Assembly: GCF_030403505.1 (NCBI RefSeq)
Contig: NZ_JAUEMJ010000002.1
Coordinates: forward strand, 1,054,554 to 1,118,553
Source: Glycomyces tritici
Lineage (GTDB): Bacteria > Actinomycetota > Actinomycetes > Mycobacteriales > Micromonosporaceae
DNA: 64,000 bases
Reading direction: 5' to 3'
Shown: piece after piece, positions 1 to 64,000 of the stretch
How positions within the stretch are numbered: the stretch's first letter is position 1
How the letters are laid out: every line of letters begins with the position of its first letter
Translations under genes and position numbers: made by a program
The notes under the pieces: generated by a model
What the model was told of the DNA's origin: nothing
Databases searched by the model: none
What the model saw: the letters and a program-made list of their open reading frames with translations, nothing else

Positions 1-337
1 TCGCTTCGGTGAAGACCACCGGGAAGACCTCGAGGGCGAAGACGACGCCGGCGCCGATGCGCCAGATGAGCACCGCGCGCTTCCTGGCGAAGCGGTCGAG
101 GATCGCGCGGGCGAGCCACCCGGCGCCGCCGAAGAGCACGACCGACATGGCGACGTTCCACCACGCGATCGGCACCGGGTCCTGGCCGGGCTGGCTCGCG
201 GTCAGCTCGACTCCGGCGAGACTCGCTATGCCCCAGGCGATCAGGGCGGCGACCATGGTGGCGCCGAGGGCGAGCAGTCGGGCGCGCCAGACCGGGGCCG
301 AGGTCTCGACCGCGACTTGTTCGTCTGTTTTGGACAT
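1..337 (-). CDS. DUF6069-like membrane protein, cut by window edge
   Basis: The first 112 residues of a gene that runs off the left edge; the stop is outside. After an N-terminal MSKTDEQ segment there is a hydrophobic helix (about residues 22-42), a short extracytoplasmic stretch, a second helix near WWNVAMSVVLFGGAGWLA, an RKRAV turn and the start of a third helix. This pattern resembles the small four-helix DUF6069 family of actinobacteria, whose function is unknown. GGAG lies about 8 nt before the ATG. It is divergent from the AraC regulator at 490, with about 150 nt between the starts, so that regulator is a candidate controller. The family call is by resemblance only. Confidence 0.6.
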   Translation of the reverse strand, partial: MSKTDEQVAVETSAPVWRARLLALGATMVAALIAWGIASLAGVELTASQPGQDPVPIAWWNVAMSVVLFGGAGWLARAILDRFARKRAVLIWRIGAGVVFALEVFPVVFTEA

Positions 338-489
338 TCGTTGACTCCAGTGCCTTGGGATTCGAGTTCGGGGGAACGCCTTCGAAGGTATGGCCGGGAG
401 CCCGGAGCGCCCATCTGCGAGCGTCCTCGGTTCATACGCGATCGTCCTCGGACCTGCCGTGCAGCGCCCGCGCTGGCTAGGGTTGCCGC

Positions 490-1458
490 ATGGATGTGCT
501 CAGCGACGTTTTGGCCGTGCTGCGGACCGGCCGGCCCTTCGCCGCCCGGTTCTCGCTCTCGGCGCCCTTCTCCGATCAGCGCCGGAGCCACGCGAACGGG
601 TTCGGCGTCCAGATCATGGTGCGCGGCAACGCGTTCGTGACCACCGCCGAGGGCCGGGTCGTCGAGGTCGGTGAGGGCGACGTGCTCGTGGTGCCCCGCG
701 GCAGCTCCCACACGATCGTCTCCGATTCGCTCAGCACCCCGACCGGGCCCGAGTGCGACGGCTCCGGCCCTGCGGGGCTCATCCTCCGCACCGCGGACGA
801 CCCCGAGGCCACGCACGTCATGGTCTGCCTCGCGTACGCGATGGCGCCCGGGCGCACCCATCCGCTGCTCGCCGCGCTACCCGACTTCACCCGCATCCCC
901 GCCGATCCGGTGGCGCGGCCCGAACTCGCGGGCGCGATCGGCATGCTCGAGCACGAGCTGCGCGCCGAGCGCGGCGGCGGCGACACGCTCGTGTCGGCGC
1001 TGCTCGACGCGGTCCTGATGTACCTGCTGCGGGCGCTGCTGGAGGGCAACGCGCGCCATTGCGGGTTCGACGGCTGGGCGGCGGCCCTCGCGGACCGGTC
1101 GGTCGGGGCGGCGCTGCAGGCCATCCACGCCGAACCGTCCCGGCAGTGGTCGGTGAGCTCGCTCGGGGAGGTCGCCGGGCTCTCGCGGTCGGCGTTCTCG
1201 CGGCGGTTCACCGAGCTGGTGGGCCAGCCGCCGCTGGGGTACTTGACGTTCTGGCGGCTGACGCTGGCCGCGCGGCTGCTCTCGGACACGGACGCGCCCT
1301 TGGCGACCGTGGCCCGGCAGGTCGGGTACGCCTCCGAGTTCGCGTTCGCGGCCGCGTTCAAACGCGACTTCGGCCAAGCCCCGGGCCGCTTCCGGAAGCA
1401 GGCCCCCTCATGCGAGCCCGCGGTGCCCGCGTTCGACCGCGAGACCGTCCCGGCCTGA
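490..1458 (+). CDS. AraC family transcriptional regulator with N-terminal cupin
   Basis: A 322-residue DNA-binding regulator. Residues about 1-175 form a cupin-like sensor of the AraC_binding_2 (cupin_6) type; the stretch VVEVGEGDVLVVPRGSSH is typical. Residues about 205-305 carry two HTH motifs of the AraC/XylS type. The first is around LGEVAGLSRSAFSRRFTELVG, and the second contains VARQVGYASEFAFAAAFKRDFG followed by the family-typical APGRFR. The nearest divergent gene encodes a small DUF6069 protein. In many actinomycetes such cupin-AraC proteins regulate an adjacent efflux or membrane gene, so this neighbour or the downstream MFS gene is a plausible target. The ligand is unknown. Confidence 0.88.
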   Translation: MDVLSDVLAVLRTGRPFAARFSLSAPFSDQRRSHANGFGVQIMVRGNAFVTTAEGRVVEVGEGDVLVVPRGSSHTIVSDSLSTPTGPECDGSGPAGLILRTADDPEATHVMVCLAYAMAPGRTHPLLAALPDFTRIPADPVARPELAGAIGMLEHELRAERGGGDTLVSALLDAVLMYLLRALLEGNARHCGFDGWAAALADRSVGAALQAIHAEPSRQWSVSSLGEVAGLSRSAFSRRFTELVGQPPLGYLTFWRLTLAARLLSDTDAPLATVARQVGYASEFAFAAAFKRDFGQAPGRFRKQAPSCEPAVPAFDRETVPA

Positions 1459-1596
1459 TCCGCGGCCGCCGACCGCTCCCCGCGGACCGCCCTCCGGCGC
1501 TCCACCGCAAGCCCGTGCCCGCCCGATCCGCCCGCCTCCCCGGACGCGCGCCTCCCGGGACGTACCGTCGACCGACAGGCGATTCGAGGAGGCGGC

Positions 1597-2275
1597 ATGG
1601 CCATCGAAATGGGGGTCCGCGAGAGCGCGCAGCGGCTGCTGGCGCGCCGGGTCTGGTACGCGGCGCTGTTCGCGGTCGTGCTGGCGTCCCTGGTGGTCCA
1701 GACCGTGCTGGTCGTGCAGGGCGGGACCGACGTGAACGCGAGCGAGGCGGCGGCCCCCGCCGGCCTGGCGGTGCGGCTGGTGCGCCTGGCCAGCTACTTC
1801 ACGATCCAGAGCAACGTGGCCGTGCTGGCGGTCGCGCTCCTGCTGATGCTCCGGCCCGGCCGCGACGGCCCGCTGATGCGGGTGCTGCACCTCGATGCGC
1901 TGCTGGGCATCGCGGTCACCGGGCTCGTGTTCGCGATCGTGCTCGCGCCGCTGACCGACCCGCAAGGGATGGCCGCCGCGGTGAACGCGGGCCTGCACGT
2001 CGTCTCGCCGATCGCGGCCGTGCTCGGCTGGGTCCTCGTCGGCCCGCGCGGCTGGGTCGAGCGGCGGGTCATCGCGTACGCGTTCCTCTGGCCCGTCGCC
2101 TGGATCGCCTACACGCTCGTGCACGGCGCGCTCACCGGCTGGTACCCGTACCCGTTCCTCGACGTGGCCGAGCTCGGCTACCTCAGGTCGCTGGGCAACA
2201 TCCTGGTCGTCCTGGCCGTGGCGTTCGCACTCGCGCTCGTGGCCGCCTGGGCGGACCGCAGGCTCCAGCGCTTAG
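1597..2275 (+). CDS. Pr6Pr family membrane protein, reading frame lacks its expected stop
   Basis: An integral membrane protein starting at an ATG with GAGGAGGCGGC just upstream. About 225 residues show six hydrophobic helices. The spacing and the motifs SYFTIQSNV, HVVSPIAAVLGW and WIAYTLVHGALTGWYPYPFLDV are characteristic of Pr6Pr (FAR-17a/AIG1-like) proteins, whose function is unknown. The family domain ends near 2271, where the convergent MFS gene also stops. No in-frame stop occurs there: the frame stays open to 3729 through the antisense of the MFS gene, adding a highly charged, non-globular tail unlike the family. A TAG lies in another frame at 2273-2275, so a one-base indel or stop loss is likely. 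The end given here is the end of the family domain. Confidence 0.6.
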
Positions 2276-3489
2276 GCGCGCTTGCGGGCGGCCTTGACGG
2301 CGATCACGACGACCGGGATGAGCAGGAGCGCGCCGATCCAGAGGACGCCGCCGGGCGCGGTCGCGTCCACGACGTAGCCGCCCGCGAAGGAGCCCACCGC
2401 GATCGACAGGTTGAACATGACCGTGTTCAGGGAGGTCGCGATCTCGACTTCGCCGGGCTCGACCGCGTTCATGTACCAGGTCTGCAGGACCGGCGAGACC
2501 AGGCCGTAGCCGACGCCCCAGAGCACGAGGACGGCCGTGGCGGAGAAGAGGTCGCCGACCGCGAACGCCATGAGCGCCATGCCGAGCGCCATCGCGACGC
2601 CGAGCGCGGCGAGGGTGCCGCGCAGGCGGGTGCCGATGAGCGAGCCGGAGGCGACGGTGGCGATGAGGGCCGCCGCGCCGAAGGCGAGGAGCAGGGCGCT
2701 GACGTGGCCCGCGGCGATGCCGTTGGCCTGGAGGATCGGGCTGATGAAGGTGTAGGCGATGAAGTGGCCCGTGACGATGAAGAAGGTCAGGGCCAGGCCG
2801 ATGCGCACGCCCTTGTTGGCGCGCACCAGCTTCGGGAGCGACGCGAACGAGACCGTGGTGTTCGACGGGAGCTTCGGCACGAGCAGCGCGATCGCGGTCA
2901 TGGCGACGATCGCGAGCGCGGCGAGGGCCCACATGGCGGCGCGCCAGCCGAAGTGGTCGCCGATGAGGGTGCCGGCCGGAACGCCGAGCACGGTGGCCGC
3001 GCCGATGCCGCCGTAGACGGCGGCGGTCGCGCGGGGCACGTCGCGTTTGGGGACCAGGCGCAGGGCGATGCCGCCCGCGACGGCCCAGAACGCGCCGATG
3101 GAGAGGCCCACGAGGACGCGGGCCGCCAGGAGCAGTTCGAAGCCGGAGGCCAGGGCGGCGCCGACGTTCGCGGCGGCGACGAGCACGGCCAGGCCGATGA
3201 GCACGAGGCGGCGGTCGAGCCGGCGGGTGAAGACGATGCTCAAGGGCGCGGCGATGGCGGCGACGAGGCCGGGAACGGTGACCATGAGGCCGGCCGTGCC
3301 GGCGGAGACGCCGAGTTCGGAGCCGATCGGGGTGAGCAGGCCGACCGGAAGGACCTCGGAGGTCATGACGACGAAGACGCCGAGGGCGACGGCCGCGACG
3401 GCGAGCCACTGCTTGAGCGTGGCGCGCTCGGGCGCGGCGACGGCGGTCGTCGGCAGAGCGGAAGTAGGGCGATCGTCAAGAGTGGTCAC
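2272..3489 (-). CDS. MFS transporter, DHA1/AraJ-like efflux protein
   Basis: A 405-residue major facilitator with twelve predicted helices and a GTG start. Helix 1 (VVMTSEVLPVGLLTPIG) followed by GVSAGTAGLMVTVPGLVAAIAAP is the signature of the AraJ/SotB/Cmx sugar- and drug-efflux group. A loop RRLDRRLVL follows helix 2, and the motif GLSIGAFWAVAGGIALRLVP is in helix 4. It probably exports a small molecule by proton antiport; the substrate cannot be named. It is convergent with the Pr6Pr gene and overlaps its unterminated frame. A further unlinked MFS gene lies in the RiPP cluster at 29482 and is not closely similar. Confidence 0.88.
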   Translation of the reverse strand: MTTLDDRPTSALPTTAVAAPERATLKQWLAVAAVALGVFVVMTSEVLPVGLLTPIGSELGVSAGTAGLMVTVPGLVAAIAAPLSIVFTRRLDRRLVLIGLAVLVAAANVGAALASGFELLLAARVLVGLSIGAFWAVAGGIALRLVPKRDVPRATAAVYGGIGAATVLGVPAGTLIGDHFGWRAAMWALAALAIVAMTAIALLVPKLPSNTTVSFASLPKLVRANKGVRIGLALTFFIVTGHFIAYTFISPILQANGIAAGHVSALLLAFGAAALIATVASGSLIGTRLRGTLAALGVAMALGMALMAFAVGDLFSATAVLVLWGVGYGLVSPVLQTWYMNAVEPGEVEIATSLNTVMFNLSIAVGSFAGGYVVDATAPGGVLWIGALLLIPVVVIAVKAARKRA

Positions 3490-3881
3490 GGCGGCGGGCC
3501 TTTCGCGGTTCGGTTCGGGTCAGAGTCCTGGGACTCATTCGCCGGAACCGGTCCACCACTCGGTCCGCGCTCGGTGACACGGGCTCGGCTCGTACAGGGG
3601 CTGCGGGCCTCGCGAGAGGCGTTCGGCCGGGCGAGGCTCCATAGCGAGCCCGCCCTTGGCGGTGTACGAGCGTTTGCCCTGACCAGCTGCACGATGTACT
3701 GCTGGGGCGTCGCCTGTCCCCAAGGGTAGCGCCGTCCGGCGCGATTCGGAATGGTGAACTTCATCGCATCGCGACTCGCACGCCTGGCGGGAAGCCGTGG
3801 CCTCGTCGCGTCAGGTGTGGCGGGGCCATGACAGACTCCATGCTGCGTATCACGCACCCCTACGGAAGGAAAGACGAGCAG
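3490..3881. other. Intergenic region between divergent MFS and CDF genes
   Basis: About 390 nt between the GTG of the MFS gene and the chosen ATG of the CDF gene. It must hold both promoters. I see no convincing gene, RNA or long palindrome; open frames crossing it are arginine- and proline-rich and lack a ribosome-binding site. Confidence 0.5.
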
Positions 3882-4805
3882 ATGTCAGCAGAAGGCGGCA
3901 CCAAGGCGATCGTCGCGGCGCTATTGGCGAACACCGGGATCGCGATCAGCAAGTTCATTGCGGCGGGGATCACCGGTTCGGCGTCGATGCTGGCCGAGGG
4001 CGTCCACTCGGTGGCCGACGCGTCCAACCAGGTCCTGCTGCTCATCGGCGGCAAGGCCTCGCGCAAGGCCGCGAGCCCGGCCCACCCGTTCGGGTACGGG
4101 CGCGAGCGCTACATCTACGCGTTCATCGTCTCGATCGTCCTGTTCTCCATCGGCGGCGTGTACGCGCTGTACGAGGGCTACCACAAGTGGCACGAGCGCG
4201 GCCACGGCGGCGAGCTGGAGTGGCCGCAGGTCGCGGTCGGCGTGCTGCTCGTGGCGATCGTCCTGGAGTCGTTCTCGCTGCGCACCGCCGTGAAGGAGTC
4301 GAACCACGTCCGCGGGAACCAGACCTGGACGCAGTTCATCAAGGGCTCCCGCTCGCCCGAGCTGCCCGTGATCCTCCTGGAGGACATCGGCGCGCTCGTC
4401 GGCCTCATCCTCGCCCTGATCGGCGTGAGCCTCTCGTGGATCACCGGCGACATCCTCTTCGACGCGCTGGGCACCTTCAGCATCGGCGTGCTGCTCGTCC
4501 TCATCGCGATCGTCCTCGCCATCGAGATCCGCTCGATGCTCATCGGCGAGTCCGCGACACTGGAGGACATCGACGCGATCAAGACCGCCATCAACGACGG
4601 CGAGGGCGACACCCTCATCCACCTCAAGACCCTGCACGTGGGCCCGGACGAGCTGCTGGTGGCCGCGAAGGTCGGCATCGGCGTCTCCGCCACGGGCGAG
4701 CAGGTCGCCGCGCAGATCGACGCGGCCGAGGCGCGCATCCGCGCGGCCGTGCCGAAGGCCAAGATCATCTACATCGAGCCCGACATCCCGCGCACCGACG
4801 CTTAA
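3882..4805 (+). CDS. Cation diffusion facilitator family transporter
   Basis: A 307-residue divalent-cation/proton antiporter in the inner membrane. The N-terminal helix pair carries SMLAEGVHSVADASNQ, the family zinc/iron-binding motif on TM2 (HSVAD). An HPFGYGRERYIYAF loop follows, as in CDF proteins, and the second binding motif is DALGTFSIG on TM5. A cytoplasmic ferredoxin-like domain (about residues 215-300, ending AKIIYIEPDI) closes it. An in-frame start 18 codons upstream (3828) exists, but the ATG at 3882 has GGAAGGAAAG in front and begins at the conserved region, so I prefer it. An Smr gene follows 9 nt downstream, probably cotranscribed. The metal is not predictable by eye. Confidence 0.9.
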   Translation: MSAEGGTKAIVAALLANTGIAISKFIAAGITGSASMLAEGVHSVADASNQVLLLIGGKASRKAASPAHPFGYGRERYIYAFIVSIVLFSIGGVYALYEGYHKWHERGHGGELEWPQVAVGVLLVAIVLESFSLRTAVKESNHVRGNQTWTQFIKGSRSPELPVILLEDIGALVGLILALIGVSLSWITGDILFDALGTFSIGVLLVLIAIVLAIEIRSMLIGESATLEDIDAIKTAINDGEGDTLIHLKTLHVGPDELLVAAKVGIGVSATGEQVAAQIDAAEARIRAAVPKAKIIYIEPDIPRTDA

Positions 4806-4814
4806 GGTGCTCTC

Positions 4815-5096
4815 ATGGCCAAACTGGTGCTGGACCTGCACGACATCTTCAACAAGGGCGACCAGATCGAGAAGGCGCTGCGGGAGGTGATCGACGAGGC
4901 GGTCGCGAAGAAGATCGACCTCGTGGAGATCATCCCCGGCAAGGGCTCGGGGCAGCTGAAGAAGAAGGTGCTCAGGTTCCTCGACCAGAAGGAGATCAAG
5001 GCCCTGTACCACCGGGTGGACAAGGACTCGAAGAACTTCGGTCGGCTGTTCGTGCACTTCCAGCACAAGGACAAGGACAGGCGCAAGAAGCGGTAG
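4815..5096 (+). CDS. Small stand-alone Smr-domain protein
   Basis: A 93-residue protein consisting of one Smr domain, the C-terminal nuclease-like module of MutS2. The family blocks are visible: LVLDLHD near the N terminus (LDLH motif), VEIIPGKGSGQLKKKVLRFL (the HGKGxG-like loop, here PGKGSG) and a basic lysine-rich C terminus. Smr domains bind or nick branched nucleic acids. The usual histidine in the HGKG loop is proline here, so nuclease activity is uncertain. It is 9 nt downstream of the CDF gene and followed by a hairpin terminator. Such small proteins are often labelled 'DNA mismatch repair protein MutS' in error. Confidence 0.8.
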   Translation: MAKLVLDLHDIFNKGDQIEKALREVIDEAVAKKIDLVEIIPGKGSGQLKKKVLRFLDQKEIKALYHRVDKDSKNFGRLFVHFQHKDKDRRKKR

Positions 5097-5104
5097 TGAT
5101 GTCC

Positions 5105-5145
5105 GACGGCGGCGCCGCCTCCTCCCCTGGGGCGGCGCCGCCGTC
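5105..5145. terminator. Bidirectional hairpin terminator
   Basis: A perfect 15-bp GC-rich inverted repeat (5105-5119 with 5131-5145, 11-nt loop) lies between the convergent Smr gene and the HTH gene. There is no T-tract, as is common in actinomycetes. Confidence 0.75.
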
Positions 5146-5154
5146 GCGCGTTCG

Positions 5155-5448
5155 CTAGTCGATCAGGATCCGGTCGCGCTCGACTCGTTCCCTCTCCAGC
5201 ATCGGGTCGGGCGCGCCGAGCAGCTCGAGCAGCCGCAGGACCGGGACCCGGTAGCTGTGGCCGATCCGAAGGACCTGGACGGGGAACTGTCCGTCCTTCG
5301 CCAGCCGGTACGCGACCGTCCTGCCGATCCCGAGGATCTGCGCGGCCGTCTCGACATTCGTCATCACGCCGAGCGACTTGACTCGCTCGACGGTCCAGAT
5401 CTCGTCGATGACGACACTCGAAGGCCCCACCTTCGCATTCGGTGTCAT
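5155..5448 (-). CDS. Small helix-turn-helix (excisionase-type) protein
   Basis: A 97-residue protein. Its second half reads NVETAAQILGIGRTVAYRLA...FPVQVLRIGHSYRVPVLRLLELLG, the MerR-like winged helix of the excisionase/HTH_17 family. It would bind DNA as a small transcription factor or a recombination directionality factor. GAGAGG lies 7 nt before the ATG. No integrase or att-like repeat is seen nearby, so a phage-excision role is not supported. Homologues without an integrase partner are common in actinomycetes. A shorter start at MTNVE (5364) would remove a low-complexity N terminus. Confidence 0.75.
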   Translation of the reverse strand: MTPNAKVGPSSVVIDEIWTVERVKSLGVMTNVETAAQILGIGRTVAYRLAKDGQFPVQVLRIGHSYRVPVLRLLELLGAPDPMLERERVERDRILID

Positions 5449-5691
5449 GTTGGTCCTCTCTGGCGAGCCGAGCCGACACGGGGTGCATCGGCCGGGTGAC
5501 GCCTAGGACCAGTCGACCCCACCCGGCACTGCCAAGTCCAGAGTGCCGCGCCGGAATTCACTCTTACGCGTGGTATCCGATTCCTCACTTGATGAGGATC
5601 GTTTGGGCGCGAATGGGACTCATCGCGCATAACGAGCCCGTTCCGAGCCCTCGTCACATCGCTGAGCTGCCGAGATGCGCCGTAGCACGGG

Positions 5692-5710
5692 ATAGGTTAG
5701 CCTTGCCTAC
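5692..5710 (+). promoter_or_regulatory. DtxR/IdeR-type iron box
   Basis: ATAGGTTAGCCTTGCCTAC matches 14 of 19 positions of the actinobacterial iron-box consensus TTAGGTTAGGCTAACCTAA, and the left half-site is nearly perfect. It abuts the ATG of the ABC ATPase at 5711. The transcript may start within or beside the box, so iron-loaded IdeR/DmdR would block the importer when iron is plentiful. Confidence 0.8.
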
Positions 5711-6544
5711 ATGCCAGACGGCCCCACTGACCCCGGCTTGAACGGGCGCGCCCTCCGCCTCGCCTACGACGGCGAGACCGTCGTCCACGACGCCGACATC
5801 ACCCTGCGCGGCGGCCAGGTCACGGCCCTCCTGGGCCCCAACGGGTCCGGCAAATCCACCCTCCTGCGCTCCCTCGCCCGCCTCCACAAGGCCGACCACG
5901 GCACCGTCGAATTCACCGACGGCATCGACGCGGCCACCCTGAGCCCCAAGGACTTCGCCCGGCGCGTCTCCCTCCTCGCCCAGTCCCGGCCCGTCCCCGG
6001 CGGCATCCGCGTCGTCGACGTCGTCGGCTACGGCCGCCACCCCCACCGCGGCCGCTGGCGCCAAGGCGACGAAGCCGGCCCCGCGATGATCCAGCGCGCC
6101 ATGGAGATCTGCGGCGTCGCCGCCATGGCCGAGAAAGGCGTCGAAGCGCTCTCCGGCGGCGAGCGCCAACGGGTCTGGTTCGCCTCCTGCCTCGCCCAGG
6201 ACACCGCCGTGCTCCTCCTCGACGAGCCCACCAACCACCTCGACCTGCGCTACCAGGTCGAGATCCTCGACCTCGTGCGCGACCTCGCCGACGAGCACGG
6301 CACGGCCGTCGGCATCGTCCTGCACGACCTCGACCAGGCCGCCGCGGTCGCCGACCATGTGGTCCTCCTCCACGACGGCCGCGTCAAGGCCACCGGCACC
6401 CCGTCAGAGGTCCTCACCGCCGAGAACCTCACCGCCGCATACGGCATCGACATCCGCGTCGACACCGACCCCGCGACCGGCCTGCTCACTGCCCGGCCCA
6501 TCGGCCGGCACAGCAGCAGGTTCGCGAGCACCGCCACCGAATAG
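5711..6544 (+). CDS. Iron-siderophore ABC transporter ATP-binding protein
   Basis: The 277-residue ATPase of a FecE/FepC-type importer. Visible motifs are Walker A LLGPNGSGKST (about residues 40-50), a Q-loop in SLLAQSRPVPGGI, the ABC signature LSGGERQRV (about 148), Walker B AVLLLDEPTNHLDL and the switch histidine in GIVLHDLDQA. The iron box ends at the start codon, so little or no leader is expected. The lipoprotein gene begins 10 nt after its stop and the permease overlaps that one. This order (ATPase first, one fused permease) makes a complete uptake system for ferric siderophore or haem. The substrate is inferred from family and iron box only. Confidence 0.93.
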   Translation: MPDGPTDPGLNGRALRLAYDGETVVHDADITLRGGQVTALLGPNGSGKSTLLRSLARLHKADHGTVEFTDGIDAATLSPKDFARRVSLLAQSRPVPGGIRVVDVVGYGRHPHRGRWRQGDEAGPAMIQRAMEICGVAAMAEKGVEALSGGERQRVWFASCLAQDTAVLLLDEPTNHLDLRYQVEILDLVRDLADEHGTAVGIVLHDLDQAAAVADHVVLLHDGRVKATGTPSEVLTAENLTAAYGIDIRVDTDPATGLLTARPIGRHSSRFASTATE

Positions 6545-6554
6545 AAGGAACCCG

Positions 6555-7550
6555 ATGCGAATCCCCCACCTCAAGCGCTCCGCCGTGCCCGCGGCACTGG
6601 CCGCCGCCGCGCTCCTCGCCGCCTCCGCGTGCGGCACCACCGAGGAAGGCGCCGGCGACGAGGCGACGGAGGCCGAGTCCGGCCCCGTGTCGGTCACCGA
6701 CTTCCTCGGCCGCACCGTCGAACTCGACGCGCCCGCCGCGAAGGTCGTGACCCTCGAATGGGCCGAGACCGAGATCGCCGCGAGCCTCGGCGTCATGCCC
6801 GTCGGCGCGGCCGACCTCGAGGGGTACAACACCTGGGTGGGCGCCTCGGAGCCCATGGACGAATCGGTCGTCGACGTCGGCACCCGCCAGGAGCCCTCGG
6901 TGGACGCGATCGCCGGGCTCAGCCCGGACCTGATCATCATGGAGCCCGACGACGAGGCCCTCATCGAGCAGATCGAGGCGTTCGCCCCCGTCCTGGTCGT
7001 CGAGGGCTCCAACGCCGCCGACAACCTCGCGCGGATGCAGCGCGACGTCGACATGATCGCCGAACTCACCGGCACGACCGCCGAGGCGGACGCGCTGTGG
7101 GCGGAGCTCCAGTCGAAGATCGACGCCACCAGGACCGCCATTGAGGCCGCCGGCACCGGCAGCGTCCCCTACCTGTACGCCGACGGCTGGGTCGAGGGCG
7201 ACGCGATCTCCATCCGCCCCTTCGGCTCCGGCTCGCTCGTCGGCGCCCTCGGCACCGCCCTGGGCCTGGAGAACGCCTGGACCGGTGAGACCGACGCGGC
7301 GTGGGGCCTGGGCGGCACCGACGTCGAGGGCATGGCCCAGTACACCGACACCGAGCTGAAGTTCATCTACAACAACTCGTACAACGACGACATCTTCAAC
7401 GAGAAGCTCGTCGGCAACCCGATCTGGGACGGCCTGAAGTTCGTCAAGGACGGCAGCATGTACGAACTGCCGCACAGCGTCTGGACCTTCGGCGGCCCGC
7501 GCTCCTCAGGCGCCGTCCTCGACTACTTCGCCGAGGTCTACGCCAGTTGA
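6555..7550 (+). CDS. Iron-siderophore ABC transporter substrate-binding lipoprotein
   Basis: A 331-residue FecB/FepB-like periplasmic-binding protein anchored outside the membrane. The signal peptide ends in a lipobox LLAASAC, with Cys near residue 23. Next comes an acidic linker, then the helical-backbone binding fold: VTDFLGRTVELDAPAAKVVTLEWAETEIAASLGVMPVGAADL opens domain 1, and SPDLIIMEPD is the conserved hinge-side strand. It ends at YFAEVYAS. AGAAGGAACCCG precedes the ATG at 6555. Its stop TGA shares bases with the TTG start of the permease (TTGA), indicating translational coupling. The ligand is not predictable. Confidence 0.92.
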   Translation: MRIPHLKRSAVPAALAAAALLAASACGTTEEGAGDEATEAESGPVSVTDFLGRTVELDAPAAKVVTLEWAETEIAASLGVMPVGAADLEGYNTWVGASEPMDESVVDVGTRQEPSVDAIAGLSPDLIIMEPDDEALIEQIEAFAPVLVVEGSNAADNLARMQRDVDMIAELTGTTAEADALWAELQSKIDATRTAIEAAGTGSVPYLYADGWVEGDAISIRPFGSGSLVGALGTALGLENAWTGETDAAWGLGGTDVEGMAQYTDTELKFIYNNSYNDDIFNEKLVGNPIWDGLKFVKDGSMYELPHSVWTFGGPRSSGAVLDYFAEVYAS

Positions 7551-9640
7551 GCACCGTCCGCCCGCCGGCGCGGCCTGCGGTGACGGGCCCTGCGGGCCCG
7601 CGCCTCCTCCCGACCGCGGCGGTCTTCACCGCCGCGGTCGGGGCGCTCGTCGCGCTGGCGGCCCTCCACCTCACCCAGGGGACGTCCGCTGTGGACGGCG
7701 GGGACCTGCTGCGGCTGCTCACGGGCAGCGCCGACCCGGCCGTGTGGAACGTCCTCGAAGGCGCGCGGCTGCCCCGGCTGACGGGCGCGGTGCTCACCGG
7801 GATCGCGCTCGGCGCCTCCGGCGTGCTGCTGCAGTCGGTGGCGCGCAACCCCCTCGCGAGCCCGGACACGCTCGCGGTGAACGCGGGCGCGCACCTGGCC
7901 GTCACGGCCGTGGCGGCGTTCGGGCTCACGCTCCCGCTGCTCTCGGGGATCGGTGTGGCGTTCACCGGTGCGCTGCTGACGGCGGGGCTCGTGCTCGCGC
8001 TCTCGGCGGGCGGCGGCGAGTCCGCCACGACCCGCCTGATCCTCGCCGGGTCCGCGACCGCGATGGCCGCGAACTCCCTGGTGACCCTCCTGGTGCTCCT
8101 GTTCCAGGAGGAGACGACGGGCCTGTACGCCTGGGGCTCGGGCAATCTCAACCTGGCCGGGTTCGGCACCATCGTGCAGGCCGCGCCGCTCGTGCTCATC
8201 GCGGTCGCCGTGGCGGTCCTCAGTGCGCCGCGCCTGGACCTGCTGCGCCTGGGCGACGACACCGCCTCCAGCCTCGGCGTCCACGTGCGCCGCACCCGCC
8301 TCGTCGCCGTCGTCTGCTCGCTGCTGCTCGCCGCGTGCGCGGTCACGGTGGCGGGCCCGATCGGCTTCGTCGGCCTCGCGGCCCCCGTCATCGCGCGGCA
8401 GATCGCCGTGCGGGTGCCGGTGCTGCTCGCACACCGCGTCCTGATCCCGTTCAGCGCCTTGTGCGGGGCGCTCGTCATCGTCGCCGCCGACCTCGCCGTC
8501 CGGGCGGTCCTGGGCGCCGAGAAGAGCATCGAAGTGCCCGTGGGCGTGGCGACCACGCTCCTCGGCGCGGGCGTCATGGTGTGGCTGGCCCGCTCGGTCG
8601 CCAGCGGCGGCGGCGAGGACCGGCCCGCGATCCTGCACGGCGCCGCGAATCGCAGCCGCCTCGCTTTCACCCTCATCTGGATCGGGCTGGCCGCCGCCGC
8701 GGCGGCCGCCCTCATCGGCGGGATGCTCGCCGGGGACACGATGCTCCTGGGCGGCGACCTCGTCAACTGGGTGGCCGGGACCACGGGCGACTCGTACACG
8801 TGGATCATCGACCAGCGCTACCCGCGCGTCATCGCCGCGATCCTCGCCGGCGCCGCGCTCGCGTGCGCCGGGGCGGTCACGCAGGGGATCCTGCGCAACC
8901 CGCTCGCCGAACCCGGGCTCCTCGGCGTCACCGCCGGGGCGGGCGTCGGCGCGGTCGCCCTCATCACGTGGGTGCCCACGGCCGGGGCCTGGACCGTCAC
9001 CGGCGTTGCGGCCGTAGGCGGTCTCGGCGCTTTCGCGCTGGTCTACGCCCTCGCGTGGCGGGGCGGGCTCGACACGTCGCGGCTGGTGCTCATCGGCATC
9101 GGCGTGTGGTCGTTCGGGATGGCCGCGATCACGCTCATCATCCTGGCCTCGGACCCGTGGAACATCCCGAAGGCGATGACCTGGCTCTCGGGGACCACGT
9201 ACGGGCGCACGGCCGACCGGCTGATCCCGCTCGCCGCCGCCCTCGTGGTGGTGCTGCCGCTGATCCTGGCGCACCGCAAGGAGATCGACCTCCTCGCGCT
9301 CGACGACGACACGCCGCGCGTGCTCGGCGTGCGCCTGGAGCGGACCCGCCTGCTCCTGCTCGGCGCCGCCGCGCTCCTCACCGCCGCCGCCGTGGCGGTG
9401 GTCGGCGTGATCGGCTTCGTGGGCCTGGTCGCACCGCACCTGGCGCGGGCCCTGGTCGGCAGCAGGCACACCCGGGTGCTGCCGGTGTCGATCCTCATCG
9501 GCGTGCTCCTGGTGAGCCTCTCGGACACCCTGGGCCGCACCGTGATCGCCCCCGCCCAGATCCCCGCGGGCCTGGTCTGCGCCCTCATAGGGACCCCCTA
9601 CTTCATCTGGCTCCTGTGGAGGACCCGGACCCGGACGTGA
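7547..9640 (+). CDS. Fused double-length FecCD-type siderophore permease
   Basis: A 697-residue permease made of two FecCD domains in one chain, like E. coli FhuB (about twice the usual 330-350 residues). Half one contains ARLPRLTGAVLTGIALGASGVLLQSVARNPLASPDTLAVNAGA and IGFVGLAAPVIARQ. Half two repeats this as RYPRVIAAILAGAALACAGAVTQGILRNPLAEPGLLGVTAGAG and IGFVGLVAPHLARAL. The RNPLA(S/E)P blocks are the ATPase-contacting family motifs. A TTG start overlaps the lipoprotein stop. The last 38 nt overlap tail-to-tail with the disrupted HIT gene. Acts in the cytoplasmic membrane with the preceding two gene products. Confidence 0.92.
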   Translation: MSTVRPPARPAVTGPAGPRLLPTAAVFTAAVGALVALAALHLTQGTSAVDGGDLLRLLTGSADPAVWNVLEGARLPRLTGAVLTGIALGASGVLLQSVARNPLASPDTLAVNAGAHLAVTAVAAFGLTLPLLSGIGVAFTGALLTAGLVLALSAGGGESATTRLILAGSATAMAANSLVTLLVLLFQEETTGLYAWGSGNLNLAGFGTIVQAAPLVLIAVAVAVLSAPRLDLLRLGDDTASSLGVHVRRTRLVAVVCSLLLAACAVTVAGPIGFVGLAAPVIARQIAVRVPVLLAHRVLIPFSALCGALVIVAADLAVRAVLGAEKSIEVPVGVATTLLGAGVMVWLARSVASGGGEDRPAILHGAANRSRLAFTLIWIGLAAAAAAALIGGMLAGDTMLLGGDLVNWVAGTTGDSYTWIIDQRYPRVIAAILAGAALACAGAVTQGILRNPLAEPGLLGVTAGAGVGAVALITWVPTAGAWTVTGVAAVGGLGAFALVYALAWRGGLDTSRLVLIGIGVWSFGMAAITLIILASDPWNIPKAMTWLSGTTYGRTADRLIPLAAALVVVLPLILAHRKEIDLLALDDDTPRVLGVRLERTRLLLLGAAALLTAAAVAVVGVIGFVGLVAPHLARALVGSRHTRVLPVSILIGVLLVSLSDTLGRTVIAPAQIPAGLVCALIGTPYFIWLLWRTRTRT

Positions 9641-10092
9641 AGGAGGCGCGCAGCCGCTCGGCGTACACCTGGCGCTCCTCCGGCGCGGCCCAGCCGGGGA
9701 GCGCCTTCGTCGCGTACAGCCGGTCGCCCTCGTAGCGCGGGAAGACGTGGACGTGCAGGTGCCAGACGTCCTGGTTCCCGGCGGGCTCGTTGTGCTGGCG
9801 CGTGGAGACGCCGTCGCAGCCGTAGGTCTCGCGGCGCGACGGCGACCTCCCGCACCAGGTCCCCCACGGCCGCATAGGCGTCGGCCGGTACCGAGTACAG
9901 GTTCTCGTGGTGCCCGGTCGGCACTACGAGCACGTGGCCGCGGTTGTTCGGCCACCAGCGCGGCGAGACGAACGCCGCGGCGTGCTCGTCGCGGCGCACG
10001 ACGTCCTCGACATTGGTGACCCCGTCGCTGTGTCCCGCAAGGAGATTGCAGAACGGGCAGTGGTATCCGGGCGGCTCGTGCGAGGTCTCCAT
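9603..10092 (-). pseudogene. HIT family protein, frameshifted
   Basis: Two frames together spell one HIT (histidine triad) protein. The first (from 10092) gives METSHEPPGYHCPFCNLLAG, with a CxxC-type zinc pair, through NNRGHVLVVPTGHHENLYSVP. Near 9841-9853 homology jumps to the second frame, giving RETYGCDGVSTRQHNEPAGN and the catalytic triad HLHVHVFPRY. Neither frame alone has both halves; the first continues as arginine-rich nonsense. HIT proteins hydrolyse nucleotide phosphoramidates. Either a real one-base indel inactivated the gene or the assembly has an error in a GC run. An intact HIT gene lies at 39418, so loss would be tolerable. Confidence 0.8.
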
Positions 10093-10217
10093 CGCCCCAC
10101 GGTAGCGGGCCGCCGGAGCGGGGAATTCGCCCGGCGGGTCGAGCGGCGTTCACCCGGGGTTCACGGGGAGGACCGAGCATCGAGTCGACAGCGCGACCCC
10201 CGATTCGAGGAGCCTCC

Positions 10218-11486
10218 TTGCTTTCCCGCCTTCTGACCCTCACCGCCTGCGGCACGGCCGCGGTGCTGGTGTGCGCCGCCTCGGCGCAGGCCCATCCCCG
10301 CGGCGACGACGAAGTGACCGCCGAGCTCGAGACCCCCGCGCTCTGGGCGGACGACGACGCCGACGCCGACGACCCCGCGATCTGGGTCGACCCGGACGAC
10401 CGCGAGGACAGCCTCGTCATCACCACCGCCAAAGAGGCCGGCCTCTACGTCTACGGCCTCGACGGCGAGGAGGTCCAGCACGTCGCGCCCGATCCCGCCC
10501 CCGGCGAGGACGACGCGCCCGGCCGCTACAACAACGTGGACCTGGTGCGCGGCTTCGAACTCGGCGGCGAGGAGGTCGACCTCGCGGTGGCCTCCGACCG
10601 CGGCATGGACGACCTGGGCATCTTCGCGATCGATGACGGAGAGCTGGAAGAGGTGACCGACCCCGACACCGGCTGGATCTTCAGCGAGTCGCAGGACGAG
10701 GTCAACGGCGAGCACACCGCGTACGGCCTCACCACCTGGCAGGACGAGACCGGCGCATACGTCCTCGTCAGCCGCAACTCCGAGACCGAAGTGGCCCTTT
10801 TGAAGCTGGTCGCGAACGGCGACACCGTGGGCTGGGAGAAGATCCGCACCCTCGCCCTCCCCGCCGAGTTCACGATGCCCGACGGCTCGACCTGGACCAC
10901 CTGCGACGACCCCGGCCAGTACGCGCAGGTCGAAGGCATGGTCGTCGACAAGGCCAGCGGCACCGCCTACCTCGGCCAGGAGCTCGTCGGCATCTGGAAG
11001 GTCAGCGCCGACCTCACCGGTGAGCCCGAGCTCGTGGACACCGCCGTCGAGTTCGGCCTGCCCGGCGCCTACAACGCCGAGACCGACGAGTGCGAGTACG
11101 GCGAGAACCCCGGCTTCGGCGGCGACGTGCTGCGCACCGACATCGAGGGCCTCACCATCTACTCCACGGGCCGCGGCAAGGGCTACCTGCTCGCCTCCAG
11201 CCAGGGCGACGACACGTTCGCCGTCTACTCCCTCACGAACGGCAACCGGTACATCGGCTCCTTCGCGATCGGTGACGGCGACGTCGACTCGACCCAGCAC
11301 AGCGACGGCGCGGACGTCGTGAACGTGAGCCTCCCCGGCTTCGACGGGGGCCTCCTGGTCGTCCAGGACGGCGACAACACGCCTGAGGGCAGCGACGAGT
11401 CGAGCACGAACTTCAAGTTCCTGGAGTGGGAGGACGTGGCCGAGGACAGCGGCCTCGGCCTCGCCCAGGCCCGCGGACGCCGCTGA
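10218..11486 (+). CDS. Secreted beta-propeller 3-phytase
   Basis: A 422-residue exported enzyme. A signal peptide (about residues 1-26, ending AQAHP) is followed by the BPP phytase fold. Family blocks are DADDPAIWVDPDDREDSLVI, TTAKEAGLYVYGLDGEEVQ, YNNVDLVRGF, VASDR, VEGMVVDKASGTAYLGQELVGIWK and DIEGLTIYSTGRGKGYLLASSQGDDTFAVY, with many acidic calcium-ligating positions. Such enzymes are calcium-dependent and cut phytate into lower inositol phosphates and phosphate outside the cell. A TTG start sits 6 nt after GAGGAG. The inositol catabolic operon is 2.1 kb away and a PhoD phosphatase is in the same window, consistent with scavenging of phytate; no shared regulation is visible. Confidence 0.88.
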   Translation: MLSRLLTLTACGTAAVLVCAASAQAHPRGDDEVTAELETPALWADDDADADDPAIWVDPDDREDSLVITTAKEAGLYVYGLDGEEVQHVAPDPAPGEDDAPGRYNNVDLVRGFELGGEEVDLAVASDRGMDDLGIFAIDDGELEEVTDPDTGWIFSESQDEVNGEHTAYGLTTWQDETGAYVLVSRNSETEVALLKLVANGDTVGWEKIRTLALPAEFTMPDGSTWTTCDDPGQYAQVEGMVVDKASGTAYLGQELVGIWKVSADLTGEPELVDTAVEFGLPGAYNAETDECEYGENPGFGGDVLRTDIEGLTIYSTGRGKGYLLASSQGDDTFAVYSLTNGNRYIGSFAIGDGDVDSTQHSDGADVVNVSLPGFDGGLLVVQDGDNTPEGSDESSTNFKFLEWEDVAEDSGLGLAQARGRR

Positions 11487-11532
11487 CCGCACCCCGCAGC
11501 GCGCCGCTGGGGCCCCCAGGACCCGGCGGCGC

Positions 11533-12363
11533 TCATTCCGCGGCGCTCGGCAGCAGCTTCGTCTCCGTGCGGACCTTCCACGCCGCCACCGGCGTGAAGC
11601 AGACCGTCACCAGCAGCGCCCAGGCCCAGAGCTTCGAGAGGTGGACCGGCTCCCAGCCGTCGGCCTGATGCGGGTACACCCACGCGCCGAAGTAGGTCCC
11701 GATGTTCTCCGCGATCCACAGGAACACGGCGATGAGCGTGAACGACAGGGCCAGGGGCATCCGGTACTCCGCGTCGCCCACGGTGAAATGCACCCACGTG
11801 CCCAGTGTGATGAAGACCAGCAGCACCGTGAGCGCCAGCCGGATGTCGAACAGCCAGCCGCTGGACAGGAAGTTCAGGTAGATCAGCAGGCTCACCGCGG
11901 TGGTCGCCCACAGCCGGTAGCCCTCGATCCGCAGCCGCAGCAGGCGCCACGACCGGCACACGAAACTGCCCACGGCCGCGTACATGAACCCGCTGTACAG
12001 CGGCACGCCGCCGACGGCGAGCACCCCGAGGTCCGGGTACGTCCACGAGCCGATCGCCACCTTCACCAGCTCGAACCCGAGGCCGAGGGCGTGGAAGCCC
12101 GTGACGAGCAGCAGCTCCTTCCACGTGTCGGAGCTGAACAGCAGGAAGAACAGGGTCATGCCCATCCCGTAGACGAACAGCGCGTCGCCGCGCTCCAGCG
12201 GCAGCGGCATCACCGCCGAGGCCGCCAGGCCGAGGAAGATCGCGACCGCGAACACGCAGGCGCGCGCCTCCAGCAGTCCGAATCGCCACAATTGCCCTAT
12301 CAAGCGGCCCAAGGTGAACGGGGTCCGCTCGCGGCCCGGCCGCATCCTCCACAAGAACGACAT
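11533..12363 (-). CDS. DUF817 family integral membrane protein
   Basis: A 276-residue polytopic membrane protein with about eight hydrophobic helices. Segments such as GSWTYPDLGVLAVGGVPLYSGFMYAAVGS and ENIGTYFGAWVYPHQADGW belong to the DUF817 family, whose function is unknown. The chosen ATG (12363) starts MSFLWRMRPGR. GTG codons further upstream are in frame, but the family begins near this methionine. It is convergent with the phytase, with only about 45 nt between the stops. No functional partner is apparent. Confidence 0.8.
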   Translation of the reverse strand: MSFLWRMRPGRERTPFTLGRLIGQLWRFGLLEARACVFAVAIFLGLAASAVMPLPLERGDALFVYGMGMTLFFLLFSSDTWKELLLVTGFHALGLGFELVKVAIGSWTYPDLGVLAVGGVPLYSGFMYAAVGSFVCRSWRLLRLRIEGYRLWATTAVSLLIYLNFLSSGWLFDIRLALTVLLVFITLGTWVHFTVGDAEYRMPLALSFTLIAVFLWIAENIGTYFGAWVYPHQADGWEPVHLSKLWAWALLVTVCFTPVAAWKVRTETKLLPSAAE

Positions 12364-12421
12364 CGACCCATCGTGACGGACCTTCGCGTCCCTGCCAAGT
12401 CCCGCCGAGGCCGAGACCGCC

Positions 12422-13459
12422 CTACTTCGGCTTGCGGGCCACGACCAGGTCGCGGTTGATGGCCTGGTCGACGCGGTGCTCGAAGTCGAGGAACGGCGCC
12501 GCGTCCATGACTTCGAGGCCCGCTTCCTCAAGGATCGCAACGAGATCGGCGCGGCCGGTCGTGTAGAGGTTCCACGAGAGCCCGATCGCCCCGCCCCGGC
12601 GCAGCAGGTCCGCCCAGACCGGGACCGCCGCCTCCAGGACCTCGGTCGGCTTGCGCGTCAGCGCCCGCGTGTCCTTCACCGCCGCGTGCTGCACGCCGTA
12701 CGGCGCGTCGGTCACGATGAGATCGAAGGCGCCCTTGCGGAAGACCTCGCCGCTGCGCAGCGTGTCCGCGTTGACGATCTCCACCACCTGCAGGTCCCCC
12801 GCGCGGTGGCGCTCCTTCGTCGCCGCGAACTCGACCCGGGTGCGCTGCCCGACCCCGCGGCCCTCGCGCTTCACCCGGCTCTGGACCGCGTGGTGCTTGA
12901 GCCGCTTGTCCTTCAGCCAGCGCTGCACGAACGCGCTGTACGTCTCGAAGTCGCGCTTGTCGACCTCCACGCCGAACGCGTCCCAGCCGTACATCGCGGC
13001 CTGGTTCAAGGTCGTGCCGCGCCCGCACATCGGGTCGAGCACCGTGACGTCGCCGGCAAGGAGCCGGTCCGGGTCGAGGGCCACCGCGGCGGTGACGTTG
13101 AGCAGCAGCTTTGTGAACTGCTCGTTGGTCTTGCCCACGTATTTGAGGATGGTGACGAGGTCGTCGTCGTACCGGTCGAGCCGCTCGACCGCGATCGGCT
13201 CCAGCATCTCGCCGCGCACCGCGAACAGCGCGTACAGGGAGGAGAGGTTCGCGAGCAGCTTCAGGTCGCGGGCGCTCAGCGAATCGGAGCGGAACGTGAG
13301 GTACGGGACGCCGCCGAAGGCGGCCTCCTCGACGTCCGCGATCGCGCCGTCGAGCGCGTGGGCGCTGAAGACCCGGATCTCGTTCGCCGCCATGCGGGCG
13401 GCGGTGCGCGCGTACACGCGGTTGGCGGAGGGCGATATCAACATCGCGTACTGCTGCAT
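12422..13459 (-). CDS. TRM11-like SAM-dependent nucleic-acid methyltransferase
   Basis: A 345-residue methyltransferase of the UPF0020/TRM11 type. An N-terminal substrate-binding half (to about residue 140) resembles THUMP-like regions. The Rossmann half then has the SAM-binding block VTVLDPMCGRGTTLNQAAMYGWDAFGVEVD and the catalytic motif TDAPYG, a variant of the (N/D)PPY motif of amino-group methyltransferases. The likely reaction is N2-guanine methylation in tRNA, but a DNA substrate cannot be excluded. The ATG at 13459 has GAAGG 11 nt before it; a TTG six codons upstream is the alternative. Confidence 0.8.
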   Translation of the reverse strand: MQQYAMLISPSANRVYARTAARMAANEIRVFSAHALDGAIADVEEAAFGGVPYLTFRSDSLSARDLKLLANLSSLYALFAVRGEMLEPIAVERLDRYDDDLVTILKYVGKTNEQFTKLLLNVTAAVALDPDRLLAGDVTVLDPMCGRGTTLNQAAMYGWDAFGVEVDKRDFETYSAFVQRWLKDKRLKHHAVQSRVKREGRGVGQRTRVEFAATKERHRAGDLQVVEIVNADTLRSGEVFRKGAFDLIVTDAPYGVQHAAVKDTRALTRKPTEVLEAAVPVWADLLRRGGAIGLSWNLYTTGRADLVAILEEAGLEVMDAAPFLDFEHRVDQAINRDLVVARKPK

Positions 13460-13495
13460 CGACTTGCAAACCTTCAAGGACCATCGGACACGTGA

Positions 13496-13523
13496 AAGGC
13501 CCCGGCCTGCCGGCCGGGGCCTT
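13496..13523. terminator. Hairpin terminator of the iol operon
   Basis: A perfect 12-bp stem (AAGGCCCCGGCC with GGCCGGGGCCTT) and 4-nt loop, about 110 nt beyond the iolG stop on the minus strand. The stretch 13524-13632 holds nothing else recognisable. Confidence 0.75.
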
Positions 13524-13632
13524 GACTAGCGTGACCTTAGCAAACGCCGCCGGGCGGCGCAGCGAGGCCGAGGATCCGGGGGCGGCGCCCGCTCGGACTG
13601 CGCAGGCCCTGCCACCGCCCCCCGGCGCCGGT

Positions 13633-14640
13633 CTACGCGTAGAAGTCCGGGCGTTCGGGCAGCTCGATCGGGACGATCTCGCCCGAGTGCAGCGAGCGCA
13701 CGGCCGCGTCCACGACCACCGTGGCCGCGAAACCGTCCCATGAGGATGGTCCGGTCGGCTCCTGGCCCCCGAGCAGACGGTCGACCCAGTCCTGGAGCTC
13801 GACGTCGAAGGCGTCGGCGAAGCGGTCGCCGAACTCCTGCAGCACCTCAGCGCTCGCCTTGGCGCCCTTGCGGACCACGGGCGCGGCCGGGTCGGGCAGG
13901 CGCACCGCGCCGTCCTCGCCCACGATCTCGCACTGGATGTCGTAGCCGTACTGGCAGTTCACGAACGCCTCGACGTCGACACGCGCCCCCGAGGCGGTCT
14001 CGAACAGGAAGATCTGCGGGTCCTGCAGGTGCGGGAACCGCTTCGAGGTCTTGCGCGGCAGGATGGTCTGCACGGTGGTGAACTCCTCGCCGAGGAGCCA
14101 GCGCATCGCGTCGACCTCGTGGACGGCGGTGTCCTTGGCGGCCATCTCGGTCGTGTAGGCCTCGCGCACGTTCGGGTTGCGGTGCACGCAGTGCGCCATC
14201 AGCGGCTCGCCGATCTCGCCCGCGTCGAGGACGCGCTTCATCTGCCGGTACCCGGCGTCGTAGCGGCGCATGAACCCGACCTGCACGAGGCGGCGCCCGG
14301 CGGCCTGCTCGGCCTTGAGGATCCGCACCCCGTCGGCGGTCTCGGTGATGAGCGGCTTCTCGCAGAACACCGGCTTCCCGGCGGCGATGCAGGCGAGCAC
14401 CTGCTCGGCGTGGGCCGGGCCCCAGGAGGTCACGACCACCGCCTCGACCTCGGGGTCGGCGATCAGCCGGTCGGCGGTGTCGATCACGCGCGCGCCCACC
14501 GAGGCCGCGACCTTCCCCGCCGATTCGGGGTCGATGTCCGAGACCGCGACGACCCGCGCCCCGGCCACGACGTCCGTCAGCCGGTGCACGTGCTGCTCGC
14601 CGATCCAGCCGGTGCCGATCAGGCCGATGCCGATGCTCAT
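13633..14640 (-). CDS. iolG: Inositol 2-dehydrogenase (Gfo/Idh/MocA family)
   Basis: A 335-residue NAD(H)-dependent oxidoreductase that would oxidise myo-inositol to 2-keto-myo-inositol, the first catabolic step. The N-terminal Rossmann motif is GLIGTGWIGEQHVHRL. The catalytic EKP sits in GKPVFCEKPLITE, followed by VQVGFMRRYD. The active-site block KDTAVHEVDAMRWLLG holds the conserved Asp and His. It is the last gene of the operon, 29 nt after iolE, followed by a hairpin terminator. Related MocA enzymes can use scyllo-inositol, so exact isomer preference is uncertain; the operon supports iolG. Confidence 0.9.
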   Translation of the reverse strand: MSIGIGLIGTGWIGEQHVHRLTDVVAGARVVAVSDIDPESAGKVAASVGARVIDTADRLIADPEVEAVVVTSWGPAHAEQVLACIAAGKPVFCEKPLITETADGVRILKAEQAAGRRLVQVGFMRRYDAGYRQMKRVLDAGEIGEPLMAHCVHRNPNVREAYTTEMAAKDTAVHEVDAMRWLLGEEFTTVQTILPRKTSKRFPHLQDPQIFLFETASGARVDVEAFVNCQYGYDIQCEIVGEDGAVRLPDPAAPVVRKGAKASAEVLQEFGDRFADAFDVELQDWVDRLLGGQEPTGPSSWDGFAATVVVDAAVRSLHSGEIVPIELPERPDFYA

Positions 14641-14669
14641 GGTGTTCCGTCCTCACTCATTCGAACTGC

Positions 14670-15623
14670 TCAGGACTGCTGACGGCCGGCGCCGAGGCCG
14701 CAGCCGCCCAGGTACTCGCGGGTGCGCACCGCGATCGGGTAGGGGACGTCGGGCTCGCACGGGTACAGGTCCTGCTCGACGATCACGAACAGCTCCGCGT
14801 CGAGCGTGGCGAGCTCGGCGACGATGTCGGCCGGGTACGGCACGCCCGCGGGCGGCTCCACGCACACGCCGCGCTTGACGGCCTCGCCGAAGCCCAGGCC
14901 CTCGTCGCGCACCTGCCGCAGGATCTCGGGGTCCATCTGCTTGATGTGCACGTAGCCGATCCGCTCGCCGTAGCGGCGGATCAGGTCCACATTGTCGCCG
15001 CCGCCGTACGCGACGTGACCGGTGTCCAGGCACAGCGACACGAAGTCCGAGTCGGTGCCGTCCAGGAACGTCTCGATCTGCGGCTGCGTCATGATCTGGC
15101 AGTCCGCGTGCGGGTGCAGGTCGATGCGGACGCCGTGCTCCTCGAACATCTGCTTCCCGAGGCGGTTGGCGGCGGCGTGCACCGTGGCCCACTGCGCGGC
15201 GTCCCATTCGGTCACGTCGTTGACCGCGTCGGTCTTCTCGTCGCGGAACAGCGGCGGGATGAGCACCACGTGCGTCGCGCCCTGCGAGGCGGTCAGCTTC
15301 GCGACCTTCCCGACGATGTCGAGCGTCTGGTCGAACAGCTCGGGCCGGTGGAGGTTCCCGAACACGGTGCCTCCGGAGACCTTGAGGCCGCGCTCGCCGA
15401 GCTCGTCGGTCAGCACCGCCGGGTCGGTCGGCAGGTACCCGTACGGGCCGAGCTCGAGCCATTCGTAGCCGGCGCCGGCCAGCTCGTCCAGGAACCGCTC
15501 GTACGGCAGCTGCCGCTCGTCCTCGGGGAACCACACGCCCCACGAGTCCGGGGCCGAGCCGAGCCGGAGGTTCGGCGCTTGCGCTCTCGGCGAAGCCTGC
15601 GAGCCGTGCGTTGGCGTCGTCAT
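14670..15623 (-). CDS. iolE: Myo-inosose-2 dehydratase
   Basis: A 317-residue TIM-barrel enzyme of the xylose-isomerase-like superfamily. It would dehydrate 2-keto-myo-inositol to the trihydroxycyclohexanedione that IolD opens. The IolE signature SAPDSWGVWFPEDERQLPYERFLDELAGAGY is near the N terminus. Metal-ligand segments follow: RIDLHPHADCQI, LCLDTGHVAYGGGD and YVHIKQMD, with a terminal glutamate block VIVEQDLYPCEPDVPYPI. The N-terminal 20 residues are a variable Ser/Pro/Gln stretch after the ATG at 15623. It lies 11 nt after iolA. IolH- or IolI-like assignment is possible but the PDSWGVWF motif favours IolE. Confidence 0.88.
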   Translation of the reverse strand: MTTPTHGSQASPRAQAPNLRLGSAPDSWGVWFPEDERQLPYERFLDELAGAGYEWLELGPYGYLPTDPAVLTDELGERGLKVSGGTVFGNLHRPELFDQTLDIVGKVAKLTASQGATHVVLIPPLFRDEKTDAVNDVTEWDAAQWATVHAAANRLGKQMFEEHGVRIDLHPHADCQIMTQPQIETFLDGTDSDFVSLCLDTGHVAYGGGDNVDLIRRYGERIGYVHIKQMDPEILRQVRDEGLGFGEAVKRGVCVEPPAGVPYPADIVAELATLDAELFVIVEQDLYPCEPDVPYPIAVRTREYLGGCGLGAGRQQS

Positions 15624-15634
15624 TGACGGTCTCC

Positions 15635-17131
15635 TTAGCTGGAGGTGGGGAAGTTGAGCTGCGCGGCCTGCGATTCGGTGTGCTTGGGCCAGCGCGAGGT
15701 CACGACCTTGGCGCGGGTGTAGAAGCGCACGCCCTCGTGGCCGTGGATGTGGCTGGAGCCGAACAGGGAGTCCTTCCAGCCGCCGAACGAGTAGTGGGCG
15801 GTCGGGACCGGGATCGGGACGTTCACGCCGATCATGCCGACGTTGACGTCCCGCTCGAAGGTGCGCACCGCGCCGCCGTCGAAGGTGAAGATCGCGGTGC
15901 CGTTGCCGTACGGGTTGGCGTTGATGAGGTCGATGGCGGCTTCGAGGGTGTCGACGCGGACGACGGCCAGGAGCGGTCCGAAGACCTCTTCGCGGTAGAC
16001 GTCCATGTCGGGGGTGACGCGGTCGAGGACGCTGGGTCCGACGAAGAACCCGCCGAGGTGCCCTTCGACCTGCAGGCCGCGCCCGTCCACCACGGGCTCG
16101 GCGCCTTGGGCGACACCGGATTCGATGTAGCCGCGCACGCGCTCGCACGAGGCCTGGGTGACGACCGGGCCCATCTCGGCTTCGGGGTCGTCCCCGGCGC
16201 CGACGACGATGGCTTCGGCCTGCGCTTTCAGGCGCTTCACGAGTTCGTCGGCGGCGTCGCCCACGGCGACCGCGACCGAGATGGCCATGCAGCGCTGCCC
16301 GGCCGAGCCGAACGCGGCGGCGGTGAGCTGCGAGGCGGCCCAGTCCAGGTTGGCGTCGGGCATGACGACGGCGTGGTTCTTCGCGCCCCCGAGGGCCTGC
16401 ACGCGCTTCCCGTTCTGCTGGGCGCGTTCGTGGATGTACTTGGCGATGGGGGTGGAGCCGACGAACGAGACGGCGGCGACGTCCTCGTGGTCCAGGAGCG
16501 CGTCGACGGCGGTCTTGTCGCCGTTGACGACGTTGAAGACGCCGTCGGGGAGCCCGGCGTCGGCGTAGAGCTGCGCGATGAGCAGGCTCGCGGAGGGGTC
16601 GCGCTCGCTGGGCTTGAGGACGAACGTGTTGCCGGTGGCGATCGCGATGGGGTGCATCCACATCGGGACCATGACCGGGAAGTTGAACGGGGTGATCCCG
16701 GCGCAGACGCCGAGCGGCTGGCGGAAGTCGTAGGAGTCGACGCCGCGCGAGATGTCGTTCGAGAAGCCGCCCTTGAGGGCGGAGGTGATGCCGCACGCGA
16801 ACTCGATGACCTCGCGGCCGCGCACGATCTCGCCGCGCGCGTCGTCCACGACCTTGCCGTGCTCGGCGGCGATGAGCTTCGCGAGTTCGAGTTCGTGGCG
16901 CTCGACGAGGTCGCGCAGGCGGAACATCACGCGGGAGCGGTTGGACAGCGACTGGCGGCCCCAGGACGCGAACGCGGTCTTGGCGGCCTGCACCGCCGCA
17001 TCCACATCGGACACCGTGGCGAGGCGCACCCGTGCCTGCTCCTCACCCGTGGCGGGGTTCCACACGGGCGCGAGGCGGTCCGACGCTCCGGCGGTCGGCT
17101 TGCCGCCGATCCAGTGCTCGATGATCTGCAT
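15635..17131 (-). CDS. iolA: CoA-acylating methylmalonate-semialdehyde dehydrogenase
   Basis: A 498-residue aldehyde dehydrogenase converting malonate semialdehyde (and methylmalonate semialdehyde) plus CoA to acetyl-CoA or propionyl-CoA, the last step of the pathway. The NAD-binding and family regions GITPFNFPVMVPMWMHPIAIATGNTFVLKPSE and VSFVGSTPIAKYI are present. ALGGAKNHAVVMPDAN is the MmsA-type replacement for the usual glutamate motif. The nucleophile Cys lies in FGSAGQRCMAISVAV, about residue 285. Its start is 12 nt after the iolD stop. Position inside the iol operon favours IolA over a valine-pathway MmsA. Confidence 0.93.
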   Translation of the reverse strand: MQIIEHWIGGKPTAGASDRLAPVWNPATGEEQARVRLATVSDVDAAVQAAKTAFASWGRQSLSNRSRVMFRLRDLVERHELELAKLIAAEHGKVVDDARGEIVRGREVIEFACGITSALKGGFSNDISRGVDSYDFRQPLGVCAGITPFNFPVMVPMWMHPIAIATGNTFVLKPSERDPSASLLIAQLYADAGLPDGVFNVVNGDKTAVDALLDHEDVAAVSFVGSTPIAKYIHERAQQNGKRVQALGGAKNHAVVMPDANLDWAASQLTAAAFGSAGQRCMAISVAVAVGDAADELVKRLKAQAEAIVVGAGDDPEAEMGPVVTQASCERVRGYIESGVAQGAEPVVDGRGLQVEGHLGGFFVGPSVLDRVTPDMDVYREEVFGPLLAVVRVDTLEAAIDLINANPYGNGTAIFTFDGGAVRTFERDVNVGMIGVNVPIPVPTAHYSFGGWKDSLFGSSHIHGHEGVRFYTRAKVVTSRWPKHTESQAAQLNFPTSS

Positions 17132-17143
17132 TGCGCTGGTTCC

Positions 17144-19027
17144 TTAGAGGTAGTGGCGCTGGTCGCGCTTGTGGTCGGAGTAGGCGGCGAAGGCCGCGCG
17201 GGTGGAGTCGAGTTCGGAGACTTCGCTGACGGGGACTTCCCACCAGGCCGAACCGGGCGGGTTGGGGCCGTGGAGGTCGGTCTCGACATGGACGACCGTG
17301 GTGCGGTCGCCGGCCTTCGCCTGGGCGATGGCCTCGCGGAAGGAGGCCACGCTGTCGGCCTTGATGACCTCGGCGCCGAAGCTGGCGGCGTTCGCGGCCA
17401 GGTCGACCGGGAGCACGTCGCCGTCGAGCAGGCCCGAGTCCTCGTCCCGGTAGCGGTACTTGGTGCCGAACCGCTGGGAGCCCAGAGATTCGGAGAGCGC
17501 TCCGATCGAGGCGAAGCCGTGGTTCTGGACGATGACGATGATGACCTTGAGGCCTTCGGAGACCATGGTGGCGATCTCGGCGGCGAGCATCAGGTAGGAG
17601 CCGTCGCCGACGAGGACGACCACTTCGCGATCGGGCGCGGCCATCTTCGTGCCGACTCCGGCGGCGATCTCGTAGCCCATGCACGAGAACGCGTACTCGA
17701 CGTTGTAGGCCTTCGGGTCCCTGGCGCGCCAGAGCATCTGGAGGTCGCCGGGCATCGACCCGGCGGCGTTGATCACCACGTCCGAGTCGTCCAGGGCCTC
17801 GTTGAGGGCCCCGAGGATCTCGGTCTGGGCGGGCAGCGGGCCGTGGCCCAGGTTGAAGCACGCGTCGGCCTTGGCGTTCCACTCCTCGGCGAGCCGGCGG
17901 GTCTCGGCGCGGTACTCGTCGGCGACGCTCCACCCGTCGAGGGCCTTCGTGAGCGCGGCCAGGCCGGTCTTGGCGTCGGCGAGCAGCATCTCCGCCGAGT
18001 GCTTCGCGGCGTCGAGGCGGGCCACGTTCAGGTTCGCGAACGTGACGTCGGGGTCGCCGAACACGGTGTGGGAGGCGGTCGTGAAGTCCGAGTAGCGGGT
18101 GCCGATGCCGAGCACCACGTCCGCTTGGGCCGCAAGGGCGTTCGCGGCGGAGGTGCCGGTGGAGCCGAGGCCGCCCACGGCCTGCGGGTGGTCCCAGGGG
18201 ACCGCGCCCTTGCCGGCGTGCGTGTCCGCGACGGGAATCCCGGTCGCTTCGGCGAACGCCCGCAGCTCGGCCTCCGCCTCGCTGTAGACGACGCCGCCGC
18301 CCGCGACGATGAGCGGTTTCTCGGCACTGCGCAGCAGTGCCGAGACCCGCTCCACAGCAGACGGTTCGGGCGCGACCCGGCCGACGCGCCACACCCGCCT
18401 GCGGAAGAAGTCGACCGGCCAGTCGAACGCCTCGGCCTGCACGTCCTGCGGGAGGCACAAGGTCACGGCGCCGGTCTCGACCGGGTCGGTGAGCACCCGC
18501 ATCGCCGCCAGCGCGGCCGGGATCAGCTGCGCGGGCCTGCTGATGCGGTCGAAGTATTTGGAGACGGGCCGGAACGCGTCGTTCACGGAGACGTCCCCGG
18601 CGCGGGTGTCCTCGAGCTGCTGGAGCACGGGGTCGGGCACGCGGGAGGCGAACATGTCGGAGGGCAGGAGCAGTACCGGGAGCCGGTTGGTGGTGGCCAG
18701 CGCCGCGCCGGTGATCATGTTCGTGGAGCCGGGGCCGGTCGAGGCCGTGCACGCGAAGGCCTGGAGCCGGTTCTTCATCTTGGCGTAGGCCGCGGCGGCG
18801 TGGACCATGGCCTGCTCGTTGCGGGCCAGGTAGTACGGCAGGTCGGCCTCGCGGGTGCGGGCGGCTTGGAGGAGCGCCTGCCCGAGCCCGGCCACGTTGC
18901 CGTGGCCGAAGATCCCCCACACGCCGGGGATGAGGCGCTGCTCGTCGCCGTCGCGCTCGGAGTACTGGGCGGCGAGGAACCGGACCAGGGCCTGGGCGGT
19001 GGTCAGGCGAATCGTCTCAGCGGGCAT
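17144..19027 (-). CDS. iolD: 3D-(3,5/4)-trihydroxycyclohexane-1,2-dione acylhydrolase
   Basis: A 627-residue thiamine-diphosphate enzyme that hydrolytically opens the trihydroxycyclohexanedione ring to 5-deoxy-glucuronate. The N-terminal PYR domain contains GVWGIFGHGNVAGLGQAL and a long LPYYLARNEQAMVHAAAAYAK segment with the activating glutamate. A central nucleotide-type domain follows. The C-terminal PP domain has VVVLVGDGSYLMLAAEIATMVSEGLKVIIVIVQNHGFASIG, where GDGS...QNHG is the ThDP/Mg motif. The ATG at 19027 overlaps the iolB stop by 11 nt. Confidence 0.94.
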   Translation of the reverse strand: MPAETIRLTTAQALVRFLAAQYSERDGDEQRLIPGVWGIFGHGNVAGLGQALLQAARTREADLPYYLARNEQAMVHAAAAYAKMKNRLQAFACTASTGPGSTNMITGAALATTNRLPVLLLPSDMFASRVPDPVLQQLEDTRAGDVSVNDAFRPVSKYFDRISRPAQLIPAALAAMRVLTDPVETGAVTLCLPQDVQAEAFDWPVDFFRRRVWRVGRVAPEPSAVERVSALLRSAEKPLIVAGGGVVYSEAEAELRAFAEATGIPVADTHAGKGAVPWDHPQAVGGLGSTGTSAANALAAQADVVLGIGTRYSDFTTASHTVFGDPDVTFANLNVARLDAAKHSAEMLLADAKTGLAALTKALDGWSVADEYRAETRRLAEEWNAKADACFNLGHGPLPAQTEILGALNEALDDSDVVINAAGSMPGDLQMLWRARDPKAYNVEYAFSCMGYEIAAGVGTKMAAPDREVVVLVGDGSYLMLAAEIATMVSEGLKVIIVIVQNHGFASIGALSESLGSQRFGTKYRYRDEDSGLLDGDVLPVDLAANAASFGAEVIKADSVASFREAIAQAKAGDRTTVVHVETDLHGPNPPGSAWWEVPVSEVSELDSTRAAFAAYSDHKRDQRHYL

Positions 19028-19898
19028 CGTCGCCCTCCTTCTCCACGGCAGAGGACAGCGGCAGGCGAGGATCGAGATCCTCAGGGGTCCAAGTGGACCG
19101 GACCCAGGCGTGGGCGGGGTCGTCGGCGATGAGCCAGGCGCGGTCCCCACCGGGTCCGGCCATCACGTTGAGGTAGTAGAGGTCGTAGCCGGGGGCGGCG
19201 GCGCTGGGGCCGTGCCAGCCGTGCGGGATCACGACCACGTCGCCGCTGCGGACCGACTCGCTCACCTCGATGGGCCGCTCGGGGGTGCCGTAGACGCGCT
19301 GCCAGGCAAGGCCATCCCGCCCTGAGAGTTCGAAGTAGTAGATCTCCTCGAGCTCGGCTTCCCCGTCCTTCGCCTCGTCGTGCTTGTGGGGCGGGTAGGA
19401 GGACCAGTTGCCGCCGGGGGTGAGGACCTCGCAGGCGATGAGCTTGTCGGCGTCGAAGGTCTCGGGCGTGCAGAAGTTGTTGACCTGGCGCGAGGCCTGG
19501 CCGGAGCCGCGCAGCTCGACCGGGACGTCCTCGGCGGGGCCGTAGCGGGCGGGCAGGCGGCGCTCGCACTTCGCGGAGGGCAGGGCGAACCGGCCGCCGC
19601 TCGCGCTGGTGACCGTGGCCTCGGCGTCCCTGGGGACATAGACGAAGTCGGTGACGCGGCTGAAGACGTTCCGGCGGCCCCGGACCTCGAAGACCTCGCC
19701 GTCGCAGGAAACCGTGCAGCTCCCTGAGAGCGGCAGGACGAGCGTTTCGGCGTCGCCCGTGGCGAAGGTCGCGGTGCCGCCAGGGCTGAGCGCCAGCACT
19801 TTGAGGCCCGAGTACGTCCAGCCGGCGGTCTCCGGCGTGACGACCGTGTCGTAGTCGCCGTCCGCTGTGGACCCGGCGGGCAGGTAGTAGGTGCTCAC
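19017..19898 (-). CDS. iolB: 5-deoxy-glucuronate isomerase
   Basis: A 293-residue bicupin isomerase turning 5-deoxy-glucuronate into 5-dehydro-2-deoxy-gluconate. The C-terminal cupin carries the metal site: SSYPPHKHDEA, then EEIYYFELSG...WQRVYG, then DVVVIPHGWHGPSAAAPGYDLYYLNVMAG. Histidines in PPHKHD and the glutamate in EEIYYF are the expected ligands. The N-terminal half is the degenerate cupin with RRNVFSRVTDFVYVPRDA. The GTG start at 19898 overlaps the aldolase stop (GTGA), and the end overlaps iolD by 11 nt, so the three are translationally coupled. Confidence 0.94.
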   Translation of the reverse strand: MSTYYLPAGSTADGDYDTVVTPETAGWTYSGLKVLALSPGGTATFATGDAETLVLPLSGSCTVSCDGEVFEVRGRRNVFSRVTDFVYVPRDAEATVTSASGGRFALPSAKCERRLPARYGPAEDVPVELRGSGQASRQVNNFCTPETFDADKLIACEVLTPGGNWSSYPPHKHDEAKDGEAELEEIYYFELSGRDGLAWQRVYGTPERPIEVSESVRSGDVVVIPHGWHGPSAAAPGYDLYYLNVMAGPGGDRAWLIADDPAHAWVRSTWTPEDLDPRLPLSSAVEKEGDDAR

Positions 19899-20767
19899 AG
19901 GAGGCTCACCACCGCTTCGACGGCCCCGGCGACGTCGCCGTCGGGCGGGTAGAGGAGCGAGCGGCCCACGGTCAGGCCGACCACATTGGGCAGTGCCAGG
20001 GACCGGCCCCAGCTCTCGCGCTGCGCGGCGAGGTCGGCGACCTCGCCGCCGAGCACGACCATCGGCAGTGTGGAGGCGGCGGCGACGCGCGCCATGTCCG
20101 GTGCGGTGGGCAGCTTCAGCCAGGTGTGCGCCGAGGTGGAGCCGAGGCCGGAGGCGATCGCGACCGAGGTGACGACCGCTTCGGTCGACAGGTCGTTCAC
20201 GATCGTGCCGCCTTCGCGGCGGGAGATGAAGGGCTCGACCATCGCGATGAGCTCCTGCGCGGCCAGCGCGTCGATCGCGCGTGCGGTGGCTTCGAGGGTG
20301 GGCGCGGTGCGGTCGTCGCCGTAGTCGATGCGGGTGAGCATCTTGCCGCCGTCGAAGCCCATGCGGGCGATGGCGTCCGCGTGCATGCCGGTGAACCGGT
20401 CGTCGATCTCGAACGCGGCCCCGGCGAGGCCGCCGCGGTTCATGGAACCGAAGACGGTCTTGCCGTCGAGGGCGCCGAGGAGGAGCAGGTCTTCGAGGAT
20501 GTCGGCGGTGGCGAGCACCCCGTTGCAGCCGGGGTTCTCCAGTGCGGTGGTGAGGCGGTCGAGGAGGTCGCCGCGGTCGGCCATGGCCAGCGGGTCGCCG
20601 CCGGTGGCGAGGGCGCCGCGGGCGGGGTGGTCGGCGGCGATGACGAAGCACTTGCCGGAGGGTCCGACGGGCGCGGTGGCGCGGGGACGGGAGTCGGCGG
20701 CCTTGCGGATCGCGCCCGGGTCGGTGAGCCGGGTCCGCGCCAGTTCGGCGAGCTGGTCAGGCCGCAT
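19895..20767 (-). CDS. Cgl0159-type aldolase of the inositol pathway
   Basis: A 290-residue (beta/alpha)8 protein of the actinobacterial Cgl0159 family, related to DhnA/DeoC class I aldolases. It shows VIAADHPARGALA near residue 43, GFDGGKMLTRIDYGDD with a candidate Schiff-base lysine, MVEPFISRREGG, and a terminal GLTVGRSLLYPPDGDVAGAV phosphate-binding-like segment. In this operon there is no IolJ, so I infer that it cleaves 2-deoxy-5-keto-gluconate 6-phosphate into dihydroxyacetone phosphate and malonate semialdehyde. It is often labelled deoxyribose-phosphate aldolase. It overlaps iolC by 11 nt and iolB by 4 nt. Confidence 0.8.
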   Translation of the reverse strand: MRPDQLAELARTRLTDPGAIRKAADSRPRATAPVGPSGKCFVIAADHPARGALATGGDPLAMADRGDLLDRLTTALENPGCNGVLATADILEDLLLLGALDGKTVFGSMNRGGLAGAAFEIDDRFTGMHADAIARMGFDGGKMLTRIDYGDDRTAPTLEATARAIDALAAQELIAMVEPFISRREGGTIVNDLSTEAVVTSVAIASGLGSTSAHTWLKLPTAPDMARVAAASTLPMVVLGGEVADLAAQRESWGRSLALPNVVGLTVGRSLLYPPDGDVAGAVEAVVSLL

Positions 20768-21737
20768 CGCTTGCCTCCTGCAGTTTCTGCTCCACTTCGG
20801 CTTCGGTCGGCATGGCGTCGGAGCAGGCGAGTGCGCCCGCGACGAGCGCGCCCGCCGCGTTGGCGAAGCGCATGATGCGCTCGGTGCCCCAGCCGGCGAG
20901 CAGGCCGTGGACGAGTGCGCCGCCGAAGGCGTCGCCCGCGCCGAGGCCGTTGACCACGGTCACGGGTGCGGGCGGCACTTCCACCTGCCCGCTGTCGTCG
21001 AGGGCGAGGACGCCTTTCGGACCCTGCTTGACGACGGCGAGCGAGACGCCGGCCGCGCGGAGCGCCTGGGCGGCTTCGGCGGGAGCGTCATGGGCGCCTA
21101 CGGCCACTTCGCACTCCTCGCGGTTGCCGACCGCGACGGTGACGTGCGGCAAGGCCAGTTTCACCCAGTCGCGGGCGGCCTGGGGCGAGTCCCAGAACAT
21201 CGGCCGGTAGTCCAGGTCGAGCACGGTGATGCCGCGCTTGCCCTCCCGGCGCAGGTGATCGCTCCTCGCTTCGAGGGCGGCGAGTGTCGCCGAGCGCGAG
21301 GGCTCCTGGCAGAGGCCGGTGACCGTGACCCAGAAGACCGAGGCGTTCCGGATGGCCTCGAGGTCGAGTTCCTCGGGGCGGATGTCGAGGTCAGGGGCGG
21401 TCGGGAAGCGGTAGAAGTAGAGCGGGAAGTCGTCAGGGGGGAAGATCTCGCAGAACGTGACGGGCGTGGGCAGGCCCGCGGAGGTCCCGACGAGGGAGTC
21501 GTCCACTCCGTACCCTCGGAGCGCCTTGCGCACGAACGTCCCGAAGGGGTCGGCGCCGGTCTTGGTGATCACGGCGGCGGTGCGCCCGTACCGTGCGGCC
21601 GCCACGGCGACGTTCGTGGGGCTGCCGCCCAGGAACTTGCCGAAGGACTCGACGTCCTCGAGGCCGACGCCGATCTGCTGCGGGTAGATGTCGACCCCTA
21701 CCCGGCCCATCGTGACGACGTCATGCGTCGCGGCCAC
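20757..21737 (-). CDS. iolC: 5-dehydro-2-deoxygluconokinase
   Basis: A 326-residue PfkB/ribokinase-family sugar kinase that phosphorylates 5-dehydro-2-deoxy-gluconate. The N-terminal GRVGVDIYPQQIGVGLEDVESFGKFLGGSPTNVAVAAARYG is close to IolC proteins. DLDYRPMFW and NREECEVAVG follow, and the C-terminal PfkB signature VVNGLGAGDAFGGALVHGLLAG holds the catalytic aspartate. The GTG start at 21737 has GGGAGGTGAG at ideal spacing. It is the first gene of the seven-gene iol transcript and sits directly below the promoter and operators at 21760-21836. Confidence 0.93.
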   Translation of the reverse strand: MAATHDVVTMGRVGVDIYPQQIGVGLEDVESFGKFLGGSPTNVAVAAARYGRTAAVITKTGADPFGTFVRKALRGYGVDDSLVGTSAGLPTPVTFCEIFPPDDFPLYFYRFPTAPDLDIRPEELDLEAIRNASVFWVTVTGLCQEPSRSATLAALEARSDHLRREGKRGITVLDLDYRPMFWDSPQAARDWVKLALPHVTVAVGNREECEVAVGAHDAPAEAAQALRAAGVSLAVVKQGPKGVLALDDSGQVEVPPAPVTVVNGLGAGDAFGGALVHGLLAGWGTERIMRFANAAGALVAGALACSDAMPTEAEVEQKLQEASDAA

Positions 21738-21759
21738 GGGCTCACCTCCCTCTGGAATC

Positions 21760-21771
21760 TGGAGCGCTCCA
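21760..21771. promoter_or_regulatory. LacI-type operator in the iol promoter region
   Basis: TGGAGCGCTCCA is a perfect 12-bp palindrome with the central CG typical of LacI-family operators, and is very similar to the CebR box TGGGAGCGCTCCCA of Streptomyces. It lies between the inferred iol transcription start and the iolC start codon, where a bound repressor would block elongation. The divergent LacI regulator is the obvious ligand. Confidence 0.7.
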
Positions 21772-21783
21772 CTGTCGCGCGTT

Positions 21784-21799
21784 ACTGTCGCGCGACAGT
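21784..21799. promoter_or_regulatory. 16-bp palindrome at the iol transcription start
   Basis: ACTGTCGCGCGACAGT is a perfect 16-bp palindrome. Its left half plus two bases (ACTGTCGCGC) recurs as a direct copy at 21771-21780, 13 bp away. The palindrome sits just below the -10 box of the iol promoter. It differs from the LacI-type site beside it, so it may be a second site for the same regulator or a site for another one. Confidence 0.6.
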
Positions 21800-21806
21800 G
21801 ATTTGG

Positions 21807-21836
21807 AATATACTCACTTCCGGGCCCGCGCGTCAA
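21807..21836 (-). promoter_or_regulatory. Sigma-70-type promoter of the iol operon
   Basis: On the minus strand, TTGACG (-35, 21831-21836) is separated by 18 nt from TATATT (-10, 21807-21812). This is one of the few strong, AT-rich promoters readable in the window. Transcription should start near 21800, inside the palindrome. Confidence 0.75.
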
Positions 21837-21907
21837 GCCGCCCGGCAGGACGGAAATAAACTCGGGTCACCGGCCGTGCGCCCCCGAGGCCAGGAGAGGA
21901 TGAGGCG

Positions 21908-22948
21908 TTGGACGAAACGCTCGACCCCCAGCAGGAGGCGGCCCGCAAGGGCGCCCCGCAGCGCGCCACCATGGCCGACGTCGCCAAGCGGGCCGGCGTC
22001 TCCCGCACGCTCGTCTCCCTCGTCCTGCGCGACCGCCCCGGCGCGGGCGCCGCGACCCGAGAGCGGGTCCTCAAGGCCGCCGACGAGCTCGGCTACCGGC
22101 CCGACAGCGCCGCCCAGATGCTCGCCCGCGGCCGCAGCCGCACCCTCGGAGTCCTCATGAACCTCGAGCAGCCCTTCCACGCCGAGGTCGTCAAGGCCAT
22201 CTACCCGGCCGCCGGGAAGCTCGGCTACGACGTGCTCCTCTCGGCCGTCGCGCCCGGCCGCGACGAGCACATGGCCACGGGAGCGCTCCTCGGCCACCGC
22301 TGCGAAGCCCTCGTACTCCTCGTCTCCGACCCCGAATCGCACGCCACCGAACGGCTCGGCGGCAGCGTCCCCACCGTCGTCGTCGGCCGCCAGGCCACCA
22401 CGCCCGGCGTCGACAGCGTCCACACCGCCGAAGCCAAAGGCGTCCGCCAGGCCGTCGACCACCTCGTCGACCTCGGCCACCGCCGCATCGTGCACATCGA
22501 CGGCGGCAAAGGCCCCGGCTCGGCCGACCGCCGCACCGCCTACCGCGCCGCCATGCGCCGCCACCGCCTCGCCGACGAGATCCGCGTGATCCCCGGCGCG
22601 CAGGACGAGGACGCCGGCATCGCGGCCGGCACGCTCCTCCTCGGCGAGGACACCCTCCCCACGGCGGTCCTGGCTGCGAACGACCGCTGCGCGATCGGCC
22701 TCATGCACGCCCTGCGCAGCGGCGGCGTGGACGTCCCTGGCGACGTCTCGATCGTCGGCTACGACGACGGCAACCTCTCGCACCTGTCCCACATCAACCT
22801 CACCACGGTCCGTCAGGACGCCACCGGCATCGCCGAGCACGCCGTGCGCAATGCGGTGGAGCGCTTGGAGAACGGGTCCCTGCCGGGCCGGGAGACCGTG
22901 TGCGACGCCCAGCTCGTCGTCCGCGCGACGACGGCCCCGCCCCGCTGA
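21908..22948 (+). CDS. LacI family regulator, probable repressor of the iol operon
   Basis: A 346-residue LacI/GalR regulator. After a variable 20-residue N terminus comes the HTH and hinge ATMADVAKRAGVSRTLVSLVLRDRPGAGAATRERVLKAADELGYRPDSAAQMLA. A periplasmic-binding-like sensor domain follows, with TAVLAANDRCAIGLMHALRSGGVDVPGDVSIVGYDD near the end. A TTG start is preceded by AGGAGAGGATGAGG. It is divergent from iolC with a LacI-type palindrome in the shared region, so I infer local repression relieved by inositol or a pathway intermediate. The inducer is not visible. Confidence 0.88.
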   Translation: MDETLDPQQEAARKGAPQRATMADVAKRAGVSRTLVSLVLRDRPGAGAATRERVLKAADELGYRPDSAAQMLARGRSRTLGVLMNLEQPFHAEVVKAIYPAAGKLGYDVLLSAVAPGRDEHMATGALLGHRCEALVLLVSDPESHATERLGGSVPTVVVGRQATTPGVDSVHTAEAKGVRQAVDHLVDLGHRRIVHIDGGKGPGSADRRTAYRAAMRRHRLADEIRVIPGAQDEDAGIAAGTLLLGEDTLPTAVLAANDRCAIGLMHALRSGGVDVPGDVSIVGYDDGNLSHLSHINLTTVRQDATGIAEHAVRNAVERLENGSLPGRETVCDAQLVVRATTAPPR

Positions 22949-23027
22949 GCCCAGGACTGATCGGCCAGGCGATGACGCTGCCGAGCGGCGCGCCTCGGAC
23001 ATGCCGACCGCGCGTCTCGTCGAGGGC

Positions 23028-23318
23028 TCAGGCGAGCAGCTTCGCTTTGGCGGCGGCGAACTCGTCGTCGGTGAGCACGCCTGAGGCGTGCAGCTGCCCG
23101 AGCTGGCTCAGCTTGGCGATCACGTCGTCGCCGCCGGCAGCGGCAGGCGCCGCGGGAGCGGCCTGCTGCTGTCGGTAGGCCTCCGCGTCGGCCTGGGTCT
23201 GCTCGCGGCCCTGGGCGGCGCGGTTCATGGAGCGGTTGACCGCGCCAGCGGTGCCGGCGATGACGGCGGTGCGGGCCATGGTGCCGAGCAGGCCCGGCCG
23301 TCCAGCACGTCGGATCAT
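23028..23318 (-). CDS. SHOCT domain protein
   Basis: A 96-residue protein with a hydrophobic N-terminal half (MIRRAGRPGLLGTMARTAVIAGTAGAVNRSMNRA), a Gln/Ala/Pro linker and a C-terminal SHOCT motif (VIAKLSQLGQLHASGVLTDDEFAAAKAKLLA), the short amphipathic oligomerisation domain found at protein ends. AGGGGGCACC precedes the ATG. It follows the DUF6325 gene by 11 nt, a frequent actinobacterial pair. The function is unknown; a small membrane-associated oligomer is likely. Confidence 0.85.
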   Translation of the reverse strand: MIRRAGRPGLLGTMARTAVIAGTAGAVNRSMNRAAQGREQTQADAEAYRQQQAAPAAPAAAGGDDVIAKLSQLGQLHASGVLTDDEFAAAKAKLLA

Positions 23319-23329
23319 GGCGGTGCCCC

Positions 23330-23734
23330 CTAGTTCTCGGCGAGTTCGGCGACGGCGGCGGCGGGAATGCGTTCCCAGTCGAGCAGGCGACCGCCCACGC
23401 CGCGCATGGCCTCGGCGAGGGTCGCGGCCCAGGAGTGCTGGAACACGAGCATGCCGATCGCGGTGTCCGGCTGCAGCTCTTCGGCGACGGCCTCGGCGTC
23501 CTCGGCGCTCAGCAACCCGGCGGGTTCGCCCACGAGCGCGGCGAGCCGCTTGTCGACCGTGGCGGCCTCGAGCCACTCGATGGAGCTGTCCGCGCGGCGG
23601 CTGACCAGCAGCGCGTCCAAGACCTCGATGGTGCCGTCGGCCGAGAGCCGTTCGAGCTCGGTGAGGACCCGGCCGTCGAACCGGTTGCCCGAGAACTCGA
23701 CCAGCACCAGGTCGACGGGTGCCTTGCCTGCCAT
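23330..23734 (-). CDS. DUF6325-like protein
   Basis: A 134-residue soluble protein starting MAGKAPVDLVLVEFSGNRFDGRVLTELERLSADGTIEVLDALLVSR, a ferredoxin-like beta-alpha pattern shared by the DUF6325 family (often 'DUF1269 membrane protein-like'). A second unit contains AIGMLVFQHSWAATLAEAMRGVGGRLLDWERIPAAAVAEL. No catalytic motif is apparent. It lies immediately upstream of the SHOCT gene, and the conserved pairing suggests a joint, unknown role at the envelope. Confidence 0.75.
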   Translation of the reverse strand: MAGKAPVDLVLVEFSGNRFDGRVLTELERLSADGTIEVLDALLVSRRADSSIEWLEAATVDKRLAALVGEPAGLLSAEDAEAVAEELQPDTAIGMLVFQHSWAATLAEAMRGVGGRLLDWERIPAAAVAELAEN

Positions 23735-23913
23735 GCCTGCCTCCCATTGCGGAGCCTGCGCCGCTCCCCCAACGGGACGCTACCGCCCGCACCGCACCGC
23801 GGTGCCCGATTCAAGCGAACGGGGCAGCCGTCCGAGCGGGACATTCGGCGAGTCGGGCGCGCCCGGTGCCGCGCGGGTCCATGATCGGTACGGGACACGC
23901 GATCGGGGGAGCC

Positions 23914-24297
23914 ATGACAGCCACAGCAGTCAACGCGAGACGCCTCATCTTTCCGGCGCTCATGCTGGTCGTGGGCGGCGGCTGGCAGGCGTTCACCGGG
24001 ATCGCGGCGATCGCGCACGGCGGGTACTTCACCGCACCGGCCGGCTACGCGTTCGAGTTCAACATCGCCGCGTGGGGCTGGGTGCACCTCATCGTCGGCG
24101 TCTTCGCGATCGCCGTCGGCATCGCCCTCTTCAGCGGCCGCCCCGCCGCCCGCCTGCTCGCCCTCATCCTGGCGTCGGCGTCGCTCATCGCCAACTTCCT
24201 GTGGCTGCCGATAGAGCCCGGCTGGTCGATCGCGGTCATCGGCCTCGACGCCGTCGTCATCTGGGCCCTCGCGACCGCCGGGGGCGACCGGCCCTGA
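23914..24297 (+). CDS. Four-helix membrane protein, DUF7144-like
   Basis: A 127-residue protein with four hydrophobic helices. Helix 1 contains LVVGGGWQAFTGIAAIAHGGYF, and WGWVHLIVGVFAIAVGIALFSGRPAARLLALILASASLIANFLWLP follows. The family is widespread in actinomycetes and its function is unknown. GGGGGAG precedes the ATG at 23914. It ends 9 nt before the stop of the convergent nitroreductase, marking the edge of the RiPP cluster. Confidence 0.78.
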   Translation: MTATAVNARRLIFPALMLVVGGGWQAFTGIAAIAHGGYFTAPAGYAFEFNIAAWGWVHLIVGVFAIAVGIALFSGRPAARLLALILASASLIANFLWLPIEPGWSIAVIGLDAVVIWALATAGGDRP

Positions 24298-24306
24298 CCT
24301 CCCGCG

Positions 24307-25323
24307 TCACCCGGTGTGGTGCACGATCGGGAGCGTCGGCTCGCGGCGCGAACACGTGGTGGCGACCGTCTCCGGCAGGTGCCCCACGACGAGCAGCATG
24401 ACCACGCTCTCGTGGCTCGGCAGGTCGATCACCGTTCGCAGCCGCCGGTCGGGGCGCCGTCCCACGGACCAGTTGAGGCAGCAGCTCCCCAGACCCAGGG
24501 CGTGGAAGGCGTGCACGAGCGACATCGCGAACATGCCGCCGTCCACCCAGACCTGGTTGCGTTCGTGCTCGAACACGAACGCGCGCAGATCGGTGGCGAC
24601 GACCAGCACGTGCGAGGCCGTGTGGCCGAAACCGGTGTTGCCGCCCTGGCAGGCCAGCACCTTGTCGGCCGCGGCGCCGCGGGGGAAGACGTGCACCCTC
24701 CACGCCTGCCGGTTCCAGCCCGAAGGCGAGTGCTGCGCGGCCTCCACCGCGGCGGCGATGTCCTCGGCGGCGACCGGTCGCTCGTCGAACCAGCGGATGC
24801 TGTGCCGGGAGGCGAAGAACGCGAGCGGGTCGGCGGGCGCCGCCTTCAGCAGCTCGTCGCGGGTGTAGGTGACCGTGGCGCCGTCGCCGAGGGCGGCACG
24901 GAGCCGGGTCTGGAGCGCCGCGGACTCGCGCTCGAGGTCCACCGCCCAGGCGGGGGCGCCCGCGGTCTGCGCGTCGTGCCAGGCGAAGTAGGTCCGCAGC
25001 GCTTCGCAGGCCGCCGACGCGGCGAACGAGTCGGGGCGTTCATCAAGGAGCAGGCGGGTGTTCGCGAGCAGGCGGGGCAGCACGGCCTCGCCGAACCACG
25101 GCCGGGGCCGGGCGCTGGCCAGCCCTTTCTCGATCCGGTGGGTGTCGATGACCACGAGCGATTCGAGGGTGCGGGCGCTGCGGGCCCGCAGCGCGCCCGA
25201 ATGGCGCAGGAACCGCGCCGCGTCGTACAGGTAGTCGGTGACGACGTCCCGTCCGCGGGCGAGGGCTCCGGCACGGGCGGGGACGGCGGGCACGCCGCCC
25301 AGGGTCGGCTCACGCATCGGCAT
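24307..25323 (-). CDS. Nitroreductase family flavoenzyme of the RiPP cluster
   Basis: A 338-residue protein. A helical N-terminal half (to about residue 160) includes the family-specific segment VIDTHRIEKGLA. The FMN-binding nitroreductase domain then starts at FFASRHSIRWFDERPVAAEDIAAAVEAAQHSPSGWNRQAWRVHVF. The SxRxF and PS..N.Q motifs contact FMN, and LGLGSCCLNWS and VMLLVVGHLPE complete the fold. GGGAG stands 7 nt before the ATG at 25323; an ATG six codons upstream is possible. It is the last gene of the operon, 21 nt after the amidohydrolase. It could reduce or desaturate a peptide or small intermediate, as related enzymes do for azolines and enones; the substrate here is unknown. Confidence 0.82.
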   Translation of the reverse strand: MPMREPTLGGVPAVPARAGALARGRDVVTDYLYDAARFLRHSGALRARSARTLESLVVIDTHRIEKGLASARPRPWFGEAVLPRLLANTRLLLDERPDSFAASAACEALRTYFAWHDAQTAGAPAWAVDLERESAALQTRLRAALGDGATVTYTRDELLKAAPADPLAFFASRHSIRWFDERPVAAEDIAAAVEAAQHSPSGWNRQAWRVHVFPRGAAADKVLACQGGNTGFGHTASHVLVVATDLRAFVFEHERNQVWVDGGMFAMSLVHAFHALGLGSCCLNWSVGRRPDRRLRTVIDLPSHESVVMLLVVGHLPETVATTCSRREPTLPIVHHTG

Positions 25324-25344
25324 TCGTTGTCTCCCTTGCATTGC

Positions 25345-26688
25345 TCATCGCAGGCGGCGCCCGTCCGGGGTTCCGAACCGTGCGCCTTCGCGGCTGTAGA
25401 CGAGGTTCCCGGCTCTGAAGGTGTGCTCCACGGCGCCGCGGAAGCGCCGGCCCTCGTAGGCCGACCAGCCGCACTTGGCGCCGACCGAGTCGGCGTCGAC
25501 GGTCCATTCGCGCTCGGGGTCGAAGACGACCAGGTCGGCGTCGCGGCCGGGCTCGACCGCGCCCTTGGTGCTGAGGCGGAACAGCCGCGCCGGCGTCTCG
25601 GCGAGGACCCGGACCGCGCACGCCAGCACGGCGGCGTCGCCCAGGTCGGGGGCGGCGGCCTGGACGGCGGCGACCGTGGCGGCCAGCAGCTCCTGGGTGC
25701 CGGGCAGTCCCGGCGGGGCGTCCGGGATCGGGCGGTCCTTCTCCTCGGCCGTGTGCGGGGCGTGGTCGCTGCCGACGGTGGCGGCCTGGCCGGTCAGGAC
25801 CGCGGCGCGCAGCCGCTCGCGGTCGGCCGCGTCCCTGATGGCCGGGCGCAGCCGCAGCCGGGTGCCGGCCTTGGCGGTGTCGGCGTCGGTGAAGGTCAGG
25901 TGATGGCCGGTGACCTCGAAGCTGATCGGCATCCGCTGCCCGGCCGCCGCGAGCAGATCCGCCTCCTCCTTGGTGGAGGCGTGCAGGATGTGGGTGCGGG
26001 TGCCGAACCGCTCGCACAGGCGGATCAGCCGCCAGACCGCGACGATCGCGCCCGTGCGGGGGCGGTGCGGTTCGTAGTCGGCGGCGCTCACCGGGTCCGG
26101 CCGCCAGGTGTCCAGGAGGTCGAACACGTCCTCGTCCTCGGCGTGGAACATGAGCGTCAGGTCGCGTTCCTTCGCGACCGCGAACAGGTCGGCGAGATCC
26201 TCGTCCCGCCGGACCACGTCGGGCGCGGTGTGGTGGCCGCTGAGGAAGACCTTCACCGAGGCCCCCGCGGGGAGGGCCCTGAGCCGGTGCGACTCCCCCG
26301 GGCCGACCCCGGTGTGGAAGGCGTAGTCGACGAGGCTGCGGCCGTCGATCAGGCGCTGCTTGGCGTCGGCGTCGGCGGGCGTGCGCAGCGGCGGGCGGGT
26401 GTTGGGCATGTCGAGGACCGTCGTCACGCCGCCGGCGACGGCGGCGCGGGAGCCGTGGCTCCAGTCCTCCTTCCAGTCCAGGCCCGGCTGGCGGAAGTGG
26501 ACGTGGGAGTCGATCAGTCCGGGCAGGACGAACCCGCCCGCGACGTCCACCGTGCGGGCGCCGGTCGCGCGCCGCCCGGGGTCCAGGAGCGCGGCGATGC
26601 GGCCTTCGGCGACCGCCACGTCGCAGCGGCGTGCGCCGCCCGCGCCGATGACGGTGCCCCCGTGCAGGACCAGGTCGTATTCGCTCAA
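25345..26688 (-). CDS. Dihydroorotase-like cyclic amidohydrolase of the RiPP cluster
   Basis: A 447-residue metal-dependent amidohydrolase of the dihydroorotase/allantoinase/hydantoinase group. All metal ligands are visible: HxH in GLIDSHVHFRQPG, the carboxylatable lysine in SVKVFLSGHH, histidines in LMFHAEDED and HILHAST, and the catalytic Asp in ATVGSDHAPHTAEEKD. The TTG start overlaps the preceding stop (TTGA). Family members open or close cyclic amides such as dihydroorotate, hydantoins and allantoin. No pyrimidine gene is near, so I infer that it acts on a cyclic amide, imide or ureide made in this pathway, for example from an aspartyl residue. That is speculation. Confidence 0.85.
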   Translation of the reverse strand: MSEYDLVLHGGTVIGAGGARRCDVAVAEGRIAALLDPGRRATGARTVDVAGGFVLPGLIDSHVHFRQPGLDWKEDWSHGSRAAVAGGVTTVLDMPNTRPPLRTPADADAKQRLIDGRSLVDYAFHTGVGPGESHRLRALPAGASVKVFLSGHHTAPDVVRRDEDLADLFAVAKERDLTLMFHAEDEDVFDLLDTWRPDPVSAADYEPHRPRTGAIVAVWRLIRLCERFGTRTHILHASTKEEADLLAAAGQRMPISFEVTGHHLTFTDADTAKAGTRLRLRPAIRDAADRERLRAAVLTGQAATVGSDHAPHTAEEKDRPIPDAPPGLPGTQELLAATVAAVQAAAPDLGDAAVLACAVRVLAETPARLFRLSTKGAVEPGRDADLVVFDPEREWTVDADSVGAKCGWSAYEGRRFRGAVEHTFRAGNLVYSREGARFGTPDGRRLR

Positions 26689-27704
26689 GGGGTGCGCTCC
26701 GAGACGGTCAGGGCCGCCAGCGGCCGGTCGGGTCCACTGTGGATGGGAATGTCCACGAGGTCGATGAGGCGCACGGCCTTGTTCCCGATGCCCACACCGA
26801 GCAGGCGGCCGTGCGCGACGACCGCGGTCGCGCTCGTCGCGCCGCCGGGGGTGAGGATCGTCAGCTCGCCGTCCCGGGGGCCGCCGCGCAGTCGGCGGGA
26901 GGGGACCGTGCCGGGGATCGCGCACGCGGCGGCGAGGCTGATGGCGCCGGTGAGGGCGAGGGTCGGGTGCCAGGAGGGGACCGAGATCGCGCGGGCGGCC
27001 ACCGCGCCGTCCGGTCCCGGGGCGACGGCGGCGATCTTGGGGAACGTCCCCGGGCGCCATCCGAGGCGCCGCTCGGCGGCGTCCCTGATCGCGGCCATGC
27101 GGCGGTACAGGTCGTCGCCCGCGGTGAAGAGCGCCGCCGCGGAGTCGGCGCCGAGGCGGGCGGCGTCGACGAAGACGTAGGGGTTGCCCGCGTCCACCCC
27201 CGAGACCTCGGCCCGGCCGCCGGGGACGTCGAGCATGGTGGACGGCTCATCGAAGAGCGTGAGCGCCCGGAGCGGCTTCGGGGCGGCGGCGGTGAAGCGG
27301 ACGGCGTAGGTCGCCGCGCCGGCGCCGCGGCCGGAGGGCTCGCAGTGCACGATGTCGCCGTTGCCGCGCACCGCGACCCGGACCGCCGCACCGGCGTCGG
27401 TCCAGCCGAGCGCCTCGGCTCCCAGGACCGCCGCGAGGATCGAGTGGCCGCAGGTGCCCCGGAGTTCGAAGGCGTCGCGCGCGCCGGGCACCACCTGGAC
27501 GAAGCGGTAGTCGAGTTCGTTGCGTCCCTTGGGTTCGGCGAGCGCGAGTTTGAGCACGGGGCCGAGTCCCGCACCGCGCATCCACCGGCGGACCTCCGCG
27601 AGCCACGAAAGGAGCCCGCCGGCCTCTGGCGGGGCGGCGGCCAGGGGCAGGACCGCGGTCGGGCAGGGGCTTCCCTCGGCCTGGACGATGGCGGCGCGGA
27701 TCAT
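26685..27704 (-). CDS. PrpF-like isomerase (DAP-epimerase fold) of the RiPP cluster
   Basis: A 339-residue protein of the PrpF/AcnD-accessory family, a diaminopimelate-epimerase-like fold. Family blocks seen are GTCGHSILAAVLGAEALG, VSGVDAGNPYVFVDAARLGA, FPKIAAVAPGPDG and VPSWHPTLALTGAISLAAACAIPGTV. The usual N-terminal motif MRGGTSKG is not recognisable; the N terminus reads MIRAAIVQAEGSPCPTAVLPL. The first cysteine of an epimerase pair may be in GTCGH. Such enzymes isomerise double bonds next to carboxylates by proton transfer. It overlaps both neighbours by 4 nt (ATGA at its start, TTGA at its end). A catabolic citrate or tricarballylate role is unlikely in this context. Confidence 0.8.
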   Translation of the reverse strand: MIRAAIVQAEGSPCPTAVLPLAAAPPEAGGLLSWLAEVRRWMRGAGLGPVLKLALAEPKGRNELDYRFVQVVPGARDAFELRGTCGHSILAAVLGAEALGWTDAGAAVRVAVRGNGDIVHCEPSGRGAGAATYAVRFTAAAPKPLRALTLFDEPSTMLDVPGGRAEVSGVDAGNPYVFVDAARLGADSAAALFTAGDDLYRRMAAIRDAAERRLGWRPGTFPKIAAVAPGPDGAVAARAISVPSWHPTLALTGAISLAAACAIPGTVPSRRLRGGPRDGELTILTPGGATSATAVVAHGRLLGVGIGNKAVRLIDLVDIPIHSGPDRPLAALTVSERTP

Positions 27705-29467
27705 CGCGGGCCCCCTTCGGCGAGCGAGTCGAGCCAGAGCCGGTACACGGCCAGCGCCCACAGGGCGAGTGCGGTGTCGGGCGCGGCCCGGTCCTCGACC
27801 GAGTCGACGAGGCGGCGGACGGCGGTGGCGTCGAGGAGGCCTCCGGCGGTCGCGTCCCCCGAGAGCAGGACTTCGCGCAGGTGCTTCCCGAGGGCGGTGC
27901 CGCGTCCGGTCATCGCCGCGATCGGGAGCGTGAACGGCTGCTTGGGGCGGCCCAGGACGCTGTGCGGCAGGAACGGTGCCGCGGCGGCGTAGAGGGCGGG
28001 TTTCGCGGCGGCGCCGGTCGGCTGGAGGGGGCCGGGGAGGTTCGCGGCGAGCGCGCGGATCGACTTCTGGCAGAAGGGGACGCGGACTTCGACGGCCGCG
28101 GCCATGCTGAGGTGGTCGACGCGGCGCAGGTGGTAGGCGTCCAGCCGGGTGCCCACTTCGAGGCCGCGCACCCGCTCCCACCGGGAGCCTCCGGCCGCGG
28201 CGAGCCGGTCGATGAGGCGGTCGCGTTCGGTGCCGTTGCGGGAGAGGAACGCCCGGTAGTCGCCGCTGTAGAGCGTGTGGCGCAGTGCCGGGGGCACCGC
28301 GGCGAGCGCGTCGACGTACCCGGGTATCCAGTCCGGGGCGGCGAGGGCGGCCCGGATGCGGTCGTAACCGCCGAACGCCTCGTCGGCGCCGTCGCCGCTG
28401 ACGGTGACCTTGTACCCGGCGTCGCGGATCGCCTCGAACAGGACCAGGGAGCTGACGGTGATCGGGTCGGCGTTCGGCTGCCCCAGTCGGGCGACGACCT
28501 GCGGCAGGCGGGCGCCGATGTCGGCCGGGTCGAGGAGCACGTCGTGCAGGCGGGCGCCGCTGCGGGCGGCGACCTCGGCCGCGTACCGGTGCTCGTCGAA
28601 GGGCCAGTCGCCGTCGTAGCGGATGTGGAAGGCGTCGACCCCGTCGCGGCCCGCGGCCATCAGCGCGGTGACCAGGCTCGAATCGAGTCCGCCGGAGCAG
28701 ATCACGGAGACCGGGACGTCGGCCCTGGCCAGCCTGCCCACTTCCCGTTCGAGCGCGTCGCGGAGCAGGGCGGCGTACGCGGCCGGGTCCTCGGCACCGG
28801 CCAGCGGTGCGGGCCCGGACCGGTCGATCCGGCGCGGCGCACCGCCGCCGTACACCACTGTGGACCCGGGGGCGATCGCCTTGACGCCGGCGAGGACCGT
28901 GTCTTCACCGAAGGGGGCCTTGGTGGTCAGGTACGCGTCCAGCCCCCCGGGGGTCGGGACCGCCGCGAACCCGGGGAAGGCCCGCATCGCCGGGAGCTCG
29001 GAGGCGAAGCAGACGCCGCCCGAGGCGGGACCCCAGGTGTAGAGGGGTTTCATGCCGGCGTCATCGGTGCACAGGACCAGCGTCGGGCGCTCGCGCGCGT
29101 CGACGACGGCGATCGCGAACATGCCGTCGAGGCGTTCGGCGAAGCCCGGCCCGTACCGGTGGTACAGGGCGGGGATGATCGAGCCGTCGCAGCGGTCGGC
29201 AAACCGGTACCCGAAGCCGCGCAGCTCCTCGCGCAGCAGGTCGTGGTTGTAGATCTCGCCGTTGAAGACGGCGGTGATGCCGTCCAGTTCGTACGGCTGC
29301 GCGCCTCCGGCGGGGTCCATGACCGCGAGGCGGGTCGCGCCCAGGCCCCAGTCCGGGCCATGGCGCCACCCGGCGCCGTCGGGGCCGCCGTGCCGCAGCG
29401 CGCCGGCCAGTTCCGGCAGGGTCGCAGGGTCGATGTCGGCTTCGAAGTATCCAAAGACTCGGCACAC
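27701..29467 (-). CDS. Asparagine-synthetase-like glutamine amidotransferase of the RiPP cluster
   Basis: A 588-residue AsnB homologue. The glutaminase domain begins with the nucleophile Cys2 (V/M-CRVFGYF) and has LRHGGPDGAGW, FNGEIYNHDLLREEL and DDAGMKPLYTW. The ATP-pyrophosphatase domain has the PP-loop SVICSGGLDSSLV and SGDGADEAFGGYDR. Both active sites look intact, so ammonia or a peptide amine could be ligated to an adenylated carboxylate. The GTG start has AGGAGG 7 nt upstream and lies 14 nt after the MFS stop. In lasso-peptide systems homologues close a ring on Asp or Glu; here side-chain amidation of Asp or Glu in the precursor repeats is possible. A plain housekeeping AsnB is unlikely given the overlaps. 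Confidence 0.88.
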   Translation of the reverse strand: MCRVFGYFEADIDPATLPELAGALRHGGPDGAGWRHGPDWGLGATRLAVMDPAGGAQPYELDGITAVFNGEIYNHDLLREELRGFGYRFADRCDGSIIPALYHRYGPGFAERLDGMFAIAVVDARERPTLVLCTDDAGMKPLYTWGPASGGVCFASELPAMRAFPGFAAVPTPGGLDAYLTTKAPFGEDTVLAGVKAIAPGSTVVYGGGAPRRIDRSGPAPLAGAEDPAAYAALLRDALEREVGRLARADVPVSVICSGGLDSSLVTALMAAGRDGVDAFHIRYDGDWPFDEHRYAAEVAARSGARLHDVLLDPADIGARLPQVVARLGQPNADPITVSSLVLFEAIRDAGYKVTVSGDGADEAFGGYDRIRAALAAPDWIPGYVDALAAVPPALRHTLYSGDYRAFLSRNGTERDRLIDRLAAAGGSRWERVRGLEVGTRLDAYHLRRVDHLSMAAAVEVRVPFCQKSIRALAANLPGPLQPTGAAAKPALYAAAAPFLPHSVLGRPKQPFTLPIAAMTGRGTALGKHLREVLLSGDATAGGLLDATAVRRLVDSVEDRAAPDTALALWALAVYRLWLDSLAEGGPR

Positions 29468-29481
29468 GGCCGACCTCCTCA

Positions 29482-30747
29482 CTAGCGGGTGACCGGCTCC
29501 GCTCGCTGTGCGTCCATGTAGGCGGTGCCAGCGCTGCGCCCGGCCGTGAGCCACCAGGCCACGCCGATCGCAGCCGAGATCAGGCCCGCGGCGACGCCGA
29601 GCCCGACGAGGCTCACCGCGGCCAGGGCCGCGCCCAGGGCCGCCAGCGAGATCCTCGCCATCGCGTTGTAGGTGGTGATGTGGACGGAGGTGACGCGGCC
29701 CCGGAACTCCTTCGGCACGGTCTCCAGCAGGATCGTGGTGTCCAGGGCGATGATGTAGCCGCTGGCCACCCGCATCACCATGAGGCAGGCGACGGCCCCG
29801 ATCAGGTTGGGGGCGAGGAAGAACGCGGCCCACCCCAGGCCCTGCACCACATAGCACAGGCCCCAGGCCGAAAGGTGCGCCGAGCGGCGCAGCCGCCCCG
29901 CGAGCACGGTCGCGCCCAGCACGGCGAGGCCGTCGCAGCAGAAGACGACCGCGACGGCAACCGAGTTCCCGCCGAGGTCTTCCACGATGTGGCCGTTGAT
30001 CATCACCGTGTAGCCACCGCCGATGAAGCCCCACGCGATCCCGATCCAGATCACCGACTGCGCCAGCGGGTACCGCCGCGTCGCCCCGAACCCCGCCCGC
30101 AGGTCCGCGGCGAAGCCCCGCAGGTGCGCGCCGAGCCGCTCCGGCTTCGGCCGCCCCGCCGCGACCGGCTCGGGGGCCCGCACGCGGAGCAGCTGGACCA
30201 GGCCGAGGGCGAGCAGGCCCGCGACCGCCAGCATCGCGACGGCGGGCGACCAGATCGAGACGACTCCGGCGCCGACCGCGCCGACGATGGTCATGATGCC
30301 GTTGAGCGAGCCGATCGCCGCGTTCGCCTTCTGCCGCAGATCCTCGCCGACGACACCGTAGAGCCACTGCTGACGCGCGGGCGGCCACAGGGCCGTCGCC
30401 GTGCCCTGCAAGGCGAAGCAGAGCGCGAGCGCGACGAGGCCGCCGCGCTGGGCGCTGGCGGCGGCGCCGACCACGGCGGCGATCTGCACCGCCGCGCCGG
30501 TCAGCGCCAGCTTCCTGACGGAGAGCTTGTCGGCGGCCAGACCGGCGATGGGCATCAGCAGCAGCGCCGGGAGCGCACCGGTCAACTGCACCGCCGCCAG
30601 CGCCGCCGTGTCGGCGACGGACAGCACGTGCAGCGCGACGGTGATGTGCAGCATCCAGAACGCCGCGGAGAAGCACGCGCTCGCGTACCACAGCCTCCTG
30701 GCGTCGAGGTTTCGGAACAGGCTCGGATCGGGAGTAACCGCAGGCAC
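29482..30747 (-). CDS. MFS transporter, probable exporter of the RiPP product
   Basis: A 421-residue major facilitator of the enterobactin-exporter (EntS/MFS_3) type with twelve hydrophobic helices. Segments include FSAAFWMLHITVALHVL, QLTGALPALLLMPIAGLAADKLSVRKLAL, TALWPPARQQWLYGVVGEDLRQKANAAIGS and KEFRGRVTSVH. The GTG start at 30747 has GAGAGAG 5 nt upstream. It is the first gene after the precursor, separated by 83 nt that hold a long hairpin. It probably exports the small product or confers self-resistance; there is no ABC transporter in the cluster. Confidence 0.83.
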   Translation of the reverse strand: MPAVTPDPSLFRNLDARRLWYASACFSAAFWMLHITVALHVLSVADTAALAAVQLTGALPALLLMPIAGLAADKLSVRKLALTGAAVQIAAVVGAAASAQRGGLVALALCFALQGTATALWPPARQQWLYGVVGEDLRQKANAAIGSLNGIMTIVGAVGAGVVSIWSPAVAMLAVAGLLALGLVQLLRVRAPEPVAAGRPKPERLGAHLRGFAADLRAGFGATRRYPLAQSVIWIGIAWGFIGGGYTVMINGHIVEDLGGNSVAVAVVFCCDGLAVLGATVLAGRLRRSAHLSAWGLCYVVQGLGWAAFFLAPNLIGAVACLMVMRVASGYIIALDTTILLETVPKEFRGRVTSVHITTYNAMARISLAALGAALAAVSLVGLGVAAGLISAAIGVAWWLTAGRSAGTAYMDAQRAEPVTR

Positions 30748-30768
30748 CGGCGCTCTCTCATGGGTTTG

Positions 30769-30800
30769 CGCCTCGCCGGCCCGTGCGGGCCGGCGAGGCG
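30769..30800 (-). terminator. Perfect 14-bp hairpin between precursor and downstream genes
   Basis: The stem 30769-30782 pairs with 30787-30800 around a 4-nt loop, all GC-rich, with no T-tract after it. It lies in the 83-nt gap after the precursor stop. Such hairpins after RiPP precursor genes act as partial terminators or RNA stabilisers, so precursor mRNA exceeds enzyme mRNA. That role is inferred. Confidence 0.7.
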
Positions 30801-30830
30801 GACTTGGCGGTAGGGAGCCGTCCGGGGCCG

Positions 30831-31148
30831 CTAGGCGGCGACCAGCTCGGCTTCCTTACCGGCGGACGAAGCGTCCTTCATGACGATCGTGCCGGGACCA
30901 AAGGTCCGGTCCTTACCGGCGGACGACGCGTCCTTCATGACGATCGTCCCCGGACCGAACGACCGGTCCTTACCGGCAGACGACGCGTCCTTCATGACGA
31001 TCGTGCCGGGCCCGAACGTCCGGTCCTTACCGGCGGACGACGCGTCCTTCATGACGATCGTCCCCGGACCGAACGACCGGTCCTTACCGGCAGACGACGC
31101 GTCCTTCATGACGATCGTCCCCGGACCGTACGACTTGGCGTTGCTCAT
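30831..31148 (-). CDS. Repetitive multi-core RiPP precursor peptide
   Basis: A 105-residue peptide: a five-residue start (MSNAK), four 19-residue units and a fifth that ends differently (GKEAELVAA). The consensus unit is SFGPGTIVMKDASSAGKDR; position 1 alternates S/T, and position 2 is Tyr in unit 1 and Phe elsewhere. There is no cysteine, no histidine, and no long leader. At DNA level the unit is 57 bp; units 2 and 4 are identical, showing recent block duplication. AGGAAAGGAAGTG precedes the ATG at 31148. It directly follows the MNIO and partner genes by 29 nt. Invariant GPG, KD and GK(D/E) positions suggest recognition and modification of each unit. The precursor role is inferred from context and repeat structure. 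Confidence 0.85.
   Translation of the reverse strand: MSNAKSYGPGTIVMKDASSAGKDRSFGPGTIVMKDASSAGKDRTFGPGTIVMKDASSAGKDRSFGPGTIVMKDASSAGKDRTFGPGTIVMKDASSAGKEAELVAA
30858..31142 (-). repeat. Five 57-bp in-frame tandem repeats inside the precursor gene
   Basis: The period is exactly 57 bp, equal to 19 codons. Adjacent copies differ at only a few positions, alternating in two sequence variants (GCAGACGACGC versus GCGGACGACGC), and copies 2 and 4 are identical over the full unit. Copy number could change by slippage or unequal recombination without shifting the frame. Confidence 0.92.
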
Positions 31149-31177
31149 CGCGTTCACTTCCTTTCCTGTGTTCGTTG

Positions 31178-32011
31178 CTAACGGGTGTATTCCGCTACGG
31201 ACTCGGCCGGCACCTCGAGGTGCACGACCTTGTCGGCGTAGAGGTCGGAGAGTCCCGCCAGGATCTGGGCGTAGGACCATTCGGGAAGGCGCTCCCCCAG
31301 TTCGAGCGCGCTGGCGGGCCCCTCGGCGAGAGCGGCCACCAGCGGCTCCTCGTCGAGCGGGAACAGCCGCGACCGCTTGTGCTGGCGCCAGTCGCGCTGG
31401 ATCAGCACCCGGGTCCGCTTGGGCGCCAGCCCTTCGCGGTACCGCGGGTCGTCGAGGAGCCGGAGCACGTCGTGCCGGTAGACGCGCACTTCGAAGGGCC
31501 GGCGCAAGGAGGCCCTGAACGTGGGGGCGACCGCTTTCAATCCGGCGGGGTCCGTAGTGGAGCCCTCCGGGAGCGCCTTCGGCGTGTCGGCCACCTTGGT
31601 GATGCTCGCGCACAGCCGCGCGAGATCGATCAGGTACTCGGGCAGGCCGTTGCGGACGATGAAGTCCGTCGCGAACGTCTCGAACCGGCGGGTCTCGGCG
31701 AACCGCTGCCACCACCCGGCACTGTAGACGCGGTCGTACTCGAGGTAGAGCCGGTCGTAGTCGACGTACAGGCGGAGCTCGTCGATGAGGGCCCCGAACA
31801 CGGTGTACGTGCGCCCCGCCCGCTGGTCGCGGACGCTGGTCGCCGCGTGCTCGTACTGGTCCAGGTCGACCGCCGCGATCATGGCGACCTCGGCATCGTC
31901 GAGCCCGAGCTCCTGCTGGAACCTGGCCACGCCCTCGGCGCGGCACTGCTCGCGGAACTCCGGCTCGCGCAGGAAGCGGGTCATGAAGACCTGTGTGGCT
32001 CTGAGGGTCAC
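31178..32011 (-). CDS. Candidate MNIO partner / substrate-recognition protein
   Basis: A 277-residue protein with no clear catalytic motif. The N-terminal 45 residues (FMTRFLREPEFREQCRAEGVARFQQELGLDDAEVAMIAAVDLDQYE) are a helical segment like those of proteins that accompany DUF692 enzymes. The middle is rich in Tyr/Asp/Arg (DELRLYVDYDRLYLEYDRVYSAGWWQRFAETRRFETFATDFIVRNGLPEYLIDLARL). The last 80 residues look like a small winged helix that could bind the precursor. The GTG start overlaps the MNIO stop (GTGA) and the precursor follows 29 nt later. Known MNIOs need a partner (MbnC, TglI and similar); this gene has that position. It shows no sequence motif proving the role. Confidence 0.7.
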   Translation of the reverse strand: MTLRATQVFMTRFLREPEFREQCRAEGVARFQQELGLDDAEVAMIAAVDLDQYEHAATSVRDQRAGRTYTVFGALIDELRLYVDYDRLYLEYDRVYSAGWWQRFAETRRFETFATDFIVRNGLPEYLIDLARLCASITKVADTPKALPEGSTTDPAGLKAVAPTFRASLRRPFEVRVYRHDVLRLLDDPRYREGLAPKRTRVLIQRDWRQHKRSRLFPLDEEPLVAALAEGPASALELGERLPEWSYAQILAGLSDLYADKVVHLEVPAESVAEYTR

Positions 32012-32883
32012 GGCCGGCCTCCGTTCCCGGCGACGCCGAGCAGTTCGCGGCCCCGGTCGAGGGCGTCCTTGAGCTGTTCGGCGCTGGCGTTCGCGGCGGT
32101 CAGGGCGTCCTCGACCTCGAAGATCACCGAGATCGGCCGGAAGTCGGGTTCGGCGAACAGCTCCTCCAGGGTCCGGTCGGCCCACTCCTGTTCGCGCCGG
32201 TACCGGGCCATGTCGGGGCTCTGGAGCTCCTGCGCGTTCCCCAGCGGCAGGTGCACCTGCCAGACGCGGTCGAGCGGCAGGACGGCGAGCTCCTTCTCCC
32301 GGTCCATCGGGTGGTGCTTCTCGGCGGTGATGAAGTTCGAGAGGCTCAGCAGGATGCCCACATCGGCGCCTTCGGCGATGTCGCGGACCTGCTCGCAGAC
32401 CGAGCGCGGCCCGACCTGGTCGAACCACTGCGCCTGGTTCTCGATGGTGATCGGGCAGCCGACGACCTCGTCGAGCCCGGTGAGGTTGTCGATGAAGCAC
32501 TGCGTCTGCTCATCGGTGCCGAACGGCTGGATGAAGGTGCCGGTGTACTGCTCGGTGGTCCCCATGATCCCGATGTGCTCGCCGATGTAGCGGCAGTCGC
32601 TCAGCTCGACCATCCGCGCGAGGCGGTCGGTGACCGCCTGCTTGGGACGGTCGACCGAGCCGATCATGAGCTCGAAGCTGTGCAGGGTCGAGGGCAGCGA
32701 GCCCATCGACGCCGACACGTCGGCGAGGTACTCCGGATCGGACGCGTAGTGCGCGCCGAGGTACTCCATGATGTCGGCGTGCCCCCCGAGCTCCTCCACC
32801 CGCGCATGGAGTGCGGCGAACGCGGGAACGCAGTGGTACAGATATCCGGCACCGATGACCGGTGGTTTGGCCTGCTTGTTCAA
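32008..32883 (-). CDS. DUF692 (MNIO) multinuclear non-haem iron oxidative enzyme, divergent
   Basis: A 291-residue TIM-barrel protein of the DUF692 family (MbnB/TglH-like). Blocks align in order: HADIMEYLGAHYA, LPSTLHSFELMIGSVDR, RYIGEHIGIMG, TFIQPFGTDEQTQ, CPITIENQAQWFD, GILLSLSNFITAEKHH and VWQVHLPLGN. These correspond to the usual HPENY, LHGVxLSLGS, SDHL, PLPYTEE, ENxSxY, LLDxxNxxVxxxNH and HLAGH. Two usual metal-site positions differ: the Asp of LLDxxN is Ser, and HLAGH reads HLPLG. A different iron set or reaction is therefore possible. TTG start overlaps the preceding stop (TTGA). Known members oxidise Cys, Asp, Asn or aromatic residues of peptides; the precursor here lacks Cys, leaving Asp or Phe/Tyr as candidates. 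Confidence 0.82.
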   Translation of the reverse strand: MNKQAKPPVIGAGYLYHCVPAFAALHARVEELGGHADIMEYLGAHYASDPEYLADVSASMGSLPSTLHSFELMIGSVDRPKQAVTDRLARMVELSDCRYIGEHIGIMGTTEQYTGTFIQPFGTDEQTQCFIDNLTGLDEVVGCPITIENQAQWFDQVGPRSVCEQVRDIAEGADVGILLSLSNFITAEKHHPMDREKELAVLPLDRVWQVHLPLGNAQELQSPDMARYRREQEWADRTLEELFAEPDFRPISVIFEVEDALTAANASAEQLKDALDRGRELLGVAGNGGRP

Positions 32884-34085
32884 TTGCGTGCATCCTCCTC
32901 TGCGTCGATGAGCAGCTCATCGGCGATTCGATCTCGGCACATGCCGTTGACGGGTCCCATGAGGGCGGTGGCCTGGGCGTCGCGCAGATGCCGTTCGAGC
33001 GGCAGGTCGGTCATGAAACCGAGCGACCCCATGCCCCCCAGCAGATCGCGGGTGACGGCGACCGACGCGTCGGTCAGGTGCGCTTTCAACCGGCTGGCGG
33101 CGCCGTAGGCGGACTCCGGCCGCACGGCGGTCGCCCGCACGAGCGCCGCGGCGTACGCGTACATGGCCTCGACCTTCGTCGCGGCCTCCGCCAGCACGCG
33201 CCGCGAGTGCGGGTCCTTCGCACGCGGCGGGACGCCGTCGACACGGCCGCCGTACGCGCGCCGCGCGAAGTCGAGCGATGCCGCGGCGGCGCCGAGGGCG
33301 ATCAGCCCCGGGTTCAGCGGCGTCTGGTGGTTGGCGCGCATGAGCGCCGGAGCCGTGCCGAACCCGGACAGGACGTCGTGCTCCGCGACGGGCGCGCCTT
33401 CGAGGACGATCGTCCCGGTGCTGGTGCCGCGCAGGCCCATCATGCGGTAGACGTTCGCGACCTTCACCCCGTTCCCGTGCATGTCGACCCGCACGAACGT
33501 GGGGCCGGCCCCGGGCACGTCCTCGGCGCGCAGGAGCACGTCGACGACCGAGGCGGAGGTCAGGCCCGTGCAGAAGCTCTTGACGCCGTCGATCGCGAAC
33601 CGGTCGCCCTTGGGGCGCATGACGGTCTGCAGATCGGTCTTCCGGGCCGCACCGAAGGGCTCGGTCCAGGCGCTGGCGGCGATCATGTCGCCGCGGGCCA
33701 TCGCGACGAGATCGTCCGCGCGGCGCTCGTCGTCGGCGAACGCGAGCGTCCGGGCAACGACCTGGCAGTGGAACATGAGGATCGCGGCGGTGCTGGCGCA
33801 GCCGCGGGCGACGCGCTCGACCATCGCCGCCGCCGTGCCGTTGTCGAATCCGAGCCCTCCGAACTCGACCGGGATCTGCACCCCGAACGCGCCGATGTCG
33901 CAGAGCGCCTTGATCGGCGCGGCCGGATGCAGGGACTCCCGGTCGACCGCGTCGGCGGCCGGAGCCACGGATGCATCGACCACTGTGTCCAGTTCATTCA
34001 TCCATGAACGGGCGGAGTCCGGTGCCCCGGAAAGGCAGGAGTCCCGAAACCCGACTTGCATGAGACGATCCAGGTGTTCATCCAT
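32880..34085 (-). CDS. Acyl-CoA dehydrogenase-like flavoprotein of the RiPP cluster
   Basis: A 401-residue protein with the acyl-CoA dehydrogenase fold: helical N domain (IKALCDIGAFGVQIPVEFGGLGFD), beta domain (ASAWTEPFGAARKTDLQTVMRPKGDRFAIDGVKSFCTG) and C-terminal helical domain (LLGGMGSLGFMTDLPLERHLRDAQATALMGPVNG). Where ordinary members have the catalytic-base motif YEGT, this one reads LMGPVN, so classical alpha-proton abstraction from a CoA thioester is doubtful. It may be an oxidase, hydroxylase or desaturase acting on a peptide or small amine. The ATG at 34085 has AAGGG upstream. It is the first gene of the operon, and its stop overlaps the MNIO start. Confidence 0.83.
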   Translation of the reverse strand: MDEHLDRLMQVGFRDSCLSGAPDSARSWMNELDTVVDASVAPAADAVDRESLHPAAPIKALCDIGAFGVQIPVEFGGLGFDNGTAAAMVERVARGCASTAAILMFHCQVVARTLAFADDERRADDLVAMARGDMIAASAWTEPFGAARKTDLQTVMRPKGDRFAIDGVKSFCTGLTSASVVDVLLRAEDVPGAGPTFVRVDMHGNGVKVANVYRMMGLRGTSTGTIVLEGAPVAEHDVLSGFGTAPALMRANHQTPLNPGLIALGAAAASLDFARRAYGGRVDGVPPRAKDPHSRRVLAEAATKVEAMYAYAAALVRATAVRPESAYGAASRLKAHLTDASVAVTRDLLGGMGSLGFMTDLPLERHLRDAQATALMGPVNGMCRDRIADELLIDAEEDARN

Positions 34086-34555
34086 CCGCTGCGGCCCTTC
34101 CGTATCTGGGCACGCCAAAGCGCTGCCAGGTCGGCTTGCACGGTCGTGAGGGAAGTCGCCATCGGACGACCGGAGCGCCCTTGCTCCGGCACGACGGCAG
34201 TCGATTCGAGCAGTGCGCGGCGGGCATGAGCCCTGTAGTCCCGAGCGCACTTGCTGTGGTGGACGCGACTCCATGCTATGACCGCGATTGCCGCGAAGTC
34301 GAGTGCGAAGTCCGGATCAGGACATAAGGAGGCCTTGCCCCGCTTTGCCCGTAGCGATCGAGGAGGGCAGATGCTTCGATTCGAGAACCGTTGCGGCGCA
34401 ACACTATCGACCATCGTTCGACAGCGGTGGTTTTGCGGGGGTTTCCGTTGGCGGGCACGGAAAGTGAACTGCCCGAGGCGACGCTTCGTGATACCGTCTT
34501 CACTCAACGGGGGTACGCAACGCTAGAGAACCGGCACTGAGAGAGAACGCGTGCA
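34086..34555. other. Divergent promoter region of the RiPP cluster and its HTH gene
   Basis: About 470 nt between the first cluster gene and the HTH gene. Its base composition is lower in GC than that of flanking genes, and it holds a 7-bp stem CCGGAGC/GCTCCGG at 34170-34189. I find no convincing ORF: frames crossing it lack ribosome-binding sites. No unambiguous -35/-10 pair could be picked out. Both promoters must lie here. Confidence 0.6.
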
Positions 34556-34798
34556 GTGAACTACACCCACCCCAGCGCAGATCAATTCTCCGACCGCGAC
34601 CGCCAGATCCTCGCGAACCTCGTCGCCGCCCCCGACCAGCAGACCGCGGCGGCCTGGCTCGGCATCACCGACCGGCATCTCCGCCGGAGAATCGACGCCA
34701 TCATGCGCCGGCTCGGCGCGGAGACCACGTACCAGATGATCGTTCTGGCCACCCAAAAAGGACTCATAGATCCCAAGGCCCTGCCCGCCGACACCTGA
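34556..34798 (+). CDS. Stand-alone LuxR-type HTH protein beside the RiPP cluster
   Basis: An 80-residue protein that is essentially one GerE/LuxR-type HTH domain: FSDRDRQILANLVAAPDQQTAAAWLGITDRHLRRRIDAIMRRLGAETTYQMIVLATQKGLI. Typical LuxR landmarks are present (SxRxxxIL, LGIT...VRRxIxxIxxKLG with R for V/K variants, A...A...G terminal helix). There is no sensor or receiver domain. The GTG start is preceded by GAGAGAACGC. It is divergent from the biosynthetic operon, so it is the natural candidate for a pathway-specific regulator, possibly working as a dimer or with a partner. 34799-34973 after it holds no supported gene. Confidence 0.8.
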   Translation: MNYTHPSADQFSDRDRQILANLVAAPDQQTAAAWLGITDRHLRRRIDAIMRRLGAETTYQMIVLATQKGLIDPKALPADT

Positions 34799-34973
34799 CG
34801 GCGCGCCGCAAGGCCGCGGGGCCGCGTCCCGGTCGAGGAGCGCCCCTCCATCATCAGCGTCACGATCTTCGGCATCACGCCCGAGGAGATCGTGCCGCCC
34901 CGCATGCGCGGGTTCAGCCCCTGTCAATCGGAGTGCCGGGGGGAATCATGGCCCATCCGAACTGGAGATACAG

Positions 34974-35011
34974 AAAAACCCGGCTCCCTCTTTCGAGGAA
35001 ACCGGGTTTTT
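34974..35011. terminator. Bidirectional A/T-flanked terminator
   Basis: AAAAACCCGG (34974-34983) pairs with CCGGGTTTTT (35002-35011), enclosing a small CCTC/GAGG hairpin. The T-run on each strand makes a classical Rho-independent terminator for the HTH gene on the plus strand and the tRNA on the minus strand. Confidence 0.85.
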
Positions 35012-35018
35012 CATCCAG

Positions 35019-35092
35019 TAGCGGGAGGCGGATTTGAACCACCGACCTCCAGGTTATGAGCCTGGCGAGCTACCGAGCTGCTCTATCCCGCG
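35019..35092 (-). tRNA. tRNA-fMet (CAT), initiator
   Basis: A 74-nt cloverleaf read on the minus strand. The acceptor stem is CGCGGGA with TCCCGCT, with an unpaired C1/T72, the hallmark of bacterial initiators. The D-arm is GAGCAGCTCGGTAGCTC, the anticodon loop CTCATAA (anticodon CAT) sits on a CCAGG/CCTGG stem, and the T-arm is GGTGG-TTCAAAT-CCGCC. CCA is not encoded. The anticodon stem has A29-T41 in place of the usual first of three G-C pairs. Downstream lies the terminator at 34974-35011. Confidence 0.93.
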
Positions 35093-35199
35093 TCGGTAGT
35101 TAAAGAGTACATGACTCCATTCAGCCTCTGCCACAGCGGGGTCCGTGAGCGCAGTCACCACGCATTCACCTGGCGTTTCACTGGAATGCGGAAAGCGAA

Positions 35200-35234
35200 C
35201 GGCCCGGCCTCCCGCAATTGCAGAGGCCGGGCCG
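35200..35234 (-). terminator. Hairpin terminator after era
   Basis: A perfect 12-bp stem (CGGCCCGGCCTC with GAGGCCGGGCCG, 11-nt loop) lies 13 nt beyond the era stop on the minus strand. Confidence 0.75.
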
Positions 35235-35247
35235 CACGCGCGATGGA

Positions 35248-36147
35248 TCAGAAACCGAGGCGCTCGAGCATCTTCGGGTCGCGCTGCCAGTCCTTGGCCA
35301 CGCGCACGTGGAGGTCCAGGTAGACGCGGCTGTCGATGAGCTGGGCGATGCCCTTGCGGGCCTTGGTGCCGACCCGCTTGAGGCGCTCGCCGCCCTTGCC
35401 GATGATGATGCCCTTCTGGCTGTCGCGCTCGACGTAGATCTCCGCCCAGATCTTCTTGCGCGGGCCGCCGTCGGAGTCCTCGTCCTCGACGTCCTCGATG
35501 ACGACGGCGAGGGAGTGCGGGAGCTCGTCCCGGACGCCTTCGAGGGCGGCCTCGCGGATGAGCTCGGCCATCATGACCCGCTCCGGCTCCTCGGTGATCA
35601 TCCCGTCCGGGTACAGCTGCGGCGATGCGGGCAGTTTGTCCGAAAGGACCTTGACGAGCTCGTCGAGGTTCTCGCCCGTCTTCGCCGAGACCGGCACGAT
35701 GTCCGCGAAGTCCGCCAGCGCGGCCACGTTCGTCAGGTGCCGCACGAGGGCGTCCTTGGAGACGAGGTCGATCTTGGTGACGACCGCGACGACCTTGGCG
35801 CTGAGGTTGGCGATCTCGCCGGCGATGAACTTGTCGCCGGGGCCGGGCTTCTCGTTCGCCGGCAGGCACAGCCCGATGACGTCCACTTCGGACCAGGTCT
35901 GGCGGACGAGGTCGTTCAGCCGCTCGCCCAGGAGCGTGCGCGGGCGGTGCAGACCGGGCGTGTCGACCAGGATGAGCTGCGAGTCCGGGCGGTGCAGGAT
36001 CGCGCGGACCACGTGGCGGGTGGTCTGCGGCCGCTTCGAGGTGATCGCGATCTTCTGGCCCATGATCGCGTTCGTCAGGGTGGACTTGCCCGCGTTCGGA
36101 CGGCCCACGAAGCAGGCGAAGCCTGCACGGAAGTCATTGCTAGGCAA
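35248..36147 (-). CDS. era: GTPase Era
   Basis: A 299-residue ribosome-assembly GTPase that binds the 3' end of 16S rRNA. The G domain has G1 GRPNAGKSTL, G2 around TTRHVVRAI, G3 DTPGL, G4 TKID and G5 VSAKTGE. The C-terminal KH domain has EIYVERDSQKGIIIGKGGERLKRVGTKARKGIAQLIDSRVYLDLHVRV, where IIIGKGGE is the RNA-binding loop. A TTG start overlaps the upstream cytidine-deaminase-like gene by 8 nt. It is last in the phoH-ybeY-corC-cdd-like-era operon, an order conserved in actinobacteria. Confidence 0.96.
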   Translation of the reverse strand: MPSNDFRAGFACFVGRPNAGKSTLTNAIMGQKIAITSKRPQTTRHVVRAILHRPDSQLILVDTPGLHRPRTLLGERLNDLVRQTWSEVDVIGLCLPANEKPGPGDKFIAGEIANLSAKVVAVVTKIDLVSKDALVRHLTNVAALADFADIVPVSAKTGENLDELVKVLSDKLPASPQLYPDGMITEEPERVMMAELIREAALEGVRDELPHSLAVVIEDVEDEDSDGGPRKKIWAEIYVERDSQKGIIIGKGGERLKRVGTKARKGIAQLIDSRVYLDLHVRVAKDWQRDPKMLERLGF

Positions 36148-36478
36148 GACGGGTCACCTCTTTGCGAATGACCGACCATACGGTGAGGTCGGCACTGATC
36201 TCCCGGGCGGCCTGGAGGCCGTCGTCGTCGGACGCGGTGCCGAAGAGCACCGCGGCCTCAAGCTTGTCGGCCCCGGCCGCGAAGGCCTGGGCCACGGCCG
36301 CCTGGAGGGCCGTGAGCTGGAGCGAGGGGAGGTCGACGGCCGCCGAGGCGTAGGTGCGGCCGATGCCGTCGCGCACGGCCGCGCCGGTGGTCTGCTGGAC
36401 CCGGCCCGCGGCTCCGCGGGCCAGCGTGGCCAGTTTCGCGTCCTCGGCGTCGAGGGCGTCGACGTGCAGGTCAGACAT
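36140..36478 (-). CDS. Cytidine deaminase-like protein lacking the zinc site
   Basis: A 112-residue protein at the place where actinobacteria encode a 'cytidine deaminase' between corC and era. GAAVRDGIGRTYASAAVDLPSLQLTALQAAVAQAFAAGADKLEAAVLFG matches the deaminase fold. It has no cysteine at all and no HAE or PCxxC motif, so it cannot bind the catalytic zinc. It is probably a non-catalytic homologue, perhaps linked to ribosome biogenesis through its neighbours. It starts inside the corC stop region (8-nt overlap) and overlaps era by 8 nt. Confidence 0.8.
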   Translation of the reverse strand: MSDLHVDALDAEDAKLATLARGAAGRVQQTTGAAVRDGIGRTYASAAVDLPSLQLTALQAAVAQAFAAGADKLEAAVLFGTASDDDGLQAAREISADLTVWSVIRKEVTRLA

Positions 36479-37775
36479 TGATCTTGTGCCTCTCATCGTT
36501 CGCGGCGGACGCAGGGGCGTCGCCGTTCTCGGGCAGGCGCGCGACGCGCACCGTCTCGATGCGGTTGCGGCGGCCAACGGTACCCTCAGCGGTCAGTTCG
36601 AGCCCGCCCAGCCGGGCCCGGTCGCCCGCGAGCGGGACCTTTCCGAGCTCGGCGGCGAGCAGCCCGGCGACGGTGTCCACGTCGAGATCGGGCAGGTCCA
36701 CGCCGAACAGCTCCTCCAGGTCCTGCACGGAGAGCCGGGCGGTGACGCGGGCGGTCCGCTCGTCGATCCACGCGACCGGCGGCAGCTCGTTGTCGTACTC
36801 GTCGGTGATCTCGCCGACGATCTCCTCGAGGATGTCCTCGATCGTGATGAGACCGGCGGTCCCGCCGTACTCGTCCACGACCGCGGCGATGTGGATGCGG
36901 GCGGTCTGCATCTCCCGCAGCAGGTCGTCCACGGGCTTCGAGTCGGGGACGAACGAGACCGCGCGCATCACCTCTGAGACGTGCGGGTTCACGCGGTCGT
37001 CCAGGCGCACGAGGTCCTTGAGGTAGACCACGCCGCGCACGTCGTCGAGGTCCTCCCCCACGACCGGGATGCGCGAGAAGCCGGAGCGGAGCGCGACCTG
37101 CTCGGCCTCGTCCGCGTGCATGTCGGCGGGCACCCACACCATGGCGGTGCGCGGGACCATGACCTCGCGGGCCACGGTGTCGCCCAGGGCGAACACGGAG
37201 GCGATCATGTCGCGCTCCTCGTGGTCGACGGTGCCCTGGGCCTCGGCGGCGTCGACCATCTCGCGGATCTCGATCTCCGAGGTCGCGAACGGGCCCTCGC
37301 GGAAGCCCTTGCCGGGCGTCACCGCGTTGCCCAGGAGGATGAGGAGCTTCGCGAACGGGCCGAGCGCGGTCCCGAGCAGGCCCACCGGCCCGGCCACGGC
37401 GAGCGCGATCGGGTAGGCGTGCTGGCGCCCCAGCGTGCGCGGGCCGACCCCGATGGCGACGAACGACACCACGGTCATGATCACGGCCGAGATGCCGACG
37501 GCGAGCCACGAGTCGTGCCAGGAGTCGAAGGCCACGACGGCGACTATCGCGATCGCGGCGGCCTCGCAGGCCAGGCGCAGCAGGATGAGCAGGTTCAGGT
37601 GGCGGGGCAGCTCCCCGATGACCTTCACGAGGGACTCGGCGCCGCGCTGACGCTGCTCGGCGAGCTCCGCGGCGCGCGCGGGCGAGACGGCCGTGAGGGC
37701 CGAGTCGACCATGGCCGCGGCCCCGGCGACGACGGTCAGTGCGACCGCCGCTGCCAGGAGCGAATACGGGATCAT
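36471..37775 (-). CDS. Hemolysin/CorC family CBS-domain membrane protein
   Basis: A 434-residue protein: an N-terminal DUF21 (CNNM) membrane domain with four helices (to about residue 150), a linker ATSEIEIREMVDAAEAQGTVDHEERDMIASVFALGDTVAREVMVPRTAMVW, a CBS pair with IPVVGEDLDDVRGVVYLKDL and HIAAVVDEYGGTAGLITIEDILEEIVGEITDEYD, and a C-terminal CorC_HlyC domain. Homologues affect magnesium or cobalt efflux. The name 'hemolysin' is historical. The ATG start lies 6 nt after the ybeY stop. Confidence 0.9.
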   Translation of the reverse strand: MIPYSLLAAAVALTVVAGAAAMVDSALTAVSPARAAELAEQRQRGAESLVKVIGELPRHLNLLILLRLACEAAAIAIVAVVAFDSWHDSWLAVGISAVIMTVVSFVAIGVGPRTLGRQHAYPIALAVAGPVGLLGTALGPFAKLLILLGNAVTPGKGFREGPFATSEIEIREMVDAAEAQGTVDHEERDMIASVFALGDTVAREVMVPRTAMVWVPADMHADEAEQVALRSGFSRIPVVGEDLDDVRGVVYLKDLVRLDDRVNPHVSEVMRAVSFVPDSKPVDDLLREMQTARIHIAAVVDEYGGTAGLITIEDILEEIVGEITDEYDNELPPVAWIDERTARVTARLSVQDLEELFGVDLPDLDVDTVAGLLAAELGKVPLAGDRARLGGLELTAEGTVGRRNRIETVRVARLPENGDAPASAANDERHKINV

Positions 37776-37781
37776 GCGGGC

Positions 37782-38255
37782 CTAACTCTCCGCTGCGGCG
37801 TCGCGTTTCGCCCGCCATGCGTCGAGCAGCCGGTTCTGCAGGCCGAACATCTCCTTGGCCTGCTCGGGTTCGGCGTGGTCGTAGCCGAGGATGTGGAGCA
37901 CGCCGTGGACGGTGAGCATGTGCATCTCGTCGGCGGTGGAGTGCCCGGCGTCCTTGGCCTGGGCCTCGGCCACCTCGGGTGAGAGCACGAGGTCGCCGAG
38001 GATCGGCGTGCCCGGCTCGGAGGAGTCGGGGCGGCCGGGCATCGCGTCGTCCATCGGGAACGAGAGGACGTCGGTGGGGCCCGTGCCGCCCATCCAGCGC
38101 TTGTTGAGCTCGGTCATGTGCTCGATGTCGACGACGAGGATCGAGAGTTCGGCGAGCGGGTTCACGCCCATCTCGTGGAGGGCGAAGTCGGAGACGGCAC
38201 GGATGCCCGACTCGTCGACGGCTCGCCCGGACTCATTGATGATCTCGATGCCCAC
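37782..38255 (-). CDS. ybeY: Endoribonuclease YbeY (rRNA maturation)
   Basis: A 157-residue metalloprotein for 16S rRNA 3'-end maturation and ribosome quality control. The zinc motif [21 protein letters not shown] (H...H....H form) is near residue 115-135. [29 protein letters not shown] is the family N-terminal block. The GTG start overlaps the end of phoH by 23 nt. It stands directly upstream of corC. Confidence 0.94.
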
Positions 38256-39306
38256 GGTTTCCTCGTTGCCCCTTCTTCGGGTCGCCCATGCGGGCGTCCC
38301 ACTTCTCGTAGGCGTTCACGATATCGCTGACCAGCTGGTGCCTGACGACATCTTCGGCCCGGAGGGTGGCGAAGTGCACGTCCTCGACGCCTTCGAGGAT
38401 GTCGCGGACGACGCGCAGCCCGGAGGTGGCGTTGTTCGGCAGGTCGACCTGGGTGATGTCGCCGGTGACGACGATCTTCGACCCGAAGCCGAGCCGCGTC
38501 AGGAACATCTTCATCTGCTCGGGCGTGGTGTTCTGCGCCTCGTCGAGGATGATGAACGAGTCGTTCAAGGTGCGACCGCGCATGAACGCAAGGGGCGCGA
38601 CCTCGATCGTGCCCGCTTCCATGAGCTTCGGGATCGACGTGGGGTCGATCATGTCGTGGAGCGCGTCGTAGAGCGGGCGCAGGTAGGGGTCGATCTTCTC
38701 GAACAGCGTGCCCGGCAGGAAGCCGAGCTTCTCCCCGGCCTCGACGGCGGGGCGAGTCAGGATGATCCGGGTGATCTCCTTGGCCTGCAGCGCCTGCACG
38801 GCCTTGGCCATGGCGAGGTAGGTCTTGCCGGTGCCGGCGGGGCCGATGCCGAAGACGATCGTGTTGTGGTCGATCGCCTCCACGTACTGCTTCTGGCCGA
38901 GCGTCTTGGGGCGGATCGCCTTGCCGCGCTTGGAGACGATGTTCTGCGAGAGGACATCGACGGGCCGCTCGCCGGGAGCGGACTTGAGCATGTTCTCGGT
39001 GCGCCGGATCATGTCCGGGTCGACGCTCTCACCGTTCTCGACCAAGGCGAGCAGCTCCTTCACGAGTCGTTCGGCGGCGTGCAGGGCGCCGTTGAGTCCG
39101 GTGAGGGTGATGGTGTCTCCGCGCACGTGAAGATCGACGCCGGGGTTGCGGCGTTCGATGTAGCGGAGGTTCTCGTCGGCGCGGCCCAGCAATGCCATGA
39201 GCGAGCTCTGGTCGCCGACGGTGATCGTGGACGTGATCGTCGAGGTGTGCTTGCCGTTCTCAGAGCTGTCGGTCATAGGCTTCGCCCGCTGAGGGCTGTT
39301 CGCCAC
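38233..39306 (-). CDS. PhoH-like ATPase (PhoL)
   Basis: A 357-residue cytosolic ATPase/putative RNA helicase of the PhoH family. An N-terminal KH-like segment ([40 protein letters not shown]) precedes the P-loop domain. Walker A is [16 protein letters not shown], followed by [18 protein letters not shown], Walker [24 protein letters not shown], and [10 protein letters not shown]. The GTG at 39306 follows GGAAGCAG; an ATG ten codons later (MTDSSENG) is the alternative. It leads the ribosome-maturation operon, and overlaps ybeY. Confidence 0.92.
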
Positions 39307-39327
39307 CTGCTTCCCAAGTGAGACTTT

Positions 39328-39347
39328 CAGCGGCCTCCGGGCCGCTG
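39328..39347 (-). terminator. Short hairpin after the HIT gene
   Basis: An 8-bp stem CAGCGGCC/GGCCGCTG with a 4-nt loop, lying 70 nt beyond the HIT stop. It is the probable end of the rsmE-HIT transcript. Confidence 0.5.
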
Positions 39348-39417
39348 TTCTACATGCCTCAATGGTAGTTGGCGCGTGCGACGGGCGACAACGAGTAATC
39401 GCAGAGGCGGTGTGATT

Positions 39418-39771
39418 TCAGGCCGAAAGCATCCGTCCGAGCGGTTTTCCCCCCGCGACGTGGAAGTGGACGTGGAAGACGTCCTGGCCGCCGTCCGACC
39501 CGGTGTTGGCGAACAGGCGCCAGCCCGACTCGGCCACGCCCTCCGCGGCGGCGACCTCGGCGGACGCCTGCAGCAACTCGCCGGCGAGCGCCGGGTCGGC
39601 CGCCGCGAGCTCGGCGACGTTCGCGTAGTGGTCCTTCGGGATGACGAGGACGTGCGTGGGGGCCTTCGGGTAGAGGTCCCGGAAGGCGAGCACGCGCTCG
39701 GTCTCGAGGACTTTCGTGGACGGGATGTCCCCGGCCACGATCTTGCAGAAGATGCAGTCGGCGTCGGTCAT
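39418..39771 (-). CDS. Histidine triad nucleotide-binding protein (HINT-like)
   Basis: A 117-residue HIT protein, the usual length for HINT/PKCI hydrolases of nucleoside phosphoramidates. N-terminal DCIFCKIVAGDIPSTKVLETERVLAFRDLYPKAPTHVLVIPK is the HINT signature with a CxxC pair. The active-site triad is in VFHVHFHVAGGKPLG. It lies 24 nt after the rsmE stop, a conserved actinobacterial pairing. Unlike the HIT gene at 9603, this one is intact. Confidence 0.92.
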   Translation of the reverse strand: MTDADCIFCKIVAGDIPSTKVLETERVLAFRDLYPKAPTHVLVIPKDHYANVAELAAADPALAGELLQASAEVAAAEGVAESGWRLFANTGSDGGQDVFHVHFHVAGGKPLGRMLSA

Positions 39772-39795
39772 GGTGGGAATCCTAGGGCGTTCCGG

Positions 39796-40521
39796 TCACC
39801 AGCGGCCGAGGCGGGCCTGGAGGACCGCCAGCGCGGCGGGGCCGGCGGTGGAGGTGCGCAGGACGGTGTCGCCGAGGCGGATCGGCTCGCCGAACTCCTT
39901 GAGGGCGGCCAGTTCCTCGGGGCTGATGGAGCCTTCGGGGCCGATGACGACCGCGATCTCCCCGGTCTCGGGGAGCGGGGCCTGCGAGAGCGGCAGGTCG
40001 GCCTCCTCGTGGAGGACGAGGACCTGACTGGCGTTGCGCAGGCGCGCGACGAGCTGCTTGGTGGTGTGGAGTTCGGCGACGTGCGCGAGGCGGGGGCGGC
40101 GGGCCTGCTTGGAGGCCTCGCGGGCGGTCGCGGTCCATTTCGCGCGGGCCTTGTCGCCGCGCGGGCCCTTCCACTGGACGATGGAGCGCGATGCGGCCCA
40201 GGGGATGACCTCGTCGACGCCGATCTCGGTGAGCATCTGGACGGCGCGCTCGCCGCGGTCGCCCTTGGGGAGGGCCTGGACGACGGTGAGCTTCGGGTCG
40301 GGGGCGGGGACGGTGCGGCGTTCGAGGATGTCGAGGCGGAGGGACCCTCGCTCGGCGTGGGTGACGCGCGCTGCGGCGAGTCCGCCCTGGCCGTCGGTGA
40401 GCAGCAGCGTCTCGCCGGGCTGGAGGCGCTGCACGTCGGCGGCGTGGTGCCCTTCGGGGCCGTCGAGTACGAAGTCGGCGGCGGCGGGGAGGGCGTCGAC
40501 GAGGAAGACCGGGTCGCTCAC
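39796..40521 (-). CDS. rsmE: 16S rRNA (uracil1498-N3)-methyltransferase
   Basis: A 241-residue SPOUT methyltransferase. The N-terminal PUA-like part contains GHHAADVQRLQPGETLLLTDGQGG. The SAM-binding trefoil knot is formed by EIAVVIGPEGSISPEELAALKEFGEPIRLGDTVLRTSTAGPAALAVLQARLG, where GPEGS and LRTSTA are the RsmE signatures. It methylates U1498 of 16S rRNA. GTG start. It lies between the PemK-like and HIT genes in the same direction. Confidence 0.94.
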   Translation of the reverse strand: MSDPVFLVDALPAAADFVLDGPEGHHAADVQRLQPGETLLLTDGQGGLAAARVTHAERGSLRLDILERRTVPAPDPKLTVVQALPKGDRGERAVQMLTEIGVDEVIPWAASRSIVQWKGPRGDKARAKWTATAREASKQARRPRLAHVAELHTTKQLVARLRNASQVLVLHEEADLPLSQAPLPETGEIAVVIGPEGSISPEELAALKEFGEPIRLGDTVLRTSTAGPAALAVLQARLGRW

Positions 40522-40571
40522 GTGGTTCCTGTTCGGTCGCGGATCGGTGACCGGGTCAGCTTAGTCCGGGG

Positions 40572-41054
40572 TCAGCCGATGAAGTCGACGGCGCGTTCCC
40601 ACCGGAGGCTGCCGGTGATGTCGCCGTAGAGGGCCCGGTCGGCGATGCGGCCGAACGAGTGCTCGAGGCGGGCCTTGGGGAGGTGGTACGGGACGAGGTC
40701 GACGTAGCCGTCCCGGTCGGCGTCCGGGTTCCAGCGGTCGGCGGGCACGTGGACGCGCCATTCGGCTTCGCGGGGCGGCTGGGTGGTGCATTTGAGGACC
40801 CAGTAGCCGCGGCCGGAGTAGCCGATGACGAGGCAGGGGCGCTGCTTGGACCGGTGGGGTTCGTCCTCGAAGGGCACGTCGGCCATCCAGCGCTCGCCGA
40901 TCTGCGGGCCGCCGGCGGGTGCGGTCGCGTTGAGGCGGGGTCGGCGCGGCCGGCGCCGGGAGCGCAGCCGGAGGGTGATGACGAGGGCGAGGAGACCCGC
41001 GGCGGCGAGTATGAGGGCGATGGCCAGGAGTGCGCCAGGGTTGAGGCTGATCAC
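40572..41054 (-). CDS. Membrane-anchored PemK/MazF-like protein
   Basis: A 160-residue protein. One N-terminal transmembrane helix (GALLAIALILAAAGLLALVITL) and a basic stretch are followed by a PemK/MazF-like barrel: IGERWMADVPFEDEPHRSKQRPCLVIGYSGRGYWVLKCTTQ. Instead of an antitoxin neighbour it has rsmE 50 nt downstream, so it is not a typical toxin-antitoxin pair. Tethering to the membrane is unusual for MazF RNases, and activity is uncertain. A TACACT -10-like box ends 7 nt before the GTG, suggesting a leaderless message; an ATG at 41090 is an alternative start. Confidence 0.7.
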   Translation of the reverse strand: MISLNPGALLAIALILAAAGLLALVITLRLRSRRRPRRPRLNATAPAGGPQIGERWMADVPFEDEPHRSKQRPCLVIGYSGRGYWVLKCTTQPPREAEWRVHVPADRWNPDADRDGYVDLVPYHLPKARLEHSFGRIADRALYGDITGSLRWERAVDFIG

Positions 41055-41258
41055 GGGGCGGAGTGTAGCGGGCCCGCCTCCCGGCCGCATGGAGCGCGGT
41101 GGGGAGACGGGCCCGGCAGGCGTTGCGTATGCGGCGCTGCTCGCTCGGCGGTGCCGCTATGCGTGGCGTTGCCGCGCTTCAGGTTCGGCAGGTCCGGCTA
41201 CGTGGGGCGTCACCGCGGGTTCCGAACCGTTGCGCGCGTCGTTGCTGCGCTTCAGGTT

Positions 41259-41412
41259 CAACGGCTCCTGCTACGCGTGACCGTTGTGGCGCCACCGGCG
41301 CAACGGCTCCGGCTACGCGTGACCGTTACAGCGCATCCGGTTCAACGGCTCCCGCTACGCGTGACCGTTACAGCGCTTCAAGTTCAACGGCTCCCGCTAC
41401 GCGTGACCGTTG
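41259..41412. repeat. 42-bp tandem repeat overlapping the 3' end of dnaJ2
   Basis: Units begin with CAACGGCTCC at 41259, 41301, 41343 and 41385, exactly 42 bp apart. Each contains GGCTACGCGTGACCGTT or a close variant. The last copy overlaps the final codons and stop of dnaJ2 (complement of ...FNGHA-stop). Each unit can fold, since AACGG pairs with CCGTT 16 nt away. A degenerate older copy is seen near 41180-41210. The region 41055-41258 otherwise holds nothing recognisable. Confidence 0.88.
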
Positions 41413-42530
41413 AACGCGTCACGCATACGGCTAAAAAACCCGCTGCCGCCTTTGACCTCTTTGATCTCCTCGTCGCGGAGGCTGGCGAGCTTCTTGAGGA
41501 GTTCTTCCTGCTCGGCGTCGATCTTGGTGGGGGTGCGGACGTCCAGTTCGACGTAGAGGTCGCCGCGGGTGCCGCCGCCGCGCAGGCGGGGGACGCCGTG
41601 GCCGCGGACCTTCTTGATCGTGCCGGGCTGCGTGCCGGGGACGACCTCGACCTCGACCTGGTCGTCGAGGGTGTGGATGTTGAGCTTGGTGCCCAGGGCG
41701 GCCTGGGTCATGGGGACGCGGACGCGGCAGCGCAGGTCCGAGCCTTCCCGGGTGAAGACCTCGTGGGGCTTCTCGTGGACCTCCACGTAGAGGTCGCCGG
41801 CGGGGCCGCCGCCGGGGCCGACTTCGCCTTCGCCGGAGAGGCGGATGCGCATGCCGTCCTCGACGCCCGCGGGGACCTTGACGGTGATGCGTCGGCGCGA
41901 GCGGACGCGGCCTTCGCCGCCGCACTTGCGGCACGGGTCGGTGATGATCGTGCCGTAGCCGGAGCAGGCCGAGCAGGGGCGCGCGGTGCGGACCTGGCCG
42001 AGGATCGTGCGCTGCACGACCTGGACCTCGCCGGAGCCGCTGCAGGTCGAGCAGGTCTGCGGTTCGGCGTCGCCTTCGGTGCAGGAGCCGTTGCAGGCGT
42101 CGCAGAGGATCGCGGTGTCCACGGTGAGGGTCGACTCGGTGCCGAACGCGACCTCTTCGAGGTCGAGGTCCAGGCGCAGCAGCGCGTCGTTGCCGGGCCG
42201 GGTGCGCGAGCGCGGGCCGCGGCGGCCGAAGCCGCCCATGGAGCCGCCGAAGAAGGCGTCCATGATGTCCTCGAAGCCCATGAACGGGGCGCCGGAGCCG
42301 CCGCCCGCGGTGCGGGAGAACGGGTCTCCGCCGGCGTCGACGATCGCGCGCTTCTGCGGGTCCATGAGGACCTCGAAGGCGGCGTTGATCTCCTGGAGGC
42401 GCTCTTGCGCGTCCGGTTCGTCGCTGACGTCGGGGTGGTACTTGCGCGCCAGCTTCCGGTACGCCTTCTTGAGTTCGTCGTCGGTGGCGTTCCGGTCGAC
42501 GCCGAGAATGCCGTAGTAGTCCTTAGCCAC
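41397..42530 (-). CDS. dnaJ: Molecular chaperone DnaJ (DnaJ2)
   Basis: A 377-residue type I J-protein, co-chaperone of DnaK. The J domain is MAKDYYGILGVDRNATDDELKKAYRKLARKYHPDVS with the HPD motif. A Gly/Phe-rich linker (GFEDIMDAFFGGSMGGFGRRG) follows. The zinc region has four cysteine motifs: CDACNGSC, CSTCSGSG, CSACSGYG and CRKCGGEG. Next come the substrate-binding beta domains. The third position of motif 1 (CNGSC rather than CxGxG) is slightly unusual. It lies 15 nt after hrcA in the CIRCE-controlled operon. The stop lies inside a 42-bp tandem repeat. Confidence 0.95.
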   Translation of the reverse strand: MAKDYYGILGVDRNATDDELKKAYRKLARKYHPDVSDEPDAQERLQEINAAFEVLMDPQKRAIVDAGGDPFSRTAGGGSGAPFMGFEDIMDAFFGGSMGGFGRRGPRSRTRPGNDALLRLDLDLEEVAFGTESTLTVDTAILCDACNGSCTEGDAEPQTCSTCSGSGEVQVVQRTILGQVRTARPCSACSGYGTIITDPCRKCGGEGRVRSRRRITVKVPAGVEDGMRIRLSGEGEVGPGGGPAGDLYVEVHEKPHEVFTREGSDLRCRVRVPMTQAALGTKLNIHTLDDQVEVEVVPGTQPGTIKKVRGHGVPRLRGGGTRGDLYVELDVRTPTKIDAEQEELLKKLASLRDEEIKEVKGGSGFFSRMRDAFNGHA

Positions 42531-42545
42531 GTGCGCTCTGTCCTG

Positions 42546-43559
42546 TCAGCGGTTCTGTTCCAAAATCTCGGACACGTACCGGGCGACGGCGCGGACGGCC
42601 GCGATCGTGCCCGGGTAGTCCATGCGGGTGGGACCGAGGACGCCCATGTGGCCGACCACCGATCCGGGCCCGTATCCGGCGGTGACCACGGTGGTCTCGC
42701 GGAAGTCGTCGATCTCGTTCTCGTCGCCGATGCGCACGGTGAGGAGCGCGTTGGAGTCGGCGCGGCCCAGCAGCTGCATGAGCACGACCTCCTCCTCGAG
42801 CGCTTCGAGGATGGGGCGCATCGACCCGGCGAAGAAGTTGCCGCGGGTGAGGTTCGCCGCGCCGGCGACGGCGACGCGTTCCTCGGTGCGCGCGACCACG
42901 GTCTCTTTGAGGACCCGCGCCAGTTCGGCGGCGGTGTCGCGCAGTTCGGGGCGGACCAGGGCGGCGAGGTCCGCGGTGAGGCTCGGGACGTCGGCCAGGG
43001 CCTTGCCCTGCAGCTGCTCGTTGGCGAGGCGGCGCAGTTCGAGGACGTGCGCCTCGCCGAGTTCGGCGGGGGCCTCGACGTAGCGCTGCTCGACGCGGCC
43101 GGTGTCGGTGATCATGACGACCATGAGCCGGTTCGGGGTGAGCGAGACGAGTTCGAGGTGGCGCACCGAGGAGCGGTTGAGGCTCGGGTACTGGACGACC
43201 GCGACCTGGTGGGTGAGCTGGGCGAGCAGGCGCACGGTGCGGGTCACGACATCGTCGAGGTCGATGGCCTCGGAGAGGAAGCGGTGCACGGCGCGGCGCT
43301 CGGCGGCCGAGAGCGGCTTGATCTTGCCGAGGCGGTCGACGAAGAGGCGGTAGCCCTTGGCGGTCGGGATGCGCCCGGCGGAGGTGTGGGGCTGCTGGAT
43401 GTACCCGGCGTCCTCGAGGTAGGCCATGTCGTTGCGCACGGTCGCCGCCGAGACGCCGAGGGCGTGGCGCTGGGAGACCGCCTTGGAGCCGACGGGTTCC
43501 TGGGTGGCCACGTAGTCCTCGACGATGGCGCGCAGCACTTCGAGTTTGCGATCGTCCAT
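42546..43559 (-). CDS. hrcA: Heat-inducible transcriptional repressor HrcA
   Basis: A 337-residue repressor that binds CIRCE. The N-terminal winged helix is [71 protein letters not shown], with HTSAGRIPT the family signature. A GAF-like and dimerisation region follow, ending in [34 protein letters not shown] is 11 nt from the ATG at 43559; a GTG three codons earlier would leave too short a spacing. The CIRCE element lies about 130 nt upstream, so the operon is autoregulated. Confidence 0.95.
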
Positions 43560-43685
43560 CGCCGCCACGTCCCCTCTGCCTTGAAACCGCTCTGTGGTCT
43601 TGCAACAACGCTGTGGTGCGGCCGGCCGGTTCGCGGCCGTGCACGTCTCCAGACCGAACCGGGGTTCAGTCTGCCGGACTCAAGT

Positions 43686-43712
43686 CTGGCACTCCCGGCC
43701 CGGGAGTGCCAG
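43686..43712. promoter_or_regulatory. CIRCE operator (HrcA binding site)
   Basis: CTGGCACTC, nine bases, then GAGTGCCAG: a perfect inverted repeat matching the CIRCE consensus TTAGCACTC-N9-GAGTGCTAA except for the outer T-to-C/G changes. It is upstream of hrcA-dnaJ2 and provides heat-shock autoregulation. Confidence 0.92.
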
Positions 43713-43725
43713 TCTACGTGTGCGG

Positions 43726-44883
43726 TCAGGCGGAGGGGAGGACGAGCGCGCCGTCGTCGGCGACGGTGGCCGCGTCGTCCCCGAAGTCCTCGGCGAGTTC
43801 GTTGAGGTCCTCGAACGCGCCGTTGTCCTCGTCCAGCTGGGGGTAGCCGTCGTCGTCCATGCGGGTCGCGGTCATCTTGGCGGCGACGATCGTGCCGTCC
43901 TCGCGCATGGTGACGGAGAGCACCGCGGAGCGGCCGAGCGGGCCGTCGGTGGAGAAGAGGTTCTGTCCGCCGCCGAAGTTCCCCAGCGAGTAGCAGATGA
44001 GCTTGCCGTTGTAGACCTCCATGCCGCGCAGGACGTGGGGGCCGTGTCCGACGACGAGGTCGGCGCCGTTGTCGATGCAGGTGTGGGCGAACCCGCGGGT
44101 GTCGCCGCGGTCTTCGCCGAGGTAGGTCTCCACGCCTTCGGGCACGTGCCGGTGGTCGGTGCCTTCGGCGCCGAGGTGGGCGGTGGCGATGACGATGTCG
44201 GCCTGCTCCTTGGCGGAGGCGACGAGCGCGGCGACGGCGTCGAGGTCGCGGTTGTCGGTGTAGAACGTGTAGGGCGCGAAGCCGACGAGGCCGACGGTGA
44301 GGCCGTTCTCGGTCTCGACCAGGCACACCTCGTCCTTGATGCCGCAGACGTGCATGCCGGCCTCGCGGATGGCCTCCTGGGTGTCGGCGGCGCCGTCGGG
44401 CCCGGCGTCCCAGCCGTGGTTGTTGGCCTGGTTGAGGACGTGGAAGCCGGCGTCGGCGAAGACCTGGGCGTACTCGCCGGGGAGGCGGAAGTAGGTGCAC
44501 TCGCCGCCGCCGCACTTGTCGAACTCGTAGGTGGCGAGGGCGCCTTCGAGGTTGGCGATGACGACGTCGCCGGTGAGCGCGGACTTGACGCCTTCGAAGA
44601 AGCTCGCGCCCTCGTCGGAGGCCATCTGGTTCGGGTACGAGCCGGGCATGGTGTCGCCGACGTGCGTGATGGTGATCTCGCGGGGCTCGGGCGAGGGGGA
44701 CTCGGAGGTGGGCTCCTCCTGGGCGGCCTGGCCGCCTTCGTCCTCGACCGGAGGCGGCTCCTCCTCGCTGCAGGCGGCGGCGAGCGCCAGGCCCGCGGCG
44801 GAGGCGACGAGAAGGCCTCGCCGCGCGAATTTAGGGCTCGACAAGCGTCGCCCTGAGGCAAGGGTGGGCGTTGCAGTGCGCAT
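43726..44883 (-). CDS. CapA family lipoprotein (PgsA-like metallophosphatase fold)
   Basis: A 385-residue lipoprotein. The signal peptide RRGLLVASAAGLALAAAC ends in a lipobox, followed by an acidic Pro/Glu/Ser linker. The PGA_cap domain contains THVGDTMPGSYPN, GDVVIANLEGAL, VLNQANNHGWDAG, VIATAHLGAEG, VVGHGPHVLRGMEVYNGKLICYSLGNF: the metallophosphoesterase-like signatures of CapA/PgsA. Members participate in poly-gamma-glutamate or related envelope synthesis, but in actinomycetes without capB/capC the role is unknown. None are seen here. Start chosen at MRTATPTL (44883). Confidence 0.88.
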   Translation of the reverse strand: MRTATPTLASGRRLSSPKFARRGLLVASAAGLALAAACSEEEPPPVEDEGGQAAQEEPTSESPSPEPREITITHVGDTMPGSYPNQMASDEGASFFEGVKSALTGDVVIANLEGALATYEFDKCGGGECTYFRLPGEYAQVFADAGFHVLNQANNHGWDAGPDGAADTQEAIREAGMHVCGIKDEVCLVETENGLTVGLVGFAPYTFYTDNRDLDAVAALVASAKEQADIVIATAHLGAEGTDHRHVPEGVETYLGEDRGDTRGFAHTCIDNGADLVVGHGPHVLRGMEVYNGKLICYSLGNFGGGQNLFSTDGPLGRSAVLSVTMREDGTIVAAKMTATRMDDDGYPQLDEDNGAFEDLNELAEDFGDDAATVADDGALVLPSA

Positions 44884-45035
44884 TGGTGGCGGACTCCGGG
44901 TGGTTTCGTATGGGGGTCCGTGCGCGGACGTCGCCTGGGGGGCGCCGCGGCCTCTAGGGGGAGGGCGCGCGGGGCGGCACGGTAGGCGAATGTGGTTCGC
45001 CTTCACGAATCTAACGTTGACCGGCCCGAACGCCG

Positions 45036-46283
45036 TCAGGAGGTGAGGTCTCTCACGACCGCGTCCGCGAGGAGTCGACCGCGGAGGGTGAGTTCGAGGC
45101 GGTCGTCCTCTATGACGGCGAGCCCGTCGCCCGCGGCGCGCTCGGCCGCGGCCCGGCCGGAGGGGCGCAGCAGCGCGAGCGGCAGACCGCTCGCCAGGCG
45201 CGTGCGCAGCAGGATCCGCTCGAGGTACTGGTCGTCGTCAGTGAGGATTTCGTGCCCGGCCGCGGGCAGGCCCTCGGCAAGCGCCGCACCGTACGTCGAG
45301 GGGTGCTTGTGGTTCCACCAGCGCACGCCCGGCAGGTGCGAATGCGCGCCCGGCCCGGCGCCCCACCAGTGGCCGCCCTCCCAGTACAGGAGATTGTGGC
45401 GGCATTGCGCCGCTTCGGATCGGGCCCAGTTGGAGACCTCGTACCAGTGGAAGCCCGCCTCGGAGAGGACCGCCTCGGCGGCGAGGTACCGGTCGGCGGC
45501 CACGTCGTCGGAGGGCTGCGGCACCTGGCCGGAGCGGATGCGCCGGGCCAGCGCGGTCCCGTCCTCGACGATGAGCGCGTACGCCGAGACGTGGTCGACC
45601 CCCGCGTCCACGGCCGCGTGCAGGCTCGCCGCGAAATCGCCGGCGGTCTCACCGGGCGTGCCGTAGATCAGGTCGAGGCTCACGTGCTCGAACCCGGCCT
45701 TGTGGGCGTACGCGACGGCGTCGAGGGCCTTCTGGGGCGAGTGCTCGCGGTCGAGGATCTTGAGCACGTGGGAGGCCGTGGACTGCATGCCGACCGAGAG
45801 GCGGGTGAAGCCGCCGTCGTGGAGCTCGGCGAGGTAGTCGGCGTCCACGGACTCGGGGTTGGCCTCGGTCGTGGCCTCGTAGCCCGCCGCGAGGCCGAAC
45901 GAGTCGTCGATCTCGGCGAGGATCGAGGCGAGGTCGGCGGCCGAGAGCAGCGTGGGCGTGCCGCCGCCGAAGAACACGGTGTCCACCTTCGGCCTCCGGC
46001 CGCTGTGCCCCTCGTTCGCTCCGCTGCGCTCCGCGAACCGGGCCGCGGCGTCGCGGATCTCGGCGCGGACGATCTGGGCGTACGTGTCCCGCGAGACCCC
46101 GGCGCCCAGCTCAGAGGCCGTGTAGGTGTTGAAGTCGCAGTAGCCGCAGCGGGAGACGCAGAACGGCACATGCACGTAGAACCCGAACCCGGCCTCACCG
46201 GCCGCGGGGTCGGCGGCGGCCGCCGCAATGGACGCGGCGGGCGAATTCGGGTCGGCTACTGGCGAGACGGTCGGCACGCCCAC
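45036..46283 (-). CDS. hemW: Radical SAM haem chaperone HemW
   Basis: A 415-residue protein formerly called oxygen-independent coproporphyrinogen oxidase-like. The radical-SAM cluster motif is in YVHVPFCVSRCGYCDFNTY (CxxxCxYC plus the HemW-typical fourth residue F). It also has FFGGGTPTLLS, TTEANPESVD, RLSVGMQS and LIYGTPGET. The C-terminal HemN domain contains YEVSNWARSEAAQCRHNLLYWEGGHWWGAGPGAHSH. The N-terminal 25 residues are variable. GTG at 46283 or 46277 is possible. It is divergent from the enoyl-CoA hydratase, with 12 nt between the starts. Confidence 0.9.
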   Translation of the reverse strand: MGVPTVSPVADPNSPAASIAAAAADPAAGEAGFGFYVHVPFCVSRCGYCDFNTYTASELGAGVSRDTYAQIVRAEIRDAAARFAERSGANEGHSGRRPKVDTVFFGGGTPTLLSAADLASILAEIDDSFGLAAGYEATTEANPESVDADYLAELHDGGFTRLSVGMQSTASHVLKILDREHSPQKALDAVAYAHKAGFEHVSLDLIYGTPGETAGDFAASLHAAVDAGVDHVSAYALIVEDGTALARRIRSGQVPQPSDDVAADRYLAAEAVLSEAGFHWYEVSNWARSEAAQCRHNLLYWEGGHWWGAGPGAHSHLPGVRWWNHKHPSTYGAALAEGLPAAGHEILTDDDQYLERILLRTRLASGLPLALLRPSGRAAAERAAGDGLAVIEDDRLELTLRGRLLADAVVRDLTS

Positions 46284-46295
46284 TACGGTACTGGC

Positions 46296-47087
46296 GTGGA
46301 ACGCAATGACGCACCGATCGCCTACCGCGCCCAAGAGGCAGTGGCGACCATTACCCTCAACGCGCCCGAACGGCGCAACGCCCTCTCGATCCAGCTCATC
46401 GCCGAGCTGCGCAGCGCCCTCGCCCGGGCCGTCGCCGACCGCGACGTGCGGGTGGTCGTGATCGACCACGCCGGGCCGGTGTTCTGCGCCGGCGCCGACC
46501 TCAAGGAGTCCGCCGCGGCCGCGAGCCTCGCGGCCCTCCCGGCCGCGCACCTGGCCGAGGCGCTGGCGGACATCGCGGAGGCCCCCAAGCCGGTGGTCGC
46601 GGTCGTGCGCGGGGCCGCGCGCGGCGGCGGGCTCGGTCTCATCGCCGCCGCCGACTTCACCGTGGCGCGCTTCGACGCCGAGATGGCGTTCAGCGAGGTC
46701 AGGCTGGGTGTCGTCCCGGCCGTGATCGGGCCCGTGGTGGCGCGCCGGATCACTCCGGCGCGGATGCGGGAGCTGTTCCTCGTCGGCGGCGGGCTCGTCG
46801 TCGAAGGCGCGGACGTCTTCACCGCCGAGGACGCCGAGATGTGGGGCCTGGTCTCGGCCGCGCTCTATGAGGAGCATCTCGACGCGGTCGCCGCCGACCT
46901 CGTGAGGCGGCTCAAGCTCGGCGGCCCCTCCGCACAGGCGGGGATCAAAGTGCTCACTGCCACACCGGATCTGCGCGGGGAACTGCGCAGGGCGGCTGCC
47001 GTGACGGCTGATTACTTCTTCTCCGAAGAGGGCCGAGAAGGCATCCGTTCGTTCATTGAGAAGCGTCCCTCTTCTTGGGTAGGCTGA
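46296..47087 (+). CDS. Enoyl-CoA hydratase/isomerase family protein
   Basis: A 263-residue crotonase-fold enzyme. The N-terminal VATITLNAPERRNALSIQLIAELRSAL and oxyanion-hole blocks GPVFCAGADLKE and RGAARGGGLGLIAAADFTVA are canonical. MAFSEVRLGVVPAVIGPVVARRI follows. The two glycine NHs of the oxyanion hole are preserved. The position of the second catalytic Glu is replaced by Val/Pro-type residues (GVVPAVIG), which is also seen in methylglutaconyl-CoA hydratase-like members. The substrate is unknown; a role in branched-chain or fatty-acid breakdown is usual. GTG start. Confidence 0.85.
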   Translation: MERNDAPIAYRAQEAVATITLNAPERRNALSIQLIAELRSALARAVADRDVRVVVIDHAGPVFCAGADLKESAAAASLAALPAAHLAEALADIAEAPKPVVAVVRGAARGGGLGLIAAADFTVARFDAEMAFSEVRLGVVPAVIGPVVARRITPARMRELFLVGGGLVVEGADVFTAEDAEMWGLVSAALYEEHLDAVAADLVRRLKLGGPSAQAGIKVLTATPDLRGELRRAAAVTADYFFSEEGREGIRSFIEKRPSSWVG

Positions 47088-47120
47088 TCAGCCGCCGACC
47101 GACCTGATCGGAGTCATTCG

Positions 47121-47972
47121 TTGCGTGCGATCCCTGCTCTGACCTCCCTGTTCCTCCTCGCGGCTCTCACCGCCTGCACCGAGGACGCCCGGGACGCCTT
47201 GCGCCCCAGCAAGACCGGCTGCTACATCGGCAGTGGCGGCGAAGTGCATCTGAGCGCTGAGCAGGCCTCGAACGCGGCCACGATCGCCGCGGTGGGGATG
47301 CGCGACGGCATGGACGAGCACGCCGTGGCCGTGGCGATCACCACGGCCATGCAGGAGTCCGAGCTGATCAACGTCAATTACGGGCACGACGACTCCCTGG
47401 GCCTGTTCCAGCAGCGCCCGAGCATGGGCTGGGGCTCCGAGGAGGAGCTCATGGACCCCGTCTACGCCTCGTTCAAGTTCTACGAGAAGCTCCAGCGCAC
47501 CGACGGCTGGCAGGACATGCGGCTGGCCGAGGCGGCCCAGGCCGTGCAGATCAGCGCCTACCCCGAGCTGTACGAGCAGTGGGAGAGCGACGCCGAGGTG
47601 ATCGCCGACGCGTTCGCCGGAGGCGAGGAGGCCGGGCTGGCGTGCGTCTCGGGGAGCGCCGACGAGCCGGCCGCGGACCCGGCCGCGCTCGCCGACGCGT
47701 ACGAGTACCAGTGGGGCACCGAAGTGTCCGATGTGGAGGACACGCGGCTGGTGATCGAGACCGACGGCGCCGCCGAGGGCTGGAACCGGGCCGCATGGGC
47801 GGTCGCGCGGGCCTACGACCACCAGGTCGCCTCCGTCTCCTTCAACGGGATGGTCTGGACCGCAGGCGAAGAGGAGTGGGCCGAGCCGGACGCCGAGGTC
47901 GACGGCCAGGCGCAGGTCGTCGAAGTCGCCGACTCCACAGCCGTGATCATCACGTTCGCCGCCCCCGAGTAG
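47121..47972 (+). CDS. Lysozyme-like lipoprotein
   Basis: A 283-residue exported protein. The signal peptide with lipobox LLAALTAC is followed by LSAEQASNAATIAAVGMRDGMDEHAVAVAITTAMQESELINVNYGHDDSLGLFQQRPSMGWGSEEELMDPVYASFKFYEKL, a transglycosylase-like fold in which MQESELIN would hold the catalytic glutamate and SLGLFQQRP is the substrate-groove motif. The C-terminal third is an alpha/beta segment of unknown role. Related proteins are widespread in actinomycetes, often misnamed 'heavy metal transporter'. Cell-wall remodelling is inferred. TTG start 33 nt after the hydratase gene. Confidence 0.78.
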   Translation: MRAIPALTSLFLLAALTACTEDARDALRPSKTGCYIGSGGEVHLSAEQASNAATIAAVGMRDGMDEHAVAVAITTAMQESELINVNYGHDDSLGLFQQRPSMGWGSEEELMDPVYASFKFYEKLQRTDGWQDMRLAEAAQAVQISAYPELYEQWESDAEVIADAFAGGEEAGLACVSGSADEPAADPAALADAYEYQWGTEVSDVEDTRLVIETDGAAEGWNRAAWAVARAYDHQVASVSFNGMVWTAGEEEWAEPDAEVDGQAQVVEVADSTAVIITFAAPE

Positions 47973-48103
47973 GCGAACCCCCGGCGCGCCAGTGTTCGGC
48001 GCCGGTTCATCGGCGCGACCATCAGACGTCTCGGCGCATCCACGCGCACTTGTTGGGCTGTACGGGTCACAAACCCGCGCAACTCCCCCGAAGCGAGGTC
48101 CAT

Positions 48104-49765
48104 ATGCGCCTGTCGCGCCGAATCCTGCTCGCCTCCTCCGCCGCCGGTGCCGCCGCAGCGGTCCCGGCCACCGGCTGGGCACAATCGAACACGCACCCCA
48201 CGCTCGACACCGACCCGTTCACCCTCGGCGTCGCCTCCGGCGACCCCGAGCCCGACGGCGTGGTCCTCTGGACCCGCCTGGCCGTGAACCCCCTCGCCGA
48301 AGACGGCATGGGCGGCATGCCGAACGCCGCCTTCGACGTCGAATGGGAGGTCGCCCGCGACGAGCGCTTCCGCCACCGCGTCGCCCGCGGCGAGGTCCAG
48401 ACCGCCGCCGAGATCGGCCACAGCGTCCACATCGAGGTCGAGGGCCTGCGCGCCGGCCACGAGTACTACTACCGGTTCAAGACCGGCAAGTGGACCTCCC
48501 CGGTCGGCCGCACCGTCACCGCCCCGCCCCGCAACTCCATGCCCGAGGAGCTGCGGATGGCCTTCGCCTCCTGCTCCCAGTACGAGCACGGGTACTTCAC
48601 CGCCTACCGCCACATGGCCGAATCCCGCCCCGACCTCATCCTCCACCTGGGCGACTACCAGTACGAGTACAAGGCGAAGGTCTACAACTCCCCCGACGGG
48701 AACGTGCGCGACCACGAAGGGCCCGAGACCGTCTCGCTCGCGACCTACCGCCAGCGCCACGCCCAGTACAAGGCCGACCCCGACCTGCAGCTCGCCCACG
48801 CCGCCGCGCCGTGGCTGGTCGTCTGGGACGACCACGAGACCGAGAACAACTGGGCCGACGAGTTCCCCGAGGCCGGCTCGGACACCCCGAACGCGGCGGA
48901 CTTCCTCGCCCGGCGCGCCGCCGCCTTCCAGGCGTACTGGGAGAACATGCCGCTGCGCCGATCCTCGGTCCCCGATGGCATCGACATGCAGCTGTACCGG
49001 CGCGTCCGCTGGGGCCGCCTCGCGAACTTCCACATGATGGACACCCGCCAGTACCGCGACGACCAGGCCTGCGGCGACGGCACCCAGAGCAACTGCGCCG
49101 ACGCGTGGGACGAGTCGCGCACCATCACCGGTGAAGCGCAGGAAGAGTGGCTCATCGACGGCTTCCACGCCTCGCGGGCCCGCTGGGACATCCTCGGCCA
49201 GCAGGTGTTCTTCACGCAGCGCGACAACACCGCCGCCGCAGACGTCCTGCGCACCAGCATGGACGGCTGGGACGGGTACGCGGCCTCGCGCCAGCGCCTC
49301 ATCGACGGCTGGACCGAGGCCGGAGTCCGCAACCCGGTCGTGCTCACCGGCGACGTCCACACGCACTGGGCCGGCGAGATCAAGACCGGCTTCCCCGACA
49401 TCGACGGCGAATCGGTGGGCGTGGAACTCGTGGCCACCTCCATCACCTCGGGCGGCAACGGCGTCGACTCGGTGCCGGAGGACAACGCGGCCCTCAAGAT
49501 CAACCCGCACATCAAGTTCCGCAACGCCCAGCGCGGCTACGTCGAAACCGTGATCACCCCCGACCAGATGGACGTGGACTTCAAGGTGGTCCCGCAGGTC
49601 ACAGTGCAGGACGCGCCCGTGTACACGCGCCGCTCGTACACGATCGCCGACCGCGAACGGGCCCTCCACCAGACCTACGACCGCCCGGTGGACACCGCGA
49701 ACATGACCACGAACAGCAGCCCGTTCGCCGGCTCGGACGAGAACGCCGACGACTCCCTGAACTAG
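48104..49765 (+). CDS. phoD: Secreted alkaline phosphatase D (PhoD-like)
   Basis: A 553-residue Tat-exported phosphodiesterase/phosphatase. The twin-arginine signal is LSRRILLASSAAGAAAAVPATGWA. An N-terminal Ig-like domain (DPFTLGVASGDPEPDGVVLWTRLAV) precedes the metallophosphatase domain: MAFASCSQYEHGYFTAYRHMAE, LILHLGDYQYEY, WLVVWDDHETENNWADE and VVLTGDVHTHWAGEIK carry the calcium/iron ligands. It releases phosphate from phosphodi- and monoesters outside the cell, probably under phosphate limitation. No clear Pho box was identified. An inverted-repeat terminator follows. Confidence 0.92.
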   Translation: MRLSRRILLASSAAGAAAAVPATGWAQSNTHPTLDTDPFTLGVASGDPEPDGVVLWTRLAVNPLAEDGMGGMPNAAFDVEWEVARDERFRHRVARGEVQTAAEIGHSVHIEVEGLRAGHEYYYRFKTGKWTSPVGRTVTAPPRNSMPEELRMAFASCSQYEHGYFTAYRHMAESRPDLILHLGDYQYEYKAKVYNSPDGNVRDHEGPETVSLATYRQRHAQYKADPDLQLAHAAAPWLVVWDDHETENNWADEFPEAGSDTPNAADFLARRAAAFQAYWENMPLRRSSVPDGIDMQLYRRVRWGRLANFHMMDTRQYRDDQACGDGTQSNCADAWDESRTITGEAQEEWLIDGFHASRARWDILGQQVFFTQRDNTAAADVLRTSMDGWDGYAASRQRLIDGWTEAGVRNPVVLTGDVHTHWAGEIKTGFPDIDGESVGVELVATSITSGGNGVDSVPEDNAALKINPHIKFRNAQRGYVETVITPDQMDVDFKVVPQVTVQDAPVYTRRSYTIADRERALHQTYDRPVDTANMTTNSSPFAGSDENADDSLN

Positions 49766-49779
49766 CACTGTCCCGAGTA

Positions 49780-49808
49780 GGGCGGCCCCGGCGACCCCGG
49801 GGCCGCCC
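49780..49808 (+). terminator. Hairpin terminator after phoD
   Basis: A 12-bp perfect stem (GGGCGGCCCCGG with CCGGGGCCGCCC) and 5-nt loop followed by TTTCG, 15 nt after the phoD stop. Confidence 0.8.
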
Positions 49809-49976
49809 TTTCGCGCCACCGTGATCGATTCGGGTTCTTTCGAATGGCGTTCGAAATTGCACGGAATTGCCATATCCCCCACTGAATCGCACCGAATCTC
49901 CGTCCCCCGGGACTGGCGGGGAAAGGCTACAGTGAGCAGTGAAAGCACGCCCTTCTCTTTGCCCGGAGCAGCGACC

Positions 49977-50651
49977 ATGACCTATCCGCCGCAACCGCCC
50001 GAATCGAATCCGTACGGCGCCGCCCCAGGTGGCGGCCCCGCCGGCCCCCCGCCGCCCCACGGCGGCGCACCCCAGGGGCAGGGCGACTTCGCCTCCGAAT
50101 GGGGCATCAAGGAAAACCCTTCGCGCCCTAAGAAGGTCAATCAGCTGACCCAATTGCTGTGGGTCTACGCCGCGGCCACGGTGCTCGTGTTCCTGTTCTC
50201 CCTCATCGCCTCGGCCACCGCGCCGTGGTGGTACGGCACCGGGTTCCTCGTCGGCGGCGCCGTCTTCGGCATGATCATCGGCGCGCTGGCCGTCGTGATC
50301 GCCTACTTCATCACCAGGGACAAGCTCGGCGCGTTCGGCGCGGCCGACCCGCGCACGCCGCTGTACATCGGGCTGGGCATCCTGGGGTTCTTCTCGCTCG
50401 GCGGCTTCTTCGGCGGCTGGAGCCTGGGCTGGTACGCCGCGCTCGGCGCGCTCCTGGCGCTGGCGAAGCTCGCCGCAGTCGGCGCGGCGTTCTACCTGGT
50501 CATGCAGCCTGAAGTCGAGCAGTACCTGAAGTCGCGGCCGGGCAACGCGCCGAAGCCGCCGCACCAGGGCCCGCCGCACGGCTACCCGCAGCCCCCGCCG
50601 CCGCCGTCGCAGACACAGACGCACCCGAACGGCTACCCGCCGGAGATGTAA
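49977..50651 (+). CDS. Proline-rich membrane protein
   Basis: A 224-residue protein of unknown function. The cytoplasmic N terminus is Pro/Gly-rich (MTYPPQPPESNPYGAAPGGG...). Four transmembrane helices run from about residue 60 to 180 (LLWVYAAATVLVFLFSLIASATAPWWYGT, LVGGAVFGMIIGALAVVIAYFITR, YIGLGILGFFSLGGFFGGW and a fourth before MQPEVEQYLKSRPG). The C terminus is again a Pro/Gln-rich tail. This architecture is common in actinomycetes. The proline tails may be low-complexity interaction segments. The ATG at 49977 follows GCCCGGAGCAGCGACC. Confidence 0.8.
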   Translation: MTYPPQPPESNPYGAAPGGGPAGPPPPHGGAPQGQGDFASEWGIKENPSRPKKVNQLTQLLWVYAAATVLVFLFSLIASATAPWWYGTGFLVGGAVFGMIIGALAVVIAYFITRDKLGAFGAADPRTPLYIGLGILGFFSLGGFFGGWSLGWYAALGALLALAKLAAVGAAFYLVMQPEVEQYLKSRPGNAPKPPHQGPPHGYPQPPPPPSQTQTHPNGYPPEM

Positions 50652-50666
50652 AGCAGCACAATGAGA

Positions 50667-50697
50667 AAGGGGCGGAGCCGTCATGGCTCCGCCCCTT
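50667..50697. terminator. Bidirectional hairpin terminator
   Basis: A 13-bp perfect stem (AAGGGGCGGAGCC with GGCTCCGCCCCTT, 5-nt loop) between the convergent membrane-protein gene and lepA. Confidence 0.82.
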
Positions 50698-50706
50698 CGC
50701 TGCCGT

Positions 50707-52539
<1,833 letters not shown>

Positions 52540-52711
52540 GGTGGCCTTCCTTATCGGCGACGCTGGCGAGCCGTGTCTTGGCTCGGCTCGAGCGGGGTGG
52601 CTAGCCAATTCTGCCTTACCCTCCCGGGAACCCCCGCCCACCCAGCGAGAAAAGGCTCCCGCTCACCACACCGCCCTGACGGACCGCCTGACCGCCCGTC
52701 GAACCGCCCAG

Positions 52712-52814
52712 ACGCCCCACGCCCCACGCCCCACGCCCCACGCCCCACGCCCCACGCCCCACGCCCCACGCCCCACGCCCCACGCCCCACGCCCCACGCC
52801 CCACGCCCCACGCC
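52712..52814. repeat. Heptanucleotide tandem repeat upstream of lepA
   Basis: About 14.7 perfect copies of the 7-mer ACGCCCC (CGTGGGG on the other strand), uninterrupted. The length is not a multiple of three, so all three frames read the same peptide pattern (HAPRPTP-like). It lies 173-275 bp upstream of the lepA start, where copy-number change could alter promoter spacing. No gene uses it. Confidence 0.95.
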
Positions 52815-52897
52815 GAGTGAGCGTCCGCCCGGCATGTCGGACCCGTGAGCGATCATTGATTCGGCGGCGCACCGCCCCGACACACCCGACCTCGGTG

Positions 52898-52945
52898 AAC
52901 GGTCACCGTGGGAAACAGTCACCGTGGGGAACGGTCGCCGCGAAC
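52898..52945. repeat. Short direct repeats with half-palindrome character
   Basis: GAACGGTCACCGTGGG, AACAGTCACCGTGGGG and AACGGTCGCCGCG occur in succession at a period of 16-17 bp. The core ACGGTCACCGT is an imperfect palindrome, so this could be an array of regulator sites upstream of lepA. Apart from these repeats and the 7-mer array, 52540-53029 holds no supported gene. Confidence 0.5.
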
Positions 52946-52980
52946 CCGCACGCCACCCTCGCCGCCCCCCGAGCACCGCA

Positions 52981-53015
52981 AAGGCCGCCTCCGCGCCATG
53001 CGCGGAGACGGCCTC
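52981..53015 (-). terminator. Hairpin terminator of the membrane-protein gene
   Basis: A 15-bp stem with two mismatches (52981-52995 with 53001-53015), 14 nt past the stop at 53030. Confidence 0.65.
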
Positions 53016-53029
53016 GAACATCCGAACCG

Positions 53030-54052
53030 CTACGCGGCGGCCGGAACCGGCTCCTGCACTTCCTCGTTCACGCCATTGACCTTGGCGCGGACCGTGCCGA
53101 TGGTGAAGAGCAGCACACCGATCGCGACCCAGGCGGCGAGCGTCCAGACCGCGGCCTCGCCGCCGTTGCCGTCGAAGTAAGCCGTCGAGCGCACCAGCGT
53201 GCCGCCGGCGCCCGGCGACAGGAACTGGCCGAACGCGCCCCACGGCGCGGGCAGCAGCTCCGGGGCGCCGGTCATGCCCGACAGGGGGTTGCCCACGAGC
53301 ATCACGACGACCGCGCCCAGCACGAATCCGGCGCGGCCCAGGAGCTTCGCGAGGCCGAGGAGGCCCCATGCGGTCGCCGCCATCGTGAGCGCCAGCGCCC
53401 CCGCGATGGCCAGGTAGTCGCCGTCGATCGATTCGAGCACGTACATCAGGATCGAGGCGACGCCCGCGCCAACGGCGAGCGGCGCGAGCACCGCGGCTGC
53501 GGCCTGGCGGCCCGAGCCGCGCACGTTGAACGAGATGAGCGCGGCGATCACGATGCCGCCCATGGCCATCGGGAAGGCCGAAGCGGCGAGCCCGGCGCCG
53601 TTCGGGTCGTCGGCGGGCAGTGGCACGAGGTCATGGGTGGTGACCTCGACCGGCTGACCGGCGGCCTCGCCCATGTGCGCGGCCATCTGCTCGGCGATAC
53701 CGGTGATGAGCCGGGTCACCGTAGGAGAGGCGGCCGAGGCGGTGTAGACGTCCACCGATTCGGGGGTGATCGCCAGGGCCGCGTAGACCTCGCGGTCCTT
53801 GATGAGGACCTCGGCTTCGGACGGGTCGGCGACGGCGGTGACGTCGAAGCCGTCGGGCTGGGCCTCGTCGAGCTGGGACTGGACCTGGTCGGCGGCCTCT
53901 TCTGGGCCGATGACGGCGATGGGGACCTCGCGGGGGCCCATGCCGGCCGAGGGCCAGGCGAATGCCAAGGTGAGGACGCCGACGATGAGTGCGAGGCCGG
54001 CGCTGATCGCGATCACCCGGCCGATCGGCGTGGGCTTGGGGGTGGCTTCCAT
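53030..54052 (-). CDS. YhgE/Pip- or ABC-2-like membrane protein
   Basis: A 340-residue protein. One N-terminal helix (VIAISAGLALIVGVLTLAFAW) is followed by an extracytoplasmic domain of about 150 residues (REVPIAVIGPEEAADQVQSQLDEAQPDGFDVTAVADPSEAEVLI...AALAI), then five to six helices up to the C terminus. This layout resembles ABC-2 type permeases and YhgE/Pip-like proteins. The ATG at 54052 has GGAAA 6 nt upstream; a TTG four codons earlier is the alternative. No ATPase gene is adjacent, so the transport role is uncertain. It is divergent from a TetR gene, with a palindromic operator between them. Confidence 0.75.
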   Translation of the reverse strand: MEATPKPTPIGRVIAISAGLALIVGVLTLAFAWPSAGMGPREVPIAVIGPEEAADQVQSQLDEAQPDGFDVTAVADPSEAEVLIKDREVYAALAITPESVDVYTASAASPTVTRLITGIAEQMAAHMGEAAGQPVEVTTHDLVPLPADDPNGAGLAASAFPMAMGGIVIAALISFNVRGSGRQAAAAVLAPLAVGAGVASILMYVLESIDGDYLAIAGALALTMAATAWGLLGLAKLLGRAGFVLGAVVVMLVGNPLSGMTGAPELLPAPWGAFGQFLSPGAGGTLVRSTAYFDGNGGEAAVWTLAAWVAIGVLLFTIGTVRAKVNGVNEEVQEPVPAAA

Positions 54053-54071
54053 GATGGTTTCCAATCATCCG

Positions 54072-54092
54072 CAAGATACGGTCCGTATCTTG
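54072..54092. promoter_or_regulatory. TetR operator, perfect 21-bp palindrome
   Basis: The core AAGATACGGTCCGTATCTT is extended by C and G on either side to a perfect 21-bp palindrome around a central T. It lies 20 nt upstream of the membrane-protein start in the divergent region. ATACGGTCCGTAT-type sites are typical of TetR repressors of efflux genes. Confidence 0.85.
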
Positions 54093-54110
54093 ATGAACCC
54101 AAGCTAACAT

Positions 54111-54129
54111 AAGAAACGGTCAGTATCTA
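54111..54129. promoter_or_regulatory. Second, imperfect TetR operator
   Basis: AAGAAACGGTCAGTATCTA matches the operator core at 54073-54091 at 16 of 19 positions, and its centre lies 38 bp from the first. It sits just before the TetR gene start, consistent with autoregulation of that gene. Confidence 0.7.
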
Positions 54130-54141
54130 GAGGGGGATCGA

Positions 54142-54738
54142 TTGGAACGCAAAGTGGCATCCCGACGTCGCGGCGAGGAGCTCGAGCAAGCCATCCTCGA
54201 CGCGGTCTGGGACGAGTTCCGCGAGGTCGGCTACGCGAAACTCACCATGGAAGGCGTCGCGAAACGGGCCGGCACGAGCAAGCCCGTGCTGTATCGGCGC
54301 TGGTCGAGCCGGGTCGAGATGATGATCGCCTGCGCGGCGAACCGGGTGCCGAAGGCGAGCATGGTCCCCGAGACCGGCACCCTCCGCGGCGACACCGTTG
54401 CGTTGCTCACGTTGGCCGCCGAGCGCATGCGCATGGTCGGGCAGACGGCCATGCTCGGCATGCTCGCCGAAGTGAGCGCCGACCCCGAAGCCCGCAACGT
54501 CCTCATCATCGGACTCGTCAACGAGATCGCCAAATCGCTCAGCGAGACCGTCTACGCGCGGGCGATCGCACGCGGCGAGCTCGCCCCCGAGCACCTCACC
54601 GAACGCCTGCGACGGCTCCCGATCGACTTGCTGCGCAACGAGTTCATCCTCTACGGCGAGGTCGACACCGACACCCTCGAGCAGATCCTGGACCAAGTCG
54701 TCCTCCCCGCGCTCAGGGCCCGCGGCGCCACGGTCTGA
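54142..54738 (+). CDS. TetR/AcrR family transcriptional regulator
   Basis: A 198-residue repressor. The N-terminal HTH is [52 protein letters not shown], with KPVLYRRW the TetR recognition-helix pattern. A helical ligand/dimer domain (TetR_C_16-like) follows. The TTG start is preceded by GGGGGATCGA. Two operator copies lie in the 90-bp divergent region, so it probably represses both itself and the membrane protein at 53030. The ligand is unknown; export-related induction is likely. Confidence 0.9.
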
Positions 54739-54985
54739 GCACCGCCCGGCACACCGCATCCGCGCTTCCGGCGGGCCCTGCCCTCCGCCTTCGGGTATCG
54801 CGGGTAACAGCCGGGCACCGGGATACGGGCGACACCTTCGACCTCGTGTAATCTGGTCCGCGGTCATGCTCCCAGGGCGTGTGCGATGCTCGGCTCCTGG
54901 TAACGTTGACAGGCGCTCGGAGTGCCCTCTGCCTCTGACGCGATCAATTAAGGAACCAAGCAATCACGAAACTGAGGCTTCACGC

Positions 54986-55258
54986 GTGGCGAACATCAAG
55001 TCCAAAGAAAAGCGCATTCTGACGAACGAGAAGCGCCGGATGCGCAACAAGGCAGTGAAGTCGTCGCTGAAGACGTCCGTCCGGAAGTTCCGTGAGGCGT
55101 CTGCCACCGGCGACGTCGCCGCCGCTGAGACCCACCTGCGCGCCGCCAGCCGCGAGCTGGACAAGGCTGCCACCAAGGGTGTCATCCACAAGAACCAGGC
55201 CGCCCAGCGCAAGTCCAAGCTGGCCGCGTCGTTCAACAAGCTCTCCGCCGCCGCTTAA
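54986..55258 (+). CDS. rpsT: 30S ribosomal protein S20
   Basis: A 90-residue basic protein: [35 protein letters not shown] is the family N terminus, and [22 protein letters not shown] the C-terminal helix. S20 is a primary binder of 16S rRNA. The GTG start is the conserved first codon. The 247-nt leader (54739-54985) has TTGACA at 54906-54911, but no clear -10; nothing else is seen in it. A hairpin terminator follows 30 nt after the stop. Confidence 0.97.
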
Positions 55259-55287
55259 GCGAGCGAACGAGCAGCGACAAAGCTTCA

Positions 55288-55320
55288 GAAGGCCCAGGGG
55301 TGCACACCTCTGGGCCTTCG
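55288..55320 (+). terminator. Hairpin terminator after rpsT
   Basis: A long stem (GAAGGCCCAGGGGTG with CACCTCTGGGCCTTC, one mismatch, 3-nt loop) about 30 nt past the rpsT stop. Confidence 0.8.
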
Positions 55321-55488
55321 GCGTTCCTCCAGGCCTTCGCCGTTCCCGCGCGGGGTCACGTCTCGAACACCGCGCACCCCGCGTCATGTCGCACCCTCCG
55401 GGCACCATTGAAAACCGGGGGCCCAACCCACCAGGCCCCGCAGACGATCGGCATGCCCGCCGCTCAGCGCGCCCGTCCGACCTCCGCC

Positions 55489-55740
55489 TCAGCCGTGGCG
55501 CTCGAGCGTCCCCGCGATGAGATCGTTGAGCTTCACCATGCTCGCCACCGCCAGCGGCAGCAGCGGCACGACCCACCACGTCACCAGCTCGGTCAGCGCC
55601 ATCAGCACCGCCAGCGCGATGGAGCCCTCGAAGAGCACCACGCACCAGACGTTCGACAGGTACAGGTGCTTCAGGTGCAGCACCCGCGCATACCAGGGCC
55701 GGCGCGGCCGGGACACTCGTCCGTGACGGTACTCAGACAC
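55489..55740 (-). CDS. Small two-helix membrane protein next to holA
   Basis: An 83-residue protein with a basic N terminus (RHGRVSRPRRPWYARVLHLKHLYL) and two transmembrane helices (CVVLFEGSIALAVLMALTELVTWWVVPLLPLAVASMVKL). The GTG start overlaps the holA stop by 8 nt, indicating coupling. Similar small proteins occupy this place in related actinomycetes; the function is unknown. Confidence 0.75.
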   Translation of the reverse strand: MSEYRHGRVSRPRRPWYARVLHLKHLYLSNVWCVVLFEGSIALAVLMALTELVTWWVVPLLPLAVASMVKLNDLIAGTLERHG

Positions 55741-56725
55741 GACTGGCCTTCCCTGCTGCGCTCAGACGGGTGATCTCCAGGATCGCGTGCTCAAGCGCCC
55801 ACCCCCGGTCGTCGGCCCCGCCTTTGACCTCGCCGTTCAAGCGCGCGCACACCCGCATCGCCTCTGCGAGGGCGTCCGCCGTCCAATTCCGGGCCTGCTT
55901 GCGCGCCTTCTCGATCTGCCACGGCGCCATGCCGAGCTGGCCGGCCAGCTGCGCCGCCCCGCCGCGCTCGGCGGCCACCCGCGAGAGGTTGCGCACGGCC
56001 ATCGCCAGCGCGTCGGCGATCGGCACCGCGTCGACGCCGACCTGCATGGCCCAGCGCAGTGCCCCGAGCGCCTCGGCGGCGTCCCCGGCGATCGTCGCGT
56101 CGGCGACGGTGAACCCCGAGACCTCGGCGCGCCCGGAGTAGTACTGGGCCACGCTCTCCTGTGTGATCTTGCCGTCGGTGTCGGCGACGAGCTGCGCGCA
56201 CGCCGAGGCGAGCTCGCGCAGGTCGGAGCCGACGGCCTGGATGATGGTGTCGGCGATCTCCGCCGAAGCCGACCGCGGTGAGGCCCCCGCGTCGCGCAGT
56301 TCGCCGCGCACGAAGGCCACCCGGTCGGGCAGGCGCTTGATCTTGGAGACGCGCACGACCTCGACGTTGAGCTTCTTGAGGCCTTCGGCGAGGCCCTTGC
56401 CCTTGTTGCCGCCGTTGTGGCACACCGCGAGGTAGATGTCCGGGGCCGGCTGCTTGGCGAACGCGAGCACCGCGGCGGCGAGGTCCTTGTCGACGTCCTG
56501 GCCGGACTCGATGATGCCGACGACCGCGCCGCCGAACAGGGTCGGACTGGTCAGCTCCGCGAAGGCGCCCGCAGTGAGGTCGCCGCCGCTGATGCGGTTG
56601 ACGGCGGGCGCGGTCTCCCCTTCGGGGAGCTCGGCGCGCACCGCCTTCACGAAGTCGGCGGCGGCCCGCTCGGCGAGGAATTCGTCGTCGCCTTGGATCA
56701 GGCGGATGGGTTCGAGTGCAGCCAC
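55733..56725 (-). CDS. holA: DNA polymerase III subunit delta
   Basis: A 330-residue clamp-loader subunit that opens the beta clamp. The N-terminal AAA+-like part shows PIRLIQGDDEFLAERAAADFVKAVRAE and LFGGAVVGIIESGQDVDKDLAAAVLAFAKQPAPDIYLAVCHNGGNKGKGLAEGLKK, typical of HolA. The C-terminal domain includes LGALRWAMQVGVDAVPIADALAMAVRNLSRVA and LGMAPWQIEKARKQARNWTADALAEAMRVCARLNGEVKGGADD. GTG at 56725 has GGAGG 9 nt upstream. It is downstream of the competence genes comEA-comEC, a common arrangement. Confidence 0.92.
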   Translation of the reverse strand: MAALEPIRLIQGDDEFLAERAAADFVKAVRAELPEGETAPAVNRISGGDLTAGAFAELTSPTLFGGAVVGIIESGQDVDKDLAAAVLAFAKQPAPDIYLAVCHNGGNKGKGLAEGLKKLNVEVVRVSKIKRLPDRVAFVRGELRDAGASPRSASAEIADTIIQAVGSDLRELASACAQLVADTDGKITQESVAQYYSGRAEVSGFTVADATIAGDAAEALGALRWAMQVGVDAVPIADALAMAVRNLSRVAAERGGAAQLAGQLGMAPWQIEKARKQARNWTADALAEAMRVCARLNGEVKGGADDRGWALEHAILEITRLSAAGKASRV

Positions 56726-56922
56726 GGCACCATCCTCCCATGCCGCCCGGGAACCCCGGGGTTTCGACCGGACCATCGTCTACCGCGTAACCCCTGTGTG
56801 CTGCCCGACCATGCCGCCCCGCCCCGCGGCATCCGCCGCCCCATTCACCCGAAAGGCGACCTTTCGCAACCGCCCCAGATGAACCGCGCCCCGAACCTGC
56901 GCACGCCCGGCCCATCACGGCC

Positions 56923-59238
56923 TCAGTTCGCCGTCACCACCTCGAACACATTCCCATTGCGCACCACCGTTATCCGACCCGACTCATCCGTGCGGAACAC
57001 CAGCGCGCCGCCCTCCTCGAGCACCCCCAGCGGCCCGGGGTCCGGGTGGCCGTACTCGTTGCCCGTCCCGACCCCGACCAGCGCCACCGCCGGATCGGCC
57101 GCCTCCAGGAACTCCCGCGCCTGGAACGACGACCCGTGATGCGGCACCTTCAACACATCGACCCCCAGCGCCGCCCCGCTCGCGAGCAGCGCGCGCTGAC
57201 CCTCCAGCTCCACGTCCCCGGTCAGCAGCACGCTCGTCCCGGCCACCTCCGCCCGCACCGCCACCGAGTTGTTGTTCGGGTCCGATCGCGTGCCGCTCAG
57301 CAACTCCGCCGGCGGCCCCAGCACCTCCAACCGCGTCGCCCCGAACGCGAACACCTGCCCGGGCACCGCCTCCAGCACCGGCACCGCTCCGGCCCGCTCC
57401 TCCACCAGCTCGTACCCGTACTGCGCCTCCCCGGGCGGCGGCGCGAGGATCGCGTCGACCTGACGGCCCTCCATCGCGCCGGCGATCCCGGCCGTGTGGT
57501 CGATGTGGAAGTGCGACAACACGAGCAGCGCGATCCTGTCCACCTGCAGCTCGTCCAGGCACGCGTCCACCGCCGCGGGCTCCGGCCCCACATCGACCAC
57601 CACCACCGCGTCTCCGGCCGGCAGCACGAGCGCATCACCTTGGCCCACATCGCACATGGTCACCACCCAACCCGAAGGCGGGCCCCCGGTCATCAGACAG
57701 GCCGGGACCGTCCCCAGACCCGCGGCCACGAGCACCGCCAGCACCGGCACCCGCAACCGCCGCATCTGCAGCAGCACCACCAACGCCGCCAGCGCCGCAG
57801 CCGACCCCAGGCCCCACCACACGCCTCCCGGAACCGGCACCAGCGAGCCGGGTATCTCCGCCCCGTTGCGCGCCAGCCAGACCAGCCAGCGGGCCGGAAT
57901 GGCCGCCAGCTGCGCCGCAAACGCGCCCGCCGGAAGCCACACGGCCGCCACCGCGGCGGCGCCCACCGAAAGCACCACCACCGGCGCGGCCACCAAGGCC
58001 GCCAGCACGTTCACCGGGACCGACACCAGGCTCACCCCGCTCCCGAGTCCGACCAGCAGCGGCATCACCGCGACCTGTGTCGCCAGCGGAATCGTGACCG
58101 CAAGTGCCACCGGCTGCGGCCAACCGCGGTGCTCGAGCGGGCGAGCCCAGCGAAACGCCAGGAACAGCAACCCCACGCACGCCGCGACCGACAGCGCGAA
58201 CCCCGCCTGCGCCGCCATGTCCGGGTCGGCCAGGACCACCACGAGCACCGCCGTGGCCAACCCGGGCATCGCCGCTCGGGGCCTGCCGGCGGCCAGTGCC
58301 AGGAGTGTCATGCCCGCCATCACCGCCGCCCGCAGGACGCTCGGCTGCGGACCGGCCACCACCACGATCGCCGCGATCGCGACCGCCCCGGCCGCCACCC
58401 GCCCGCGCGGACCGGCCCTGCACGCCAACGCGACCGCCAAGACCGCCCCGACCACCAGACTCAGGTGGTACCCCGAGACCACCACCAGGTGCACCAGCCC
58501 GGTCGCCCGAAAGTCGGCGGCCAATTCGGGGTCCATCATGGAGGTGTCGCCGACCGCGAGCGCGGGGATCAGGCCCGCTTCCGGCTGCGGCACCGCTTCG
58601 ACGGCGGCCGCCGTCCGATCCCGCACATGCGCGGCGAGCCGGTACGGAAGCGACAGCGCCCCAACGGTTTCAGGAGGCCCGCGAGCGCTGACGATCGCAG
58701 CCGTCAACCGACCCGCATCGGCTTCACGGAGCACTGCGGGCACGGTCAGCCGCTGCCCCGCGTTCACCTCCAGCCACTCCTCACCGCTGGCGACGAGCAG
58801 CACCTGCCAATGGCCTTCAAGCGCAACACCCTCCGCGTCGAACGAGCGCAGCCGCGCAGTCGCCGTGACCAGCTCCGGGCGACGAGTCGACGGCTTCGGC
58901 GCGGTGTGCAGCACCAGTTCAGCCTCACCGTGCGATTCAGACCCGGTCAGCGCCGCCAGCCCGGCGTGGTCCCGCACTGCCACATGCACAGTCGTGACAC
59001 TCGCGCTGAGCAGCCCGCCGAAGGCGACCGTCGCAACTGCCGCCGCGAACCCGCGCTTCCATCTGCGCCCCCATATCACCAGGGCCACGCACCCGGCCGC
59101 GGTGAGCATCCCGCTGACCACGTTGCCGTACAAGCCGACCAGCGCCGCCGCCCACACGCCCGCCGCGACGAGCGGCAGCCGCCAGTCACGCCGCACCACC
59201 TCGGAAGCCGCGGGACGCAGCGCGAACTCATAGCTCAA
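56923..59238 (-). CDS. comEC: ComEC/Rec2 DNA-uptake channel protein
   Basis: A 771-residue membrane protein. It has N-terminal helices and a DUF4131/OB-like region, and the central Competence domain with LIPALAVGDTSMMDPELAADFRATGLVHLVVVSGYHLSLV and FALSVAACVGLLFLAF. The C-terminal metallo-beta-lactamase-like domain has VTMCDVGQGDALVLPAGDAVVVVDVGP, LVLSHFHIDHTAG, LLTGDVELEGQ and LKVPHHGSSFQ. The HFHIDH motif is intact, suggesting nuclease activity. The TTG at 59238 is preceded by GGGGGAGGG at good spacing; ATG at 59268 is the alternative. It follows comEA. Natural transformation is not established by these genes alone. Confidence 0.92.
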   Translation of the reverse strand: MSYEFALRPAASEVVRRDWRLPLVAAGVWAAALVGLYGNVVSGMLTAAGCVALVIWGRRWKRGFAAAVATVAFGGLLSASVTTVHVAVRDHAGLAALTGSESHGEAELVLHTAPKPSTRRPELVTATARLRSFDAEGVALEGHWQVLLVASGEEWLEVNAGQRLTVPAVLREADAGRLTAAIVSARGPPETVGALSLPYRLAAHVRDRTAAAVEAVPQPEAGLIPALAVGDTSMMDPELAADFRATGLVHLVVVSGYHLSLVVGAVLAVALACRAGPRGRVAAGAVAIAAIVVVAGPQPSVLRAAVMAGMTLLALAAGRPRAAMPGLATAVLVVVLADPDMAAQAGFALSVAACVGLLFLAFRWARPLEHRGWPQPVALAVTIPLATQVAVMPLLVGLGSGVSLVSVPVNVLAALVAAPVVVLSVGAAAVAAVWLPAGAFAAQLAAIPARWLVWLARNGAEIPGSLVPVPGGVWWGLGSAAALAALVVLLQMRRLRVPVLAVLVAAGLGTVPACLMTGGPPSGWVVTMCDVGQGDALVLPAGDAVVVVDVGPEPAAVDACLDELQVDRIALLVLSHFHIDHTAGIAGAMEGRQVDAILAPPPGEAQYGYELVEERAGAVPVLEAVPGQVFAFGATRLEVLGPPAELLSGTRSDPNNNSVAVRAEVAGTSVLLTGDVELEGQRALLASGAALGVDVLKVPHHGSSFQAREFLEAADPAVALVGVGTGNEYGHPDPGPLGVLEEGGALVFRTDESGRITVVRNGNVFEVVTAN

Positions 59239-59331
59239 GGCGCTGCCCTCCCCCACGAGCCGACCCATCACGCCGTCGCATCGTCACCACCGCGCGCTCA
59301 CCCCGACGACCCTCGAATCCGGATGACCGAT

Positions 59332-60108
59332 TCACAGCGTCACCTGATCCCGCAACTGCTCCAGCAGTGCAGCGCCGATCCCGGAGACCTCGGACAACTC
59401 GTCGAGCGACTGGAAGCTGCCATTGGCCTCGCGGTACTCGATGATCCGCTCAGCAAGGACGGGACCGATGCCGTTGAGCGCGTCCAGTTCCGCAGCGCCC
59501 GCGACATTGATGTTGACGAGACCGCCGGCGCTCGGGCCGCCCGTGCCGTCTCCAGGTACCGGCGCGCCCGACGCGGCGGCGTCGGGAACCGCGACGAGAT
59601 CGCCGTCGGCGACGACTCTGGCGAGGTTGAGGAATCCGGGGTCCGCGTCTTCGGTCAGACCGCCCGCCGCCTCGATGGCGTCGGCGACCCGCGCCCCGGC
59701 CTCCAGCTCCACGATCCCCGGTTCGTTGACGGCCCCGGCGACCGAGACGATGATCGTCTCCGGTGCGGCCGCACTCGCTTCGACGGGCACCGCGGGCGCC
59801 GTCGCGGCGGGTTCGGCATCGGGCCAGGACAAGAGGGTCACGGACAAGCCGACGGCTGCGACCAGCAGCGCAACGGTCACCAGGACCCAGCGGTTCAGGT
59901 GGGAGAGGCCGAGGCGGTTCTGGAGCCGCTCGAGCCGCTGGTCGAAGCGACGGGCCGGCGGCGGTTTAACGACCGGTTCCGGTTCGGCTTCGCCGGAATC
60001 GGCGTCAAGGGTCTCCTTGCAGACTCCGGGTTCATCGACGGAGTCATTGAGCCGCATCCGGAGCCTCGCGGCGAGAGCGGCGGAATCGGGTGGCAGTTCG
60101 CGTTCCAT
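59332..60108 (-). CDS. comEA: ComEA family DNA-binding protein
   Basis: A 258-residue membrane-anchored DNA receptor for uptake. Residues about 75-95 form one transmembrane helix (WVLVTVALLVAAVGLSVTLLSW). A SLBB domain then runs TIIVSVAGAVNEPGIVELEAGARVADAIEAAGGLTEDADPGFLNLARVVADGDLVAVP. The C-terminal helix-hairpin-helix pair is VNINVAGAAELDALNGIGPVLAERIIEYREANGSFQSLDELSEVSGIGAALLEQLRD. It is upstream of comEC with 93 nt between them. The ATG at 60108 gives a long cytoplasmic N-terminal region, which the homologues also show. Confidence 0.93.
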   Translation of the reverse strand: MERELPPDSAALAARLRMRLNDSVDEPGVCKETLDADSGEAEPEPVVKPPPARRFDQRLERLQNRLGLSHLNRWVLVTVALLVAAVGLSVTLLSWPDAEPAATAPAVPVEASAAAPETIIVSVAGAVNEPGIVELEAGARVADAIEAAGGLTEDADPGFLNLARVVADGDLVAVPDAAASGAPVPGDGTGGPSAGGLVNINVAGAAELDALNGIGPVLAERIIEYREANGSFQSLDELSEVSGIGAALLEQLRDQVTL

Positions 60109-60525
60109 ACCCGGCTCAACGAGCGAAGGATACGGCCGTGACTCCCAACTTTTCGGCCTGTGGATAACCCGAACTGTCCCTGTGGATAACCCCAACAAGT
60201 GTGGACGGAGCCCAAACCACCAGCCATAATGCCGGCCCCAACGCGCCAACAAATTGTCGGACCCGTGTGGGAGAGTCGTCTCATTCTTCGGTTGGTCGGA
60301 GGTGGATGCGGGTGGGAAGGGGCATGCCCTATAGCGCAATCGCGCCCACGCGCAACGCGAGCGACGCGCGCGAACCGGCCACTCGAACCCGACCCCAGCC
60401 CGAAACCCCGACTCGGTGCCAAGCCTTCCGCCCCGCCCCAAACCCGGGCCCGAAGCGCCACACCAACCGCTCAACTCCCGAACCCGCTGATTAAGAGTCA
60501 GCTGATTCGCCAATCGAGTCCGTCG
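60109..60525. other. Intergenic region upstream of comEA
   Basis: About 417 nt between the comEA start and the degV stop. The stretch 60340-60470 is a GC-rich, C/A-biased run (cgaacccgaccccagcccga-like). I see no gene with a ribosome-binding site and no strong palindrome. It presumably holds the comEA promoter. Confidence 0.5.
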
Positions 60526-61374
60526 TCAGGGGATGCGCCTCGTGATCACGCCGACCAGTCCCGGCCCGCAGTGTGCGCCCACCGCCGCACCGACCTCCGT
60601 CACGTCCATGCGCCGCAACCGGCCCTCGAACCGCTCGGCGAGCCAGCCCGCCAACGCCTCGGCCCGACGTTCCGCACCCAAGTGGTGCACCGTCATCTCG
60701 ACCTCGGCCTCACCCGCGTCGGCCACCGCGAGCGCCGCCAGCCGCTGCAGTCCGCGCGTGGGCGTGCGCACCTTCTCCACCACGTCGATGCGACCGTCCT
60801 CAACGCCCAGGATCGGCTTCACCGACAGCGCCGTCCCCACGATCGCCCGCGCCGCACTGATCCGGCCGCCACGCCGCAGGTACTCCAATGTGTCCAGATA
60901 AAAGTAGGTCGAGGTCCGCCCGATCGTCGACTGCGCAGCCGCAGCGGCCACCAGCAGCGCGGCCCCGTCCTCGGCCGCCTCAAGAGCGGCGAGCGCCGGA
61001 TACCCGACCCCCATACCCGCGCCGAGCGAATCGACCACCGCGACCCGGCCGCCGAACCCGGCCGCCGCAGCCTCCGCAGCGGCCACCGTCCCCGAAAGCC
61101 TCCCGGACAGGTGCACCGAGACGATTCCGCTCGCGCCCTCGTCCAGCAGCCGCGTGTACGTCGCCCGCAACTCCTCCGGCGGCAGGCCCGAGGTGGTCAC
61201 CTCGTGCCCCTCCCGGATCGCCCGCACGATCACCTCGCCGCCGATGTCCTCGCCCTCGCGGTACTCGACGCCGTCGATCAGCACCGGGATACCGAGCACC
61301 GTCAAGCCGCCGCGCGCAGTGCGCAGCGGCTCAGGCAAAGCCGAAGTGGAATCGGTAACGACGACGACGGTCAC
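60526..61374 (-). CDS. DegV family fatty-acid-binding protein
   Basis: A 282-residue DegV protein, a fatty-acid carrier for FakA-type kinases. VTVVVVTDSTSALPEPLRTARGGLTVLGIPVLIDGVEY is the canonical N terminus, then VTTSGLPPEELRATYTRLLDEGASGIVSVHLSGRLSGTV with the ligand-binding Thr-Ser and Ser-Gly elements, and YLRRGGRISAARAIVGTALSVKPIL. No fakA is in the window. The GTG at 61374 is the conserved first residue. It lies downstream of the lipoprotein gene in the same direction, 13 nt after its stop. Confidence 0.92.
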   Translation of the reverse strand: MTVVVVTDSTSALPEPLRTARGGLTVLGIPVLIDGVEYREGEDIGGEVIVRAIREGHEVTTSGLPPEELRATYTRLLDEGASGIVSVHLSGRLSGTVAAAEAAAAGFGGRVAVVDSLGAGMGVGYPALAALEAAEDGAALLVAAAAAQSTIGRTSTYFYLDTLEYLRRGGRISAARAIVGTALSVKPILGVEDGRIDVVEKVRTPTRGLQRLAALAVADAGEAEVEMTVHHLGAERRAEALAGWLAERFEGRLRRMDVTEVGAAVGAHCGPGLVGVITRRIP

Positions 61375-61387
61375 GCCGCCACAGTAC

Positions 61388-61852
61388 CTAATCCGAAGGT
61401 TGGGCATCCTCCACCACGAAAGGGGTCCCCTGCTGACACGTCGACATCATGCCGTCGTCGACCTTGCCCTGCAGCGTGACCGTGGCGCCCGCGTACACGA
61501 CCGACGAGTCGAAGTTCCCGAAGATCCCGTACACGGTCCCTTCGTGCTCGAGCACGAGGCAGCCGGATTCGACCCCGGCCTCGATCGTGCCGCTGATGGT
61601 CATCGACGAACCGGGCTTGGACGAGTCGCCGAGCGACGGGTCCAGGTAGGGGGTGGTCTCCTCGGGCACGGGGCTCTCCTCGGTGGGTTCGGGCGCACTG
61701 GTCGGTTCGGCCGAGATCACGGGCGTGGACGTCTCGCCGTCGGAACCGCCGCCGCCCGAACCGCACGCGGCGAGCACGGCCACCATGAGCACGCCGACGA
61801 GCGGGCCGGTCAGGCCCGCGATCCGTCGAACGCGCGAAGTCTGCGTATTCAT
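61388..61852 (-). CDS. Small lipoprotein with C-terminal beta domain
   Basis: A 154-residue lipoprotein. Signal peptide LTGPLVGVLMVAVLAACG (lipobox LAAC), then a Ser/Thr/Pro/Glu-rich linker (about 35-75), then a compact beta-rich domain: SMTISGTIEAGVESGCLVLEHEGTVYGIFGNFDSSVVYAGATVTLQGKVDDGMMSTCQQGTPFVVEDA. The last part resembles the OB-fold of small exported proteins, with two cysteines that could form a disulfide. The function is unknown. Confidence 0.8.
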   Translation of the reverse strand: MNTQTSRVRRIAGLTGPLVGVLMVAVLAACGSGGGGSDGETSTPVISAEPTSAPEPTEESPVPEETTPYLDPSLGDSSKPGSSMTISGTIEAGVESGCLVLEHEGTVYGIFGNFDSSVVYAGATVTLQGKVDDGMMSTCQQGTPFVVEDAQPSD

Positions 61853-61953
61853 GCCGGTTTGACGCCTCCGAGCCCGGTGCGGTTGCACCTCGGCCGAAGC
61901 CTACGACGCCAAAGCGAGCACAGTCCAGGTTTCCAGGGGGCCCGGAACCGTCG

Positions 61954-62610
61954 TTAACGGGCCGCTTGCTGGCCTTTCGCAAGCAGGCTCTGCCCGATCG
62001 TGTGCGGAGCCGGAACACCCAGGTTGTACCCGAACAGGCGCCACTTGCCCGAGCGCATCCGCCGCAGCTCGGCCCAGTGCGCGTTGTCCATGCCTGAGAG
62101 GCTGCTCGCCGAGGCCTCGTCGAACCCGAGGACGCTGCCGACGATCTGCCGCGCCGAACCGCCATGGCAGACCACGATCGCGGTCCCCTCGACGTCCGAC
62201 TCGACCATGTCGCGCACGGCCTCGCCGGTCCGGCGGTGCAGGTCGCCCCACGTCTCGATTTCAGGGTGCTGCAGCGGCTCCTGCGCGCGCCAACGCCGGT
62301 GCTCCTCCGGGAACTGCTCGGCGATCTCGCGCTGCGTCAGGCCCTCCCAGGGGCCGTACGCGCGCTCGCGCAGGCGCTTGTCCAGCTCGATCTCGATCCC
62401 GGTCAGTTCCGCGATGGGCCGAGCGGTGTCGACCGCCCGCCGCAGGTCCGAGGAGATGATCCGGGCCGGCTCATAGGCGGCCAGTTCCGGAGCGGCCTCG
62501 GCCGCCTGGTCCACCCCGGTCGCATCCAGGTCGATGTCGGTCGAGCCCTGGATGCGCCCCTCGATGTTCCACTGCGTCTGCCCGTGGCGAACGACCAGCA
62601 GCCTGTTCAC
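61954..62610 (-). CDS. Histidine phosphatase family protein, GpgP-like
   Basis: A 218-residue phosphoglycerate-mutase-like phosphatase. LLVVRHGQTQWNIEGRIQGSTDIDLDATG contains the RHG motif with the phosphorylated histidine, RIISSDLRRAVDTARPIAELTG the phosphate-binding arginine, RLRERAYGPWEGLTQREIAEQFPEE the acid region, and AIVVCHGGSARQIVGSVLG the second His. It overlaps rsfS (GTGA). In mycobacteria the gene in the same order is gpgP, a glucosyl-3-phosphoglycerate phosphatase; the same role is possible here, but unproven. Position between rsfS and the lipoprotein is seen. Confidence 0.88.
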   Translation of the reverse strand: MNRLLVVRHGQTQWNIEGRIQGSTDIDLDATGVDQAAEAAPELAAYEPARIISSDLRRAVDTARPIAELTGIEIELDKRLRERAYGPWEGLTQREIAEQFPEEHRRWRAQEPLQHPEIETWGDLHRRTGEAVRDMVESDVEGTAIVVCHGGSARQIVGSVLGFDEASASSLSGMDNAHWAELRRMRSGKWRLFGYNLGVPAPHTIGQSLLAKGQQAAR

Positions 62611-63029
62611 TCGCCGCCCTCGCCGTCACCCTCGACGGACTCGGCACGGCGGGCCCGCTCAGCGTCGGTCTCATCGACGAACTCGATCTCGGGGCAGTCC
62701 TTCCAGAGGCCGTCGAGACCGTAGTAGTCGCGAGCCTCCTTGTGGAAGACGTGCACCACGATGTCGTTGTAGTCCAGCAGCACCCACTGCTCGCCGCCCT
62801 TGCCCTCGCGGCGCAGCGGGCGAGTGTCGTGCTCCTTGATGAGCTTCTCCTCGACCGCGTCGACGACCGCGTGGACCTGCCGCTCGTTCGAGGCCGAGAC
62901 GATCACGAAGACGTCGGTGAGGGCGATCTTCTCAGTGACGTCCCGAAGGTTGATGGCAAAGGCCTTCTTGTCGGCTGCCGCTTGGGCTGCCGCGAAGGCC
63001 AGGGTCATGGCGGTTTCACTTGCGGTCAC
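62607..63029 (-). CDS. rsfS: Ribosomal silencing factor RsfS
   Basis: A 140-residue protein that blocks joining of 30S and 50S subunits in starvation by binding L14. VTASETAMTLAFAAAQAAADKKAFAINLRDVTEKIALTDVFVIVSASNERQVHAVVDAVEEKLI and GEQWVLLDYNDIVVHVFHKEARDYYGLDGLWKDCPEIEF are the family sequence in full. The GTG at 63029 has AGGAGCG 6 nt upstream and matches the conserved start; a longer in-frame start at 63062 lacks support. It follows nadD by 120 nt. Confidence 0.95.
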   Translation of the reverse strand: MTASETAMTLAFAAAQAAADKKAFAINLRDVTEKIALTDVFVIVSASNERQVHAVVDAVEEKLIKEHDTRPLRREGKGGEQWVLLDYNDIVVHVFHKEARDYYGLDGLWKDCPEIEFVDETDAERARRAESVEGDGEGGE

Positions 63030-63149
63030 GAACGCTCCTGACAACGGGAATCTCACCGGCACATCACCGGCGCAGCTCTAGTCTTACACGTGGGGTGCGA
63101 CGACGACTTCCCTGATTCACGCCAGTCGCTGTGCGAAGCGTCCCAAAGG

Positions 63150-63752
63150 TCAGCCGCGGTAGAGACCGTGCTCCCGCACGTACGCCTCGACCCGATCGGC
63201 CACCAGGTACCGAATCGGCTGCCCGTCGCGCACCCGCTGCCGGCATTCCGTCGAGGAGAGGTCCACCGCCGGCATGTCGATGAACTCGACCTGCGCCCCG
63301 AACGACGTGTCGACCTCGCGCCGCGAATGGCCAGGACGGTTCAACGCGATGAACCTCACCGCCCGGCACAGCTCCTCGACTCGGTGCCAAGTGTGGAGGT
63401 TCTCCAACGAGTCGGCGCCGATCACGAAGTACAGCTCTACTTCCTCGTCGTACTCCCCCCGCACGTCGGCGACGGTGTCCACCGCGTACGTGGCACCCTC
63501 CCGCTCGATGTCGCAGGTACTGACCCGGAACAGCGGATCGGACGCAACCGCCGACCGCGTCATCGCAAGCCGCGCAGCCGCATCGGTGACCTTCAGGTGG
63601 TGCTTCTGCCACGGGTCGCCGGTAGGGACGAAGACCACCTCATCGAGCGAGCATCGGAACGCCGCTTCACTCGCGGCCACAAGGTGCCCCATGTGCGGGG
63701 GATCAAATGTTCCCCCGAAAACTCCGACGCGACGAACTGGCAGGTCAACCAC
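63150..63752 (-). CDS. nadD: Nicotinate-nucleotide adenylyltransferase
   Basis: A 200-residue NAD-biosynthesis enzyme joining nicotinate mononucleotide and ATP. The nucleotidyltransferase motif is RVGVFGGTFDPPHMGHLVAASEA (GxFDPxHxGH). VVFVPTGDPWQKHH, YFVIGADSLENLHTWHRVEEL and the C-terminal ISSTxxR-like DLSSTECRQRVRDGQPIRYLV complete the signature. It leads nadD-rsfS-phosphatase, as in mycobacteria, and lies immediately beyond the rRNA terminators. Confidence 0.95.
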   Translation of the reverse strand: MVDLPVRRVGVFGGTFDPPHMGHLVAASEAAFRCSLDEVVFVPTGDPWQKHHLKVTDAAARLAMTRSAVASDPLFRVSTCDIEREGATYAVDTVADVRGEYDEEVELYFVIGADSLENLHTWHRVEELCRAVRFIALNRPGHSRREVDTSFGAQVEFIDMPAVDLSSTECRQRVRDGQPIRYLVADRVEAYVREHGLYRG

Positions 63753-63795
63753 AGCCGAATCCTATCGCGGCCACTGGAATCAAGGGCACGCAAAA

Positions 63796-63822
63796 AGGGC
63801 TCCACCGGAAAGGTGAAGCCCT
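63796..63822 (-). terminator. Second Rho-independent terminator after the 5S rRNA
   Basis: On the minus strand an 11-bp stem with one mismatch (complement of AGGGCTCCACC and GGTGAAGCCCT) is followed by a TTTTTG run. It lies 18 nt after the first terminator and guards nadD from rRNA read-through. Confidence 0.85.
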
Positions 63823-63840
63823 GAAAAATGGCAAAAAGAG

Positions 63841-63866
63841 AGGCCCGACGCTTATGCGTCGGGCCT
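63841..63866 (-). terminator. First Rho-independent terminator after the 5S rRNA
   Basis: AGGCCCGACGC and GCGTCGGGCCT form a perfect 11-bp stem with a 4-nt loop, then CTCTTTTTG on the minus strand. Confidence 0.92.
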
Positions 63867-63882
63867 CCTCTATTAAGTAGAT

Positions 63883-64000
63883 GTTTGGCGGTGTCCTGCT
63901 CTCCCACACCCTCTCGAGTGCAGTACCATCGGCGCTGGAAGCCGTAACGACCGGGTTCGGAATGGGACCGGGTGTGTCACTTCCGCTCTCACCACCAAAC
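63883..64000 (-). rRNA. rrf: 5S ribosomal RNA, complete or nearly so
   Basis: Read on the minus strand: GTTTGGTGGTGAGAGCG opens and CACCGCCAAAC closes, forming the terminal helix. CCCGGTCCCATTCCGAACCCGG is helix II/loop A-B typical of 5S, and GATGGTACTGCACTCGAGAGGGTGTGGGAGAGCAGG the 3' half. At 118 nt it reaches the window edge exactly where the 5' end is expected. The rest of the rrn operon should lie beyond. Confidence 0.92.

Follow-up and report, generated by a model that had tools for sequence, protein, structure and literature searches.

The window, the whole 64,000-nucleotide stretch of DNA that we analyzed, carries an operon in which an MNIO (DUF692) enzyme and its partner protein likely oxidize the lysine of every repeat in an encoded precursor peptide, after which a flavoenzyme and a PrpF-like isomerase would rework the residue, a reading that we hold with moderate confidence. 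An earlier note on this DNA had proposed an MNIO and partner acting on a repeat precursor and had named no described pathway with this enzyme set. Our own search agrees, as none was found among the papers listed, leaving aside the figure 5b gene names of the landscape survey and supplements.

Results

Nine closely packed genes run along the minus strand from 24307 to 34085, with start codons chosen in this analysis (Table 1). The sharing of stop and start bases that the earlier note described is seen at four junctions, each with a 4-base overlap: ACAD/MNIO (TTGA, 32880-32883), MNIO/partner (GTGA, 32008-32011), AsnB/PrpF (ATGA, 27701-27704), and PrpF/amidohydrolase (TTGA, 26685-26688); the other four have gaps of 3, 14, 29, and 83 bases. 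Pfam backs the enzyme identities it had assigned, and, as it also said, the nine genes include no protease. Its LuxR-type assignment of the divergent gene is plausible but not certain, since the sole NCBIfam match, to a LuxR-type C-terminal HTH, falls far below the family cut-off and there is no Pfam match at E 0.01. The MFS transporter gene is present in all 10 complete actinobacterial loci. Equating the window nitroreductase with the short nitroreductase gene of relatives was dropped, since it shares 30% identity over 127 residues with the L002 protein; the two belong to the same family, with uncertain orthology.

Table 1. Genes of the operon and the divergent gene, in window coordinates.
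Feature	Position	Strand	Basis
ACAD-fold flavoprotein, 401 aa	32880..34085	-	Pfam Acyl-CoA_dh_N/M/1; SCAD alignment
MNIO (DUF692) enzyme, 291 aa, TTG start	32008..32883	-	Pfam MbnB_TglH_ChrH
MNIO partner, 277 aa, TglI-like helical and RRE-like domain	31178..32011	-	No Pfam family
Precursor peptide, 105 aa, five units	30831..31148	-	Sequence, tandem repeat, homologous repeat genes
MFS transporter, likely exporter	29482..30747	-	Pfam MFS_1
AsnB-like amidotransferase, GTG start	27701..29467	-	Pfam Asn_synthase and GATase_7; NCBIfam TIGR01536
PrpF-like isomerase	26685..27704	-	Pfam PrpF; alignment of 9
Dihydroorotase-like amidohydrolase, TTG start	25345..26688	-	Pfam Amidohydro_1; NCBIfam TIGR00857
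Nitroreductase-family protein, 344 aa, N-terminal extension	24307..25341	-	Pfam Nitroreductase
Divergent 80-aa protein, weakly LuxR-type HTH like	34556..34798	+	NCBIfam E 3e-7, below cut-off

The precursor consists of five units of the form [YF]GPGTIVMK-DASSAGK-(DR[ST]) and ends in ...KEAELVAA; in its gene, TRF finds a 57-base unit in 4.9 copies with 92% matches. No Pfam family was found for the peptide, and its only NCBIfam match, a SusC signature (E 3e-4), does not reach the cut-off and seems to be a chance hit. Codon differences between units across the 16-residue core are synonymous in 29 cases and non-synonymous in 4 (the pairs are not independent), compared to 25% synonymous among random single changes, so the peptide sequence looks selected.

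A homology search yielded 2 further precursors. The sample comprises 15 and is small, and in it those of L002, L003, L004, and L018 are near-identical. Across these, a lysine closes the nine-residue motif in 63/63 units, and the pattern used to collect units left this position (0) free while fixing positions -7, -6, -2, and -1 to small sets; proline stands at -6 in 62 of the 63. Other repeat lysines, e.g., that of AGKDR in the window, are not common to the remaining precursors. The invariance of the lysine could stem from recognition rather than reaction, and the proline is nearly as constant. Cysteine is absent from all 15 precursors and is ruled out as the target. The 'MK' context resembles biotin attachment sites; this reading was dropped since the nine genes include no biotin ligase and the repeats are short.

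The earlier note had placed the modification probably at aspartate, and this did not hold: 6 of the 15 precursors show no aspartate in their visible part (that of L008 is seen only to the contig end), which argues against aspartate as a family-wide target and for the lysine. Hydroxylation of aspartate as in the nitrilobacillin pathway would fit the KDASSAGKD of the window units, and PMC13060819 describes aspartate hydroxylation by an MNIO and an AsnB-like enzyme that depends on it, but the 6 precursors without aspartate contradict it as a mechanism of the whole family, and we regard it as very improbable.

The MNIO matches PF05114 (MbnB_TglH_ChrH) with 60.3 bits against a gathering score of 25 (E 2e-16), and its predicted model has the TglH/MbnB fold, with TglH, one chain of the solved TglHI complex, as best structural match; when the sequence of this MNIO by itself was searched against the PDB, no meaningful match came up. 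The predicted model of the partner best matches TglI, the other chain of that complex. No Pfam family was found for the partner, which has an N-terminal helical domain, an RRE-type domain, no DUF2063 signature, and a gene that follows the MNIO gene, as in MNIO partners defined as PME-type 2 (PMC12452194). A partner profile search returned at least 7 proteins, the window's own included; this is a lower bound, as scoring was confined to the 7,992 candidates with the most shared words.

The putative ligands of iron sites 1 and 2 (H68, H103, E148, H211, and E256) are constant in 29/29 aligned rows, their equivalence to TglH H71, H107, E151, H216, and E258 resting on order, spacing, and four ordinary DUF692 paralogues rather than on a residue-by-residue alignment to TglH. 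On the other hand, the aspartate that bridges Fe2 and Fe3 is replaced by Ser180 in all 29 rows, LLS[LM]SN is present in 43/43 homologues, and a D-x-H motif for site 3 occurs in 1 of the 43, out of register, while both the bridging aspartate and the D-x-H ligands are reported to be highly conserved in MbnB homologues. Since MNIO membership rests on PF05114 and the fold, the missing site-3 residues mark a variant, and we predict that the window MNIO works with iron sites 1 and 2 alone. The active form of HvfB is a two-iron cluster, yet alanine in place of a single site-3 ligand leaves the enzyme inactive (PMC13419390); TglH D184A, the counterpart of the lost Fe2-Fe3 aspartate, is insoluble (PMC10880893). 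This loss could thus mean a damaged or a repurposed enzyme. If oxidase activity had been lost, the protein would be a scaffold or decoy like PesX, with the flavoprotein as the oxidase, as the serine in 43/43 relatives and the missing D-x-H might suggest. We find this improbable given that the other site 1 and 2 ligands are constant, that PesX lacks the conserved iron-binding residues (PMC13060819), and that the nine genes include no second MNIO.

In the ACAD-fold flavoprotein, Gly377 stands where the SCAD alignment has the glutamate of YEGT and is constant in 13/13 aligned proteins, as is LMGP, and by our reading of the alignment, a conserved glutamate is also absent at the IVD-type position; we take these two positions to be the catalytic base sites of acyl-CoA dehydrogenases, and neither holds the glutamate expected for that function. 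Its matches include the prolyl-PCP dehydrogenase RedW, and it is conceivable that the proline at -6, or the aromatic or hydrophobic residues of the block, are oxidized, while the lysine serves as a recognition or protease site and the product is a modified peptide. The near-constant proline would fit, and trypsin-like host cleavage after the lysine would free each unit, but RedW is not the best match, the proline is missing from one unit and the lysine from none, and lysines such as that of AGKDR are not shared by other precursors. We judge this unlikely and keep oxidation of the lysine as the preferred reading.

In the PrpF-like isomerase, Lys52 and Cys85 are invariant in an alignment of 9, and the actinobacterial and other PrpF-like proteins align by hhalign at E 2.4e-5 with both catalytic positions matched. 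Those of L008-L010 score below the Pfam cut-off, and that of L009 matches the NCBIfam 4-oxalomesaconate tautomerase at E 1.4e-8, also below cut-off. The AsnB-like enzyme scores above the cut-off of NCBIfam TIGR01536 and keeps the SGGLDSS loop, with Cys at residue 2 kept in 7/7 examined (the frameshifted L011 was left out). The amidohydrolase is above the cut-off of TIGR00857 and below the dihydroorotase equivalog models shown. It was aligned to 2gwn, and in 7/7 examined, again without L011, the nine checked residues are all kept, covering the HxHxR, carboxylated Lys, MPN, two His, and DHAPH of dihydroorotases, where they are presumably metal and carboxylate binding.

The earlier note had held that its proposal would fall if relatives lacked a conserved repeat gene next to the MNIO. 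We found that this gene directly follows the partner gene in all 13 loci whose contig reaches that point (the window, L001-L009, L011, L018, and L019; the L010 contig ends before it), each in the order ACAD-MNIO-partner-repeat gene. An encoded precursor thus lies beside modifying enzymes in each, as a conserved set, which, with the TglH and TglI model matches, supports a RiPP pathway. The DNA is high-GC and the window MNIO groups with actinobacterial MNIOs; the named hosts of the core genes belong to Actinomycetota, Pseudomonadota, Planctomycetota, and Myxococcota.

The note had also assigned the PrpF-like isomerase and the amidohydrolase to late steps on a small molecule. For the isomerase this needs revision: it belongs to the core, since its gene adjoins ACAD-MNIO in MAGs of Chromatiales, Phycisphaeraceae, and Deltaproteobacteria, and it precedes the ACAD gene in L008-L010, where the contigs end before the genes downstream are seen. 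The AsnB and amidohydrolase genes appear to be an optional pair: of the 10 complete loci, 8 carry the two together and 2 carry neither. The loci without them (L007 and L019) make up a single clade, whose sister, L005, carries the pair. A YcaO gene lies beside 2 of the 13 related loci searched, again L007 and L019.

These enzymes allow the lysine to be read as a carrier arm, to which a small carboxylic acid is attached, with the ACAD-fold and PrpF-like proteins acting on the acyl chain, the MNIO on the bound group, and the amidohydrolase as the releasing enzyme, so that the peptide is a multi-site acyl carrier. An invariant lysine in several units per precursor, enzymes with relatives acting on acyl groups or unsaturated acids, and the dihydroorotase-type residues of the amidohydrolase are consistent with this, but a ligase is not found in all loci, as L007 and L019 lack AsnB, and the glutaminase cysteine kept in AsnB, judged by lasso cyclases and beta-lactam synthetases, suits amidation better than lysine-acid joining. 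We think this quite unlikely.

At E <= 1e-40, the MNIO profile was found in 5/392 genomes from the G003 genus, 2 of them new and 3 known before, and in only the centre genome itself among 396 (phylum of G003), 294 (phylum of G009), 249 (family of G001), 229 (class of G008), and 235 genomes (phylum of G010). This rarity is an estimate, because the groups were sampled and scoring was restricted to a few top first-look candidates in each genome. The cluster was not found on plasmids, where one distant DUF692 match came from Halobacillus (21% identity).

Discussion

We propose that the RRE-like domain of the partner, as its TglI fold suggests, would hold the precursor and offer its units in turn, and that the MNIO would oxidize a C-H bond of the lysine that ends [GS][PA]x3[VA][MVA]K, a target suggested by its presence in 63/63 units. 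The ACAD-fold flavoprotein, which lacks the usual dehydrogenase base, may then take the oxidation of this lysine further, and one of its protons or a double bond may be shifted by the PrpF-like enzyme via Lys52 and Cys85. As the nine genes lack a protease, a host peptidase would free the residue or a short piece. In most actinobacterial loci seen, the AsnB-like enzyme could then amidate a carboxylate with glutamine nitrogen, the dihydroorotase-like enzyme could close or open an adjoining cyclic amide, the nitroreductase could adjust the redox state, and the MFS protein could export the product, which we infer to be small and nitrogen rich. Several units per precursor would multiply its yield. 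There is precedent for MNIO action on a residue derived from lysine (PMC13174530) and for an MNIO and an AsnB-like enzyme within one RiPP pathway (PMC13060819).

More tentatively, and with doubt prevailing, these loci may form a RiPP class spanning four phyla. Here, an MNIO whose third iron site was lost in evolution would act with an ACAD-fold flavoenzyme and a PrpF-fold isomerase to make a cyclic or unsaturated amino acid from the same lysine of every repeat, and the AsnB/dihydroorotase pair would lead on to an imide or ureide metabolite, so that a small molecule is mass-produced from lysine by way of the ribosome. If true, unmodified lysine would be an added MNIO target, the PrpF and ACAD folds would enter RiPP chemistry, and the repeat design would allow a small molecule to be made in many copies from one short peptide. 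A subfamily without most of site 3 also allows a direct test of why MNIOs retain the third iron site.

TglHI, of the pearlin pathway to 3-thiaglutamate, is the best structural match to the MNIO and partner models and shares the helical and RRE partner, but TglA is modified at a single cysteine appended to its C-terminus, while the window precursor has many internal lysine units and no cysteine, and the window MNIO lacks most site-3 ligands. In bufferins and oxazolins (BufBC and HvfBC), an MNIO likewise works with a partner, and oxazolin precursors can have 17-residue repeats (PMC12452194); their targets are cysteines and their precursors have Sec signal peptides, and HvfB, unlike the window MNIO, has the site-3 ligands N175, D242, and H244 (PMC13419390). 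The window isomerase shares sequence and the Lys/Cys pair with PrpF and 4-oxalomesaconate tautomerase, but it lies in a RiPP operon and scores far short of the curated cut-offs for these two.

The nitrilobacillin (pes) cluster, as described in the available part of PMC13060819, also combines an MNIO, a partner, an AsnB-like enzyme, and a transporter, but it has an aspartate target near the C-terminus, a single core, and M16 peptidases, and that part lists no ACAD, PrpF, or amidohydrolase and reports orthologues only from Bacillus-related genera. Neither its C-terminal R(V/T)DN core nor a PesX homologue occurs in the window precursor or the nine genes, respectively. The std pathway of Streptomyces, which makes bis-hydroxylated homocitrulline, similarly pairs an MNIO and RRE partner with a lysine-derived residue, a 100% conserved precursor lysine, and an MFS permease (PMC13174530). 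Its genes include YcaO-TfuA and a carbamoyltransferase-peptidase, and its only core is a C-terminal SNK (PMC13174530); YcaO-TfuA and the carbamoyltransferase-S8 fusion are not among the nine window genes, which instead include ACAD, PrpF, AsnB, and amidohydrolase.

A nine-gene operon around a repeat precursor

The operon comprises nine minus-strand genes, joined by four 4-base overlaps and four gaps of 3-83 bases. Pfam and NCBIfam together name seven of them, and no Pfam family matched the partner protein or the 105-aa peptide. Predicted models of the MNIO and the partner match the folds of TglH and TglI, respectively, and the earlier note was right to call this a RiPP pathway. The DUF6325 gene downstream of the nitroreductase gene shows no sign of operon membership, and the genes beyond it resemble a catabolic operon for inositol or a sugar, outside the RiPP finding.

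Features of the operon, its surroundings and two related loci (positions within the window unless a locus is named)
Feature	Location	Strand	Basis or context
Nine-gene operon	24307-34085	minus	
ACAD fold		minus	Pfam/NCBIfam
MNIO (MbnB_TglH_ChrH)	32008-32883	minus	Pfam/NCBIfam
Partner protein	31178-32011	minus	
Repeat peptide	30831-31148	minus	
MFS_1		minus	Pfam/NCBIfam
AsnB-like (Asn_synthase + GATase_7)		minus	Pfam/NCBIfam
PrpF		minus	Pfam/NCBIfam
Amidohydro_1, dihydroorotase group		minus	Pfam/NCBIfam
Nitroreductase		minus	Pfam/NCBIfam
Small HTH-like ORF		divergent	upstream of operon
tRNA-Met			upstream of operon
Era-like GTPase			upstream of operon; named by eye
CorC/HlyC-like gene and YbeY gene			upstream of operon
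DUF6325 protein	23330-23734		
TPP enzyme, Cgl0159-like and PfkB genes; LacI-type regulator	17144-22948	minus; regulator plus	
BTAD/AAA (SARP-like) regulator gene	L003:6252-8510		upstream of ACAD; Pfam
Frameshifted cluster (Streptacidiphilus)	L011:8703-18674		

An invariant lysine closes each precursor unit

The window peptide (MSNAKSYGPGTIVMKDASSAGKDRSFGPGTIVMK...) contains five units, whose codons differ pairwise, in pairs that are not independent, by 29 synonymous versus 4 non-synonymous changes, compared to the 25% synonymous expected of random single changes. Since these differences are mostly synonymous, the peptide appears to be a genuine product under selection. The 15 precursors we collected, two of them proteins lacking gene context (P0044 and P0045), supplied 63 units with a nine-residue block, x-[GS]-[PA]-x-x-x-[VA]-[MVA]-K, with a mostly aromatic first residue (F in 39, W in 9 and Y in 1 of the 63), Pro in 62/63 and Thr at block position -4 in 49/63. 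Lys closes the block in 63/63 units, under a collecting pattern that left the last position free; this count excludes one deletion-bearing unit of L011, the masked part of L005, and two L011 units, Lys-bearing as well, that lie on a third frame piece. None of the 15 precursors shows Cys, and six show no Asp (L002, L003, L004, L018, P0044 and L008, the last only as far as its contig end). Because the precursors of L002, L003, L004 and L018 are close relatives, the independent precursors number at most 12. Together, these counts make Lys the best candidate for the target residue, with Pro second, and the Asp favored in the earlier note fails on the six precursors that show none.

The MNIO subfamily lacks residues of the third iron site

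Fe1 and Fe2 of TglH are bound by His71, His107, Glu151, Asp184, His216, and Glu258, and Fe3 by Asp184, Asn187, Asp229, and His231 (PMC10880893). We assigned equivalent positions from residue order and spacing, together with an alignment to four ordinary DUF692 proteins of the same genomes (L022-L025). His68, His103, Glu148, Asn183, His211, and Glu256 are kept in 29/29 MNIO subfamily sequences, while the 29 aligned sequences carry Ser180 where 4/4 ordinary proteins have Asp. The motif LLS[LM]SN occurs in all 43 MNIO homologues found, although P0022 and P0042, being short, may not be complete, and a D-x-H was found beyond it in just one (P0014), where the alignment does not place it in line with the motif of site 3. 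Glu71 and Glu102 are invariant (29/29) where the four ordinary proteins carry Ser and Asp, and could be substitute metal ligands.

Among TglH variants, D184A is insoluble, and D229A and H231A retain low activity (PMC10880893); HvfB is inactivated by single Ala substitutions at site 3, yet its active cluster is a two-iron one (PMC13419390). PbsC, another characterized MNIO, keeps Asp213, Asp260, and His262 as predicted ligands (PMC12257519). From its residues, we predict that the subfamily is a two-iron MNIO. We infer that it oxidizes the conserved Lys of each unit, that the ACAD and PrpF proteins act on this Lys, and that a small product results and is exported, as well as the order of these steps.

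Conserved residues of the accompanying enzymes

In an alignment with short-chain acyl-CoA dehydrogenase, Gly377 of the operon ACAD, invariant in 13/13 sequences, takes the place of the usual catalytic Glu, and by our reading of the alignment of 13 the alternative site has no conserved Glu either. Ordinary acyl-CoA dehydrogenation by this protein therefore seems unlikely. In AsnB, residue 2 is Cys in 7/7 sequences and SGGLDSS is kept in 6/7, consistent with transfer of nitrogen from glutamine. Among solved chains, the hydroxyamidotransferase 7ylz matches AsnB best. The amidohydrolase keeps HxHxR, MPN, the metal-bridging Lys, two His, and DHAPH in 7/7 sequences. Since its alignments at conserved points are closer to dihydroorotase than to allantoinase, they suggest a cyclic amide with an adjacent carboxylate as the substrate. 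PrpF Lys52 and Cys85 are invariant in 9/9 actinobacterial sequences and spaced by 33 residues, versus 34 for K73/C107 of Shewanella PrpF, where substitutions at these residues gave no growth support on propionate alone, although C107 variants retained some in vivo activity (PMC5690661).

Related loci share a constant core and an optional module

A single profile scan across the species-genome collection yielded 11 loci, and a genus survey added two in the genus of Streptomyces sp. S465. All ten actinobacterial loci long enough for their gene content to be judged (the window, L001-L005, L007, L011, L018, and L019) have the ACAD, MNIO, partner, repeat, MFS, PrpF, and nitroreductase-family genes; the L006 contig stops within the repeat gene. 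Most cluster genes of L011 carry frameshifts, probably sequencing error, and this locus was read piecewise. L008 (Chromatiales, Pseudomonadota), L009 (Phycisphaeraceae, Planctomycetota), and L010 (a Deltaproteobacteria MAG; Myxococcota in tree output) have PrpF-like, ACAD, MNIO, and partner genes in a row, followed in L008 and L009 by a repeat gene and the contig end, while the L010 contig ends in the partner. Their PrpF-like proteins score under the Pfam cut-off, and that of L009 reaches an NCBIfam E of 1.4e-8, below that model's cut-off; hhalign against the actinobacterial set brought both catalytic positions into alignment, at a probability of 75% (E 2.4e-5). By six sampled surveys (E <= 1e-40), this family appears rare, being found in 5/392 genomes in the Streptomyces sp. 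S465 genus and only in the center genome among 396, 294, 249, 229, and 235 genomes in the others. Regulators of the BTAD/AAA (SARP-like) kind typically accompany secondary metabolism in Streptomyces; besides the L003 gene, on which Pfam was run, similar same-family ORFs lie near five more clusters (L004, L018, L005, L006, and L011).

The AsnB and amidohydrolase genes are both present in 8/10 judged loci and both absent from L007 and L019, which form one clade within the actinobacterial tree (support 100/99), sister to L005 (100/100), a locus with the two genes. Given this joint presence or absence and the single clade without the pair, they behave as one optional module around a constant core, with one inferred loss, a single event that carries no statistic.

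Beside L007 and L019, the two clusters without this module, lie convergent YcaO and TfuA genes followed by an ABC transporter; YcaO was found at no other of 13 loci searched, some of them short and the window outside that search. The adjoining stretches L026 (beside L019) and L027 (beside L007) hold YcaO, TfuA, an ABC-2 transporter pair, a LuxR-type regulator, a cyclase-AAA protein, a subtilase, an S9 peptidase, an FAD oxidoreductase, and a PqqD-like gene, the subtilase and PqqD-like genes lying further out in L026. Domains were tested on L019/L026, and for TfuA and one of the ABC genes on L007 as well; by eye, L027 has the same gene order over the length that it covers. The YcaO/TfuA genes could be either a second RiPP cluster or part of a larger hybrid with the MNIO cluster.

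Comparison with known systems

The novelty claimed earlier stands as far as the literature could be checked: judged by title and abstract start, supplements apart, no description of this gene set was recognized among the MNIO/DUF692 matches listed. A DUF692 and ACAD cluster was sought in PMC8692599, and the clusters in the part available are different ones. The closest literature includes an MNIO landscape survey (PMC12452194), the std pathway, whose MNIO hydroxylates carbamoylated Lys (PMC13174530), and the nitrilobacillin pathway, whose MNIO hydroxylates Asp and whose AsnB-like enzyme makes a nitrile (PMC13060819).
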